Assembly: GCA_019454045.1 (NCBI GenBank)
Contig: SKCR01029092.1
Coordinates: forward strand, 62,001 to 126,000
Length of the DNA stretch: 64,000 nucleotides
Direction of reading: 5' to 3'
Source: Zanthoxylum bungeanum
Lineage: Eukaryota > Streptophyta > Magnoliopsida > Sapindales > Rutaceae
Numbering within the stretch: the first letter of the stretch is position 1; each line of letters starts with the position of its first letter. Shown here piece by piece: positions 1 to 64,000 of this stretch. The notes below the pieces were generated by a model. It was not told where the DNA came from. It saw only the letters and a program-made list of their open reading frames with translations, and searched no databases. The position numbers and the translations under genes are program-made.

Positions 1-2468
1 GGAAGTGAGCTGTTATTCATCTTGAATTTCCCAGCATGGAGGTATAGTTACCTCACTTTAACTCCACTTTGTCACTGAAGAGGTTCCTTCGGCCAAATGA
101 TTTTTCTTCAGCAACCACGTGAAGAATAGTTTGCATATGCCACAAACATAAGTCATTCACAATATGCCAAGCACACACGCTAAGCTGGCCCATACACACA
201 CCATTCACAGACTTGCCACGCGAACGCAAAGAAGCCACACTCTTCAGTCATGCAACAGCCTCATTCGACACAACACAAATAAAGGCTTGCAACAAAGAAC
301 AGGTTCCATTCGACTTAAATGAAGGTTTAGCACAAGGCAGAGGTTCCATTCGACATGGAACACATAATGTGAGACATTGGTAGAGGCTCCATTCGACACT
401 ACAAGCACATATATCTAGTATTGGATGTAGGTTGGCTTCGGGAATTCACTGGCACGACTATTTTCTTTTGCATGAGATCTTCTGTGTTCAGTGTATGAAA
501 AATAGCAGTACTTGTCTTTCGTGGTTGTGTATGGTGTCGTCTGGGCTATGCATTTTTGTCTGTCATCTTGATTTTGATCGAAACAGCTTGATTTGTAGTA
601 GCATGGGCAGTATGCCTACGACAGTGAGCTGCCTTAAGCCAGCTGGTCGTTAGTTTCTGTGTCCACGTGATTAACAAGTGGTCCATGTAGCAATTCAGCT
701 TTGCGTGTGGCAATATGCATAGCAGCTAGCAGGATGTGTTTAATGGCGCATGGGGATCTTTCATTATACCGTCTGGGATCTTTGAAATTTGCAAGCAACG
801 CCATATGACAAAGTTGAAGACCTGGACTATTCTTGTATGAAGTATATCCTGAACCTTCATATGGTTCAGTCGACTGGGAATATCTCTCATGGCTCATGTA
901 GAGTCAACATATGACCTTCATCGGGTCTAGAAAAATTTGAAGACTCCCCTGGTCCATGACCAGTAATATGGAGATTATTCTGACCTTCATCTGGTTCAAT
1001 CGACCGGGGACATTCCCCCATGGACTCATGTCGAGTTAAAGTTGTAGACATGTATTACACATGTCGTATGACTTATATCCTCCTGGGATCATCAAGTCCA
1101 GTAGACCGGGGACATCCCCCATAGACTCATGCCGAGTCAAATTGTAGACATGGATTACACATGACGTATGACTATTATCTTCCTGGTCTCATCAAGTCCA
1201 GTCGACCGGGGACATCCCCCATGGACTCATGTCGAGTTAAAGTTGTAGACATGGATTACACATGTCGTATGACTTATATCCTCCTAGGCTCATCAAGTCC
1301 AGTCGACCGGGGACATCCCCATAGACTCATGCCGAGTCAAATTGTAGACATGGATTACACATGTCGTATGACTATTATCTTCCTGGTCTCATCAAGTCCA
1401 GTCGACCGGGGACATCCCCCATAGACTCATGCCGAGTCAAGTTCTAGACGTGGATTACACATGTCGTATGACTATTATCTTCCTGGCCTCATCAAGTCCA
1501 GTCGACTGGGGACATCCCCCATAGACTCATTTCAAGTCAACTTGTAGACATGGAAGGCACATGTCGTACGACTAATATTCTGACCTTCATCTGGTCCAAT
1601 CGATTGGGTACTTCCCTAGTGGCTCTACTAGAGTCAAATCCTGACCATCATCTGGCTCGGACGACTGGGTACTTCCCCAATGGCTCTTGTAGAGTCAAGT
1701 TGATAACTTGACATTCTTTTGGTCAAACAGACAGCATCAACGCTCGAGTACACCTACATAATATGGCCTCGTCCCAAGCGACACATGTGTCAAGTACTCT
1801 CCAAGCCAAGGACTCTTGACTTAGAGAGTAGGGGACAAACTGTATGGGCCAAATTTGGTCCAGGGGTAGTTTCGTCATTTTTCTTCAGGCCCAATACTAG
1901 ACGCACCCCTGAAGCCTCCTAATCAAACCCCAAAGACATAATGTCGGCCCAGGCCCGATGAGAACCAAACACCCATAACCGAAGGACCATCCAGAGGCCC
2001 GCCCACGCGATGCCGAAGTTCATAAACTCAACAGTTGCCAGCCTACAACGGGAAAAACATAATAAAACCCCCCCTCATGAAGTCAACTGTTATCGACGCC
2101 CAACGGACAAGCAATCAAAGAGCAGTAAATGCACACAAAGGCGTGTATATAAGAGAAGAGGGTCCAGAAGAAAAGGGCATTCAACTTCTAGCTCTCATAC
2201 TCACAACCTTGAGACATCCTCAAGCTCACCACACCACCGACTGATCGCCCTCATGGCACCATACTAAGTTCAAGGTAGCATCTAACCTCGACTTCCCATT
2301 TTTACTCCCTTTGTTCACTAACTGACTTGAGCGTCGGAGTGCCCCCGGCACCCACCACACCGGTGGGCAGTACTCCCGCTCACTCTACATCTTTGTTTTG
2401 CAGGATCGCCAGTGCCTCATCCCTATAAATTCTCAATTGTGGACCTCGGGCGAAAACCAGCGTCCACA
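1..2468 (+). mobile_element. Gypsy-type LTR, 3' portion (5' end outside window)
   Basis: The right part of a long terminal repeat. A TATA-like site lies near 2140-2150. It is followed by the motif cttgagcgtcggagtgcc (around 2326), typical of the transcribed region of Tat/Ogre-like Gypsy LTRs. The repeat ends in a terminal CA at 2468. The last 29 bases carry an inverted repeat (gtggac...gtccac). No primer binding site follows 2468, so this is a solo LTR or the 3' LTR of an element lying to the left. No coding region is recognised; short ORFs here run through repeats. Confidence 0.6.
900..1610. repeat. ~100-bp tandem array inside the LTR
   Basis: About six direct units with a spacing near 100 bp, recognisable by the phrase gtcgaccggggacatccccc, which recurs near 1002, 1102, 1201, 1300, 1401 and 1501. 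More decayed units extend to both sides. Alternate units resemble each other more closely than adjacent ones (catggactcatgtcgag versus catagactcatgccgag), so a two-unit block was probably duplicated. Confidence 0.85.
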
Positions 2469-3239
2469 GTCCTAAAAGAATTTTTATTTATAATTTAATC
2501 ATATAAATGAGTAATTATCATCTCATCTCGTTAATCTTAGTCCATTAATGTGGCTTAACGGATTAGGACTAAATTATAGGATTTGATGGTAAATAACACA
2601 AAAATTTATAGGACTAAAAAATAGTTAAAAACTAATTATATCTATTATATTTTTTGAATTAACGGAATATGACCAATAAGATTATACTTATTCACTTATA
2701 AAATTAAATTGTAAACAAAAATTCTCGTAGACGGTAGTGTAATATTAATATAATTGGTTAATATTATGTTTTGAAAACACAAACTAATTGGAATTGAAAC
2801 TTATATTACAATAAAAAAGAGTAATAGCTTAATTACTCTATATAAGGAACAGAAATGGTCCGTCGACGACGATCCCTCATCGAAGGAACAAAAATGGTCA
2901 GGCATACATGAGACATCAGATCACATTACGATTATAGTCCTCATCTTGTGTATATAAATTGCAAGTAATAAATATTTTTTTAAATTACTTATTCATTTTT
3001 ATAGTTAATTACTATTATATTGTTTGCAAATGGATATGAGAAACAAATGGATCGTTAGCCCAATTCCTTTGAGCTCTTTGTGCATACACACACAAAGAAG
3101 ACCGACAGATACGCATTCGTTGATCAATGATCTCATGACGTGCATGTAAAATTTTATATATGTTTATGTTCATTTGTGTTTTTTTACTTATATAACTGTA
3201 AAAAATTTGTATTACGGTATAACATTTCTCATATTTATC
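2469..3239. other. AT-rich intergenic sequence
   Basis: I see no gene here. The sequence is AT-rich. The right part may belong to the decayed CACTA element that follows, but no left terminus is visible. Confidence 0.4.
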
Positions 3240-4194
3240 ATAGGATCGCTATACAGCTGTCGGGGACTAGTTGTTGTAGACTGGGGAGCCGATAGATGAA
3301 GACCGATTGTTTATTGAGATTGCCGAATGGGAGAGGAAAAAACATGTCTACTGTATGAAATCCGAGTATGTACCTGAGGGTAGTTCCTCATCTTCTGTTG
3401 CCTCATTTTCACAAGCGGAAATGCAGGAAGAGATCACTACGTTGAAATAACAGTTGCAGCAGGAGGATGAGCATATGCGTCAACAGCAAGAGCAGATACA
3501 AGAGCAAATACGGAAGCATTAGGAGCAGATGCAGCAGCAGATACATGAGCATATGCAGCAACAGATATAGGAGCATGTTCGACTAGCTCTTCAGTTGATG
3601 CAGCAGCATATGCAATTGTCTCCCGATGGTCCTCCTCCTCCTCTTCCTCCTCCTAGTATGTAGTACATTTTGTTTATTGTAATACAATATATTAATGTAA
3701 CATTATTATTTTATAATATTTTTTTATTAAATTATTTTTATTTATTTATTTATAATATTATAAAAATAATTTTTTTTTTAAATACAATATAATTACCAAC
3801 TGAAAATTCGGTCGGTAATTATATTATATTGTGTCAACCTTACTGACGATATTATACGGTCGGTAAGTCAAGATATTACCGATTGAAATAACGGTCAATA
3901 ATTATATTATTTTACCGACCGTATTATATGTCGGTTGGTAATATTTTGAGTTATTATCAATTGAAATTAATTTTTTTAACGACGGATTATTTCATATTTT
4001 CCGTCGGTAATCCGTCAGTAATATTATCGACAACAAATTTATTTAGTCGGTAATCGATCGATAAATCACTTACGGAAATATATTTGGTTAGTATTTTGGT
4101 ATCGACGAGACATTTATCGATATAATATTATGATCGGTAATCAGTCGATAATTTATTATTCCGTCGATCGATAAAAAAATATTTTCTTGTCGTG
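3240..4194 (+). mobile_element. Truncated CACTA (En/Spm) transposon, 3' end
   Basis: The right end reads ttttcttgtcgtg at 4182-4194, one base off the inverse complement of the usual CACTACAAGAAAA terminus. Upstream of it (3790-4180) are many degenerate subterminal repeats of the type ccgacggtaat in both orientations, as expected for CACTA elements. Before these lies a decayed C-terminal transposase-like reading frame (3283-3663). No matching 5' terminus is visible, so the element is truncated. Confidence 0.6.
3283..3663 (+). pseudogene. CACTA transposase-like C-terminal fragment
   Basis: One continuous frame encodes an acidic stretch, then a long Gln/Glu/His-rich coiled coil (repeated QEQ, MQQQ and HMQQ), then a Pro-rich tail ending at 3663. 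This matches the C-terminal style of plant En/Spm transposase-associated proteins. Three in-frame stop codons interrupt the coiled coil, so it is dead. The fragment sits directly upstream of the subterminal repeats, as in intact CACTA elements. The family assignment rests on architecture and context, not on a catalytic motif. Confidence 0.5.
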
Positions 4195-4595
4195 ATAAGA
4201 AATTTCTTGGGCAGTTGCATTAATTATTGATTTCAAGGGCATACATTGTCTTGTTAGGGTGAGAAACTAGCTGCTTGAATTAAAACTATGGTGTGAAATT
4301 AGCCATAGTGTCTGGTTTCTATTAGTTTACGGGTGTTTTGGGTTTTATTAATTCTCATAATTTTTTAATATGATTCTATTAGTCTATATGTTTTATTCTT
4401 ACCTCATTTAGGGCCTAAAATTAGTCTCTATAAAATTATTATCATCCCATCAAACTTAAACTTTATTTTCCTTAAACCTAAAAAAAAATCACTTTTTTTG
4501 TTTTTGTTTTAGGGTTTTATTTGGGTCATCGAATTAGGAATTGATCATATTCAACAATTTTTTAGTTATAATACTAATGCAAATCAAATTGAGTA

Positions 4596-4741
4596 GTCCC
4601 AAGGAACGTGACTTTGTGATGTAGGGTTCAGGATCTGGTCTCCGGGTGATGAGTTCGAATTCACAGGACGCTTCTTGTAAGAACCTGAGACATCCGAATG
4701 ATTTGACGGCATAATTTACCACCATTTAAAAAAAAAAAAAA
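4596..4741 (+). mobile_element. tRNA-derived SINE, family 1, copy 1
   Basis: A decayed copy of the SINE found better preserved at 5077. It begins tcccaagga, has a B-box-like gagttcgaattc, shares the middle phrase cttcttgtaagaacctgag, and ends in an A-run. Imperfect target-site duplications flank it (4583-4595 and 4742-4754, one mismatch). Confidence 0.75.
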
Positions 4742-5076
4742 ATCAACTTGAGTATATCCTTGCAAATATTAACGACTACATCATACATGCACACATATAA
4801 CTTAAAGGCAAAGTTATAAATTAATTGACAAAATATGGTTACACAGTTATTTTCTTCAAGGAAATCAGAAGGCTCTTTTTAATCAACTACCAAAAAAGAC
4901 ATGATTAGAAATCATAAGTTTGTCAATTTAGGGAAAATTATGCGAATGCAATCTTTCCATAAAATAAATATCCATAAAAGCAAGATAGAAAAATTTAATA
5001 TTAATTAGTTATGTTGCCATCATCAATTACATGTCAATTTATAGTTTTTCTTGTTTGGTAAATTAATCACTCATGC

Positions 5077-5261
5077 CCCCAAGGGGTGTGGCTTGGTGGT
5101 GAAGGGTCCAGAATCTCACCTTGAGGTTCTGGGTTCGAATCCAGGGGGTGCAACTTCTTGTAAGAGCCTGGGGCAGCCGGGGGTTTTACCTGCGCCGCGG
5201 CCCAGAATGGGTGGTTTGGTGGCGGGGTTTCCAACGATTTCAAAAAAAAAAATTAAAATTA
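5077..5261 (+). mobile_element. tRNA-derived SINE, family 1, copy 2
   Basis: The best-preserved copy. A tRNA-like A box (tggcttggtgg) and B box (ggttcgaatcc) of an internal RNA polymerase III promoter are followed by cttgtaagagcctggggcag, a GC-rich body and an A-rich tail. A perfect 17-bp target-site duplication flanks it (5060-5076 and 5262-5278). Open frames across this region are accidental. Confidence 0.92.
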
Positions 5262-5768
5262 AAATTAATCACTCATGCTTTAATATTTTCCAATCAAAGG
5301 ATTGATGTGTAATTAATTTGTGGACAACTTTTTGTTCTATAAAATACATGAAGCATGAATATGGGCTTCCCTTGTTATAATTATACCAAATTTAGTCCCT
5401 TGAAACCTTATAAAATTAAAAAGAGGACATTTTGATTAAGTTGATTATTTTTTAAATACTTGGAAGTAGATTCAACTGGTTTTTGAACTCAGATATTAAG
5501 ACTGTAACATCCAAATAAACCTAAATTAATTGCTTGTTTTTTGTTGATTGTGTAGCGAACGTGAAAACAAAATAGAGTTATTGGATACATTTGTTTTGTC
5601 TATCATTATTTTAGGTTTATTTAGTAATAGTTCTTAGATACCCAAGAAGAAAATCACATGATCCTCCTCTTATCTGAGACTGTACATGATCAAAGAAAGG
5701 TTTGACCAAAGGGTTTGTGGATTAAAATGAGATTTTGTGAGATAGTCTTAAGGGTATGTGTATGTATT

Positions 5769-5958
5769 GTCCCCAAGCGTGGTTTAGTGGTGTAATTAAG
5801 GTTCATGATCTTATCTAATTATCTTGAGGTCTTGGGTTCGAATTCATGGAGTGTGTTTCTTGTAAGAGCCTGAGACAGTCAGAGGTTTTGCCTGCTCCGC
5901 TTAAATTAAGAAGAAGTGATTTGGCGGCGGAGTTTCCAACGAATTCAAAAAAACAAAA
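5769..5958 (+). mobile_element. tRNA-derived SINE, family 1, copy 3
   Basis: Same family: A box tggtttagtgg, B box gggttcgaattc, the phrase cttgtaagagcctgagacag and an A-rich end. The 16-bp target-site duplication (5753-5768 and 5959-5974) has two mismatches. Confidence 0.88.
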
Positions 5959-5974
5959 GGTATGTCCATGTATT

Positions 5975-7258
5975 CCTCCACAAAGTGAGACATGATTAGC
6001 TCCATGTTACTTGTTAAGTATATGCTCAAAATTCTTTGCTTTTTTCAAATCAATGCTACTCACAAATCACAATACTTTCAAGTCTATGCTCCCAAAACTC
6101 AAAACTATGTACGTGAAATGTGCAATAATTTAAGTAAATGTGATCAAATATATTAAACTTTTCATAATTTTCGGTCACATATCTATTGATAACAATGAAT
6201 AGTTAAGATTCAATTACATATAATTTTTATTTAATAACTATCAATAATAATTTATAACTAATTAAATATAAAATTCAACTCAGGATCGACTGAAATCCAA
6301 TTTCTAGAACCATATATGTTCTTAAAAGTATTCATTTCCAAACAAATGAGATGATTTTTCGATGCATTTGGAAAAGGAAACAAGCAATCAACAGTAAAAA
6401 TTGAACATATTTTTCCTTGGCCACCAATGTGAAAAGTCCAAAAGTCCAAGAAATTTTAAGCAAAGACAACTAAACAATACAGTCTCTTATCTTTAGAAAT
6501 ACAAATAAAAGAAGCAAAATTTGACTAAGCAGCGAGGCTCATATGCCCTCATCATGTGCCTATGCGGCTATGCCAATGCAAATCACATGCATGCATATAT
6601 GGAATAATTTTCAATTTTCACACACCGGAAAAATTTGACTGGCATCATGTCACTCATATAACAATTCAGTAATATATTATCACACGTGTTAAGATAGTAA
6701 AAATAACTAAATATATTTAATACAATTTTACATGTTATATATTTATTAATTAACGATATCAAATCATCTATATCAAAAAATGACTCACAGTCTCCTTTCA
6801 AGCCCAAAATTATAGGTGTGAATTAGCTTGCAATTCGGTGAGGAGATGGTGGTCTATCTAACATTAACTACCAAGAAAGAGTGCTATTATGTGCCAAAAG
6901 TGCTTATTTACTTAAGTGCTTTCTTGGTTACTTGCCTTTTTGAGAAGGCAAGAAGCAAAAGATAATCTACTTCAAAAAGTTATGTAACTTTTTCTTCGTA
7001 TAGCTTTGACATACTTGACTTAATTGTGAGTTGAATGATGGAAATTAGCAAAACCTTGAGCCTTAAGATTGCGGAATTTTATATGTATTTTTACAATGTT
7101 TATATGATGAAAATTCTTTATTGTGAATGTTCCCATATTTAATAAATTTTGGACCAACCACTCTATATAGATGATGGGATCTCTTGCGAGACTATGGAAA
7201 AATATTATCCGTGAGTCAGTTTTTAATAAAATGATATCACATGGTTATTCAAAATAAA
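5975..7258. other. AT-rich intergenic sequence, no gene seen
   Basis: Short open frames exist, but none has recognisable domains, coding-like composition or splice structure. Two short matching segments of a repeat may be hidden here, but none has clear termini. Confidence 0.4.
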
Positions 7259-7267
7259 TGCATATAT

Positions 7268-7443
7268 TTTGGGCCCGTCCTGATATCTCCGAAGCTAAGT
7301 TTATTTATATATTTTGAGATCCATAATCATAACATATTATAATAAAAAAATAAAAAGACCATTTGCGATTAAATAATTGGGGAGCTATAATATTATCCGA
7401 GTAAAATAAATCTCCCACGCCACCTATACCTAAGCCAGCCCCG
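7268..7443. mobile_element. Short MITE, probably hAT-related
   Basis: A 176-bp segment bounded by gggcccgtcct on the left and a partly matching inverse (agccagccccg) on the right. A perfect 9-bp direct repeat TGCATATAT flanks it (7259-7267 and 7444-7452). The terminal inverted repeats are imperfect, so this is an old copy. Confidence 0.6.
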
Positions 7444-8036
7444 TGCATATATCTTAAAATTGAGTAGTAGTTTTTATTTTGGCTATGTGATTTTTAAAGC
7501 AGATTTCTTTTAAGTTTTAATAACCGAGCTCGCTCGCTCGCTCACGACTTTGAACCATACGAAACGAGGGGTTAAAAGCTAATTATATATAAATTTGAGT
7601 TTTGCACACTCCTAATGCTATATTTTCCTAATTAAGTACTATTCTAATGACATTTGTAATCCAAGTGAGGTGCCATTCATCGGAGATTCGAAACCAAGCA
7701 TCCCAACTAAAATTTATCAATCATAATAAAAAGGGGAGCAATAAAAGTAATGAAGCAAAGGAAGGCATAACTTGATATAGTGAAATATCATTCATTTCAT
7801 ACAAAATCATCCATCCAGTTGATGCGCATCACTCTAATAATACCCATGAAAAAGAAAAACTAACAAAGGGTCCAGATTCTTCATGGGTCTAATTAACATA
7901 TCCAATCAAACATTATCAACTAATGAAAATCAGCATTTGCATGTGTGTTTCACTAGTAAATTTTATGGGAGAGAGAGAAGATCATCACCGAATAAATTCT
8001 AAATTTCGCTCTTTGACCAATGAAAGCAGCATCTTT

Positions 8037-11000
8037 TTAACTTTGATCGTCAAAGTTGACAGCAAGATCCCAGTAATGTGCAACACCTGCATCAGCAAAA
8101 ACCTTCTTGGCTGCAGCTTCAGTCATGCACTCGTGCACAAAAAACCTGCGGAAGCTTGGTCTTGCAACATTACCCTGCCACACTAGCACGCACTTGTTGA
8201 CAGGTTTATCAGCAGTCTCGTCTTCATCTTCATCTTCTTCCTTCACTGCTTTTGCCCAGTCTATGCGCCTAAGCATCAGCTTCCCATATCTCTTAATGGA
8301 TTTGCTTCCACCTTCAACAACCACAACATTAATTCCCTCACATATCACGGCACATCCAGTTAAACGGTTCTCATGGGCGTTGACATCCACTTTGAAGCGG
8401 GTCTTTGGGTGGGAAAGGTCATTGATCTTGTAAACTGAAACAATTGTCTCCACTGTGTTAGGGTCATCAAATAGTTTTCTTTCTTTCTTCTCTCGGCGCT
8501 CTGCAGGAGTGAGCTTGCGTGCAACATTCCTGTCAATATGAGCTTGTTCACGCTCAGCAGCAGAACTACGGATTTCTTTTTCTAGTCTGGTTGGATCTTG
8601 GGTTGCTTCAGAGCCAAGGACCTTCATCAAATTGCTCATTTTCACTTTAGGTTTAGGGGGCTCAATCAGGCCTTGTCTTATCATCTCCTGTCTATCTTTT
8701 TCCCTGGCCAGACGCCTCTGAGTACGGAGTTTCTTCTGCTCCTTCTTGGTTAGTTTCAGTGGTTGAGGTGGTGGAGGAGCTGGCTCAGCAGGAGGCTCAA
8801 TAGGACGTGGATGCTCGATATAGATAGTGATCTTCTCCATCTTCAATTTATCTTCAATAGTAACACCATCAGATATGTCGGCATAAGAACCAGTAAGCAA
8901 CAGAGGCACATCCCTGAAATTCAGTAAAACATTCATAATCAGATTTTAAGAGGGCATTTCACAAACATAATCCAAAATTTGGAGCTGGAAAGAATAAAGG
9001 ATAGACAGTACAAACAACAATACAAAATAAGAAAATCAATGCATCTTTGGTTATGCTTCACATTTTAAGTTTTTAACTCATTATATTAAATGCAGATGGG
9101 CTTGAAAAGGAAAAATAACAAGAACAAGTTTTTCTCCTGTTTCATTAAGACTAAAACCTTGATTTACACATCAGGACCTGTGGTTAGATGACCTAGCCAT
9201 AATTACTACAAATCCCATATCACTGGCCAAAACCAAGTCTCCTCTACTCCAAGAGCTCATCTTAACACGTGCCCCCCCCCCCCCCCCCACACGGTAGATG
9301 CTTCTTAAATAGCCAATGTTCTAAAACGCGCCACCTAGGCGCGACTAGGCTCGGAGGCCTATGGCCGCCGCGCCTGGCCCCAAATCGTTGGGGACAGGCG
9401 CTCGCCAAAATGGGAGGCATTTTCTGCCCATTCCGGCAAATTTTGACCACAAAATTCGTCGGTCAACCGCCATTGATCGACTCAAAATTCGAAATTGAAG
9501 CTGTTTTCCGGTCGAATTTTACACCATAATCCTAACCCTAACCCTAATTTACAAAACTAACTCTCTAACTCATCAATTTTAAAAATCCCCAATTTGATGC
9601 ATAAACCCTAATTTAAGAAAACTCTAATTTCCTCAATTTTTGTTAGTTTCTCATCAAATTGACCCTCTATAAATCTTACCCATTAATTAAAAACAACATT
9701 TCTCTGTGATTAATTTGTCAAAATCACACCAAATCTTAAACCTAATTATGCAAATGTTCTATTTCCGATTAATTTCCTAGGCCTCGCCTAGGCCCCGCGT
9801 AGGCGCCCTAGGAGCTGGGTCGCCGCCCGACTAGCGCCTAACACATTTTAGAACACTTAAATAGCAAAGCATCTGGATTGGCGTCTCTAGTTTTATATCT
9901 TTGGTTTTCCACACGCCCCTCACCCCTTGCCCAAAGAAGGTACCACAACATATTTGCCTATTTTAAATAGTTTTTGTAAGTCCTCTGCAAACCAAATATT
10001 TTATTTTTTTAATATCCCAGTACCTATTGGTTTGCACATTTTGTTAAAAATAGCGAGGACTATAGCTCATTCGTATAATATTTAGTAATGAGGAAACCTG
10101 CACTTCAAACTATCCAAAATTGGTGGTTATAAGGTTTTTTTTTTTGAACCTCTTGATCTCTAGGTTGGAAACCAAGGAATCATATTGTTCAATCCATCCC
10201 TTGGATTTACAAAGTTATATTAAAGAAGTAGTGCTCAACTGCTCATTGAATAAATCATTCAACATGTAATACCAAAAATAAAAGCATATCGACTTACCAC
10301 CACTCTATTTCGGGAATTGGATCTTTAGGTTTTTCCTTGGTAATAACTCTTTCTGCTACCTCTATCAAATTTGGATTTATATCAGCCCCTCCTTTAGCTT
10401 TTGCCAACTGTGCTTGCTTCGCCTGTCGCTCTTTTGCTCCTGCTTCTCCAAATTGACTCTGTGATAAACAGACGTAAGTGTGTGTATGAAGTAAATAAGT
10501 GGTCTAATAAGGGGAAAAATTGCAGCAAAAAGTACCTTGACTTTAAGTATCTCAGCCTCTTTTGACCATTTGCCTTCCTCTACAAACTGGAAAGTCATCC
10601 GTTTGGGTCTCAAAAGCTTACTTTTATTTATGCCCATCCTTGGGTCAAAATGAGGATGTGCTCCTGGATCCACCTCCAGCTCAGGTTTAAGAATCTGGAA
10701 TGCGTCTTTTTTCTGCTTGTTGATGTTGACCTGGAAAACTTAGATGGATCAGTTTAATAGCACTAAAATAATAAACCACCAGAATAAATAACTACAAGAT
10801 AACTGTTTTCAGGGGTAAGAAAACAAACCTTAAGAGTACTTAGGTTGCTTGGTTTAGTCACATTCACTACATTTCCATGCTCATCTATTTCCCTACCAAG
10901 TGCATCCACACGAAGAACAGGAGCCTTGGTAGGCTTCTGAGGCACAGCAACATCTACTGGCATCTGTCCAGGAAATAAGTTTATAAGAGGAGCAAATTCA

Positions 11001-12402
11001 GGGTCCTGACGAAATCCCATCTTAGCAGCAAGCTCCTGAGCACGTTTGACAGCTTCAATGTTGGGTATATTAGCAAGGCCAGAAATAGGAGGCACTGCAC
11101 TTGTAGGTGGCTTAACAGAAGCCGCTGCCGCAGCAGGTAAAGATGATGAACTCGATGCTACTGATGCAGAAGCAGTAGGTAATGGTCCCTGGGCTTTTCC
11201 CGTACTAGAAGAGGCTCCAGAAAATGTGCTACCATCTGAACTTGACCCCTTGCTCAACTGCAGAAACAAAAACAAAACCACTTAATGGGTACTAAAAGTA
11301 AATCCAGCTGAAACATAAACAATCTTAACAATGAGGATTCTTACCAAAGGTATCTTCTTCAGTTTTTCTGACAATTCCTTCTGCATTTGTAAAGCTTTCT
11401 TAGCTTTTGCTAAAGCATCTAGTGATAGACTTCCACTTTTCCCAGCGGCTGAAGATGCCCCATCTGTACTAGATTTTCCATGAACCTCATGAGACCTGTT
11501 AACACTAACTCCCTTATTTTCATTTGTGGTAGAAATTGATGATACCTTAGTAGGAAAGGAATGGCCGGCAGCCAAAGAACTCTCAGGCACTGTCCTTGAT
11601 GCCATAGTAATTGATTCAACAGTGGCACCCTGTAAACGAGGACCAATCACATCAAATAGTCAAGAGACAACACCATGAGCTTCAATATGTAAAAATTCAC
11701 AATCCCTAAAATGTAGATTTTACCCACAGCTATTAACAGAAAAATAAATGATTAAACAGAAAGCATCAATTATGATTCAAACAAATGTAATTATAATGCA
11801 AAAAACGATAGAAAATTAAATCAGAATTTGAAAAAAAAAATACTTACCTTAGAATTTGCGGTGCCGTCCGTATTGATGGAATCATGGCCATTCAGTTCTT
11901 TCTTCACAGTAATCTCAGTATTATTAATATTGCCAGAGATACCTCCTTCGTCCTCTTCTTCTTTTACGAAATTGTCCTCGAACTTCCTCTTCTTTTCCCT
12001 CTTTTCATCCAAAACCCTAGCATTCCTCTTCTCTCCTCTCTCCTCACTCTCTTCCCTCTCCTTCCTTTTCTTCCTCCCCTCGCTCGCCACGTCATCACTA
12101 CCGCCCAATTCCTCGCGCTTCACTTCGCGTGACCTCTCTCCGTCGCGCCTCGAATCGCGCTCCTCGTGCTTAAAATCTCGGTCGCGAGAGCTCGCCCGGT
12201 ACTCGCGTTCATCGATCGATCTCTCGCGGTCACGGGATCGCTCGCGTTCGTCGCGCCTCGAAGATCTGTGATCTGACGATCGGTGGTGGTCACGGTGTTT
12301 CTCGTCTCTGTCTCTGTGTCGATGCTTATGTTCTCCGTCACGATCACGGTCATGGTCGCGGTGGTGGTCGCGGTGGCGTTTGGAAGATTTGTCTTTATCC
12401 AT
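8037..12402 (-). CDS. PRP3: PRP3, U4/U6 small nuclear ribonucleoprotein
   Basis: Encodes the U4/U6 snRNP component Prp3, which acts in the nucleus in the U4/U6.U5 tri-snRNP of the spliceosome. The Arabidopsis orthologue is RDM16, also linked to RNA-directed DNA methylation. Six exons: 12402-11848, 11629-11345, 11257-10829, 10730-10536, 10458-10298 and 8913-8037. All have GT-AG borders and consistent phases, giving 833 residues. The N-terminus is an Arg/Asp/His/Glu-rich, RS-like stretch of about 180 residues. The Prp3 core starts in exon 4 (DPGAHPHFDPRMG) and continues to KPKDPIPEIEWW, which bridges exons 5 and 6. The last exon carries a charged helix and the C-terminal DUF1115-type domain (CAVICEGINVVVVEGG). 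No break is seen. The ATG at 12402 is the first in the frame. The 1.38-kb last intron holds a MITE and a poly-C run. Confidence 0.95.
9272..9288. repeat. Poly-C run in PRP3 intron
   Basis: Seventeen consecutive C on the plus strand, in the last PRP3 intron, 25 bp left of the MITE. Its length should be treated with caution because sequencing of homopolymers is unreliable. Confidence 0.9.
9314..9855. mobile_element. MITE with GC-rich ends, in PRP3 intron 5
   Basis: The termini read tgttctaaaacg on the left and the inverse cattttagaaca on the right. A perfect 10-bp direct repeat CTTAAATAGC flanks the element (9304-9313 and 9856-9865). Inside the termini are GC-rich subterminal repeats built on cctaggcg; the centre is AT-rich. 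It contains no transposase. The flanking repeat length fits a hAT or Mutator-like non-autonomous element. Confidence 0.75.
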
Positions 12403-12690
12403 GGCTAGGGTTTTTCGCTCTAGAGAGTGTTAATGATAGAGATTTGAGCGTGAATGAGATGATTGGATCGGATAGTGTTGAAGTCCCACGGTTTGTTTTG
12501 TTGACCCGGGCGGTTTGGTCGCTAGAAGAACCGTGACGTCATTCACGTCATTATTGAAATATTTTATTTTGTGCTGGACAGAGAGAGTATTTGTTTATTT
12601 GTGTAAGGATGTCTTTTCATTTTGCAAAAAGAAAATGTGATTTGTTAATCATGTTTAATTTTCTTAAGCAATAATATGGGCATTACAATT
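12403..12690 (-). promoter_or_regulatory. PRP3 5' flank with two ACGT bZIP-type boxes
   Basis: The upstream region of PRP3, ending at the insertion site of element A. About 130-150 bp before the ATG it has tgacgtca (12534-12541) and cacgtca (12544-12550), the ACGT-core type bound by plant bZIP factors. No clear TATA box is seen. Element A begins only about 290 bp upstream of the PRP3 start codon. Confidence 0.45.
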
Positions 12691-12695
12691 TATAG

Positions 12696-13652
12696 TGTTG
12701 ATGAGGATTTCTGCAACTAAGTTAATTGAACAGTTCGGCAAAAGTAGAGAGGGAATTTCCCACTTTTGGAGGATCAGATGTTCAGAGGTATTGATCAGTT
12801 CTCAGACAGTAAGAGAGTCCGGACTTTGTTTCCCAGATCTGGCCGACCAGAGGACACAACGCGTTGCAGGTTTCAGATACCGACAACCTCAGAGCCGAGG
12901 TCGACCACAGTAGACCGGCAACTAGGTTTGGTTTTATCTTACCTTCTGGAACAGGTTGATGAGCTCGGATATTTTTGGGTTAGAAAGAGAACAGTTTCAG
13001 TAGCTCGGTAGGTCATTGACCGACCTCCCTAAGACTGACGTGTGATCATGGGTAATTCTGACTTTTTCTTCTGACATATGCCATTATTTGAGAGTACTTT
13101 ACAGGCTGACGTCATTATTATTGCGTGTGGCAGTGGAGAAAACAAGGTGATGTGACAAGTCGTCATGTGGCAGGTTTGCTTTCGGCAAAGACAGTTTTGG
13201 GATAGAGGACCCGTCAATCAGTCAGAAGTTCACATAAGAGACGTCATGGAAGCATGGTAACAGTGTTGTAATTCTCTAAGTATATAAAGAGAAGATTATA
13301 TTCATTTGACGGGGATAGCGAAATTAATAGCATAATTTTGTAAAAGGAAGAGAATATTGCTTGTAAAAACACCACAAACAAACAACTCGATTTTCTTCGA
13401 TTCCATCCATAAACAGGTCGGCCGAGTTTGTTTTGGCAATAAAAGCTACCATCTACTTTGTGCCCGTGGACGTAGGTTGGATTAGCTCCACCGAACCACG
13501 ATAAACACTCTTTGTTGACCCTTGTGTTTTTCTTGCCTTCTTGCTACATTTGTTTTTGGTCTCCCATAACCAAACAAATTCAAGGTTGAAGGAAGATTAT
13601 CTCGGGATGGTTATTTCGAAACTGCCCCTGGGACGAAAATCAGCCGTCAACA
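12696..13652 (+). repeat. 5' LTR of element A
   Basis: A 957-bp LTR with TG...CA ends and the short terminal inverted repeat TGTTGA/TCAACA. A TATA box (tatataaaga) is at 13281-13290. It is nearly identical over most of its length to 31590-32535. Confidence 0.9.
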
Positions 13653-13774
13653 GTTGGCGCCGTTTGTGGGGGAAGAGCAAAAAGCAACTTGCGTATTAAG
13701 ACGATGGCGGAAGGCGGAAGCCGTGGGACGTTGGAGAGTTCAGCAGCAGAGTGGTTTGGGAAAATGAGGGAAAG
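13653..13774 (+). other. Element A primer binding site and gag start
   Basis: tggcgccgtttgtgggg at 13655-13671 matches the 3' end of plant tRNA-Asp over its first ten bases, so it is the likely primer binding site. An ATG at 13704 opens a frame starting MAEGGSRGT, typical of a Gypsy gag N-terminus. Element B interrupts it at 13775. Confidence 0.65.
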
Positions 13775-15893
13775 TGATGAGTGATATTTATATCACTATT
13801 CCCACTCATTTAATCTAATATTTTGTATAGTTTCTTGAGTTTTGTGAATGTTTTGATGTGTTTTGTGTTATTTTGTAGATAAATAAAGTTTCAGGACATT
13901 CTGGAGGTGATTTGGAGCAAAACAGTGAAAATTGGCGAAAAATGGCATTTTGGTAATTTCCAGCGTCGCGCCGCCCAGACCTTCCGCGTCGCGACGCCCA
14001 GCATGCGCCGAATCCGCTAACGTGCGCCGAGTCAACATGTCAGAATTTGAGAAGTTTGACTTTGCTAAAATGCGCCGTGCCACGTGTCACCATCACATCC
14101 AATCTGCTAATGTGTGTCGTGCCACGTGTCAACATCATATGCTGCCGACACTCAGACTTGACACGTGTCGCCTCGTCATCAGCCATGTCAGCGGTCAACG
14201 AGTCAACTTCGCCATGTGTCACGCCTCGTCATCAGCCACGTCACAAAGTCAACGAAGTCAACTTGCCACGTCAACATCAGCCAATCACAGCGTGACACGT
14301 GTCGCCACGTGTCGCAATCCTATTGTGCCGACAATTGCAACACACGCCAGAGCCACGTCATCGCCACGTCAGCGCCACGTCAGCATGACGTCATCACAAT
14401 AATTGAGTCTTAGCCGCCTTGCCACGTGTCGGGTGAACAGTCAGCCGCCATGCCACGTGTCGCCTCCTCAGCGTGCCACGTCTTACTATTCCAGCGTCGC
14501 GACGCTGGAGACAAAATTTTCTATAAATACTGCGCGAATTTCAGAATTCCGTGTGCCTTTCTCTCTCTCATCTCTTTGATGAAGAGAGAGTTTCTCTCCC
14601 TAAAAATATTTTAATTTTATTTTTTATTTTTTTAGTTTGTAATTTATTTTAATTACCATTTGTAATAATAGTAACTTAGTTTTTACTTTTTACTTTTTAC
14701 AGTTTTTACTATTCATGAGAAAGTAATTTCCCAGCTAGGGTGAAAGGTAATTCTTTTACTGTTACTATTTAGATTAATCTCCCTTAAAAATAATATATTT
14801 ACTAATTAAAATACTGATTAATAAAGGATACCGCTATATTGGTCGGTTGGCAATTTATTTTAATCTGGTTTAAACCTGACTTAAAAATGATACCGCTATA
14901 TTGGTCGGTTGGTAATTTAATTATGGTACCGCCTATATGGCTGGTTGGACTTAATTTGACGTAATCAGGATACCGCCAGATTGGTCGGTTGGTAATATTA
15001 TAACAAGTTTATATATTATTTTATGGGAGATATCTAAATTAGTAGTAGTAAAAGTAATTCCTTTTACCTTAGCATTTTATTTTATTTTACTTTTCAGTTT
15101 TACTTTTCAGTATTTTTACTTTATGTCTTTTATTTTTCAGTTACTAGTCCTAGTTATGTGTTAGTTATCTAGGGGTTGTGATGATTTCTAATATCACCGT
15201 ATTAAAAAAGGGTTAGATTATAGTTGGGGTAATTAAAAGAGTTATTTGTTGAGTCATAATCTTAATGCTTTTTATTAACCGATCACTAATAAAATTGATT
15301 AGGTAAACTTAAAATGAACTAGACATAGGGATTTTAAGTTTAAGACCTTAGTCTCAACAACCCACGATCTTCCTTAAGGATAGATAACCCTTTAATAGAT
15401 TTCCTTACAGGATATGAATATACCTGTCGGGTGGGGGTAGTCATAATTGGAACTCAATCTTAATGAATCTAGGTAATTTAATTGACATAGACATATGGTT
15501 CAATTGGATTATACTAGGTATTTGTAAATGATCATCGGAAGAGGCTTTTACATAATTTAGTGTTCCAGATTAATAATTCAATAATTTACCTAACTATGGT
15601 TTAACTACTTCATCTTTTAAATGATATTAGAATGATTCACAACCCTAGATTTTTGTGTCTTTTGTATTTTCTTTAGTATTTTCTTTTGTCTTTTTATTAT
15701 TATTTATTTAGCAACGCCACTATCAACCAATCAATCAAACAATCATTCTCTTCTCCATTTAATTAGATATTTGTAAATAAATAGATTCAATAATTAATAA
15801 CAACAGTAGTAATTAAGTCCTCGTGGGATCGATATTTTTATACTACTTGAACGATACGTGCGCTTGCGTATACGTGTGTGTTTACGCCGGTCA
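13775..15893 (+). repeat. 5' LTR of element B
   Basis: A 2119-bp LTR starting TGATGAG and ending CCGGTCA. It holds an array of ACGT boxes, a TATA box (14521-14528) and tandem ~55-bp phrases built on taccgctatattggtcggttgg (14830-15000, quoted loosely). The LTR runs into the primer binding site tggcgccgttgccgggga, a full match to the 3' end of tRNA-Asp. Confidence 0.9.
14079..14530 (+). promoter_or_regulatory. ACGT/G-box array and TATA box in LTR U3
   Basis: Seven CACGTG hexamers lie between 14079 and about 14460, mostly as gccacgtgtc or gacacgtgtc. Between them are further CCACGTCA and TGACGTCA cores. A perfect 18-bp palindrome, ccagcgtcgcgacgctgg, follows at 14491-14508. The TATA box ctataaata comes next at 14521. 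G-box and ABRE-like cores of this type are bound by plant bZIP and bHLH factors, so the array is a plausible inducible enhancer. It recurs in the 3' LTR (21650-22110) and in solo LTR C (23245-23697). Confidence 0.65.
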
Positions 15894-16025
15894 AGTTTTT
15901 GGCGCCGTTGCCGGGGACTTATTTTTCTTGAGTTGTTAATTTTGAAACTATCTAATTTACTTATATCTAATTTTCTTATTTTATTTTGTAATTTTTATTT
16001 CTTTTGTTTTCAGGTGATTAAAAAA

Positions 16026-17275
16026 ATGGAACATTATTGGGAGATTGAAAGATCACGAACTTTACAAGAAGATACACCCCAAATCTGGGAGCAACAGTCC
16101 AGTTTTCTGAGGCCTGTTGTTAAGCCCAATGACTATCACTGGATGCCAGAACCAAGTAATACTACTTTTGCTCAACAGAACTCAATGTGGAGATGTGACA
16201 TATGTAATGGTAACCACCCAAGCGATTATTGCGAGTACAACTACAATTCAGGGTGGCAGAACTATCAGAATCCTTCATGGTATGATGAGCCAACATATTT
16301 CACAGAACCATCACATTTTCCATCTTATACATCATCTTCCTTTGATCCTTATCAAGAACCAGAACCATCCGAGGAAGATCAATTAATTCACATGTTCAAA
16401 GAACAAGAAGCTCGATTTGATGCACAAATTCAGAATAACGCAGAATCCATACAAAGAATGACAGATCAGATCAGACAATTAATAGAAAACCAGAACATCA
16501 TACCTCAAGAACCAGTTTCAGATGACACTGATGAAGCCTTCGAGAACCCAGAAATCCACAATGACACCATAACAGAGGAGGAAGCTGAGGAGAATCAAGA
16601 ACCAGAGGTATCAGTTCAGGAACCCGAACCGACAAAATCTCGATTTGATTTCTATTATTCAGATTCTGACGAGGATGAAACTGAGCTATTTGTACCAACT
16701 GCATCAAAAATTGAGGATGGAATTCTGTATCCTCAAAATGAAGATCTTGGAGATTCCATTGCACAAATGTTTGATGAAGATCTACCTGAGCCAATCATTT
16801 CAACCAGATCAGAGGATGAAGACCTAAAACTGACATTTCTTTTCAGGTTGAAAATTTTGAAACATGTATTTCACAGATGACAGATGAAGAGCTGAATGCA
16901 GAAATTTTCAAATACATCTGTGAAGAAAAGGTGGAGCAAGAAACAGAGCAAATGGAGGAGCAAATGTCTGACCTTATTAAAGATCCAGAGCATTCAGGAA
17001 AAACATCGCTGTTTTGGGGAGTACAAATCAAAGATATCAACCAGAAGCTTGAAAGAATGGAACTTCCATTCCAAGTCAAGCACCGTACGAGACCTCCTAA
17101 TTTTATTTCTTTCTTTGCAGGAACCACTGGAACAATAAGGAGCAAAAAAGTGACACGAGCACTGAATGACAAAAAATTCTTTTTGCCACTTTACCGTTGG
17201 AAGAGACCATTCAAAAGCAACGCTCACGGGATTGTCTTTGATAGGACATCCAAAACGACATCGAAACCTCCTTAA
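16026..17275 (+). pseudogene. Gag-like ORF of element B, frameshifted
   Basis: Starts at the ATG of MEHYWEIER, a few bases after a splice-acceptor-like tttcag. Residues 50-70 hold a short zinc-knuckle-like motif (CDICNGNHPSDYC, spacing C-x2-C-x3-H-x4-C). An acidic Gln/Glu/Pro-rich region and a coiled coil (IQRMTDQIRQLIENQN) follow. This mirrors the C-terminal gag region of element F. The frame ends at 16880; a second frame, offset by two bases, continues at 16877-17275. I do not recognise the 17100-17275 part. The matrix/capsid-like N-terminal gag seen in F is missing. It is unlikely to give a functional capsid. Confidence 0.6.
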
Positions 17276-17469
17276 CAGATGAATTTCAGTCACGTCTGGC
17301 TGAAGACGAAAAATTTAGCGCTAGCAGGGAGGCAACCCATGCAATTTGTTGTAATTTATTTTTGTGTGTGAACTTTTTAATTTTGTGTGTGAGTTTTGCA
17401 GGAAAAATTAAAAATGGAATTTATCAGGACAAAGCAAACCAGAACAAGCGGGATTTTCACAAAATAAAA

Positions 17470-18960
17470 ATTTGACAAAATCACGAAGATACAAAGTCAA
17501 TCCAGAAAAGCGGCCGAGTAAGAAGTCAGCTTTGGGACGCGTCCCTATGGATTTATCTGTCGCAAGACATGGTTTTGCCAAAAAAAAAAAAAAAAATTTA
17601 TTTCAGCGTCGCGACGCTGACTCGAAATCAGAGACACAAAACAGGGTGCTGGCAGTATCTCCTTTCACTCTTCATCTTCTTCATCTTCAACCACCAGCCG
17701 CATCAACAACCACCGCAAGCCAACCTACCGAGAGCCATCCTTGCCGTGAGCAAATCTTCGCCAGCCGAGAACCACAACCCACCGCCACAGCCGAGATCTA
17801 CCAGAAACCGAAACCCACCACACCGAGATCCACCAGCCGAGACACCACTAGCTGCACCCCTCACCCTTGCCGAGCCGAGATCTACCAGAAACCAGAAACC
17901 CACCATGGCCGAGCCTATCACCAAGATTCACCTCGCCCAAACCGCAACCACTCACCAAACCAGCAACCCGTGACCGAGCCCTTCCTTCGCCGAGTCAAAA
18001 CCGAGCCAGATCTGCCGTGAACCTCACCACCGAGAGACAACTAACACCCAAGGCCACAGCCGAGATCTACCAAAGCCACCCACTGCCAAGCCAACCACGA
18101 CCCACCACCGTGCACCACCACAGCCGAGACACCCAAACCGAGAACCAATAGAAGCCGAGACCACCACTGCCAGCAACTGATTCGGCCAAGTCACAAACCG
18201 AGCAACACAACACCAGAAAACTGAACCAACCCACAGCCGAAACCAGAAGCCACCGCCGTGAAACCAAACCGAGAGTCACCAGAAGCCGAGCCACCTAGAC
18301 CCAACCCACAACCAAGTCACAACCAATCCGTATCCTCACTGCCAAATCAAAACTAATTTTACGGTAATGATTTGATAAAAATTTGATTTGGTAATTGGTA
18401 AACTGAAAAAAAAATTGAATTGTGATTTGGTTGATTATGACTGTGGATTGGATTACGAATGTTGGATTGTTGGTAGTTTGATTCGTAGTCGTGGGGGCGA
18501 AGAGTTGAATTGGGGTATTTGTGGCATTTGATATATTTGGTTGTGTGGGATAATAAAAAAATTGAATGAGTTTGTGGTTGATTTTGTTGAATTGGAGGAT
18601 TGTGAATTTGGAAGTTTAGCGGTGAATAACTGGCTGAATTCTGAGTTTAGAATTGCCAGATCGATGGATTTTGTAGAATTGGGGGCGAAGTTTGACATTG
18701 TGGTGATTTTTGAAGTGTTAGTTTTAGGATGAATTTGGGGAAATTTTGAGTTTTATTTTGAGAGGAGACTCTGTCGAAATTTTCACTAAAAAATGATCAA
18801 TTATGATCGTGGTAAAAAACGTAAATTGAACATAAATTTTTCCTATCGGTAATTTTTCCTGTAAAATTTCAGCTGACCAGGTATTATCTTCTAAACTCTT
18901 TTATGTATACATAGTGTGAACTCTTTAATTTTGTGTGTTATTTTTGTAGGGAAAAGCACA
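17470..18960 (+). other. Unrecognised C/A-rich segment of element B
   Basis: From about 17640 to 18350 the plus strand is rich in C and A. It repeats phrases such as agccgagatctaccag and aaccgag, with Thr/Pro-rich frames but no conserved domain. It begins beside a copy of the LTR palindrome agcgtcgcgacgct (17605-17618). From 18350 to 18960 the sequence turns T/G-rich. In element F the equivalent position holds the 5' half of the viral-like ORF, so this segment appears to have replaced it in B. The origin is unknown; captured host DNA is possible. Confidence 0.5.
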
Positions 18961-18985
18961 AACGAAGCATTTTAATACAGAAGGA

Positions 18986-19120
18986 ATTGTGTTTGACAAT
19001 CAAAAAGAAGAGAGCTAATTCATTTGTGATGGCTAAGTAAAGAATTAAGTCTTGAGACACATTCTAATGAATTTATACTATGCGAGTGGCGTATTGCATA
19101 CACAATTCCGTTGCCTTAAT
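18986..19120 (+). pseudogene. Remnant of the carlavirus NABP-like ORF in B
   Basis: Aligns with the downstream half of the viral-like ORF of element F (minus strand, about 56160-56010), sharing phrases such as ggaattgtgt/ggaatagtgt and gatggctaagtaaag/gatggcttgagtaagg. Stops and frameshifts make it non-coding. Its presence shows that the common ancestor of B and F had both this ORF and the LOG-like gene. Confidence 0.55.
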
Positions 19121-19340
19121 TATTGCTTTGATTCGCTTTTCTTTTGTAATTATCTTTATTTTCGTAGACAGGATCCAGACTTTTTGACCTTTCACGATCC
19201 ATTTTGTTGTTTAGCTAACAATCGTCCTCTGGAAGAAACTTGTGCTATTATTGTATTCACCCCTTTCAGGTACTATAAATTCAGCCCGTCATTGCACTTT
19301 TGAAGGCATCCATAGTTGAGAAAGAAATACATAAAAAAAA

Positions 19341-19997
19341 ATGGAAGCCACTTCAAGAAGACGAGTTGAGAACATCTGTGTGTTTTGCGGTAGTACTGTT
19401 GGTACTAAACCACAATACATAGAAGCAGCACAGGAATTGGGTCGAGTTTTAGCCGCAAGGAATATGCACTTAATATATGGCGGAGGTAATCTTGGACTAA
19501 TGGGGATTGTTTCAAAGGCCGTACAGGAAGGAGGCAGTCACGTTTTGGGAATCATTCAAAACCCTTGGCAGAAGCAAATCTTATTGAACCAACAAACGGA
19601 GAGGAACTGATCGTGCCAGTAGTATGTCTGACGACGACTGGTAGAAATGATTAACCGTTCTGATGCTTTTATTGCTTTGCCAGGTGGCTTGGGTACATTG
19701 GAGGAAATATTTATTGTGTTATCTTGGGCGAACCTAAACATACACCAGAAACCAATTGGACTGTACAACGTTGATGGGTTTTATGATTTTCTTTGTGTGT
19801 TTCTTGATGATGCTCGAAGAAATGGGTTCGTGTCAAAACCTTTAAAAGAACTCCTTTTTACTGCCAGAACTGCTCCAGATCTAATTGACCAACTCATAGC
19901 CTATGAACCAAAAGTTGACCCTATCATATCAAAGATAAATTGGTCCGAGGACGATCGTGGTAAGAAGCGACGAATAAATCTGGATCTTAACCTTTAA
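19341..19997 (+). pseudogene. LOG-like: LOG-like cytokinin-activating enzyme carried by element B
   Basis: Intronless homologue of LOG, cytokinin riboside 5'-monophosphate phosphoribohydrolase. LOG enzymes release active cytokinin bases from their nucleotides in one step, in cytosol and nucleus. Visible family features, in order: ICVFCGS (residues 12-18), [10 protein letters not shown] (46-55), and the signature PGGLGTLEE at 19680-19706 in ADAFIALPGG-type context. Overall length is about 218 residues, as in plant LOGs. Compared with the copy in element F there is a one-base deletion near 19561 and a net gain of four bases at 19616-19640. The frame is therefore wrong over roughly residues 74-100, then restored. 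That region includes the expected catalytic Arg. The C-terminus is basic (GKKRRIN) and ends LDLNL. ATG 19341 follows an A-rich leader also present in F. Confidence 0.9.
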
Positions 19998-20039
19998 TTT
20001 CCTGTAGAATTTCAACTAATCAGGTACGATTTTCTAAAC

Positions 20040-21347
20040 TATTCTTCTACTGTTTAAGACATTGGGGACAATGTCTCATTTAGGTTTGGGGGTGAGGTAT
20101 AGTTAATAGTACTTGTTTGTATTGTGTTTTTATTTTTAGTCCAAAATTTTTCGAAAAATACAAAAAAATTGTAAAAATTTCAAAAATTACAAAAATATTT
20201 TGCATTTTTGTGTTTTTATTTTAACTAAAAAGGTGAAATTGGTAAGAAATAGCCGAGTAAGGAGTTTCCACTCTTGAGACGTATTTCAAACATTTATTTC
20301 GAAACAAGTTAATTTTTGTTTATTTCATTTTGAATTATTTAATTTGTGAATTCTCCATAATACTGACTAAAATGGATCTTCATATGCTCATTTGACAGGT
20401 ATTATCAACATGATAGTAACATACAGACATGAGTTGTAGTTGAAAAGTTTGTAATATTCCGTGCTCTAGTTTAATTGGAGGAAGCATCTATAATTAGTGT
20501 TGGAGTAAAAAAAAAAAAAAAAATTCTGATGTACAAAAATAAAGTATCTAAGATCCGGGTTATTAAGTCTGTAAGGGTGTTTTAACACCTAGTGCCCTAA
20601 AACCAACTGGTTTGGGAGTCATTGGCCCAAAGCTCGTTACATGGATCAAAGATACTGCAATATATATATATATATATCTGAAGTCTGAGTAATTAAGTTC
20701 GTAGGGGTGTCTTAACACCTGGTGCCCTAAAGCCAACTGGTTTGGGAGTCACCAACCCAAAGCTCGCTACATAGACGGAAGGTATTGTATATAAATAAAA
20801 AGTCAAAATTCAGAAAATCAAAGAAAAAATCAGAAAAATCAGAAAAATTATTCCATTGCTACAAAAAGGTATGAAATCTGATAGAACTTTAGGACAAAAA
20901 TATTACTCTCTTATCAACTGCACTTATGACTGTTGTGGGCAAAAATGAGTTGTTTAATATTATGTTGACTGTGTATATGAAGAAATGTAAAAATAATCGG
21001 AGAATTTACTTATTCGGTAATTTAGAAAGAAACAAAACATCTAGTAACTTGTAGTAGAAATTTCACCTGATTAGTCACTAACCTCTTTATTCTCTTTTCG
21101 CTTGTCTTTTTGCTTTTGTGTGCATTAGTTTTAATACCTTTTTACTTTTGTAAAATGTTTGTGGGTATCATTGCTGTAAACCCTCACGAGACTACAACTC
21201 GTCCACTAGGACACCTAGGGGTTTAAAGGCTTGTTGCATATGCTAAATGCAACCGTGATCCCTACGAAAATGGCTTAGTTAAATTTTATTCTGTTATTTT
21301 ATTCTGTATTTTGCTCGAGGACTAGCAAAATGTTAGGTTTGGGGGTG
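20040..21347 (+). other. 3' noncoding region of B with conserved hairpin repeats and PPT
   Basis: After the LOG stop comes a gacattggggacaatgtc inverted repeat and aggtttgggggtg, an Athila-style purine tract (around 20065-20098). At 20550-20790 are two ~130-bp units, each with ggtgttttaacacc (or ggtgtcttaacacc) and aaaccaactggttt, both self-complementary. The block is nearly identical in element F (54215-54455, minus). A second purine tract, aggtttgggggtg (21335-21347), directly precedes the 3' LTR and is the likely plus-strand primer. No ORF is convincing. Confidence 0.7.
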
Positions 21348-22679
21348 TGATGAATGATATTTATATCACTATTTCCCACTCATTTAATCTAATTTTTGTA
21401 TAGTTTCTTGAGTTCTGTGAATGTTGATGTGTTTTTGTGTTATTTTGTAGATAAATAAAGTTTCAGGACATTCTGGAGGTGATTTGGAGCAAAACAGTGA
21501 AAATTGGCGAAAAAGGGCATTTTGGTAATTTCCAGCGTCGCGCCGCCCAGACCTTCCGCGTCGCGACGCCCAGCATGCGCCGAATCTGCTAACGTGCGCC
21601 GAGTCAACATGTCAGAATTGAGAAGTTTGACTTTGCTAAAATGCGCCGTGCCACGTGTCACCATCACATCCAATCTGCTAACGTGTGCCGTGCCACGTGT
21701 CAACATCATATGCTGCCGACACTCAGACTTGACACGTGTCGCCTCGTCATCAGCCATGTCAGTGGTCAACGAGTCAACTTCGCCATGTGTCACGCCTCAT
21801 CATCAGCCACGTCACAAGGTCAACGAAGTCAACTTGCCACGTCAGCATCAGCCAATCACAGCGTGACACGTGTCGCCACGTGTCGCAATCCTATTGTGCC
21901 GACAATTGCAACACACGCCAGAGCCACGTCATCGCCACGTCAGCATGACGTCATCACAATAATTGAGTCTTAGCCGCCTTGCCACGTGTCGGGTGAACAG
22001 TCAGCCGCCATGCCACGTGTCGCCTCCTCAGCGTGCCACGTCTTACTATTCCAGCGTCGCGACGCTTGGCTGGGCGTCGCGACGCTGGAGACAAAATTTT
22101 CTATAAATACTGCGCGAATTTCAGAATTCCGTGTGCCTTTCTCTCTCTCTCTTTGATGAAGAGAGAGTTTCTCTCCCTAAAAATATTTTAATTTTATTTT
22201 TTATTTTTTAGTTTGTAATTTATTTTAATTACCATTGTAATAATAGTAACTTAGTTTTTACTTTTTACTTTTTACAGTTTTTACTATTCATGAGAAAGTA
22301 ATTTCCCAGCTAGGGTGAAAGGTAATTCTTTTACTGTTACTATTTAGATTAATCTCCCTTAAAAATAATATATTTACTAATTAAAATACTGATTAATAAA
22401 GGATACCGCTATATTGGTCGGTTGGCAATTTATTTTAATCTGGTTTAAACCTGACTTAAAAATGATACCGCTATATTGGTCGGTTGGTAATTTAATTATG
22501 GTACCGCCTATATGGCTGGTTGGACTTAATTTGACGTAATCAGGATACCGCCAGATTGGTCGGTTGGTATATTATAACAAGTTTATATATTATTTTATGG
22601 GAGATATCTAAATTAGTAGTAGTAAAAGTAATTCCTTTTACCTTAGCATTTTATTTTATTTTACTTTTCAGTTTTACTT
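21348..22679 (+). repeat. 3' LTR of element B, truncated
   Basis: Starts TGATGAATG and aligns to the first ~1330 bp of the 5' LTR, including all seven CACGTG boxes and the TATA box at 22101. It keeps a 27-bp stretch between two palindromes (22051-22086) that is missing in the 5' LTR. Alignment stops at 22679, where element A-type sequence begins. Confidence 0.88.
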
Positions 22680-22946
22680 TATCAAACCCTCAGGTGGAAG
22701 TGTTCCGACCTGACTCCTTTCACCTTTGAGGATCCAGAACGTGTCAAGGGATGGGTACATGTGGGAAACGCGTAAACCCCTCGTGGCACGCCAATCCCGG
22801 GTGTCATTATCAAACCCCCGAGGCCGGAGCATTACTACCCCATGACTCGCATATTTGAGGAGTAGCTCGGGTAAACCGGACTCATGGAGGTTTCTTCCCC
22901 TGCGAGTTGGCTAGTGACTCCCGTTGAGAACCATCTTGGGGTAAGG
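22680..22946 (+). other. Element A 3' noncoding sequence
   Basis: Matches the style of 27889-28100: gactcccgttgagaaccatc followed by ttggggYaagg. This is a ~130-bp unit repeated in A. The deletion that removed the end of the B 3' LTR and the coding part of A ends here. No coding sequence is seen. Confidence 0.55.
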
Positions 22947-25068
22947 TGATGAGCGGTATTTCTATCACTATTTCCCACTCATTTAACCTAATATTTTGTA
23001 TAGTTTCTTGAGTTTTATGAACGTTTTGATGTGTTTTGTGTTATTTTGCAGATAAATAAAGTTTCAGGACATTCTGGAGGTGTTTTGGGGCAAAATGGAC
23101 AAAATTGGGTAAAAAGGGCAAAATCGTCTTTTCAGTGTCGCGACGCTGAAGCCTTGCGCGTCGCGACGCCCAGCGTGCGCCGAATCTGCTAAAATGCGTC
23201 GGGTCCACAAATCAGAATCTGAGAAAGTTTGACTTTGCTAACGTGCACCGTGCCACGTGTCATTATCACAACGGAGATGCTAAAATGCGCCGTGCCACGT
23301 GTCGAAATCTTATTGCTTGGACGGCCACCGCCCCACGTGTCGCCACATCATCTTCCACATCAGCAGCCACGTCAGCAAGTCAACCGAGTCAACATGCCAC
23401 GTCATCATCAGCCAATCACAGCGCGACACGTGTCGAAATCTTATTCGTCTGACGGCCGCCGCCCCACGTGTCGCCACGTCGCCTTCCACATCATCAGCGT
23501 GACGCAAGCAATGACGTCATGAACAGTTGACACGTCAGCGTGACGCAAGCAATGACGTCATGAACAGTGCCACATCATCGGATAAGATTCTGAGCCGACC
23601 AACCAGCGCGTGACACGTGTCGAACTGTACCCAGCATCGCGACGCTAGTGCAATTTGGGCGTCGCGACGCCGGACCCTTATCCGAGCCTATAAATAGAGA
23701 TCGAATTTTCATAATTCATTGTACCATTCTCTCTCACTTCTTAGTTCTAAATTGAGAGTTTCTCTCTCTAGTTCTTTAAATTCAAGTTTTGTAATTACTT
23801 TTTAATAGTAATAATAATTTATTTTCTTTATTTTACAGTTTTTACTATTCACTATGAGGAGGTAACTTCCTTATGCTAAGGTGAAAGGTAATTCTTTTAC
23901 TATTGTTATTTAGATTAATCTCCCGTAAAAATAATATATTTACTATTTAAAATCTGATTAATAAAGGATACCGCCATATTGGTCGGTGATAATAAAATTA
24001 CTATTCCGCCTTTATGGCTGGTTATTTTGGTTTCGCCTTTATGGCTGGTTATTTTGGTTCCGCCTTTATGGCTGGTTATTTTGGTTCCGCCTTTATGGCT
24101 GGTTATTTTGGACTTAAATTGACTTAATCAGGATACCGCCAGATTGGTCGGTTGATAATAAATCACAAGTTTATATATTATTTTACTGTGAGATATCTAA
24201 ATAATTTATAGTAGAAGTTAATTCCTTTTACCTTAGCATCTTTATTGTATTTTTACTTTTCAGTATTTATTTCACAGCAATTACTTTTCAGCAGTTTATG
24301 TCTTTTATTTTCAAGTTTTACCAGCCCTAGCTATGTGTCATAACTAAGTTAGTATCTAGGGTTGTGATGAAATTCAATATCACGGGTTTATAAGGGTTAT
24401 ATTATAATTTGGGTAATATAAAAGAATTATTTATTGAGTCTTAATCTTAATGCTCTTTAATTAACTGGCCATTAATTAAATTGATTAGGTAAACTTAAAA
24501 TGAACTAGACATAGGGATTTTAAGTTTAAAACCTTAGACTCAATAGCCCACGATCTTCCTTGAGGATAGTTAACCCTTTCAATAGATTTCCTTACAGGAT
24601 AGGAATATACCTGTCGGGGGGGGGTAGCCATAATTGGAACTTAATCATAATGAATCTAGGTAATTTGGTTGACATAGACATATGGTTCAATTGGATTATA
24701 CTAGGTATTTGTAATTGACCATCGGAAGAGGCTTTTACATAAATTAGTGTTTCAGGTTAATAAATCAATATATTACCCAACTATAAAATAATCACTTTAT
24801 CTTTAAATAATATTGGAATAAATCACAACCCTAGATAGTTTTTAAAATTGAATTTTCTTAAAATCTACTTTTGAACAATTTTATTTTATTGTCTTTAAAT
24901 TTAGAATCGTCGCTATTTCAAATCAATTAAACAAACTGTTAGATACTAGTAATCATTTAACCTCATAAAATTAATAACTTAGGTATTAAGTCCTCACGGG
25001 ATCGATACTTTTTATATTACTTGAACGATACGTACGCTTGCGTTATACGTGTGTGTTTACGCCGGTCA
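22947..25068 (+). mobile_element. Solo LTR C (same family as B)
   Basis: A 2122-bp LTR from TGATGAGCGG to CCGGTCA with the target-site duplication TAAGG on both sides (22942-22946 and 25069-25073). No internal region or second LTR is present, so it is a solo LTR formed by LTR-LTR recombination. It keeps six CACGTG boxes (23245-23625), flanking GCGTCGCGACGC palindromes and a TATA box at 23690. It differs clearly from the B LTRs. Confidence 0.92.
24004..24111 (+). repeat. Four 27-bp tandem units in solo LTR C
   Basis: Units start at 24004, 24031, 24058 and 24085, each ttYcgcctttatggctggtt plus attttgg. They differ at one base. In the B LTRs the same region has single, more diverged copies, so the array expanded in the C lineage. 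Confidence 0.95.
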
Positions 25069-25169
25069 TAAGGCATGAGGACGGCTGAAAAGCCTTCATG
25101 ACCATTGTTACCTTAGGTAAACCGGACCGATGTAGGTTTCTCTTGGGGTTAGTGCTCTGAGCGCCAATC

Positions 25170-27888
25170 CCGATCGTATTTATGTTCGATTCATGAATAC
25201 GAGCAATACCTTTTTCCATAATATTACTAATTTAATGGAAGCACCTCTTGTCTTTTATATACGTATTCGATCTAATTTCGATTAGATTGAAACTAAATCT
25301 AGTTTAGTGATATGTATATATATTATACAAAGACCCTATGATTTATATCGTAGTGCGCAGTTACAACATAGTTTGTAATTCACATTGGGAAGTGTCACTA
25401 TAAGTTGTATATCCTTAAATTAAGTTCCTGGTCAAGATTTACTGACACAGGTCGGTTAGTAAAATCCGTTGAGACCAGTACATGTCGTATATCGGACTTG
25501 GTCGGATGGTTTATCCCAATGAACCATGAGTCTTGGGAGACTCGTATAGACGTGTAGGTGTTTATTTGATATACACTGAACGACTCACCGAAGATTTCCT
25601 AATAGATGGTACACCAACGTCAATAGGAATCTTCTCGGGTTGAGTAGCATAGTGATTCTTTGACTTGAGATACCACTGTGGATATATGAGTTATCCTCCA
25701 CACTTAGATGGCAGTCACGTCACCGATCTATTTAGATCAGACCTCCGCCTGTTCGTTGGGTGTGGACTCATGCTCATGATATCATGTGTGTATCAAGAAA
25801 GGATCCGTCAGTTCTGTGTACAGAGCATAGGTAGTCCATTTGTGATTAGGAATCTATTAAATCTATGGCCATAGTATACTTCGGAAGAGAGTTCTGAATG
25901 TTATTTAGAGATTGCTAATTGATACGTCGACGAGATTATTCCTATAGAGATTTGACGTTTATATCTATATCTCTGGAATAATCAGGATACCTGTGACGAA
26001 GGGATTATACATATGCAGTGACCTCGACCTGTATGATTCAACGAGTTTATCTGTGGTCGTCATAATTTACGGGTGGGTGAATTATGGACACGAAATGAGA
26101 TTTCGTGACAGATATGTCTGAATCTAGAGAGTCTCACTAATGAAATATACTCGTAAAGCACTAGGACAACTGTTATAAATAATACTGATTATTTATGACT
26201 CGTATAACGGTTAAACGAAAATACATGCAATCGGGACCTAACAGTCATTTCCGAATTAATGTGTATTTGTATTTAATATTTGATATTATTAAATACACAT
26301 TAATTAAATATCAAATTGTGGTATTTGATATATATCATTAATATATGTATTTGAGATATTTAATGTAAATATAATACATATATTTAAGATATTTGTATTT
26401 AATTCTTTAATTATTTAATTGTTAAATAATTAAATCAATTAATAAAATAAATATCTTTTGTAATGATTTTACTTTTATTTGGCTTGATATTATTGGAACA
26501 TTTTTTTGGTTTACTTTATTAAAGATAATTGTTACTTTATTAAAGCAAAACTTGTTCCAATTAAAATCAAACAAAAGGAAAATAATTGTTATTTATTTTT
26601 TAAAGCCAAATTCACGCCCAAAGTGAAAAATTGAGATATCAAAATTGTTTTGATTCTTTTTTCATACTAAGAGAACATCAACAATATTTTACAAAGAGAG
26701 TTGGGATAAAATTGAAGAAAGAAATGAAGAACAAAGCCAAAAATTGGATTTTTTGTAAGTTTCTTACACTTTCTTCTACATAGAAAATGTGTCTATTATT
26801 CTTAACTTCAAATTGTGTTGTTAAGTTTGTTTCTCTACTCTTTAAGTTTGTAATTAAATTTTTTGGAAGTTTGTTTGAGGATGTTATGCATGTATGATTA
26901 ATTTATGAGCTTATTAGTGTAATTAAGCTTAAATAAATTAATTAGAAATTAAAGTTGTCATTCTAGAGTTGATTAGCCATTCATAATTAACCTAGAATTG
27001 TTCTTGATTAATTTCATGATGGTGAAACTTGATTGGTGTGGTAATTGAATGATTAAAGTGTTGAATTTTGTCAATTTAATGTAAATTGTCCAATTTGAGT
27101 AATTTATGAAATTAGGGTTCTTAACCCATTCAAATTTTGGGGCTTTTCGTATATATGATATAATTTGATGTATATTTGATGTGTGTCAAATTTGGGATTG
27201 ATTAGATTTGATCTTGATGTGTTTTGAACAAATTGGGCCAAATTGTAATTAATGAAAAATTCAGGGGTCGTTTCATAATTCTGGAAAATTACTGGGCAGT
27301 TTGTGAAAATCTGAAAAAGTTTCTGGTTTTGTTGCAAAATTGTAAAAATTATTTTGGGATTGATTTGGAATCAATTAAATATGTAATTGACATATTTAAA
27401 ACTAAAATGATTAAATTACAAAACTTTGTGGTCTTATTGTAATTAATGATAAATCTGATTTTTCTGATAAAAATTCAGTTTTTATTTATTGAGTAATTAG
27501 AATAAATTAGTTTATTTTAATTGCCAAAGAAAAATATTTATCGGAAATTATTTCGGAGTAAAAATACGCGAAAATGGTGAAAAACGGCGTTACCGGATAA
27601 CGGCAGCCCAAACAGCGAACTGGTCACTGTTCGAGCAGCCTACGTATTGTCCAAATATTTTAGGGGCTGACCTGGGCAGTCCCCATGAGCATTGGTTGGT
27701 CGGTTCGGCCGGAAACGCGTTTTATGCTATTTTGCGGAAAAACGTTTTCGTAAAAGTTTCGCGGTGTTTCTATATTATTTATATCGTTATTTGATATCGA
27801 ATAAATATGTTTAGGTGAAATATGAATGAATTATTAATATTTGATATTGAATAATTTATTCGTAAGTTAAAAAAATTTAAACTACGAT
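25170..27888. mobile_element. Unclassified insertion E within element A
   Basis: The sequence on both sides is element A-type repeat (to about 25170 and from about 27889), so this 2.7-kb block is an insertion. It is AT-rich and has no coding region. Its left half resembles noncoding LTR sequence. I could not find TG...CA ends with a duplication. A weak inverted similarity (atcgta near 25169 and its inverse near 27880) may mark the ends. It may be a solo LTR with damaged borders. Confidence 0.45.
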
Positions 27889-28668
27889 TTCACCCGAACC
27901 GCGCTCTTCCCATGCGAGTTGGTTGGTGACTCCCGTTGAGAACCATCTTGGGGCAAGGCATGAGGACGTCTGAAAAACCTCCATGACCATTGTTACTATG
28001 GGCAAACTGGACCCAGGAAGATTTTTTCCCCTGCGTGTCGGCTGGTGGGACCCTTTTAAGAAACACACATGGAAGGCGCACACGGGGTGTCTTCTTCCTA
28101 CGTGGGGTATCTGTCTGACCGCCCCAGATCAGGAGAAGCATGGCACGGGGAAGTTTATACCCTCGTAGCGCTTGCAGACTCAAGAGCCGCCCAGCATGAG
28201 GAGGTTTATGCCCTCAGGGTCTCGGCCGCTCACCGATCCGTAGCCCTGCTAGCCGGGACGCTGAGTTGTAAGATTCAAAATTGTATTTTGGGAGGCACTG
28301 GGCAGGACGCTGTCTTGGGGCACCCGAGTTGCTATTTTTTTGGTCTTTGTGGAGTATGTGCTAAGTCACCTCCATTGTGCTAACCTTGTTTTATTCCCAT
28401 CTTTGTTTTTGCTGGTGCCCGGCAAGGGGACGCCCCGGGATCCGCGGAGCCTCGGAGGTTGAAGTTCCTTCCCTCATGATTAAGTCTCATATGTTCCACC
28501 AGCTCGGGGCTGGATTCGTTCCGCCGAGGCTATTATGTTCCACCAGCTCGGGGCTGGATTCATTCCGCCGAGGCTATTACGTTCCACCAGCTCGGAGCTG
28601 GATTCGTTCCGCTGAGGCTATTATGTTCCACCAGCTCGGGGCTGGATTCGTTCCGCCGAGTCTGTTAT
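27889..28668 (+). other. Element A 3' noncoding region with repeats
   Basis: GC-richer than its surroundings, with another copy of the gactcccgttgagaaccatc unit. From 28493 a 44-bp tandem repeat follows, marked by gttccaccagctcgg at 28493, 28537, 28581 and 28625. A fifth start, at 28669, is the target of the hAT insertion. No ORF is credible. Confidence 0.7.
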
Positions 28669-28676
28669 GTTCCACC

Positions 28677-29455
28677 TAGGGGTGGCAATTTGGGTCATGA
28701 TTCGTTTATTCGTTCGATTCGATTCGCTTTAAAGCGAATACGGGTTTGGAAAAATGGATTTGTTTAATAAATGTGTCAATTCGATTCGATTCGTTTATTA
28801 AACGAATCGAATCCGAATTTGAGGTCATCAATTCGTTTATTCGTTAAGGATTTGTTTATTAAACGAATCATAAACGAATCGAATTCGAATCGAATTCGTT
28901 TAATACCCGTTTAATATTATTAGAAATTTACCCTTAAAATTTTCAAATATGGTTTACTTGTACGAGGGATATTTTAGTAATTTAAGTTTAACCTAAAAAT
29001 TTAATTGTACAAATGGATTTAGTGATTTACCATTTACGTTTTCTTCACTTCTTCTTCCAGCAGCCGCCGCCTCCTGTAACTGTCTTTAACCTATAACTAA
29101 AACTCTCTCAATCTCTAAAACTCTCGCACTCTAAAACTCTCGCACGGCGCACGCTCTCCAGTTCATCTGACTCACGTATGCTTCACTCTTAGTCTTCGGT
29201 TCTTCTTCTTCTTCAGCATAAATCTCTCTCTCTCTGCTTTCAGTGTTGTTGTCTGGTCTGGTAAGACATTAAAGAAAGAAATAACTTGTTTTTACTGTTT
29301 GTTTTTGTGATTGTGTGTGCCGTTTGGTTTCCCGGAAAGTGCATGAAAAGGAAAATAAATTTTGGAATATTGTAATGCACCTGCTGCTAAATTTTCTACT
29401 GTTTTTATTTTTTTGTTTTATTTTTAATTTTAGGTAATGTTTTGTTCTTTTGATC

Positions 29456-29517
<62 letters not shown>

Positions 29518-30463
29518 TTGTGAGCCGGGTTATGAGTTTTGTGGTTCTTTACCCTGCTTCTTGGGCTTTTGAAAATGAAAGTTGCTAAAATTTTGGATTT
29601 TGTTAATTGAGTTAGTTTTATTTTGAGCATTGAATGTGTTTATGGTATTGTTCTGGATATTTTCATTTGTTCCTGTTTGGTTAATGGGAAAACATAATTT
29701 AGTGAAGGAGATGAAGTATGAACTTCTTCCTATGAAAATATTATGGAAATGAGCATTAACAATACTACTCCATCAGCAGAGAGTGGCACTAGTCCTAGTG
29801 ATTATGTGCAAGTTTGACGGTCAATTTTTTTCTCGTAACTCTTTTTTAAAAATATATATTTTTTTTAAAACATAACTCAATAATATAATTTTTTTTTTTT
29901 TAAGATTTTCATCCCGGATGATAATGATAAAGAAGTTTGTCTTTACCGTCTCAATATGTATTGATATTTTGATCAAAATATGTTTTGAAGATTTTAAGTG
30001 TTATTAATTTTTATGCAATTGATTTGTATTTGAATTTTGGAGCTTGTTTTATGGATTTTAAGACTATAACAATGAATATGGTATGGAATTGATGGTTAGA
30101 TTAATAGATTTTAAAATTTTATATTTTATTTTGATTAAACGAATCGAATACGAATCGAATACAAAATTCGATTCGTTTAATTTTGATATAAACGAATGAA
30201 AAACGAATAATAAACGAATCAGATGCGAATAGTAAACGAATCGAATGCGAATGGTAACGAATAATAAATTCAATTCGATTCGTTTGATTTATGTAAACGA
30301 ATAAACGAATCGAATACGAATATTCATTTATTAAACGAATCGAATTCGAATCCTAGTATCAGTTCGTTTAATAAACGAATCGAATTCGAATTTAGTGCAT
30401 TACAATTCGATTCGTTTAGAATTCGTCACGAATTCGATTCGCTGATTCATTTTGCCACCCCTA
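28677..30463. mobile_element. Non-autonomous Ac-like hAT transposon
   Basis: Terminal inverted repeats TAGGGGTGGCAA/TTGCCACCCCTA and a perfect 8-bp target-site duplication GTTCCACC (28669-28676 and 30464-30471) define a 1787-bp hAT element. Both ends carry dense subterminal repeats around aaacgaatcgaat in both orientations (28700-28905 and 30130-30450). The middle (about 29040-29810) looks like the 5' region of a lost transposase gene: a pyrimidine-rich leader, an intron-like stretch, then a short frame starting MEMSINNTTPSAESG that stops after about 20 codons. No DDE or dimerisation domain remains. Confidence 0.92.
29456..29517. repeat. (ATT)n microsatellite
   Basis: About 20 ATT units inside the hAT element. 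Confidence 0.95.
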
Positions 30464-30470
30464 GTTCCAC

Positions 30471-31589
30471 CACCTCGGGGTCAGATTACGTCCCACCGAG
30501 AGGCTTATCATCGGCATGGGTCGGAGCATCTCCCCCATGGCCGACTCTTTATTGGCCCGGAGAGGTAACATTCCCTCGGAGCCAAGTACTTCTGTCACCT
30601 CGGGGTCGGGTTACGTCCCACCGAGTGCACACCATCAGCATGGAGACGGAGCATTCCCCCATGGTCGGCTTCTTGTTGGTCTGGGGAGGTAACATTCCCT
30701 CAAAGCCAAGTGTTTTTTCGGCTCGGGGTCGGGTTGTGTCCCACCGAGTACTTTTGTCAGCGTATCGGGGAATGGGCATTCCCCTCATTGCTGGATTCGA
30801 AATGGGTCGGGATCGAGATTTCTTATCACATTCAAGTTTGGAAGAGCAAGCTAACAAGTTGGAAACAAAAATTATACTAAGTGTGGGAAGCAGGAAAGGA
30901 AACAAACATGCTAGAAGGACTGAAGAACAAGCAGTAACAAGTAAACAAGCATTCGCAAGCCGCGAACAGTCGTGATAGCTTACAGTAATTAAAAGAAGGA
31001 GGTCAAGCAGAAACTTACTTATTTTGAGTAGATGCGTTGGCGATTGATCTGGTCGGGCTTGAAAATTGCTGGTCTCAGGAACGAGGAAGCTCTTGCACTT
31101 CGAGAATTTAGATTTTCGTAAAAGGAGAGAAAGAAGCGATGATTTGCATTCTTATAGTCAGCTCATAGTATTTTTGGCCGTCGGATCGAGAGAGTCTTCT
31201 GATGTGCGTCGCGTGTCGCCTTCAGGCTCCATCTGCTCAAGATGAGATGAACGGTTGGGATGGAAAACTTTTCGGCTGCCTGATGAATGGTCGATTATCT
31301 TGGCTTTTGGCGGGAGGACCACAGATGTTTGACAAGTGTCACGCTCGGGTTAAACCCTAGAGGTGATTTGATGGGCATTTAAGAAGATGTGATGGCTTGC
31401 GGATCTCGAGGGACGACTACCAGAAGGGTAAAAGAGGTATTTGCTTCATGTTGGGAAGTCGTTTGAAAAGGCATCAGATTCTTGTTTTGTTTCTGGAACC
31501 GACCATCAACTGATTGATATTGCACTTCTGATTTTGTAGTTCCCGACACCAACTCGTACACTCGTTGGAACCGAGAACTATGAGACAGA
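30471..31589 (+). other. Element A 3' noncoding region, ~125-bp repeats
   Basis: cacctcggggtc recurs near 30471 and 30596, and as ggctcggggtc near 30719, marking ~125-bp units that also share ggtaacattccctc. From 30800 to 31589 no repeat or coding region is recognised. The 3' LTR starts at 31590. Confidence 0.6.
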
Positions 31590-32535
31590 TGTTGATGGGG
31601 ATTTCTGCAACTAAGGTAATTGAACAGTTCGGTAAGGGCAGAGAGGAATTTCCTATTTTTGGAGGATCAGATGTTCAGAGGTATTGATCAGTTCTCAGAC
31701 AGTAAGAGAGTCCGGATATTATTTCCCAGATCTGGCCGACCAGAGGACACAACGCGTTGCAGGTTTCAGAGATCGACAACCTCAGAGCCGAGGTCAACCA
31801 CAGTAGACCGGCGGCTCGGTTTAGTTTTATCTTACCTTCTGGAACAGGTTGATGAGCTCGGATATTTTTGGGTCAGGAAGGGAACAATTTCAGTAGCTCG
31901 GTAGGTCATTGACCGACCTCCCTAAGACCGACGTGTGATCATTGGTAATTCAGACTTTTCCTTCTGACATATGCCATTATTTGAGAGCACTTTACAGGCT
32001 GGCGTCATTATTATTGTGTGTGGTAGTGGAGAAAACAAGGTGATGTGACAAGCCGTCAGGTGGCAGGTTTGCTTTCGGCAAAGACAGTTCTGGGGCAAAG
32101 GACCCGTCAATCAGTCAGAAGTTCACATGGGAGACGTCATGGAAGCATGGTAACAGTGTTGTAATTCTCTGAGTATATAAAGAGAATATTAGATTCATTT
32201 GACGGGGATATCGAAATTAATAGCATAATTTTGTAAAAGGAAGAGAATATTGCTTGTAAAATACCACAAACAAACAACTCGATTTTCTTCGATTCCGCAG
32301 ATCGGCCGAATTCGTTTTGGCAATAAAAGCTACCATCTACTTTGCGCCAGTGGACGTAGGTTGGATTAGCTTCGTCGAACCACGTTAAACACTCTTTGTC
32401 GACCCTTGTATTTTTCTTGCTTCTTGCTACATTTTCTTTTGGTCTCCCATAACCAAACAAATTCAAGGTTGAAGGAGGATTGTCTTGGGAGAGTTATCTC
32501 GAAACTGCCTCTGGGACGAAAATCACCCGTCAACA
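31590..32535 (+). repeat. 3' LTR of element A
   Basis: A 946-bp LTR, partner of 12696-13652, with TGTTGATG...GTCAACA ends. TSD TATAG follows at 32536-32540. The TATA box is near 32174. Confidence 0.9.
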
Positions 32536-32540
32536 TATAG

Positions 32541-33045
32541 CTTTTTAAATTGTAGTTTAAATGGAAATCCAAAATTATCATGGCGTGTCCAAGCAGCCAA
32601 TTGATTTCCAAGTAATTTTATTTAACTTGTTGTTCTGATTCAAATCTTTTAAAAAAATAAGGAGATAAAAAATAAATTTAAATTTTATCTATTCTTTTAT
32701 CTTTACAAAAAAATAATCATAACTTAAATAGGAAATTATGATTTTTTGTTTTTCCAAATCTTTTAATTGAAACTATTTGTTTATTTAGTTTTGTAATGTT
32801 TAGTTGAAATGATAAAATCATATTTTGAAAAGTGAGAATGTTGATTGGAGGGACAACACATCATTCATGTGATTCTCTTGAAAGCTTTACCCATGCCAAC
32901 TGCTTCAACAAGAACTTCTTGTAATTGCCTTTGGTATAAAGTTTTCTTAAATAAACTTACACTTATTAGAAAGGTGGGTTTGATAAAAATATTTTCAAAA
33001 AATATAAATTAGGGAATAGACGTTAGAGTTAAAATTAACGACGCT
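32541..33045. other. AT-rich intergenic sequence
   Basis: No gene, repeat family or regulatory signal that I can support. Confidence 0.4.
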
Positions 33046-33046
33046 C

Positions 33047-33520
33047 TATTTTTTTTTTTTTTTTGAAGATGAAATTCATTAATATATAAAAACATCATAA
33101 TGATGTAATTACACGGTCATAACAACTCGAATATAAACTTGGAAAATCATAAGACTCAAGCTATGTTAGGATAACACCTAACAACATAAAACAATATATG
33201 TGCTAATTGTTTCCCGTAACTATTAGAGATACATATCCACACCTAAAACTATTAGGAAACATGAGGAATTACGGGACCAGCCTGGTATCCCTACCTCAGC
33301 TTTAATGTAAAGTCGGTGATTACAAATCCCTAATTAGAAGTGAAATAATATAATACACACATTGAACATAAGACTTTTACAATAATATACAATTAATCTA
33401 ATATAAGATAATTTATAGATCTACGAGACTGCAAATATCTCATACATATCGCAAAACTCTAGTCTTCATCATCAGATCTACTCATTATCCCGCACCAAAT
33501 CTTTGTACATTATGAAAAGA
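33047..33520 (-). mobile_element. Possible 3' end of a truncated LINE
   Basis: A T-run followed by gaagatgaaattcattaat on the plus strand corresponds, on the minus strand, to a 3' end finishing in a poly-A tail after aatttcatcttc, typical of plant L1-like elements. No reverse-transcriptase sequence or duplication is visible. The left extent is a guess. Confidence 0.3.
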
Positions 33521-33725
33521 TAATTATTCATGCAAAACACAGAATATAAAACCCAACAAAAAAAGTTGGAAATCTACTACTACAAGAGTGGATCACAGAT
33601 CTGGAAATCAAAAACACTAACGACAAATAAAAGCCAAGAACACATATGTTGTCAAGATGAAAAAGCAAAAAACAAAAAACAAAAGATGAAGAAAATGGCA
33701 TAAGAGGAGGCAGAGGTAGAGGGAA

Positions 33726-33746
33726 GGGGGGGGGGGGGGGGGGGGG
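33726..33746. repeat. Poly-G run
   Basis: Twenty-one consecutive G; the length may be a sequencing artefact. Confidence 0.9.
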
Positions 33747-34028
33747 CAAGGGATAACAATTAGGATTTCTTTTCTTTTTTTTCAGCCCTGGGGAGAAAGT
33801 TGCTGTTAATCAAACTTTTAATAGCAAAGTATAAATAAACATAAAAGCAGTAAATAACAAAGTATAAATTACACAAACATAAAAGCAACAAATAATGAAA
33901 TATTTTGTATTTAACTATGTTGTTGTGTATGCTTTAAACAAAACAATAGAGGAAGGTTCAATACATGAAGGCTTATTTAATTATAAGATTTATGAATGGT
34001 AGATGGACACAAATTTTTATTTATTTAT

Positions 34029-34197
34029 TTTTTTTTTTGTTGAATCGTTGGAAAATTCATTACCAAATCATCCATTCCGGACTTAAGCGAAGCATATAAA
34101 ATTCCTAATTATCTCAAATTCTTATAAGAAACACACTCCCTGAATTCGAACCCAGATCTTTAAGGTGAGATCCTGAACCACCAAGCCACGCCCATGA
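34029..34197 (-). mobile_element. tRNA-derived SINE, family 1, copy 4 (minus)
   Basis: Inverse copy of the family: ccaccaagccacgccc is the A-box end and tgaattcgaaccca the B box, with a T-run at the left end corresponding to the A tail. The flanking duplication is too decayed to call. Confidence 0.8.
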
Positions 34198-34764
34198 CAT
34201 AATCTTACTCCAATAAATAAAAAAAAACTTAACACCATGTCACATTAAGACAAACTTTACGACTGTGCCGAAGGAAGTGTATGGTCTCTTCATGCGTAAA
34301 TGTATGGTCCCTTCATGGATAATAGCATATTTTGTTGAATACAAGAGTAAAGGAAAAAGAAAAGGAAATAAAAATAATAAAAAATGATAAAGATTAAAAA
34401 ACATTTATGACGTGGACCTAAAAATATCTAAAATTCAGTTTCACATTTTAAAATACTAGAATAGACTGGTACGCTGTCCGGTTTGAAAAAACCGAAGCAA
34501 AACGACACCTCGCTAAAGATAAAACGACGTGGCAATTCCACCCGATCCACGCTGACTCTGTTGCATTTCTCTTCTTCTTCAACCCCTTAACCCCCAAACA
34601 AACAAACAAATAATTTTACATGCATCCTTTCGCCTTTTAATTATCCGTTACAACATCAAAAAAATCAGTTTGATCTATTTTGTTTTCGTTGTTATTTAAA
34701 ACTTGTAATTTCAGTTTTTTTTTTTTTTAAAAGAAAATAAAGAAAATTAGAGAAGGGTGAAACG
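34198..34764 (+). promoter_or_regulatory. 5' flank and leader of the coiled-coil gene
   Basis: A gacgtggc ACGT box lies near 34527. A pyrimidine-rich leader (ctcttcttcttcaacccc, 34570-34590) is typical of plant 5' UTRs. No clear TATA box. The coding ATG is at 34765, in the context acgATGtcg. Confidence 0.4.
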
Positions 34765-37700
34765 ATGTCGTCGTGGCTGAGGAATGCGGTGAACAAAGCG
34801 GTGGAGGTCGGGAACAAGAAAAATCTGACGCGCACCGTCAAGAACTACGCCGACACCGTCGTTCACCAAGCCGGCCAAGCCGTAGCTGGAGGAGCCAAAA
34901 TATTGCAAGATCGCATTGTAATTTCGTTTTTATTATTATTTGTTTAGCTTTCAATTCGTGTTCGATTCGTGCTTTGATCATGGTTTTAGGGAAGAAATAG
35001 CTGACGAGAATTTCTAAAACGCAGCGTTTTAGATTTCTATTGATTAAAAGTCAGATGTGCTTTTACTTTTTAGCATTATAAGCTTATAGTTGTTATTATT
35101 ATTCTGATCTTGGAAAGTGGCAGTGAATGTTTTTATTTGTTTTTTGTAATTATTATGGAATGGGTCACAAAAGGTAGATTTTTTGTGTATTGGCAGTTTA
35201 CTAGCAGTTTTAGGTTCTGTTGGGATGGAGGCGATGTAGATTTTGATTTATAGTTGTGAAATAGAATTACCAGCTGTTAAGAATTGCTTAGTATGTAACT
35301 GTGTTAAAACCAATTAGTGTTATAAGTAAAGCTGAAACTGTCCACCAAAAACTTTGCTTGTTGTGCGATCAAAATTAAGCTGAAGTACAGCATTTACAGC
35401 GGACACTCGGTTGATAGAAATTATTGAAGTTCTTTTACATTGAATTAAAGTTTACAATCTAGCGTGTGTAACTTGTTTTAGCTGTATGCAAATGAAGGGG
35501 GTGCGGAATTTGAAAAGTGTGAACCAAACTATAAGAAGATTAGAGGACGCTGCGATCTCCTGTAGGGGACCGGAAAGGGTAATGTTGCTGAGAAGATGGT
35601 TGGCTGTGCTGAAAGAAGTTGAGAAAATATATGGACTTCTGTCTGAGGATAAAGAGAAGATGAATGAGCAACTTGATGCATTTGATGAAGCAAAGGATAG
35701 CCCAAGAAAACCGGCTATGGTGAGTTTATCCTGTTTTGAGTACCTTGTTCTTAATTTTCCCATTTTTTTTCAATAAATGATGTTTTTTTCCCTTCTCTGA
35801 CATTTCGTTATGATGGATAGGTCCTATATTATGACACTGATTTCGGGGGCGAACCATTAAACTTCCGTGATGTTTTCCTTCAGAGTCAAGCTCTGGAGGC
35901 CATAACAGTATCTATGGTATGCTAAAGCAATCTGATTGGTTTGTACAGACTTGCTTGCTATGTTTTTGCTACTTCAAATTAGATGAAAAATTCATAGTTA
36001 TTTTGAATCCTCTTAATCATGAATGTGATACATAGACTAGCAAACAATGATCACATGCTTTGCAAGTGTTGTATTTCTCGAGTATTCTTAGGGAGAGTTT
36101 TCATGAGTTGGCATTTCTGGGTGTAAACTTCATGAATTTGATTCCCTACATTTTGATGAAATATAAATGCACTATATGCATATTAATGAACGGGATAAAA
36201 GAAGAATAAGTTAATAGAAATGTTTTCCGCCTTGAAAGATTTCTAAATGGATTTCTACATTTTCTGGATTGTTTTATGGTGGTTGACCACATGTTAACTC
36301 TTTCTAATGATTCAGATTCTTGAAGCACCAAATGAAGAGGAGATTACTTTGCTTTTGGAGATGTTTGGGTGAGTTGTTTGCTATCGGAAGAATAATTATG
36401 TCCTGATTTTGATTTGGAAGTCATTATGTGTTTTTAAGGTGTTGCTGGAATAAAATTCAACATTTCCTTTGTTAGTTGATGATGGTAAAAATTTAATACT
36501 TTTGGAGAATTTGCTAATGGTTAGTTTCAGCATGATGATGCTTCAGTTGTGTTTTTCTGAGGTTGTTTGCATCTTGTTGGAGATTTTGTAAAAATTAAAT
36601 ACTTTTGGAGAATCTGCTAATGGTTAGTTTCAGCATGATGATGCTGTAGTTGTGTTTTTCTGAGTTTGTTTGCATCTTGTTGGAGATTTTGTTGCGTCCT
36701 TTGAGTTACATAGAAAGCAAATTGTGAGAAGCCAGTTATTGGAGTTTGCCTGAATTGGTACTGATTCCTTTTCACTTGCACTGTGCTTATTTGCAGGCTC
36801 TGCCTTACTGGAGGAAAAGAGGTTCATAATGCAATCACTAGCAGTATACAAGATCTAGCTACGGCTATCTCAAAATACCGAGATGAAGTATTGGTAAAGT
36901 CTCTAAAAGTAATAACCACAAAGTAATAAAGAAATAGGTGCAGTGCTTAGTTAATAGACATGCGATTATTGCATGATGAATATCAATTTAATGTATTTGG
37001 CATCCCCGAGTACAAATGTACTTTTAGATCTCTGAAAAAATTCTACATTAGTCATTTCTGTACTTGGGTTGAAACTAAATTAACCCAAATACTGTTACTC
37101 AGATATTTTTCAGAGCATCAATAAATGGGGCATCATTTGGGCTTCTGAAAGATCTACCAATCGATTTAATCACATTATGGCAGGCTTACCTAATCTGTGC
37201 ATGGGAATTTTTTTCTTTCTTTGGCTTAACAGTGAAGGTTTATGATTGACCTCTCTTTGTGCTTCTTCCCTTTTCTTGGTGTTAAATATATAGGTAAAGC
37301 GGGAGGAATTGCTTCAATTTGCGCAAACTGCCATAACAGGGTTGAAAATTAATGCTGATATTGAAAGGTGATTATGACATGAGGAATTTCCTTTCTTTCA
37401 ATCCTTCATTTCCTATGTTTCTTTTCGATTCTCTTGTTCATTTCATCTTGGTTTCAGGTATCAGCCTGGGTTCTTCCTTACCTCCTTTATGTGCTTTCTG
37501 GTCACAGGATAGATGCTGAAACGTCTGATCTAAAGAAAAGACTTGAAGGAATGAAGGCTTTGCAGAAGTCTTCAAATGAAGGTCTTGAGCAAGCATCTGA
37601 AATGACCACTAAGGCAACCATAGAGGTGAGCTTGGTTATTGTGTTAGCCTTTTTTGTCTCATTTTCTGGTGTCAACATTATATAATATGATGATACATCC

Positions 37701-40700
37701 TTGTTATGCTATGTGACGCCAAATTTTTTTGAATAGCAAAATTCAGTTCATAATAGTACTGAATTAATTAATTGTGTATATCGCGGAGCATTACTGGACA
37801 TTTTGTGCTTTTGTTGATTATTTGTTTGTGATTGTCCAGTACTCCAGTTAGTTATGTTATGTTGTTTCGATTAGAATAGTGACTTTCTCCTTCGTGTCGG
37901 TCATGTCAAGTCTCATATGGATTTTCCGCTATGAAGTCCCTATGAAATCTTTAAGAAACCGACCTTCCTTTAAATTTATTTATCTACTCTGACTAGATCT
38001 TTGAGAAATTATCGTTAAATGTTTAAAGCAAAACCAGTGAAGCATGATTGCAACATCATAGATATGAGATAGTAAAAGAAACGGTTTTTCCTGTTGAAGG
38101 AATGCGTAATCTTTTTAAATTTTTATTAGCAATCTAATGTTGGTTGAGATGAGATAATATGGAAGAGAAAATTTTGATTTCATTGTCTCTATGTAATAAT
38201 ATTCCTGTTCTAGCATACATTTTGAAGCTTTCATGGTGCATAAGCCTAACCATCCAATTTATGCTTCAACGAATAACTGAATACTCGATTTCTAAGGAAC
38301 CTCGTCAAATTTTAGACCAATATAGCATAGTAAATGTTATGATTAAAATGATAGAATTATCCATGCATGTATAAAAAATCACTTGTAGTTTTCAAATGTA
38401 TAGTTGAAATCCAAATTATTGGAATATAGTTTGAGATTCTTGCTGTTGTCATGGATATGTGTTTGGAGGAGCATTTCTCAACCCTTTAATTGATTGGGAA
38501 ATTAATAAACAATGAATATGACCATATTTTGTTTACAATAGGCTCTGAAAGAAGCACTTGCACAAATTAGAGTTTGTTCCAGATTGGAAGGTCTTTTGCT
38601 GAAAAAGAAATTGCTAAGCTATGGAGACTCTTCCGAGATACATGCTCAAAAGGTGTGCTTCTTTGTTGCTTGTTAATGTTTCCTTGGTAACGTGAAATAA
38701 GCATGTTTATTCTTGGCTCCTTGTTTTCTATTTTCGGTTTACTTCACATGTTTGTGCATGGTGTATTAATATGGCATGCCCCCAAGGGTTGTGGCCTGGT
38801 GGCAAAGGACTTAGGACTTGGTTGCCAGGTCCTGAGTTCGAGTCCAGGGGGTATATTTCTTGTAAGAGCCTGGGGCAGCCGGGGGTTTTACCTGCTCCGC
38901 TTAAGCTCGGGTCAGGTGGTTTGGCGGCGAAGTTTCCAACGTTTCTAAAAAAAAGTATTAATAAGGCATATTATCTTTGGCACATTTAAGCTTATGATTG
39001 TGGACAAAGACATGGATGTCTAATTCAGCAAATGCTGAATTCGCTTGATGCATAAATTCATTGTTACTCGTGTTATCTTGTTTATGCAAGCAGGTTGATA
39101 AGTTGAAGGTTCTATCAGAGTCTCTTTCTAATTCCACAATTAAAGCTGAGAAGCGCATTGAAGATCACAGGTATCCTTTTGTACTTAAATTTGGGATAAG
39201 AAATAAACAACTCCCAGTTATTACCCAATTTTTTGAGTGAAGCAATCTCACTATGTTTTATGTACAGTGGAAAGAATCAAAGAAATAGGAGAGTGCAGGG
39301 GATGTGGTTAACAAATGCATAACCTCTGCTACTGTGTGCTAGAACTTTTCATAATCTATGTCCCAACTTTAAGTTATAAAAAAGATGATTACCTTAGTTT
39401 TGCCCCTTGAGTTGTGTGATGCATTAAAATTATTATAGGAATGTTTAAATTGATCTTTGTTCAGTTATACTCTTTATGTTTCTTTTTTCTTTTTTCCTTT
39501 TTTGGGTCTTAATTTGATATCGTGTAAAATCATGAATCATAATCCTTGAAACATGTTGGGTACTTAATCTTATGACTAGATTGCATAATTGACTGTTTGA
39601 ATACATTGTTTTCTGGAAAATGAGGTTTTTGTAAAAGCAGATATGGGGTTGTATCATGTTTGCAGTAACAAGTTCTTCTAAATGAGTAGTTGTTCTCAAT
39701 GTAGAAGATAGTTATTGCTGTGAGATTTAGCTTTTTATTTGTCTTTCTATTGGATATTGGGTATGTGTGTTGCCCTTTTCTTTGGCAATTTTCAATGCAT
39801 TTTAACTTTGTACAGTGACTTTTTGATTATTTTTGGACAAGTATTTTCATTATATTTATCTTTAGCTTTGGATATCAAGATATTGAATTAAAATGATTCT
39901 GTCATAGCAAGGAAGATGTCTGGGTGGGCATCCAAATAATCATTAGATCATAATATGATGGCGACTCTTATGAAACTTCACATTTCACGTTGTGATTGGC
40001 AGATCACAGAAAGAGGAAGCATTAAAAGTCCGCGCCGTCAAGGCCAGTGAAGCTAGCGAAAAAGAGAAGGTAATTTGCTGTTTCATTGATGCTCTATTGG
40101 TCTTTCCTCTCAGGAACTTCTGAATTACAGATGATAGGAAAAGTATTATTAAACTTTTTTTTGCAGTTTTAGTTCACACTAACAAATTTTGGGTACGGTG
40201 AGTATCTTTGGAAGATGCTGCTTCCATGTAGTGCATGCTAGTAGTAAGGAATTATGAGTGTGTGTACTGTGTAGATCAGCATAATAGTTGATTGGATATT
40301 CTAATTTGAGAGGGAAGTTATTTTATTTTCTAAGAAAAAGATAAGGCATTATTTTTTGTTGTGAACTTGCCCTGTGATTTCTGCTGTCTTTTAAATTGAG
40401 ACTGCATCTCCTTTTATTTTAACTCAGTTTTACCATTTTAGGCAATGTGTGGCCAAGAACTATTGTGGCTGAAATCTTTTACAGTTCAAACCCATTCTGA
40501 AAAATTTCTCAATTACTCAATCCAGTTGGTGTATGGAATTTTTTGCTTACTTTCATCTGTTTCATGCTTAATGGTACTGCATATTCATATAGATGGTAAA
40601 TATTATATAAGGAGATTACCATGTATGATTTACTGATACTCAGAGAATTTGTGAGCTTTTTGTTTTTGGTGTTTGGTTTCCAGGAAATAGGAGCTGAGAT

Positions 40701-43053
40701 TTCAGAACTTGTAAAACAAAGAGATCGTCTTGAAGCTGAATTGAAAAAGGTCCCTCTGATCTGTCCTTTTTAAAAAAATTGTCATGTGTGGTTTTCTGGA
40801 GTATGATATATCCTTCTGTGGGGACACACTCTCATCTTTTTTTATTCCGAGAAAATTACAAATGTCATGCCATCTTTTCTTACTTTTTCCTTAGGCAGCA
40901 TTCTAAGTTTACTAACATAACCAAATGTTTTGCCATACAACAAATAATTACCAAACCACAGCATCAAAAAGTTGTGTATGAGAGAATAAACAGTTTCATC
41001 TCATTATACCAGAAAATGTTTTTCTTTCATCACCTGCTTCAGGGAATGATTATGGTAATCAGGTGCTGTATAAACATTGTTTTTCTAATTGTGGCATGAT
41101 CTAGGATGAAACAAGCTATATGATGTGGTTGGCAAAAATCATTTATACTGCTTTTAACTTTCATTGAGTTGATGACTTCTGTATTTAATATATTTATATA
41201 TAAAATGCATGGCTTTTGTAGCCTTACCATTTTATTTCGAAAGAGATGTCTTGCCACAGCAGTTTTATTAGACTTCATTGTATTTGTGTCTCTTCACTTA
41301 GTTCAGTAGTTGTGTACATTTAAGACTGGCCTATATGGTGTAGGTTAATGTTTCCTTGGCTGCTGCTCAAGCACGTCTTCACAATGCCCAGGAAGAGAGG
41401 GAACAATTTGATGAAGCTAACGATCAGATTGTTGAGCACTTGAAAACAAAGGTTTGATGTGATTCCTTTCTGAATTTTGATTAAAATGTTTAAAAATTAC
41501 TCGCATAGTATTCACTTCATTACTCCTCTTATATCTGAAGTATCATTGTTCATTTTTTCTGTACTTTGTAGGAAGATGAGCTCTTGAAATCCATTGCCGC
41601 CTGTAGGCTAGAATCAAACATTCTCGGTACATGGATTAATTTTTTGGAAGATACGTGGGTCCTCCAGTGCTCGCATATGGAAATGAAGGATAAGCAGGTC
41701 AGGTACATGCTTCAATGTTGTGCTACTGAGAGTGGCCATTATTTTTTCAGTTAGCACTCGGCTTACAGGGATAAATGTTATTAGTTGTTCTCTTAATGAT
41801 ATCTTGTCTGCCATACATTGCTCCTTGGAGTGCATGAACTTTTTGGTTAATACTTTATGCTTGTTTGCATTTTCAAGTGAGGAGTTGGAAAAACATGAGC
41901 ACTATTTTGTGAACTTGGCCATTTCTCTGCTCTCTGCTTACAAGGTATTGATATTATTTTGGTTAAAAAAAATATGTTTTATCTGAAATTGCACCTATAT
42001 TTTTGAACAGTTTTCTCTCCCCTCTCTCCCCTGTTTCCCTTTGGATGCAACCATATATTGTTTTTGCAGGAAGATTTGGGGCCTCCTATCTCTCGAATTG
42101 GGAAATTTGTAGAGAACCTGAAGAATTTGAGAGACGGGTAATGCATTCCTTTGCACTGAAATGGTTCTCACCTATTTTGTTGCATTTTCTTAACTTTGTT
42201 ACCCCTGAACCAGGTCAGAGATTGCATCCACTGGGGATGACGAGGATTCAAAAGAACTCAACCCCAGGAAACATCTCGAGGAGGAATATCTAGACTATGA
42301 AGCCAAGGTACAAATACGTTCGATTTCACTCCCCGAATTCTAGTTGTTTTTGGTTTTAAGTTATTAATTTCCTGATCTATTTTAATGAGAAAATATATAT
42401 ATTTAAAATTTACAGCAATATGCTCAATCCTTTGCGAGCCTTGAATAATTGGTGCAGTCACCTGGTTCTACTGACATATATATTTTGGGTGTTTAGGTGT
42501 TGATTTCGTTTCCTTGTTTCAGATCATAACCACCTTCAGTGTAGTGGATAACATGAAAGAGCAATTTTATGCTCAGCGAGGAACAAATTCCAGGTTTGAT
42601 ATTCTGGTTGTGCACGCTTTTATTCCCTTTAAATTGAGGTGTACTGAGTCAGCCCTCGTCCCTTTCTGATCCAGGAAAGACGATCCACAGGTTAAAGAAT
42701 TATTTGATGCTATTGAAAAGTTAAGACAGGAGTTCGAATCTATTGAGAGGCCAAATTTAGAACTGGAGAATCCAAGTCCAAAGGCTGACACTTCATCCAA
42801 TGAGATGTCACCCAAAAGTCCTTCGAGTCCTATGCAGGGAACTACGACTCAGAAACCAGATATAAGCAAGCATCGTGAGAAACCTGTTCACAAGGCGGAG
42901 CAGGTACCTGACCCTGAAGCAGAATTAGCGAAGTTGGAGTCGGAGTTTGGGAAAGTTGGCCAAGACTACTCGGGTGAGGAAATTGGCGACTGGGAGTTTG
43001 ATGAGCTTGAACGAGAATTCAAAACTGGTGATTCATCGCCACCGAGCAAATAG
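34765..43053 (+). CDS. Conserved plant coiled-coil protein, function unknown
   Basis: Eighteen exons with GT-AG borders and matching phases: 34765-34917, 35498-35719, 35821-35916, 36316-36368, 36797-36893, 37294-37367, 37508-37625, 38542-38652, 39094-39170, 40003-40069, 40684-40749, 41344-41451, 41572-41702, 41878-41944, 42070-42137, 42214-42307, 42523-42593 and 42675-43053. They encode 683 residues. The start is [21 protein letters not shown] region of leucine-rich helices (for example [20 protein letters not shown]) comes next, then long heptad-rich coiled coils from about residue 250 to 520, and an acidic tail with [12 protein letters not shown]. There is no signal peptide, membrane segment or enzyme motif. 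It resembles a plant family I remember only as unnamed coiled-coil proteins. The exon 2 acceptor (at 35497) was chosen because it keeps the frame; another AG lies at 35481. No break is seen. Confidence 0.9.
36485..36690. repeat. 104-bp tandem duplication in intron 4
   Basis: Units 36485-36588 and 36589-36690 differ at a handful of bases (for example gctaatggttagtttcagc in both). It lies wholly in the intron before exon 5. Confidence 0.92.
38778..38954 (+). mobile_element. tRNA-derived SINE, family 1, copy 5, in an intron
   Basis: A box tggcctggtgg, B box gagttcgagtcc, the phrase cttgtaagagcctggggcag, and an A-run end. A 15-bp duplication with one mismatch flanks it (38763-38777 and 38955-38969). 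It sits in the intron between exons 8 and 9 of the coiled-coil gene, in the sense orientation. Confidence 0.92.
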
Positions 43054-44333
43054 CTCAATTCACACTTCCAAATTAGTGATCCTTGATATTAAAGTCTGTT
43101 AACAATCAACATAAAATGTGTTATGAATCTGTATCTGACCTCTTGAAAAGCTGCTTTTTAGATGAGGAGATCTTTGTAACTTCCTTGTAACAGTGGATGG
43201 TTTGTTTTATTTATTCATTCTTGTGTAAATTCTCAAAACTTGCTTCTTGTATTATGGAGTTATTAATAAAAAATAAACAAATGAATCAAAGGCTTTGTTT
43301 GAATGTTCAGTTTGGATCTTCACTGAACTTTTAGATATTAAAAAGGTCCAAGGGATTCGGTGTGTATTCCCTGTGAATGTGATTAGTCTTTGCTTCGGTG
43401 GTGATGACCCCTCATGCTTTCTTGTAAAGGAGTTATTTAATTGTTAATGAGTGTTTATTAAAAATAATAAAACAAAATATTTAAAGACAATTAATTCTTT
43501 GAAAAAGTCATACCATATGTATTCTCAAAATTTTAATTTTAATTTTTTTTAATCTCCCGAATACCATCAAAAGACATCGAGGTTTTATGGAGCTTGAAAA
43601 ATCAATAATCTCAGATAGAGTACAATAACGTCAGAAGATCCATATAACCGATCTCACATAATAAGAAAAACTTATTTGATTTGATTTGATTTGAGTAACT
43701 CTTATAATCCCAAAATTTTATATATATTTTTTTTGATAAACACAAAATAATTTTTTTAATCTCTAAAAACTCAATTCAAAGTTATAATCCAACCCAAAAA
43801 AATTAAAAGAGTCTTTTGATTAGAAACCATGTCTAGGAATTGGATGGTTTAGAATTTTATATCTTCATTGACATGTTTGGTGATTGTGAATCCAAAAGAA
43901 AACAATTTTAGACATAATGAAGTGGTTTCCTCAAATGGAAGTTGGAATTTATTATATCTTTGACTTTGAGAGAAACACAATCATTACACTACCTGCTATG
44001 CTTTCAACTCAAGGGTACAAAAGCTAGTGGAGCTGGGAACCCCTTCATCCAAAATTTCTTCAAAAGCTAGTTTCTACTTTCTACAATGACTTGACAAAAG
44101 ATTTTGCTTGGAACTATTTATGAGCTGTTGCAATTTCTGCTTTTGTCAGTGCTGGTGGGTTACCCAGCAAAAACGTTTGCCCCCTAAAGATTTGAACCAG
44201 AGTGGCACTGCTTGTTTGATCCTCCAACCAAGCAAAGAATTTCTTGCATCCTGATTTTTTGGGTTGGTGATTGATACATTTATGGCCATCTTTTACCTGT
44301 ACATTTTTTCTCTGTTTCCTGTAAGAAATTATA
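43054..44333. other. 3' UTR and downstream sequence of the coiled-coil gene
   Basis: A likely 3' UTR follows the stop. AATAAA-like signals lie near 43265-43275. Beyond that the sequence is AT-rich without a recognisable gene up to the solo LTR G target site (44329-44333). Confidence 0.45.
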
Positions 44334-44799
44334 TGTCACATCCCAATTTCTTAGGACGTGGTCTGCTGGAGACCTTGTTATCATCTCCCTGAGCCATGAG
44401 CCATAAGACGTGCACATGCATGATGTGACGTGGGCTAACTTGACTTACACTTGAATTACATATTCATACATGACGTGTAAAACTTACTATGAACACGCAT
44501 AACTAAAATGACATCATGCCTGAATTATATGCAACAATGCTCAACATAACATGAAATACATGACTATTAACACTCGACCATATGGTCTAACATGATACAA
44601 TACTTTACTAACGGGCCCTTGACACTTGAACCTAATGACTGATGACTGTAGCTGGTGTCCATCTTCTCCAAAGCTCATCCTCTGAGTGCGTGAAAGACCT
44701 GAAACACATGAATTGAAAATGAAAAGAGTAGGTCGAACGAACGACTTCGTGAGTAAAAGTTGGAAATGAAACATAAAATAAAATAATTTTCGCAAGAAA

Positions 44800-47250
44800 T
44801 TACTTCAAACCTGATTCATGAAGTATAAGTAAATCGAGAAACTTGAGCTGTGAGTCATATACATACAATAAACTGCAACATGAACTGTAGATCATATACA
44901 TGTATGAAAACTATAACATAATTTGGAAACTGACACGTGAACTGAAACCTGAATCATGAGTTGCAAACATAAACAGGAATTGAAAACTGCAAGTATGACT
45001 TGAACGGTAATCTTGAAATGAACTGTAACATTGTTTAAAAATACGGGGCGGCGCCTCGAGCGGCCGGCCATTGAGGCGCGAGGCGGACCTCCTCGAGGCG
45101 GTGAGGCGGGCGCCTCGATCGAAATCGAAAAACGAATGAAAACAACTCATTACATTCATTCTCATAAATAGTATGTTCAAAAAACCATTGATAAGTATCC
45201 AAAATACATTACTTTCTTCATATCATAGTATGTTCAAAAAAATTGATAAATAATCCCTAAATAAGCTATCATTAGTGTCTAGCGGCATGAAGCTTGGGTC
45301 AAATCTATGTCATCATCAGATGGTCATCATCCAAAGAACCTCCTTCACTTGTATTGTCTTCATCCACTAATTGTGGAGCTTTCCCTTTCCCAAACAAATA
45401 ACATAAAGTCGTATTATTTTTTAATTTGATATATAAATTGCATTATTTGTACAAGATTAACTTACTTTGGTCTCTGCTCCTTTTTTGTGCAAGTGCTTAC
45501 TGCCACTCAGTTGTTCAATGGAACGACGACGTTTGGAAGCCCAAAACGTCGTCGTTTCATTTTAGAAAATTTAAAAAAAAAAAAAACCTTTGCTGGTGAG
45601 GTGGCCGCCTCAGGCCGCCTCACCCCGATTATGCGTGAGGCGGCCGCCTCACCAGCAGAGAGGCGGGCGCCTCAGAAAAACCGCATTATTAATGCGGCCG
45701 CCTCGAGGCGCCGTCGCCGCGAGGCGGGAGGCGGCCGCCTCAACCGTTTTTTTAAACACTGACTGTAACCTTGACATGAAAACTATAAAACATGAACTAA
45801 TAACATGACTGAAAATTATATTATGAGCTGAAAACATCCACTGAAAGCATAAATATGACTCAAACTGTATACAGGCTGTAAATCGTAAACATGGCTTGAA
45901 AACTGTAAATTGTAAACTATAAACATGAAAACATGACTGTAAACTGTACAACAAATCATGAGCTATAAACTGAATCGTGAATTGAAAACATAAACATGAG
46001 CTTGAAAACTGAATCATGAAACTTGGAAACACGAGCATTGAGTGAAAATGCAACATGAACTGAAAACATGTAGATGATCTGAACTGTATACATGAACTGA
46101 CTGTAAACATGCCTATAAATTGATTTTCAAAAAAATCTCACTAGTATCGTAACTTGGCGGCGTGAAACCTACTTAGCGGGACCTAACACCGCGTAAGTAG
46201 GGGAACATGAACATGAATAAGTTTATGAGGGTGATCAGTGTCCCGTTAGGCATTGTGAGCATACATGAGATAGCTATACATGATGAGATAACACTCTACT
46301 GGTGGTTTGAAAATATTTTATTTCTTGAACTTGTAAATCATTTGTTGAAAACTTAATTGGAAAGTCATGAATTGAAAACTGTAGGCATGATACATGTAAA
46401 AGATGATTTGTAAACTTGTAAACATAACACATGAGGATCGTGAGTTGAAAGCTATAAACACCAAAAATGTAGCATGACATGGACATGGAAACATGGGTTG
46501 AAAACATGGTATGTCTTACAGACATGGAAACATGACCTAAAGATGTGAAATGATCTTGTAACATGAGAACATGATCTCAGACCATGGCATGAACTATAAC
46601 ATGAAAACATGATTTGTATTGTAAACGTGAATACATAATATGAACTATAAATGTGAAAACATGACATAACATGTAAACTAGAAAACATGGCGAAACATAA
46701 TTTGAAAAATATGCGTGAACTGTAAACTGAAAGACAAGCTTGAACTGTGGACTGAAAACATAAACTAGAAGCTATGCATATGAACTGTAAACTTGCATAA
46801 TATGAACTAAAACACATTAATCATGAATTGAAAATACGTAACCATAACTGTTATGTGTAATGATTTATGTATATAACATTCATATGAAATTTATTACCTA
46901 TTTTAGAATACGTATGTGATGAACTCTGTCTGAACGAATTCTCTAACCACTGTTTCTAAATATAATGTAGTTTATAAGCATATGACATGTAAACATAAAC
47001 TGAAACGTAAATTGAAAACCTATATACATGACTTGTGAAAACATAAACTATAATAATGAAGTGTAAATCGTAAACTTAGTGTATAAACTATGACTTGTAA
47101 AAACATGAATAGCTTGAAAAATATATTTGAACATGTAAGTCATGACTTGAGCAAGAAAACATAATTTGAACACGAAAAGCGTAATTTGAAAATAAAATAA
47201 CATAACTTGAACTTGAATTACTTAATTTAAATATGAAAGTTTATTTTGAA
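44800..47250. repeat. Low-complexity acatgaactg(t/a)aaa region of G
   Basis: Very many short, imperfect repeats of catgaactgaaaacatgaac type, period roughly 10-20 bp. They resume after the CACTA element and after solo LTR D (51114-51430). All short ORFs here are by-products of the repeat. Confidence 0.7.
45030..45761. mobile_element. GC-rich hAT MITE
   Basis: The termini attgtttaaaaatacgg and the inverse of ccgtttttttaaacact pair as inverted repeats. An 8-bp duplication ACTGTAAC flanks them (45022-45029 and 45762-45769). Inside each end are blocks of gaggcggccgcctc-type palindromes, for example gtgaggcggccgcctcac near 45636. The centre is AT-rich. No transposase. Confidence 0.82.
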
Positions 47251-49092
47251 CACTACAAGAAAACTGTCAAATAGCGATGGAAAAATTCGTAGCTAATCCG
47301 TCGCTAACTGACCACTAGCGATGGAATAGCGACGAAAAAATTTCGTCTCTATTTTGTTCTTCGCAAAAAAATAGCGACGAAAATACTACATCCGTCGCTA
47401 AAATTACGAAATTTTATTCCGCCTCTATATAGCGACATAAATTCCGTCTCTAATTAGCAACGAAAATTATTTCATCGCTAAATAGTGATAGAAAATTCAG
47501 TCGCTAAATAGCGACGTAAATTCTGTTTCTATTTAGCAATGGAATAAATTCTATAGCTAAATAGAGACAGAATTTCTGTAGCTATTCCATAACTATATAA
47601 TTAAAAAAATTAAAATGAAAAATTTAAAATTTTAGAGAGGCGGGAAATTTAAAATTTTAAAGATGCATGAAACTTTTAAAATTTTAGAAAGGAAAAATTT
47701 TAATCTAAAATTTTAGAGAGGTGTGAAATTTTATAATTATATAGATGTGAGAAATTTATAAATTGTAGAGAGAGGAAATTTTTAAATTTTAGATAAGGGA
47801 AAATTTTAAAGAATTGACTTTTTTAATGTTATATATAAATTTTCAATTCCACAAGACATCGTAATGTCCACCGCAAACTTCGACACATCACCATCCATTT
47901 ACGCCATTAAACAAAAAATATATATTAGTGTTTGTTTCTTAGGAAATTTTAAAAGTGGAGATAAGAAAAATGAGAGATTGATAATGAGAGTTGAGGTATG
48001 AAAAAATTTGATGGTATATGGAATTGAGTAGGAAAATTTTGGATGATGTATTGGAGTTTAGAGTTAAAAAGATTGTGGTGTATATATAGAGGAAAAAATA
48101 AGAGAAGCGGGACGATTTGTAAATTTTGTACACATTTGAAATTTTCGTAAGGCGGGAAATTTTTGAAAATATTGGAAGGGTTAAAAAATTTTAAAAATTA
48201 GGGACGGAATAGAGATTCCGTTTCTATTTAGCGACGGAATAGAGATTCAATTTCTAATTAGCGCCGAAAGGATTAAATTTTTGGGGGGATTGAAAATTTT
48301 AAAATTAGCTATGAAATTTTAATTCCGTTTCTAATTAGCGATGGAAAAAATCTATTTCTAATTACCAATAGTTTTAGAAATTAGAAATTAAATAAAAATA
48401 AAAGTAAAAATAAAAAATTTAAAAATAGCGACGGAATAAAAATTTCGTTTCTATTTAGTGACATAATTTTCATTTCGTCTCTAATTAGCGACGAAAAAAT
48501 TCCGTTTCTAATTACCAATAGTTTTGGAAATTAGAAATAAAAATAAAAATAAAAATAAAAATTTAAAATTATCGACGAAATAAATATTCCATTTTTATTT
48601 AGCGACGGAATATTAATTCCGTTTCTAATTAGCAACAGATTAGCGATGGAAAAATTCCATTTCTAAATGAAATTAGCGATGAAATAATAATTCGTTTCTA
48701 ATTAGCGACGAAAAAATTCCGTTTCTAATTACCAATAATTTTGGAAATTAGAAATTAAAATGAAAATGAAAATAAATTTTTAAAATTAACGACGGAATAA
48801 AGATTTTGTTTCTATTTAGCAACATAATATTTATTCCGTTTCTAATTAGAGACGGATTAGCGATGGATAAAATCCGTTTCTAGATGAAATTAACGACGAA
48901 ATAATAATATGTTTCTAATTAGCGACATAATTTTATTTCCGTCTCTAATTTAGAGATGAATTTTTTTTTGTCATTAAATTATGTCCCTAATTTCATTATC
49001 CGTTTCAATTTCGTCTCTATTATGTCGTTAAATTCTGAAACGGAATATTATGTCGCTAAATTCCGTCGCTAAAACTGTAATTTCTTGTAGTG
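47251..49092. mobile_element. Non-autonomous CACTA transposon
   Basis: Perfect 12-bp terminal inverted repeats CACTACAAGAAA/TTTCTTGTAGTG and the 3-bp target-site duplication GAA (47248-47250 and 49093-49095) define a 1842-bp CACTA element. Nearly the whole length is filled with short subterminal-type repeats around tagcgacggaa and ttccgtttctaattagcg, in both orientations. No transposase frame remains. Confidence 0.95.
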
Positions 49093-49188
49093 GAAACTTG
49101 AAATACGTGACTTGAACATGCATATAAGAAACATAAACATAAACTTGGAAAAACGCAACATGAACTTACACATAGAAATTGTAACATG

Positions 49189-51113
49189 TGTTGGACAATT
49201 ATGACCCATAACGTCACTATTTGTAAAAGACATTGTGGTTTTTGTACAAATTAACTATGTGACAAAGGAAATTGCTATTTTATCATTTTGTGATTAGATT
49301 ACTTGAATATACAAATGATAAAAGTCCTTATGATTAGTTCCCGATTAATAAGATATGAGACAATATCAATCCATGAAAGGTTTAATCATTAAAAATCCTC
49401 AGTCGTAGTATTATCGAGACTGGACATCGATAATGCAGAATAGACTAGTATTGCAATTGTGCGCGTTATGGAAGCTTAACGACATAGTTCTAATATATTT
49501 AAGTATTTGATACTTATGCAAGTGTGATAAGAGGTTGTGTTTGCCGATGGTACGGAAACAGCTTCGCTTTGGATAGATCACTCAGAATCCCATTGGTAGT
49601 ATGACTATGTGTCTATGGAAATCCGAATCAGGGTATATGTATTTGGTTTTAACCTGAGACTTGCATCGCTAATGCTTGCGACAATCAATACGCTTTGGTT
49701 TTGGTCGTCCGGGGCTTTAACAGGTTCTGTGTACCCCTTTTCTGGGTTTATTGAGAATCGAAGTGTATTGAGTGTGATGTCAAGATGGAAGTATCACTTC
49801 AGTCATATGGAGATGATGATCACTCAGGGATACAGAACTGGTACTCTAATATGTTGCAACTATCGGGATAATATGACAAGGTCATGATTATCCGATTAAA
49901 GAGACTAGTTGCTAGTGATCCGATATATGCTTCGTACGGGGCAGACACAATTCCAGCCTTAGGCCTAGCATGTGACATCCGATACTGGATCGCAATACGC
50001 AATACGCAATACTTAGTATACTACGCCTGATATAGATTATGTATTCCTTAAAAGAATATGTCTGGATAATTGTGTAGGCACATTGCTTTGCTATAAGCCA
50101 ATCATGTCTTGTAAATCGGTAAGAACGTTGTACGAGGTACGCATGTATTCGGATAGTCCGACGACCGAATTTACTGTCAACGTATCCATGAATCTCATGG
50201 GTCGCTTCCCAAAGATTCACCGATGACGTTTGACTCGAACAGAATTAATCTAAGATTAATTATAAGAGAGAGAAAATTAATCTAGGATTAATTACGGTAA
50301 AAATTTATCTGGGATAAAATTCGATTAATAGAGAGAGAATGATTAATTTGGAATTAATCGATTAAAAAATATATTTTTTTTAATTAAAATTAGATTTCAA
50401 CGCGGAATTAAAATTGGATTTTAATTCGGGCAAGCGAATTAATTTAGAATTAATTCGTAAGCGACTTTAATAATAATTTTGCTAGGCATAATTATTTAAT
50501 TAAATTATATTTAATTATGTCACAACGAAAAATTTGTTAATTCAGAATTAAACGAACCCGAGCCCGAGTGAAGTTGCGCGTTGAGATTGTTCGACTTAAA
50601 TTTGAAATTTACAAGTGGTGGGACCCACTTGACTTACATCACTAATTTGACTAGTGATAGAAGTAGTTGATAATTGAGTGTAAATCTTGCATTGCTTGTT
50701 TTTCACTCAACAAAAACTCAACACACTTTGTAATATTTTATTCATTTTGGAATGATATATACCAAATTTGATTTGGTAAATTGTATTAGGTTTTTAGAAA
50801 ATCAAATACACAAAAATTGAAAAAAACTCTCTCTTCTCTTTAAGCAAAAGCCGTGAGCCTCCTCTCCCTCCATTGAAGTTTTGCTTCAAAATTTCTTCTT
50901 GCTAGCACATTCAAGAAGTCATTTAGGTGTTAGGGAAACTAATCCCTTGAGTTTGGAACACAATTTGGAAGCTTGGAGCTCAACATTCAAACAAAAGTTT
51001 TGAACTACATCCATCAAGTCAATCAATGTAAGTTTAATTCCGCATTCTTATTTTGATTATTCACACACCATTTCATATTAGAAGATCCTTGGCATGTTCT
51101 AGGAACATTAACA
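49189..51113. mobile_element. Solo LTR D
   Basis: A 1925-bp segment with TGTTGG...TTAACA ends and the 5-bp duplication ACATG on both sides (49184-49188 and 51114-51118). No internal sequence. It has no coding content. The family is not identified. Confidence 0.82.
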
Positions 51114-51934
51114 ACATGAACGTAAGCATGAAAACATAACATGAACGTAAACATGGAAAACATAGCATGAACATAATATGGAAATCATAACATAAACATG
51201 CGCATGAAATACGTAATGTGATCATGTATATAGAAAACTATGTGAACATGGACTTAATGACGTGTTATAACATGAATATGTAAATGTGACGTATTATGAA
51301 CATGTAGATGTAACTTGAATGTAAATATGAAAACATAACATAAATGTAACATAAAAAAAATATTTAAACATGAAACACTCAGCATAGGTGTAAACATGAA
51401 ATCATAACATGACAAAAACATAAAAACATAATAAACTTGGAAAACATAAAAAGTAGTATTCACTCTAAGAACCGACGTCCAAATATTTATGTGATCATGG
51501 GACCGAAGAGACTCTCTTGCGTGGAATCTATCATGTGTTCAAATGCGATTACTGTATTTAAATATACGATCCTAAACATGCTCGTGAATGATGAAATGTG
51601 TGTAACCATGAAACCCAAGAGATTACATAGATGTCAATCATGCTTACTTAATTAATGTACTACCATCACAACCATAACTTAAATATCATCTAATCATGCT
51701 AATCCAATCTAAATTTAACACCAATTCAACATTCCATGCAACATGAATTTAAACCCAAATTATAAATTTCATGTCATGTTATCTCAATACTCTCAAATCC
51801 TAGGGTTTACACAACCCAACTACATAATACCTAAAATTTAACTTTACAAACTACCATAACAACATGAATTGGCTTATTACAAGCCTCCAAGATGAAAATC
51901 AACTTCAAAATTCTCAAATCCATGGCATGACACC

Positions 51935-53664
51935 TGACCGGTGCGTAATCACACGCGTATAACGCAAGCGCACGTATCGTTGAAGTAGTATAAAAAGTAT
52001 CGATCCCACGAGTACTTAAAACCTTTGCTATTAATTTTTTATGGGGTCAAATGTTTACAAGTATCTAATAGATTGATTGTTTGATTGGGTGGGACTTTAA
52101 AACTTAAAACAAGTAAATAAAATTTCTTGAAAGTAGATTGAAGAAAATTCAAATTTATAAAACTATCCAGGGTTGTGAATCCTTCCAATATCTATTAAAT
52201 ATGAAGTGGTTATCTTACAGTTGGGTAATATATTAATTTATTAACCTGGAACTAAATTATGTAAAAGCCTCTTCCGATGGTCAGACACAAATACCCAGTT
52301 TAACCCAATTGAACCATATGTCTATGTCAACCAAATTATCTGAATTCATTAAGTTTAAGTTCCAATTATGGCTACCCCCGCCCGACATGTATATGTCTAT
52401 CCTGTCAGGAACTATTAAAGAGTTATCTATCCTCAAGGAAGATCGTGGACTATTGAGTCTAAGGTCTTAAACTTAAAATCCATATGTCTAGTTCATTTTA
52501 AGTTTCTCAGTTCAATTTTATTAATGGCCAGTTAATGAAAAATCATTAAGATTAAGACTCAATAAATAAATCTTTATATTACCCAAGCTATAATCTAACC
52601 CCTTATAAATCGGTGATATTGGATTTCATCACAACCCCGGATAACTGGCTTAGTTACGACACATATTTACGGGTAGTAAAAATTTAAATAAAATAAAAGA
52701 CATAAAGTAAAATACTGAAAATTAAATTGCTGAAAAGTAAATGACGGAAAGTAAATGCTGAAAGTAAATTACTTAAAAGTAAATTGCTGAAAAGTAAATT
52801 GCTGAAAAGTAAATTGCTGAAAAGTAAATTACTGAAAAGTAAAAACTGAAAATTAAAGAAAGAAAAGTACTGTGCGTAAAAGTAAATTGCGGAAAGTAAA
52901 AACTGAAAAGTAAAGAAAAGAAAGTGCGAAAGCGGAAATTAATTACTGAAAGCTATAAATAAACAAACAAGATACAATCTTCTTAGTATTCTTAAGGAAT
53001 CCTTAGAAGAAAGTATGAATTTTACAAATGAAATGACTTGGTATTTATAGGTAAAATTTTGCCTCCATCAAATCATCCACCAAATCAATTATTAATTGCT
53101 CCACTAATTGCTCCACCAAATCCATTATTAATTGCTCCACTAATCTCTTATCATGTTTGGTGATGATTTGATAATTTTTATTATTTATTTAATAATTTAT
53201 TTTTTTGCTTTGAAAATGATTGAAAGTGACTTTAATAATTACACACAACACACTTCTGGATGGTTCATCAATTTCGGGCATGAAATCCTCAGAATTAGAA
53301 ATTATTTTGTCTTTCAAAGTTGTAGATATTTGAGTCTTATTTAAACTGGAACTTGAATCAACTCAATCCGATATCGGAGTAAAAAGTTATGCCCAAAATA
53401 CGACAGATGCGCAAAACTGGAATTTCCAAAACTGCACTTCGTCAAAAACGCCCTTTCAAGTTTCTAATCTCCAAAATTAAAATATCAAGTCCAATAATTG
53501 CCCTTATTTGACCCATATTTCGTCCTAAATGATTTCATTGAGATCCGATATTATTTTATCTGCAAAATAAACTAAAACACATCAAAACGTTCATCAAACC
53601 CGAGAAACTAAACAAAATATTAAGTTAAAGAGGCGGTAAATATTGATATATTTTCCGCTCATCA
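51935..53664 (-). repeat. 3' LTR of element F
   Basis: A 1730-bp LTR, inverse of TGATGAGCGG...CCGGTCA. It includes a run of gctgaaaagtaaatt-type repeats (52720-52930). The U3 lacks the CACGTG array of the B/C subfamily. Confidence 0.92.
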
Positions 53665-54214
53665 CACTCTCAAACCTAACATTTTGCTAGTCCTCGAGCA
53701 AAAAAATAAAATAAAATACAAGAAACAATTAAAATTAAACTAAGCCACTTTCGTAGGGATCACGGTTGCATTTAGCATATGCAACAAGCCTTTAAACCCC
53801 TAGATGTCCCTAGTGGACGAGTTATAGTCTCGTGAGGGCTTACAGCAACGATACCCACAAACATTTTACAAAAGTAAAAAGGTAGTGAAACTAATGCACA
53901 CAAAACCAAAAAGACAAGCGAAAAAAGAATAAAGATGTTAGTGACTAATCAGGTGAAACTTCTACTCAAAGTTACTAGTTGTTTTGTTTCATTCTAAATT
54001 ACCGAATAAGTAAATTCTCCGATTATTCATATACACAGCCAACAAAATATTTAACAAGTCATTTTTGCCCACAACAGTCATAAGTGCAGTTGATAAGAGA
54101 GTAATATTTTTGTTCTAAAGTTCTATCAGATTTCACACCTTTTTTGCAGCAATGAAATAATTTTTCTGATTTTTCTGATTTTTTCTTTGATTCTTCTCTA
54201 TTTTTTATTTATAT

Positions 54215-54455
54215 ACAATATCTTCCATCTATGTAACGAATGTTAGGTCGGTGGCTCCCAAACCAGTTGGCTTTAGGGCACCAGGTGTTAAGACACCCCT
54301 ACAGACTTAATTACTCAGACTTCAGAGATATATATATATATTTTTGCAGCATCTTTGATCCATGTAGCGAGCTTTGGGCCAGTGACTCCCAAACCAGTTG
54401 GTTTTAGGGCACTAGGTGTTAAAACACCCTTACAGACTTAATAACTCGGATCTGA
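54215..54455 (-). other. Conserved hairpin repeat block of element F
   Basis: Counterpart of 20550-20790 in B. It has two units with ggtgttttaacacc (or ggtgtcttaacacc) and aaaccaactggttt, each self-complementary. It is almost unchanged from B, although the LTRs of the two subfamilies have diverged widely. Confidence 0.75.
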
Positions 54456-54980
54456 GAATTTTTTTTTTACTCCATTGCTTTTTGAGATGCTTCCTCCAAT
54501 TTAACTAGAGAACTGAATATTACAAACTTTTCAATTACAGTTCATGTCCGTATGTTTCTATGTATGTTGATAATATCTGCTAACTGAACATATGAAGATC
54601 CATTTTAGTATGTTTTATGGAGAATTTACAAATTAAATAATTTAAAAGGAAATAAACAAAAATTAACTGATTTCGAAAATAGGCTTGAGATACGTCTCAG
54701 GAGTGGAAACTCCTTACTCAGCCATCTCTTACCAATTTCACCATTTTAGTCAAAATAAAAAGACAAAAACACAAAAATATTTTTGTAATTTTTGTAAATT
54801 TTTCAATTTTTTTGTATTTTTCGAAAAATTTTGGACTAAAAACAACACACAAACTAAAAAAGAGGTACTGATCAACTAATTCCCTCCCCCAAACCTAAAT
54901 GAGACATTATCCCCAATGTCTTAAACAATAGAAAAATAGTTTAGAAGATAATACCTGGTTAGCTGAAATTCTACAAGAAA

Positions 54981-55634
54981 TTAAAGGTTAATATCCAGAT
55001 TAATCCTACGCCTCTTACCACGATCGTCCTCGGACCAATTTATCTTTGAAATGATATGGTCAACTCGTGGTTCATAGGCTATGAGTTGGTCTATTAGATC
55101 CGGAGCAGTTCTGGCAGTAAAGAGGAGTTCTTTCAAAGGTTTCGACACAAACCCATTTCTCCGAGCATCATCAAGAAACACACAAAGAAAATCATAAAAT
55201 CCATCAACGTTGAGCAGTCCAATTGGTTTCTGGTGTATGTTCAGGTTCGCCCAAGATAGAACTATAAAAATTTCCTCCAATGTACCCAAGCCACCTGGCA
55301 AAGCGATAAAAGCATCAGCACAGTTAATCATTTCTACCAGTCGTTCAGACATACCTGGCACGATCAGTTCCTCTCCGTTTGATGATCCAATAAGATTTGC
55401 CTCTGCCATGGGTTTTGGAATGATTCCCAAAACGTGACTGCCTCATTTCTGTACGGCCTTTGAAACGATCCCCATTAGTCCAAGATTTCCTCCGCCATAT
55501 ATTAAGTGCATATTCCTTGCAGCTAAGACTCGACCCAATTCATGTGCTGCTTCTACGTATTGTGGTTTAGTACCAACACTACTACCGCAAAACACACAAA
55601 TGTTCTCAATTCGTCTTCTTGAAGTGGCTTCCAT
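54981..55634 (-). pseudogene. LOG-like: LOG-like cytokinin-activating enzyme carried by element F
   Basis: Intronless LOG homologue of 217 residues, in one frame from ATG 55634 to the stop at 54981. The only break is an in-frame TGA at codon 64 (55445-55443). ICVFCGS lies at residues 12-18 and [10 protein letters not shown] at 46-55. An Arg sits at residue 98, and the signature PGGLGTLEE (55298-55272) puts Glu at 120-121; these are where LOG catalytic residues are expected. The C-terminus is basic (GKRRRIN). It lies about 260 bp after the viral-like ORF and before the hairpin block and 3' LTR, as in element B. Host LOG genes have introns, so capture from an mRNA, or from an intronless paralogue, is inferred. 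A downstream ATG after the stop could still start a shorter product containing the signature. Confidence 0.92.
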
Positions 55635-55894
55635 TTTTTTTATGTATTTCTTTCTCAACTCTAGATGCCTTCAAAAGTGCAATGACGGGCTGAATTTATA
55701 GTACCTGAAAAGGGTGAGTAAAAATAACACAAGTATATTCCAGAGGACGATTAGTAGCGAAATAATATCGTGATAGTCAAAAAGGTCTGGATCCTGTCGG
55801 AGAAAATAAAAGAAAACAACAAAACAAATTACAATTATTAGGAAAAGACAAAGAGATATAATATTCACAAGAAAAGTAACAGCTTGATTGACGT
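55635..55894 (-). promoter_or_regulatory. Intron-like leader with conserved splice acceptors before LOG
   Basis: On the minus strand a T-rich tract ends in ctccgacag before gatccagac, and a second tract ends cccttttcag before gtactataaattc. Both AG sites and their following bases are conserved in B (near 19170 and 19270). They could serve as 3' splice sites making a subgenomic mRNA for the LOG-like ORF. The hydrophobic 90-residue frame across this stretch is a translation of the T-rich tract and I do not treat it as a gene. Confidence 0.4.
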
Positions 55895-56443
55895 CTATGC
55901 GTCGGGGACAAGCTTCCCATCCAATTTTCTTATAAATTGGCAAATAAGGTCTTTTTGAGTCAGATTCCCGAGACTTAACAGTTGTCTTTCTTTTTGAAAT
56001 TGTGTATATAATTTGCGAAAGGCTATGTGAACATATCCACTGGGATACGTCTCAAGAGTCGAAGATATATCATCTAAAGACTCCTTACTCAAGCCATCCC
56101 CAATGAATTTAATTTTGTCTTCGCGATTATCAGACACTATTCCTAAAGAAAGACAACGAGTATTGCAATTCTAGCGTGCACATTTATAACAAACACCCAT
56201 TTGCTTAGCTCTACATTTCTTTGCATAGGTGCTTCTTCCAAAACCAGGCAGATGTGAAATAAAAGAGTCAGAAGACTCACATGCCAATCGGACCCGTGCT
56301 TCAATAATCCAACGAATGTCAGTAGGAATACCTTTGATCATCAATAATCTCATTCGTTCCAAGCGAGCTTTGTATACTTTAATCAGAGATTTTTGAGGGA
56401 GAGAAGGAAATTGCTTGCGAAGATTTGCGAGAGCTTCTTCCAT
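55895..56443 (-). pseudogene. Carlavirus NABP-like cysteine-rich ORF in element F
   Basis: A frame of 183 codons from ATG 56443 to the stop at 55895, with one in-frame TAG at 56171-56173. The middle resembles the cysteine-rich nucleic-acid-binding protein of carlaviruses (Pfam Carla_C4). It has a short helical segment with IPTDIRWII, then GRSTYAKK and a basic patch, then VCYKC followed by further Cys residues after the TAG, and an IKFIGDG segment. In carlaviruses this protein binds nucleic acid through such a zinc-finger-like cluster and can affect RNA silencing. The ORF follows a pyrimidine tract ending tttttgtag just upstream of the ATG, so it may be expressed by splicing. The last 60 residues are unfamiliar. 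The match is by eye only; an unrelated zinc-binding protein is possible. Confidence 0.55.
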
Positions 56444-56635
56444 ATTGAAATGACTAAACCTACAAAAATTAAACACACAAAAATAAAACACACCAAATCA
56501 CAATATATACACAAATTGCATGGGTTGCCTCCTTGCGAGCGTTAAGTTTAAAGTCGTCAGCCAGACTTGACTTCTCGAACGTTAAGCTGGATCTGAAAGT
56601 GTAACACTTTCTTTTTGTCGCTCAAATGATTCTCC

Positions 56636-56938
56636 CTAGTAGTGATTGACACGCTTGTTTTTAACCTTGAAAGTTTTGTTGGAGTCAGGATCATGTATCT
56701 CAACGGCTCTATCTGGTAAAACTTTGGTGATCACAAATGGACCTGACCACCGTGATTTTGGCTTCCATGGGAAGAATTTCACCCTTGATTTGTTTAACAC
56801 TACCTTCTGCCCTGGTTCCAGTTGTATGCGCACTAACTTTTCATCATGTCTTTTCTTGCCATTTTTTTGTACAATTTGGCATCCTCAAAAGGCTGATTGT
56901 GAAATTCCTCCAATTCGTTGAGCTGGTGGAAATTTTTC
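56636..56938 (-). pseudogene. Integrase C-terminal fragment of element F
   Basis: HQLNELEEFHNQPFEDAKLY, then (after a stop and a frameshift near 56836) EPGQKVVLNKSRVKFFPW and KSRWSGPFVITKV. This is the C-terminal DNA-binding part of Athila-type integrases. It directly follows the protease-region frame, so most of pol has been deleted. The stop at 56636 is the expected end of pol. Confidence 0.8.
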
Positions 56939-56940
56939 TC

Positions 56941-59283
56941 TTATGTTGCTTGTAGAGCAAGAATTGGCTCTTTCAGTGTAAAAGATGTTTTATCTTTAGG
57001 CTCCACAGACAATTGACATGTTTTAAGTTTATCAGTAGAACTTTGCATTGCATTGGAGTTCTGAATGTTACTGTGTATCACATCAAGTTTGAAACATTCC
57101 TCATTCTTTTCATCATCTGGGAAATTCATTTCCTTGAAAACATTGAATGTTACTTCTTGGTCCTGTACCCTCATGGTTAATTCTCCTTTTTGTACATCAA
57201 TAATGGTTCGACAAGTAGCCAAGAATGGTCTCCCGAGTATGATTGACACGTCTGCGTCTTCCTCCATATCAAGGATAATAAAATATGCTGGGAAAATGAA
57301 TTTGTCAACCTTGACCAGCACATCTTCAACTACACCTCTCGGAAATACGAGCGTTCTATCAGCAAGTTGTAGTGAGACTGAAGTTGGCATTGTTTCTCCA
57401 ATCTGTAATTTCCTGAAAATAGAAAAAGGCATCAAGTTAACACTAGCACCTAAATCACACAGATCCTTACCGAAGTCATATTCTCCTATGGTGCAAGGAA
57501 CAGTGAAACTGCCAGGATATTTCAACTTTGGGGGAAGTTTCCTCTGAATGATAGCGCTGTATTCTTCTGATAATGCTACTGTCTCGTAATCTCCCAATCT
57601 CCGCTTTCGTGAAAGAATGTATTTCATAAATTTGGCATAGCTGGGCATTTTTTCCAACACTTCTGCAAATGAAATGTTGATATGCAGCTTTTTAAAGATC
57701 TCCAGGAACCGAGAAAACTGCTTGTCCATTTTGTTCTTCTGAAGACGTTGAGGAAAAGGTGGAGGTGGAATGATTTGTTCTTTTTCCTTTGCTTATTTTT
57801 CCTCCATCTGTTGCTTTGTTTCTTTTGGAACTTCCTCAGCAGCTGTTTTGGCTCCAACATCTTTGTTGATTTCAGTACCGCTTTTTAACATAATGGCATG
57901 ACATTGTTCCTTCCCCATATTTCTTGGATTTGGCTCTGTGTTGCTAGGAAAGGTACCTGGCGGTCTGTAACTTCGAGCATTTTCCAGTTGTCTAATTTGA
58001 TTCTCCAGTGCTTTAATAGAAGCAGATTGACCTTGAATTAATGCTGTTTGGGATTGAAACATAGCATCATATCTTGCTGCTTGAGATTGAAACATAGTAT
58101 CATATCTTGCTGCTTGAGAGTCGTGTTTTGATTCTATCTTTTTCAAAGGAGTCAACACTTCTGTTATTCCTGGTTCATTTGCCTGCTCCTGGCTTTTGTT
58201 CTGTTGTTGGAATCCAGGTGGTGGATAGTTCTGCTGTTAGGCTGAATTGTTGCTCCATGATAAATTAGGATGATTCCTCCACTCTGGGTTGTAGGTGTTG
58301 GAATATGGATTATTCCCCTGTCTGTTGAAATTGTTGACAAAATTCACCGTTTCTTCAAGTTGGTTCGACTCTGGTGCTCCTCCATATGGTGAACTTGTGG
58401 ATCCAGTGGTAAGAGTCTCCATGAATTTGCATATCTGATCTAGCTTGGTGTTGACTGCTGTATTGGCTCCACTTTCATAAATTCCTGCAATTCTTTGGAT
58501 CATGCTCTTTTCTGTTGGCCACAAGGAATTGTTGTTGGCCATTTCTTCGATTAGGTCTCAGGCTTGATCTTCTCCTTTTGCCATCAAGGCTCCTCCAGCA
58601 GCAACATCAATTGTGGTTCTCATTATTCCAGAAAGTCCATTATAGAATGTTTGGACTTGAAGCCATTTTGGAATCTCACGGTGAGGACATTTCCGGAGCA
58701 AATCTTTATACCTTTCCCAAGATTCGCAAATGGATTCTGAATCTTGTTGTACAAATGATGTGATGTCATTCCTCAGTTTTCCAGTTCTGGCTGGTGGAAA
58801 GTATTTTGCAAGAAATTTGGTGGCTAAAGCGTTCCAAGTTGTGATGGAACCTGCTGGTAGTGAATGTAGCCAAGCTTTAGCTCTGTCCTTCAAGGAGTAT
58901 GGAAAAACACGCAGTCTCATTGCTTCTTCAGCTTCTCGGTTGTAATTGAAAGTGCCACAAACTTCCAGGAAGTTGCTGATGTGGGCATTAGGATCTTCAG
59001 TTGCATTCCCCCCAAACTGAACTGACTGCTGAATCATCTGAATGCATGTTTTGATGTCACCTGCATTTGCTGGTAAGGGAGGAAGTACAATGCAAGAAAT
59101 GAGTCTGTCAACCACCGGAATGGTTCTGTCTCGAATGGGAATTGGTGGTGCAACGTTCAAAGGTTCAGGTTCCATGTTGACTAAAGCTTCTTGGCCTTCT
59201 CGCCTTTCCCTTCTCAGCTGTCTAATGGTTCTTTCAATTTCTGGGTCAAGCGGTCGAAGTTCAAAGCTTCTGGTTCGTCTCAT
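56941..59283 (-). pseudogene. Gag-protease polyprotein of element F, with three nonsense codons
   Basis: One frame runs from MRRTRSFELRPLD (59283) to 56941 without frameshift, broken by stops at 58558-58560, 58237-58239 and 57793-57795. Residues ~90-230 are the retrotransposon gag domain (for example FLEVCGTFN, KAWLHSLPAGSITTW, FLAKYFP). A Gln/Asn-rich linker and a coiled coil come next. The retropepsin-like domain has the active-site motif DLGASVNLMP near 57440 and ILGRPFL near 57230. The upstream ATG at 59307 lies before a tttcag acceptor-like site, so I prefer 59283. Downstream reverse transcriptase is missing. Confidence 0.85.
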
Positions 59284-59390
59284 GTAGTTTCTGAGAACCT
59301 GAAACACAAGAAAATAAAAACAATAAGTAAAAAGAAATTAGATACAAGTAACATATCTAACCCCAAAACTAATAGTGAAAGATAAATAAG

Positions 59391-59407
59391 TCCCCGGCAA
59401 CGGCGCT
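59391..59407 (-). other. Primer binding site of element F
   Basis: Inverse of tccccggcaacggcgct, matching the 3' end of plant tRNA-Asp except for the last bases. It lies seven bases inside the 5' LTR (59415). Confidence 0.85.
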
Positions 59408-59414
59408 AAAAACT

Positions 59415-61130
59415 TGACCGGTGCGTAATCACACGCGTATAACGCAAGCGCACGTATCGTTCAAGTAGTATAAAAAGTATCGATCCCACGAGGACTTAAA
59501 ACCTTTGCTATTAATTTCTTATGGGGTCAAATGTTTACAAGTATCTAATAGATTGATTGTTTGATTGGGTGGGACTTTAAAACTTAAAACAAGTAAATAA
59601 AATTTCTTGAAAGTAGATCGAAGAAAATTCAAATTTATAAAACTATCCAGGGTTGTGAATCCTTCCAATATCTATTAAAGATGAAGTGGTTATCTTACAG
59701 TTGGGTATATATTAATTTATTAACCTGGAACACTAAATTTTGTAAAAGCCTCTTCCGATGGTCAGACACAAATACCCAGTTTAACCCAATTGAACCATAT
59801 GTATATGTCAAACAAATTATCTGGATTCATTATGTTTAAGTTCCAATTATGGCTACCCCCGCCCGACAGGTATATGTCTATTCTATAAGGAAATCTATTA
59901 AGGGTTATCTATCCTCAAGGAAAATCGTGGACTATTGAGTCTAAGGTCTTAAACGTAAAATCCCTATGTCTAGTTCATTTTAAGTTTCCCAGTTCAATTT
60001 TATTAATGGCCAGTTAATGAAAAATCATTAAGATTAAGACTCTATAAATAAATCTTTATATTACCCAAGCTATAATCTAACCCCTTATAAACCGGTGATA
60101 TTGGATTTCATCACAACCCCAGATAACTGGCTTAGTTACGACACATATTTACGGGTAGTAAAAATTTAAATAAAATAAAAGACATAAAGTAAAATACTGA
60201 AAATTAAATTGCTGAAAAGTAAATGACGGAAGTAAATGCTGAAAGTAAATTGCTGAAAGTAAATTGCTGAAATGTAAATTGCTGAAAAGTAAATTACTGA
60301 AAAGTAAAAACTGAAAATTAAAGAAAGAAAAGTACTGTGCGTAAAAGTAAATTGCGGAAAGTAAAAACTGAAAAGTAAAGAAAAGAAAGTGCGAAAGCGG
60401 AAATTAATTACTGGAAGCTGTAAATAAACAAACAAGATACAATCTTCTTAGTATTCTTAAGGAATTCCTTAGAAGAAAATATGAATTTTACAAATGAAAT
60501 AGCTTGGTATTTATAGGCAAAATTTTGCCTCCATCAAATCATCCACCAAATCAATTATTAATTGCTCCACTAATTGCTCCACCAAATCCATTATTAGTTG
60601 CTCCACTAATCTCTTACCATGTTTGGTGATGATTTGATAATTTTTGTTATTTATTTATTAATTTATTTTTTTGCTTTAAAAATGATTGAAAGTGACTTTA
60701 ATAATTACACACAACACACTTCTGGATGATTCATCAATTTCAGGCATGAAATCCTCAAAATTCGAAATTATTTTGTCTTTCAAAGTTGTAGATCTTTGAG
60801 TCTTCTTTAATCTAGAACTTGAATCAGCTCAATCCGATATCGGAGTAAAAAGTTATGCCCAAAATACGACAGATGCACAAAACTGGAATTTCCAAAACTG
60901 CACTTCGTCAAAAACGCACTTTCAAGTTTCCAATCTCCAAAATTTAAATATCAAGTCCAATAATTGCTCTTATTTGACCCATATTTCATCCTAAATGATT
61001 TCATTGAGATCCGATATTATTTTATCTGCAAAATAAACTAAAACACATCAAAACGTTCATCAAACCCGAGAAACTAAACAAAATATTAAGTTAAAGGGGC
61101 GATAAATATTGATATATTTTCCGCTCATCA
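59415..61130 (-). repeat. 5' LTR of element F
   Basis: A 1716-bp LTR, close partner of 51935-53664, with only scattered substitutions and small indels by eye. TSD ACACC follows at 61131-61135. Confidence 0.92.
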
Positions 61131-61990
61131 ACACCCCTCCCCAATTTCTAGGTTTTTTTACTCAATTCATCCATACTATGTAATCCAACTTAAACCATGC
61201 ATGTATCATGTTATTAGACATTCATCTAAGTATTCTTAACTTGCTAATCATGCAAAATCATGAGAAATCAACATGGGTCAAAAATGGGTTTCAACCATAG
61301 CATGAAAAATTCATGGTAAAATACAAAATAAATGGTAAAATTGAAGATGAGGGACTTACTTGCTTCAATGGATGCTTGTAAATGCATGAAAAATTCAGCT
61401 TTGTACTTGATTTTATGGGGAAAATGGTGAGGGTTCCGAGAGAAAACAATAGAAAATGAGAAAGAAAATGAAGAGGGTGTTTATATATAATTCAGGCTGT
61501 GACCGGTATGTCGATCTAGAGACTGATATGCCGATTTCAGAAGCCCATTTCAAATATTCTAGAGTGCCTAAGATCGTTTAATGACCGGTATGGTGGCTTA
61601 GACCGGTATGATGACTGGTATACCGGTCTCAATGCACAAGTCCCATCATTGTGCAGAATATTTAGGAAAGTTCTTAATTTCAGCTTAGTTATGATCAAAT
61701 TTTAAAAAATTCTCAACATGAAAATTGTAGGTCTATGTCTTAACTTTCCAACGGTACTAAAATCACTAAAAATGGACACATTTAGCTCAAGTTATGGTAA
61801 AAATACTTAAGATTGTTCATGTATGCAATTGAGATAAATAAATGCTAAACTATAAAATTATTCTGATTTCCTGGTAAGGGTTATGCGGACAATGAACTCG
61901 GTAATGCGTGATTATATGCTTAATACAACTTCATATATGCAAGAAGTGATTGTTATGAATATGTCGTTGTAACTAGGGTGTTACATTATA

Positions 61991-62547
61991 ACAAAATCTT
62001 AATCGAATATCTCAGTAAAAGAAACATGTTATTGTAATGTGATTGTTACAACATAATTTTTAAATTAAAAGAAGCTAATGGATTTTATTTTGTATTGTAA
62101 AAATGATTTTACAAGACAATGGTATTGTCATGTGTCAAGTAGGCTGGACAAACATAAATTGATATGAAAAGAAACTATAAAAAGAGATTAATATTTTATT
62201 GAGGTTAATGAAACAATGATTTTGAACAGATTATAATAGCGTTAAAAGATCTTTATAGCCGACTTAACCCTATGGGAAATGTTTTTGCTTAGTTAGGTAT
62301 GTAGAAATGATTCATGGAATCTTTGGTTGATTTGAATCTAAAGTTTAGATATGAAGGGTGAGGTATTTTGGTGCTATGATATTGTACTGCAGGTTAACTT
62401 TCTCCTGTTTGCACTTTCAGCTGATTTTGACCATATTGTAACAGTTTGCAGTAGTTGATGGAATTCATTTCTTCATCAAAAATTCATCCATGAACTACAC
62501 TTCCAACAATGCACATATATGCACAATAAACAAAGAAATCAAAGTTG
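61991..62547. other. AT-rich intergenic sequence
   Basis: No recognisable gene or element between the G target site and the second SINE family. Confidence 0.4.
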
Positions 62548-62565
62548 AAATTATAACAAGTTATG

Positions 62566-62842
62566 GCCAATGAGGTAGTGGCCTCATTGGTAACCCATGT
62601 CTCTCACTTGGTGAGAGACATGGGTTCGAGTCCCCACAAAAGTAGTGGGGACTCAAACCTTCCTCTTTAGGAGGAAGAAGTTCTCCTATATGAGAGTTGA
62701 TTCCCAAGCTGTGTCTTGGTTGATTTAGAATTTATAAGTCCCGAGCTACGTCTCGGTTGATTTTTGGACAGTGCTATAATTGTATGTATCTAGAATCCCA
62801 GTTGATAGTATATTGTAATATATATAGTTTGTAATAATTCAA
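62566..62842 (+). mobile_element. tRNA-derived SINE, family 2
   Basis: A-box-like tggcctcattgg, perfect B box ggttcgagtcc, then a tRNA-unrelated body with a repeated phrase (gctgtgtcttggttgattta and gctacgtctcggttgatttt), ending in a T/A-rich tail. A perfect 18-bp target-site duplication flanks it (62548-62565 and 62843-62860). It is unrelated to family 1 beyond the promoter boxes. It is not a tRNA gene, because no cloverleaf continues after the B box. Confidence 0.92.
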
Positions 62843-62860
62843 AAATTATAACAAGTTATG

Positions 62861-64000
62861 ACAAGGGCCAGCCTGATTCACATGGTCATAGCAGAATATT
62901 ATTTATAAAAAATTAGGGCTCTTAGTCTTAGCCATTAATTATCTGAAAGGTATAACTAAAAAAATTGGGTTCATAGGCAGACGTCACGCTATGCTACTTT
63001 GAATATGGCTGAAGCCTAAAGGGACTTGGAAATTAGTTCCATTTGTGTTTTTCTTATGCTTGTTTCAGAACAAAACAGCTACGAAAGTAAGAAAAAAAAC
63101 AGTCCCAGAAATCCAGTAAAAGTTGCAAAACTAATTAAGTGAAATCTAAAAGAGGTTCCTTAGCTACTATTTTGTTTGTTTTTATTAGTCATAAAGAGGT
63201 TCCTTAGCTACTATTTTGTTTTGTGTTTATTAGTCATGGGGCACAGAAATGTTACAAACTGAGTATTTTTAATACATGAGAATGCAGGAAACCGGGTATT
63301 GATATCTGGGCTGCTTTCAAATTTAAGTTCTTTTTCGTCTCTTCTGCAGAAAAAAACAAGTAAAATCTAATTATTTTCATGTGCATACTCTTGGTTTTAA
63401 GCTTTTAAAATATGAAATGGAAAATGTTATAAGAATGTGAGATACAATTTAAACACACTTCATATCATTTGCTAATTGCTAGGCTTTAAACTAATCTCTT
63501 GCAACAATATAGTTCTGTTTTTAAACATTCAAATTTACAAGAGTTTCCGGTAACAGTGTTTACACAACTCATCTCAACAAGACCTGGGTAGGTGACTACA
63601 TAGATCAGGAAATTATCAATCGTATACCCACACGCTATAAAAAATACACGAATTCTAGAACTTTGTTAACCGATCCACTCAAAAATTAAAAAAAATGTAT
63701 TAAATTTGGACATATAATTAAAAAGTTATATCAAATATTGGGTATACATATGTTACATAATAGGTGGATATTTGCTACATTTTTCAATCTTCGAGTAAAT
63801 CAGTGAACAAAATTTTAGGATTTATAAATATTTATAAACATGTCAAATATTGAGTGTACGAATGATAATTTTCCTAATTCTTTTAATCATTTCAGAGATG
63901 ATTTATCATGCCTTATGAATAAAATTTGGTAATGAACATTACTCATTACACCCCATTTGATTAAATCTTTGATTAGAATCAATGGATTAACACTGGTCCC
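62861..64000. other. Intergenic sequence with a 44-bp tandem duplication
   Basis: A duplication marked by aaagaggttccttagctac lies at 63149-63192 and 63193-63236. Otherwise no gene or element is seen. Confidence 0.5.

Follow-up and report, generated by a model that had tools for sequence, protein, structure and literature searches.

Taken as a whole, we regard it as probable that a plant LOG gene was captured by an LTR retrotransposon lineage, kept as cargo under selection, remodelled in its substrate pocket and joined in one module by a frame resembling the carlavirus nucleic-acid-binding protein (NABP). This account concerns two elements, F and B, which are the two LOG-carrying copies seen in the window (the whole stretch of 64,000 nucleotides of Zanthoxylum bungeanum DNA that was analysed), both with a broken LOG frame.

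Structure of elements F and B

The features of element F are as follows.

51935..61130, minus strand: element F, a defective LTR retrotransposon, putatively of the Ty3/gypsy Athila type (LTR pair, target-site duplication GGTGT, primer-binding-site-like sequence, Gag, protease-like frame)
59415..61130, minus strand: 5' LTR, 96.7% identical to the 3' LTR (K2P 0.034)
59391..59409, minus strand: primer-binding-site-like sequence, TTAGCGCCGTTGCCGGGGA
58558..59337, minus strand: Gag ORF (PF03732 Retrotrans_gag, E 1.6e-22, Pfam)
56941..57792, minus strand: protease-region ORF, placed after Gag (PF08284 RVP_2, weak, E 0.066, under the cut-off)
56636..56884, minus strand: integrase C-terminal-like remnant (PF22938, weak, E 0.025, under the cut-off; beyond this match the label is an assumption)
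55898..56443, minus strand: carlavirus NABP-like frame, broken by a TAG at 56171-56173 (PF01623 Carla_C4, first half)
54981..55634, minus strand: LOG-like gene, intronless, with one in-frame TGA at 55443-55445 (PF03641; 2a33, AtLOG3)
54206..54457, minus strand: tandem pair (two copies) with a 131-bp period, repeat family D7
51935..53664, minus strand: 3' LTR, pairing with the 5' LTR

The clear LTRs and target-site duplication reported for F in the preliminary description were both recovered. In an alignment in which each LTR was extended by three bases at one end, 1658 of 1715 ungapped columns are identical (~97%), and the 5-bp duplication GGTGT lies on both sides, at 61131-61135 and 51930-51934. 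The primer-binding-site-like sequence is one that we take to be of the tRNA-Asp type. Together with the look of Gag and with precedent, this site suggests the Athila clade for F and B. Only 56 bases separate the end of the protease-like frame (56941) from the start of the integrase-like remnant (56884), and directly upstream of that remnant the reverse transcriptase, the RNase H and the greater part of integrase are lacking. The LOG gene lies in sense orientation before the 3' LTR, as had been described, but the pol said to precede it is only the integrase-like remnant, with reverse transcriptase missing. Likewise, the gene is full length, has no introns and carries the PGGxGTxxE signature as PGGLGTLEE (present in both F and B), but the in-frame TGA interrupts it.

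The features of element B are as follows.

From 13775, the 3' LTR ending cut off at 22680, plus strand: element B (LTRs, primer-binding-site-like sequence)
13775..15893, plus strand: 5' LTR (LTR comparison)
15899..15917, plus strand: primer-binding-site-like sequence, TTGGCGCCGTTGCCGGGGA
18982..19107, plus strand: remnant of the NABP-like second half (tblastn E 0.005 at 18983-19117; DNA score 67)
19341..19997, plus strand: LOG-like gene, frame broken by indels (homology to F LOG)
21348..22680, plus strand: truncated 3' LTR, with the purine-rich GTTAGGTTTGGGGGTG just before it (LTR comparison)

B can fairly be called a different subfamily: where its 5' LTR matches the F LTR, the two are ~77% identical. 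No Pfam match to Gag above the cut-off was obtained in B; one frame resembles part of the F Gag region (29.6%, E 3e-4). The reverse transcriptase motif [FYLM]xDD occurs in one of 33 frames of at least 50 residues, and that frame is LOG. Pfam detected no reverse transcriptase or integrase family at E up to 0.1 in 13 of the 19 plus-strand frames, the remaining six including two LOG frames. The homologous LOG does occupy the same relative place as in F, but its frame is broken. F and B have in common the LOG leader, LOG itself and the region up to the 3' LTR (2339 aligned columns, 87.6%). These shared parts, with the purifying selection on the LOG frame described below, bear out the proposal that LOG moves as cargo of this element lineage.

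Affinity and selection of the LOG frame

The F gene combines a PF03641 domain with PGGxGTxxE, which places it in the LOG phosphoribohydrolase family. The 153-residue piece after the stop matches PF03641 at E 4.6e-32 (Pfam), and the gene aligns with 2a33 (AtLOG3) in two pieces (E 1.4e-36 and 1.2e-16). AtLOG3 is the best-scoring solved relative of the element LOG (47% identity over 136 residues; 134 bits), and AtLOG8 (1ydh) is 39% identical over 142 residues. The element protein shares with these plant LOGs the family, the signature and the catalytic Arg and Glu, whereas F has S, L and I at three proposed pocket positions and the element LOG rides a retrotransposon. A bacterial LOG (L001) is 50% identical over 124 residues, and up to 77% over a 49-residue core, but reaches only 118 bits against 134 for AtLOG3. 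In a tree of 86 sequences (F, B, AtLOG3, AtLOG8, 80 GTDB LOGs and two solved bacterial LOGs), F and B are sisters. Based on the C-terminal part only, and with plant LOGs represented by two Arabidopsis fragments, the tree separates a group of F, B, AtLOG3 and AtLOG8 from all other sequences with a support of 0.974, the element stem being 1.22 long. A bacterial origin was rejected on account of the higher AtLOG3 score and of this tree, in which the element falls with the two Arabidopsis LOGs. A search for LOG relatives in IMG/VR yielded no pattern match.

The LOG genes of F and B are 93% identical at the DNA level, and over 191 codons their dN/dS is 0.148 (95% bootstrap 0.064-0.309). The differences are mostly synonymous (24.5 synonymous and 13.5 non-synonymous, with 23 of 38 at third positions), so purifying selection probably acted on the LOG protein during its time in the element lineage. 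As controls, the other two forward frames gave 0.77 and 1.48, and the antisense frames 0.96, 5.3 and 0.35, the last, also low, being antisense frame 2. The three frames of the downstream flank gave 0.55-0.72, without codon periodicity. The dS of LOG (0.21) exceeds the flank divergence (K2P 0.107), and recombination may therefore have affected parts of the elements.

Substrate pocket and rival explanations

In CgLOG, Met96, His97, Lys100, Glu125 and Trp129 are the proposed prenyl-site residues, and Arg99 and Glu122 the proposed catalytic pair (PMC4979012). In CgLOG numbering, R99, T119, E122 and W129 are retained in F and B, the alignment thus keeping the catalytic Arg99 and Glu122. At the five prenyl-site positions, F has M, S, L, I and W and departs from the prenyl-site pattern; B has L, I and W at 100, 125 and 129, positions 96-97 preceding its frame break. 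AtLOG3 has H, K and E at positions 97, 100 and 125, as do 80 of 80 bacterial loci, which are the best 80 among 550 relatives found with a query that covers positions 119-129, a set that favours conservation. Mycobacterium marinum LOG (MmLOG) differs too at positions 97, 125 and 129 (PMC4979012), so the element is not alone in departing there, and the prenyl-site residues concern substrate choice rather than family membership. Lys100 is listed among the adenine-binding residues of CgLOG, and substituting alanine for such residues left almost no activity (PMC4979012). As Lys100 is replaced, the element protein could be inactive. With His97, Lys100 and Glu125 replaced in F, the earlier label of a cytokinin-activating gene is unproven from the sequence.

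Host LOG genes typically contain introns. The intronless frame suggests that an Athila-type ancestor captured a spliced plant LOG mRNA via template switching during reverse transcription. The gene, in sense and in an env-like position, would then have been passed on with the element while selection maintained its coding frame, as the dN/dS between F and B indicates. F and B would be dead descendants in which pol functions were lost and the LOG-breaking mutations most simply arose after insertion. With its phosphate-binding motif and catalytic Arg/Glu pair retained, the protein most likely splits base from ribose in a nucleoside monophosphate; as the proposed base/prenyl pocket is remodelled, its substrate may no longer be the ordinary cytokinin nucleotide. 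The second-half remnant in B suggests that the common ancestor probably already carried the NABP-like frame, with its putative function, in one module with LOG. A bolder version, in which a carlavirus-like NABP and a plant LOG repurposed for another nucleotide form a two-gene foreign module, both kept as helping the element in its host, is unlikely.

Alternatively, the element LOG might act as cytokinin-activating phosphoribohydrolases ordinarily do: by increasing free cytokinin in cells that express the element, it would favour those that divide or belong to the germ line. This is a tentative alternative, somewhat doubtful yet the foremost of those considered. It fits the retained signature and catalytic pair, the purifying selection and the rank of AtLOG3 among solved relatives, whereas three of the five proposed prenyl-site residues are replaced in F (S, L and I for H97, K100 and E125) and all five are identical in AtLOG3, OsLOG, CpLOG and CgLOG (PMC4979012). 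Passive cargo, where the low dN/dS would stem not from a protein function for the element but from causes such as exchange with host LOG genes or some other DNA-level constraint, is distinctly improbable. The excess of dS over flank divergence hints at mixed histories and antisense frame 2 is low as well, but none of the control frames is as constrained as the LOG coding frame, and frequent conversion by host genes is hard to square with an element LOG that sits on a long stem and is 47% identical to AtLOG3. That F and B acquired LOG by independent captures or overlaps, or contain host pseudogenes by chance, is hardly credible. Both copies are indeed broken, but F and B are homologous in the leader that precedes the LOG ATG, in the NABP-like remnant upstream and from LOG onwards to the 3' LTR, and the two LOG genes, 93% identical in DNA, are sisters in the tree. 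A chance overlap of unrelated host pseudogenes, which the preliminary description had named as an objection, is contradicted by the common flanks and was ruled out on that ground.

The NABP-like neighbour and known precedents

Just upstream of LOG in F, the first half of the NABP-like frame matches PF01623 Carla_C4 at E 5.6e-5 and 3.4e-5 (23.5 and 24.2 bits, against a gathering score of 20.9), and its PF05515 score is slightly under that family's own gathering score. None of nine shuffles matched either family. The likeness to the carlavirus protein covers profile positions 29-61 of 91 and includes a CxxC and a basic stretch; in contrast, the F frame is stop-broken, lies within a retrotransposon and has a second half without a Pfam match above the cut-off. 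The remnant in B, in the same relative place, has a DNA score of 67 against a maximum of 48 among 500 shuffles, and the first half was not found in B (score 28, a value that 48 of 200 shuffles also attained). The predicted model of the first half is poor (pLDDT 61.9). None of its 13 BFVD matches reached E ≤ 0.001, and Sweet potato chlorotic fleck virus NABP stood at rank 6 (E 6.1). In IMG/VR, none of 17 pattern matches to the first half was confirmed. The frame is possibly virus-derived, judging from the profile match. Among the matches listed in the literature searched, no title or abstract opening described a retrotransposon with a carlavirus or NABP-like gene. A viral origin, if confirmed, would mean that a gene had also passed into this retrotransposon from an RNA virus.

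These elements bear on the open question of what leads plant retrotransposons to retain genes beyond pol: in them, one known type of extra gene shows signs of selection and a changed pocket, which makes its function testable by enzyme assay. Steinbauerova et al. in 2011 reportedly described two Athila-like elements with similarity to LOGL4. A LOG cargo had been thought undescribed; this does not hold, as Ty3/gypsy consensuses from Citrus sinensis and C. clementina with a YgdH domain, of LOG type, are in print in PMC9289625, where Steinbauerova et al. 2011 is cited and a Populus trichocarpa Ty3/gypsy YgdH domain appears without the authors' filter. As in F and B, a LOG-family domain there forms an extra coding region of plant Ty3/gypsy elements, whereas the parts of that paper considered gave neither a test of selection nor pocket residues nor a neighbour resembling NABP. 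LOG in retrotransposons is thus already known; the pocket changes, the NABP-like neighbour and the selection were not found in the portions of the literature examined. PMC9289625 also describes an orchid Ty3/gypsy lineage that likewise carries an enzyme gene, an AlkB-type m6A demethylase ORF; that enzyme is a different one, active in vitro, in 25-kb elements similar to Ogre, and AlkB domains occur also in flexiviruses.

Structure of the two element copies

The window holds two related retrotransposon copies, F and B, both carrying a relative of the cytokinin-activating enzyme LOG.

Features of elements F and B
51935–61130, minus strand: full extent of element F, with LTR pair, flanking GGTGT, Gag and protease-region ORF
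59415–61130, minus strand: 5' LTR of F, from pairwise alignment
51935–53664, minus strand: 3' LTR of F, from pairwise alignment
13775–15893, plus strand: 5' LTR of B, from LTR alignment
21348–22680, plus strand: 3' LTR of B, end cut off at 22680, from LTR alignment
19341–19997, plus strand: LOG-like gene of B, from homology to LOG of F

The clear LTRs and target-site duplication ascribed to F in the preliminary description were confirmed: 1658 of 1715 ungapped LTR columns are identical (K2P 0.034), and the TG...CA termini are bordered by GGTGT on either side. The 5' LTR is followed by a primer-binding-site-like sequence, a Gag ORF (PF03732, E 1.6e-22) and a protease-region ORF with a weak Pfam match below cut-off. 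Because only 56 bases separate this last frame from one resembling an integrase C-terminus, itself with a Pfam match below cut-off, F lacks reverse transcriptase, RNase H and most of integrase. Beyond it lie, in order, a carlavirus nucleic-acid-binding-protein-like (NABP-like) frame at 55898–56443, the LOG-like gene (54981–55634), a tandem-repeat stretch and the 3' LTR. The elements presumably belong to the Athila clade. Steinbauerova et al. reportedly described in 2011 two Athila-like elements similar to LOGL4.

The LTRs of B are identical in 1299 of 1313 ungapped columns (K2P 0.011), the primer-binding-site-like sequence is still present, and a purine-rich tract precedes the 3' LTR. Its LOG homologue indeed occupies the position equivalent to that in F. 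The first long frame resembles part of the Gag region of F (29.6%, E 3e-4), with no Pfam family above cut-off. A Pfam scan of 13 of the 19 plus-strand frames found no reverse transcriptase or integrase family, and the only one of 33 interior frames (at least 50 aa) with an [FYLM]xDD motif is LOG. The end of LOG, together with what follows it, recurs in B as a further, diverged copy at 18779–18902 (DNA score 98, maximum 44 in 500 shuffles), upstream of an NABP-like remnant; B may be a composite of two element versions. A proline-rich stretch inside B at 17412–18340, whose 201-aa and 165-aa frames gave no Pfam match, could be another captured fragment.

Constraint and pocket residues of the LOG protein

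LOG of F is interrupted by a single in-frame TGA, the flanking pieces matching AtLOG3 (2a33) with E 1.2e-16 and 1.4e-36, and LOG of B carries indels. The two genes are 93% identical (609/653 ungapped columns), and the elements 90% from LOG towards the 3' LTR (1139/1264). Codon counting over 191 codons, damaged parts left out, gave 24.5 synonymous and 13.5 non-synonymous differences, a dN/dS of 0.148 (95% 0.064–0.309; Fisher P 4e-8). Control values were 0.77 and 1.48 for forward frames 1 and 2, 0.96, 5.3 and 0.35 for the antisense frames, and 0.55, 0.64 and 0.72 for the flank read in three frames. With post-insertion neutral change taken as half the distance between the LTRs of each element (per site about 0.017 + 0.005; 440 sites), our own arithmetic adds about ten non-synonymous changes since insertion; constraint before insertion may therefore have been even stronger than the ratio shows. 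The dS of LOG (0.21) exceeds the flank divergence (0.107), which speaks against a simple history.

In a midpoint-rooted tree of 86 C-terminal sequences, with plants represented by Arabidopsis only, F, B, AtLOG3 and AtLOG8 (1ydh) stand apart from all others (support 0.974; Arabidopsis pair, 0.897). The element stem measures 1.22 substitutions per site, and long branches may be misleading.

In PMC4979012, Arg99 and Glu122 (CgLOG numbering) are the proposed catalytic residues, and the prenyl site is likely formed by Met96, His97, Lys100, Glu125 and Trp129. F has R and E at the former and M, S, L, I and W at the latter. B, in frame from R99 onward (96 and 97 precede the frame break), has R and E, and L, I and W at 100, 125 and 129. 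Being common to both, the changes at 100 and 125 predate the F/B split. AtLOG3 and 80 of 80 bacterial loci (best 80 of 550 relatives) have H, K and E at positions 97, 100 and 125, as do AtLOG8 and the proteins of known structure from Pseudomonas and Bacillus; M. marinum LOG, changed at 97, 125 and 129, is a counter-example (PMC4979012). Most probably the element protein performs the same chemistry but has an altered base pocket. Activity may possibly have been lost instead, but such a loss sits badly with the observed constraint.

Earlier reports and the NABP-like neighbour

The preliminary description knew of no earlier account of LOG as retrotransposon cargo. Such cargo is not new, because YgdH domains, otherwise found in the LONELY GUY family, are reported from Ty3/gypsy consensus sequences of two Citrus species and, without the authors' filter, of Populus trichocarpa, in agreement with Steinbauerova et al. 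2011 (PMC9289625). No report of the LOG constraint, the pocket changes or the NABP-like neighbour was found in the accessible portions of PMC9289625 (without supplement), PMC6317226, PMC7264820 and PMC11963269, or among the papers listed by literature searches.

The first half of the NABP-like frame, which is broken by TAG, matches PF01623 (Carla_C4; cut-off 20.9) with 23.5 bits (E 5.6e-5) in a longer and 24.2 bits (E 3.4e-5) in a shorter cut. PF05515 (Viral_NABP) falls slightly under its own cut-off, and neither family appeared in nine shuffles of this half. A remnant of the second half lies at the equivalent position in B (tblastn E 0.005; DNA score 67, maximum 48 in 500 shuffles); the first half was not detected there by DNA comparison. 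The second half gave no Pfam match above cut-off. A structure model of the first half (pLDDT 61.9) had 13 matches in BFVD, 0 of them at E <= 0.001; the NABP of Sweet potato chlorotic fleck virus ranked sixth with E 6.1. A viral origin is plausible; Zn-finger extra domains (AIR1) are known from Ty3/gypsy elements (PMC9289625).

Other features of the window

A solo LTR akin to those of F and B lies at 22947–25068, bordered by TAAGG at 22942–22946 and 25069–25073. Outside both elements, 12696–13652 and 31590–32535 form a direct duplication (92% identity, 957 aligned columns), and 987–1639 is an array of units of about 100 bp. A gene fragment with PRP3 splicing-factor domains (8037–8945) marks gene-bearing eukaryotic DNA.
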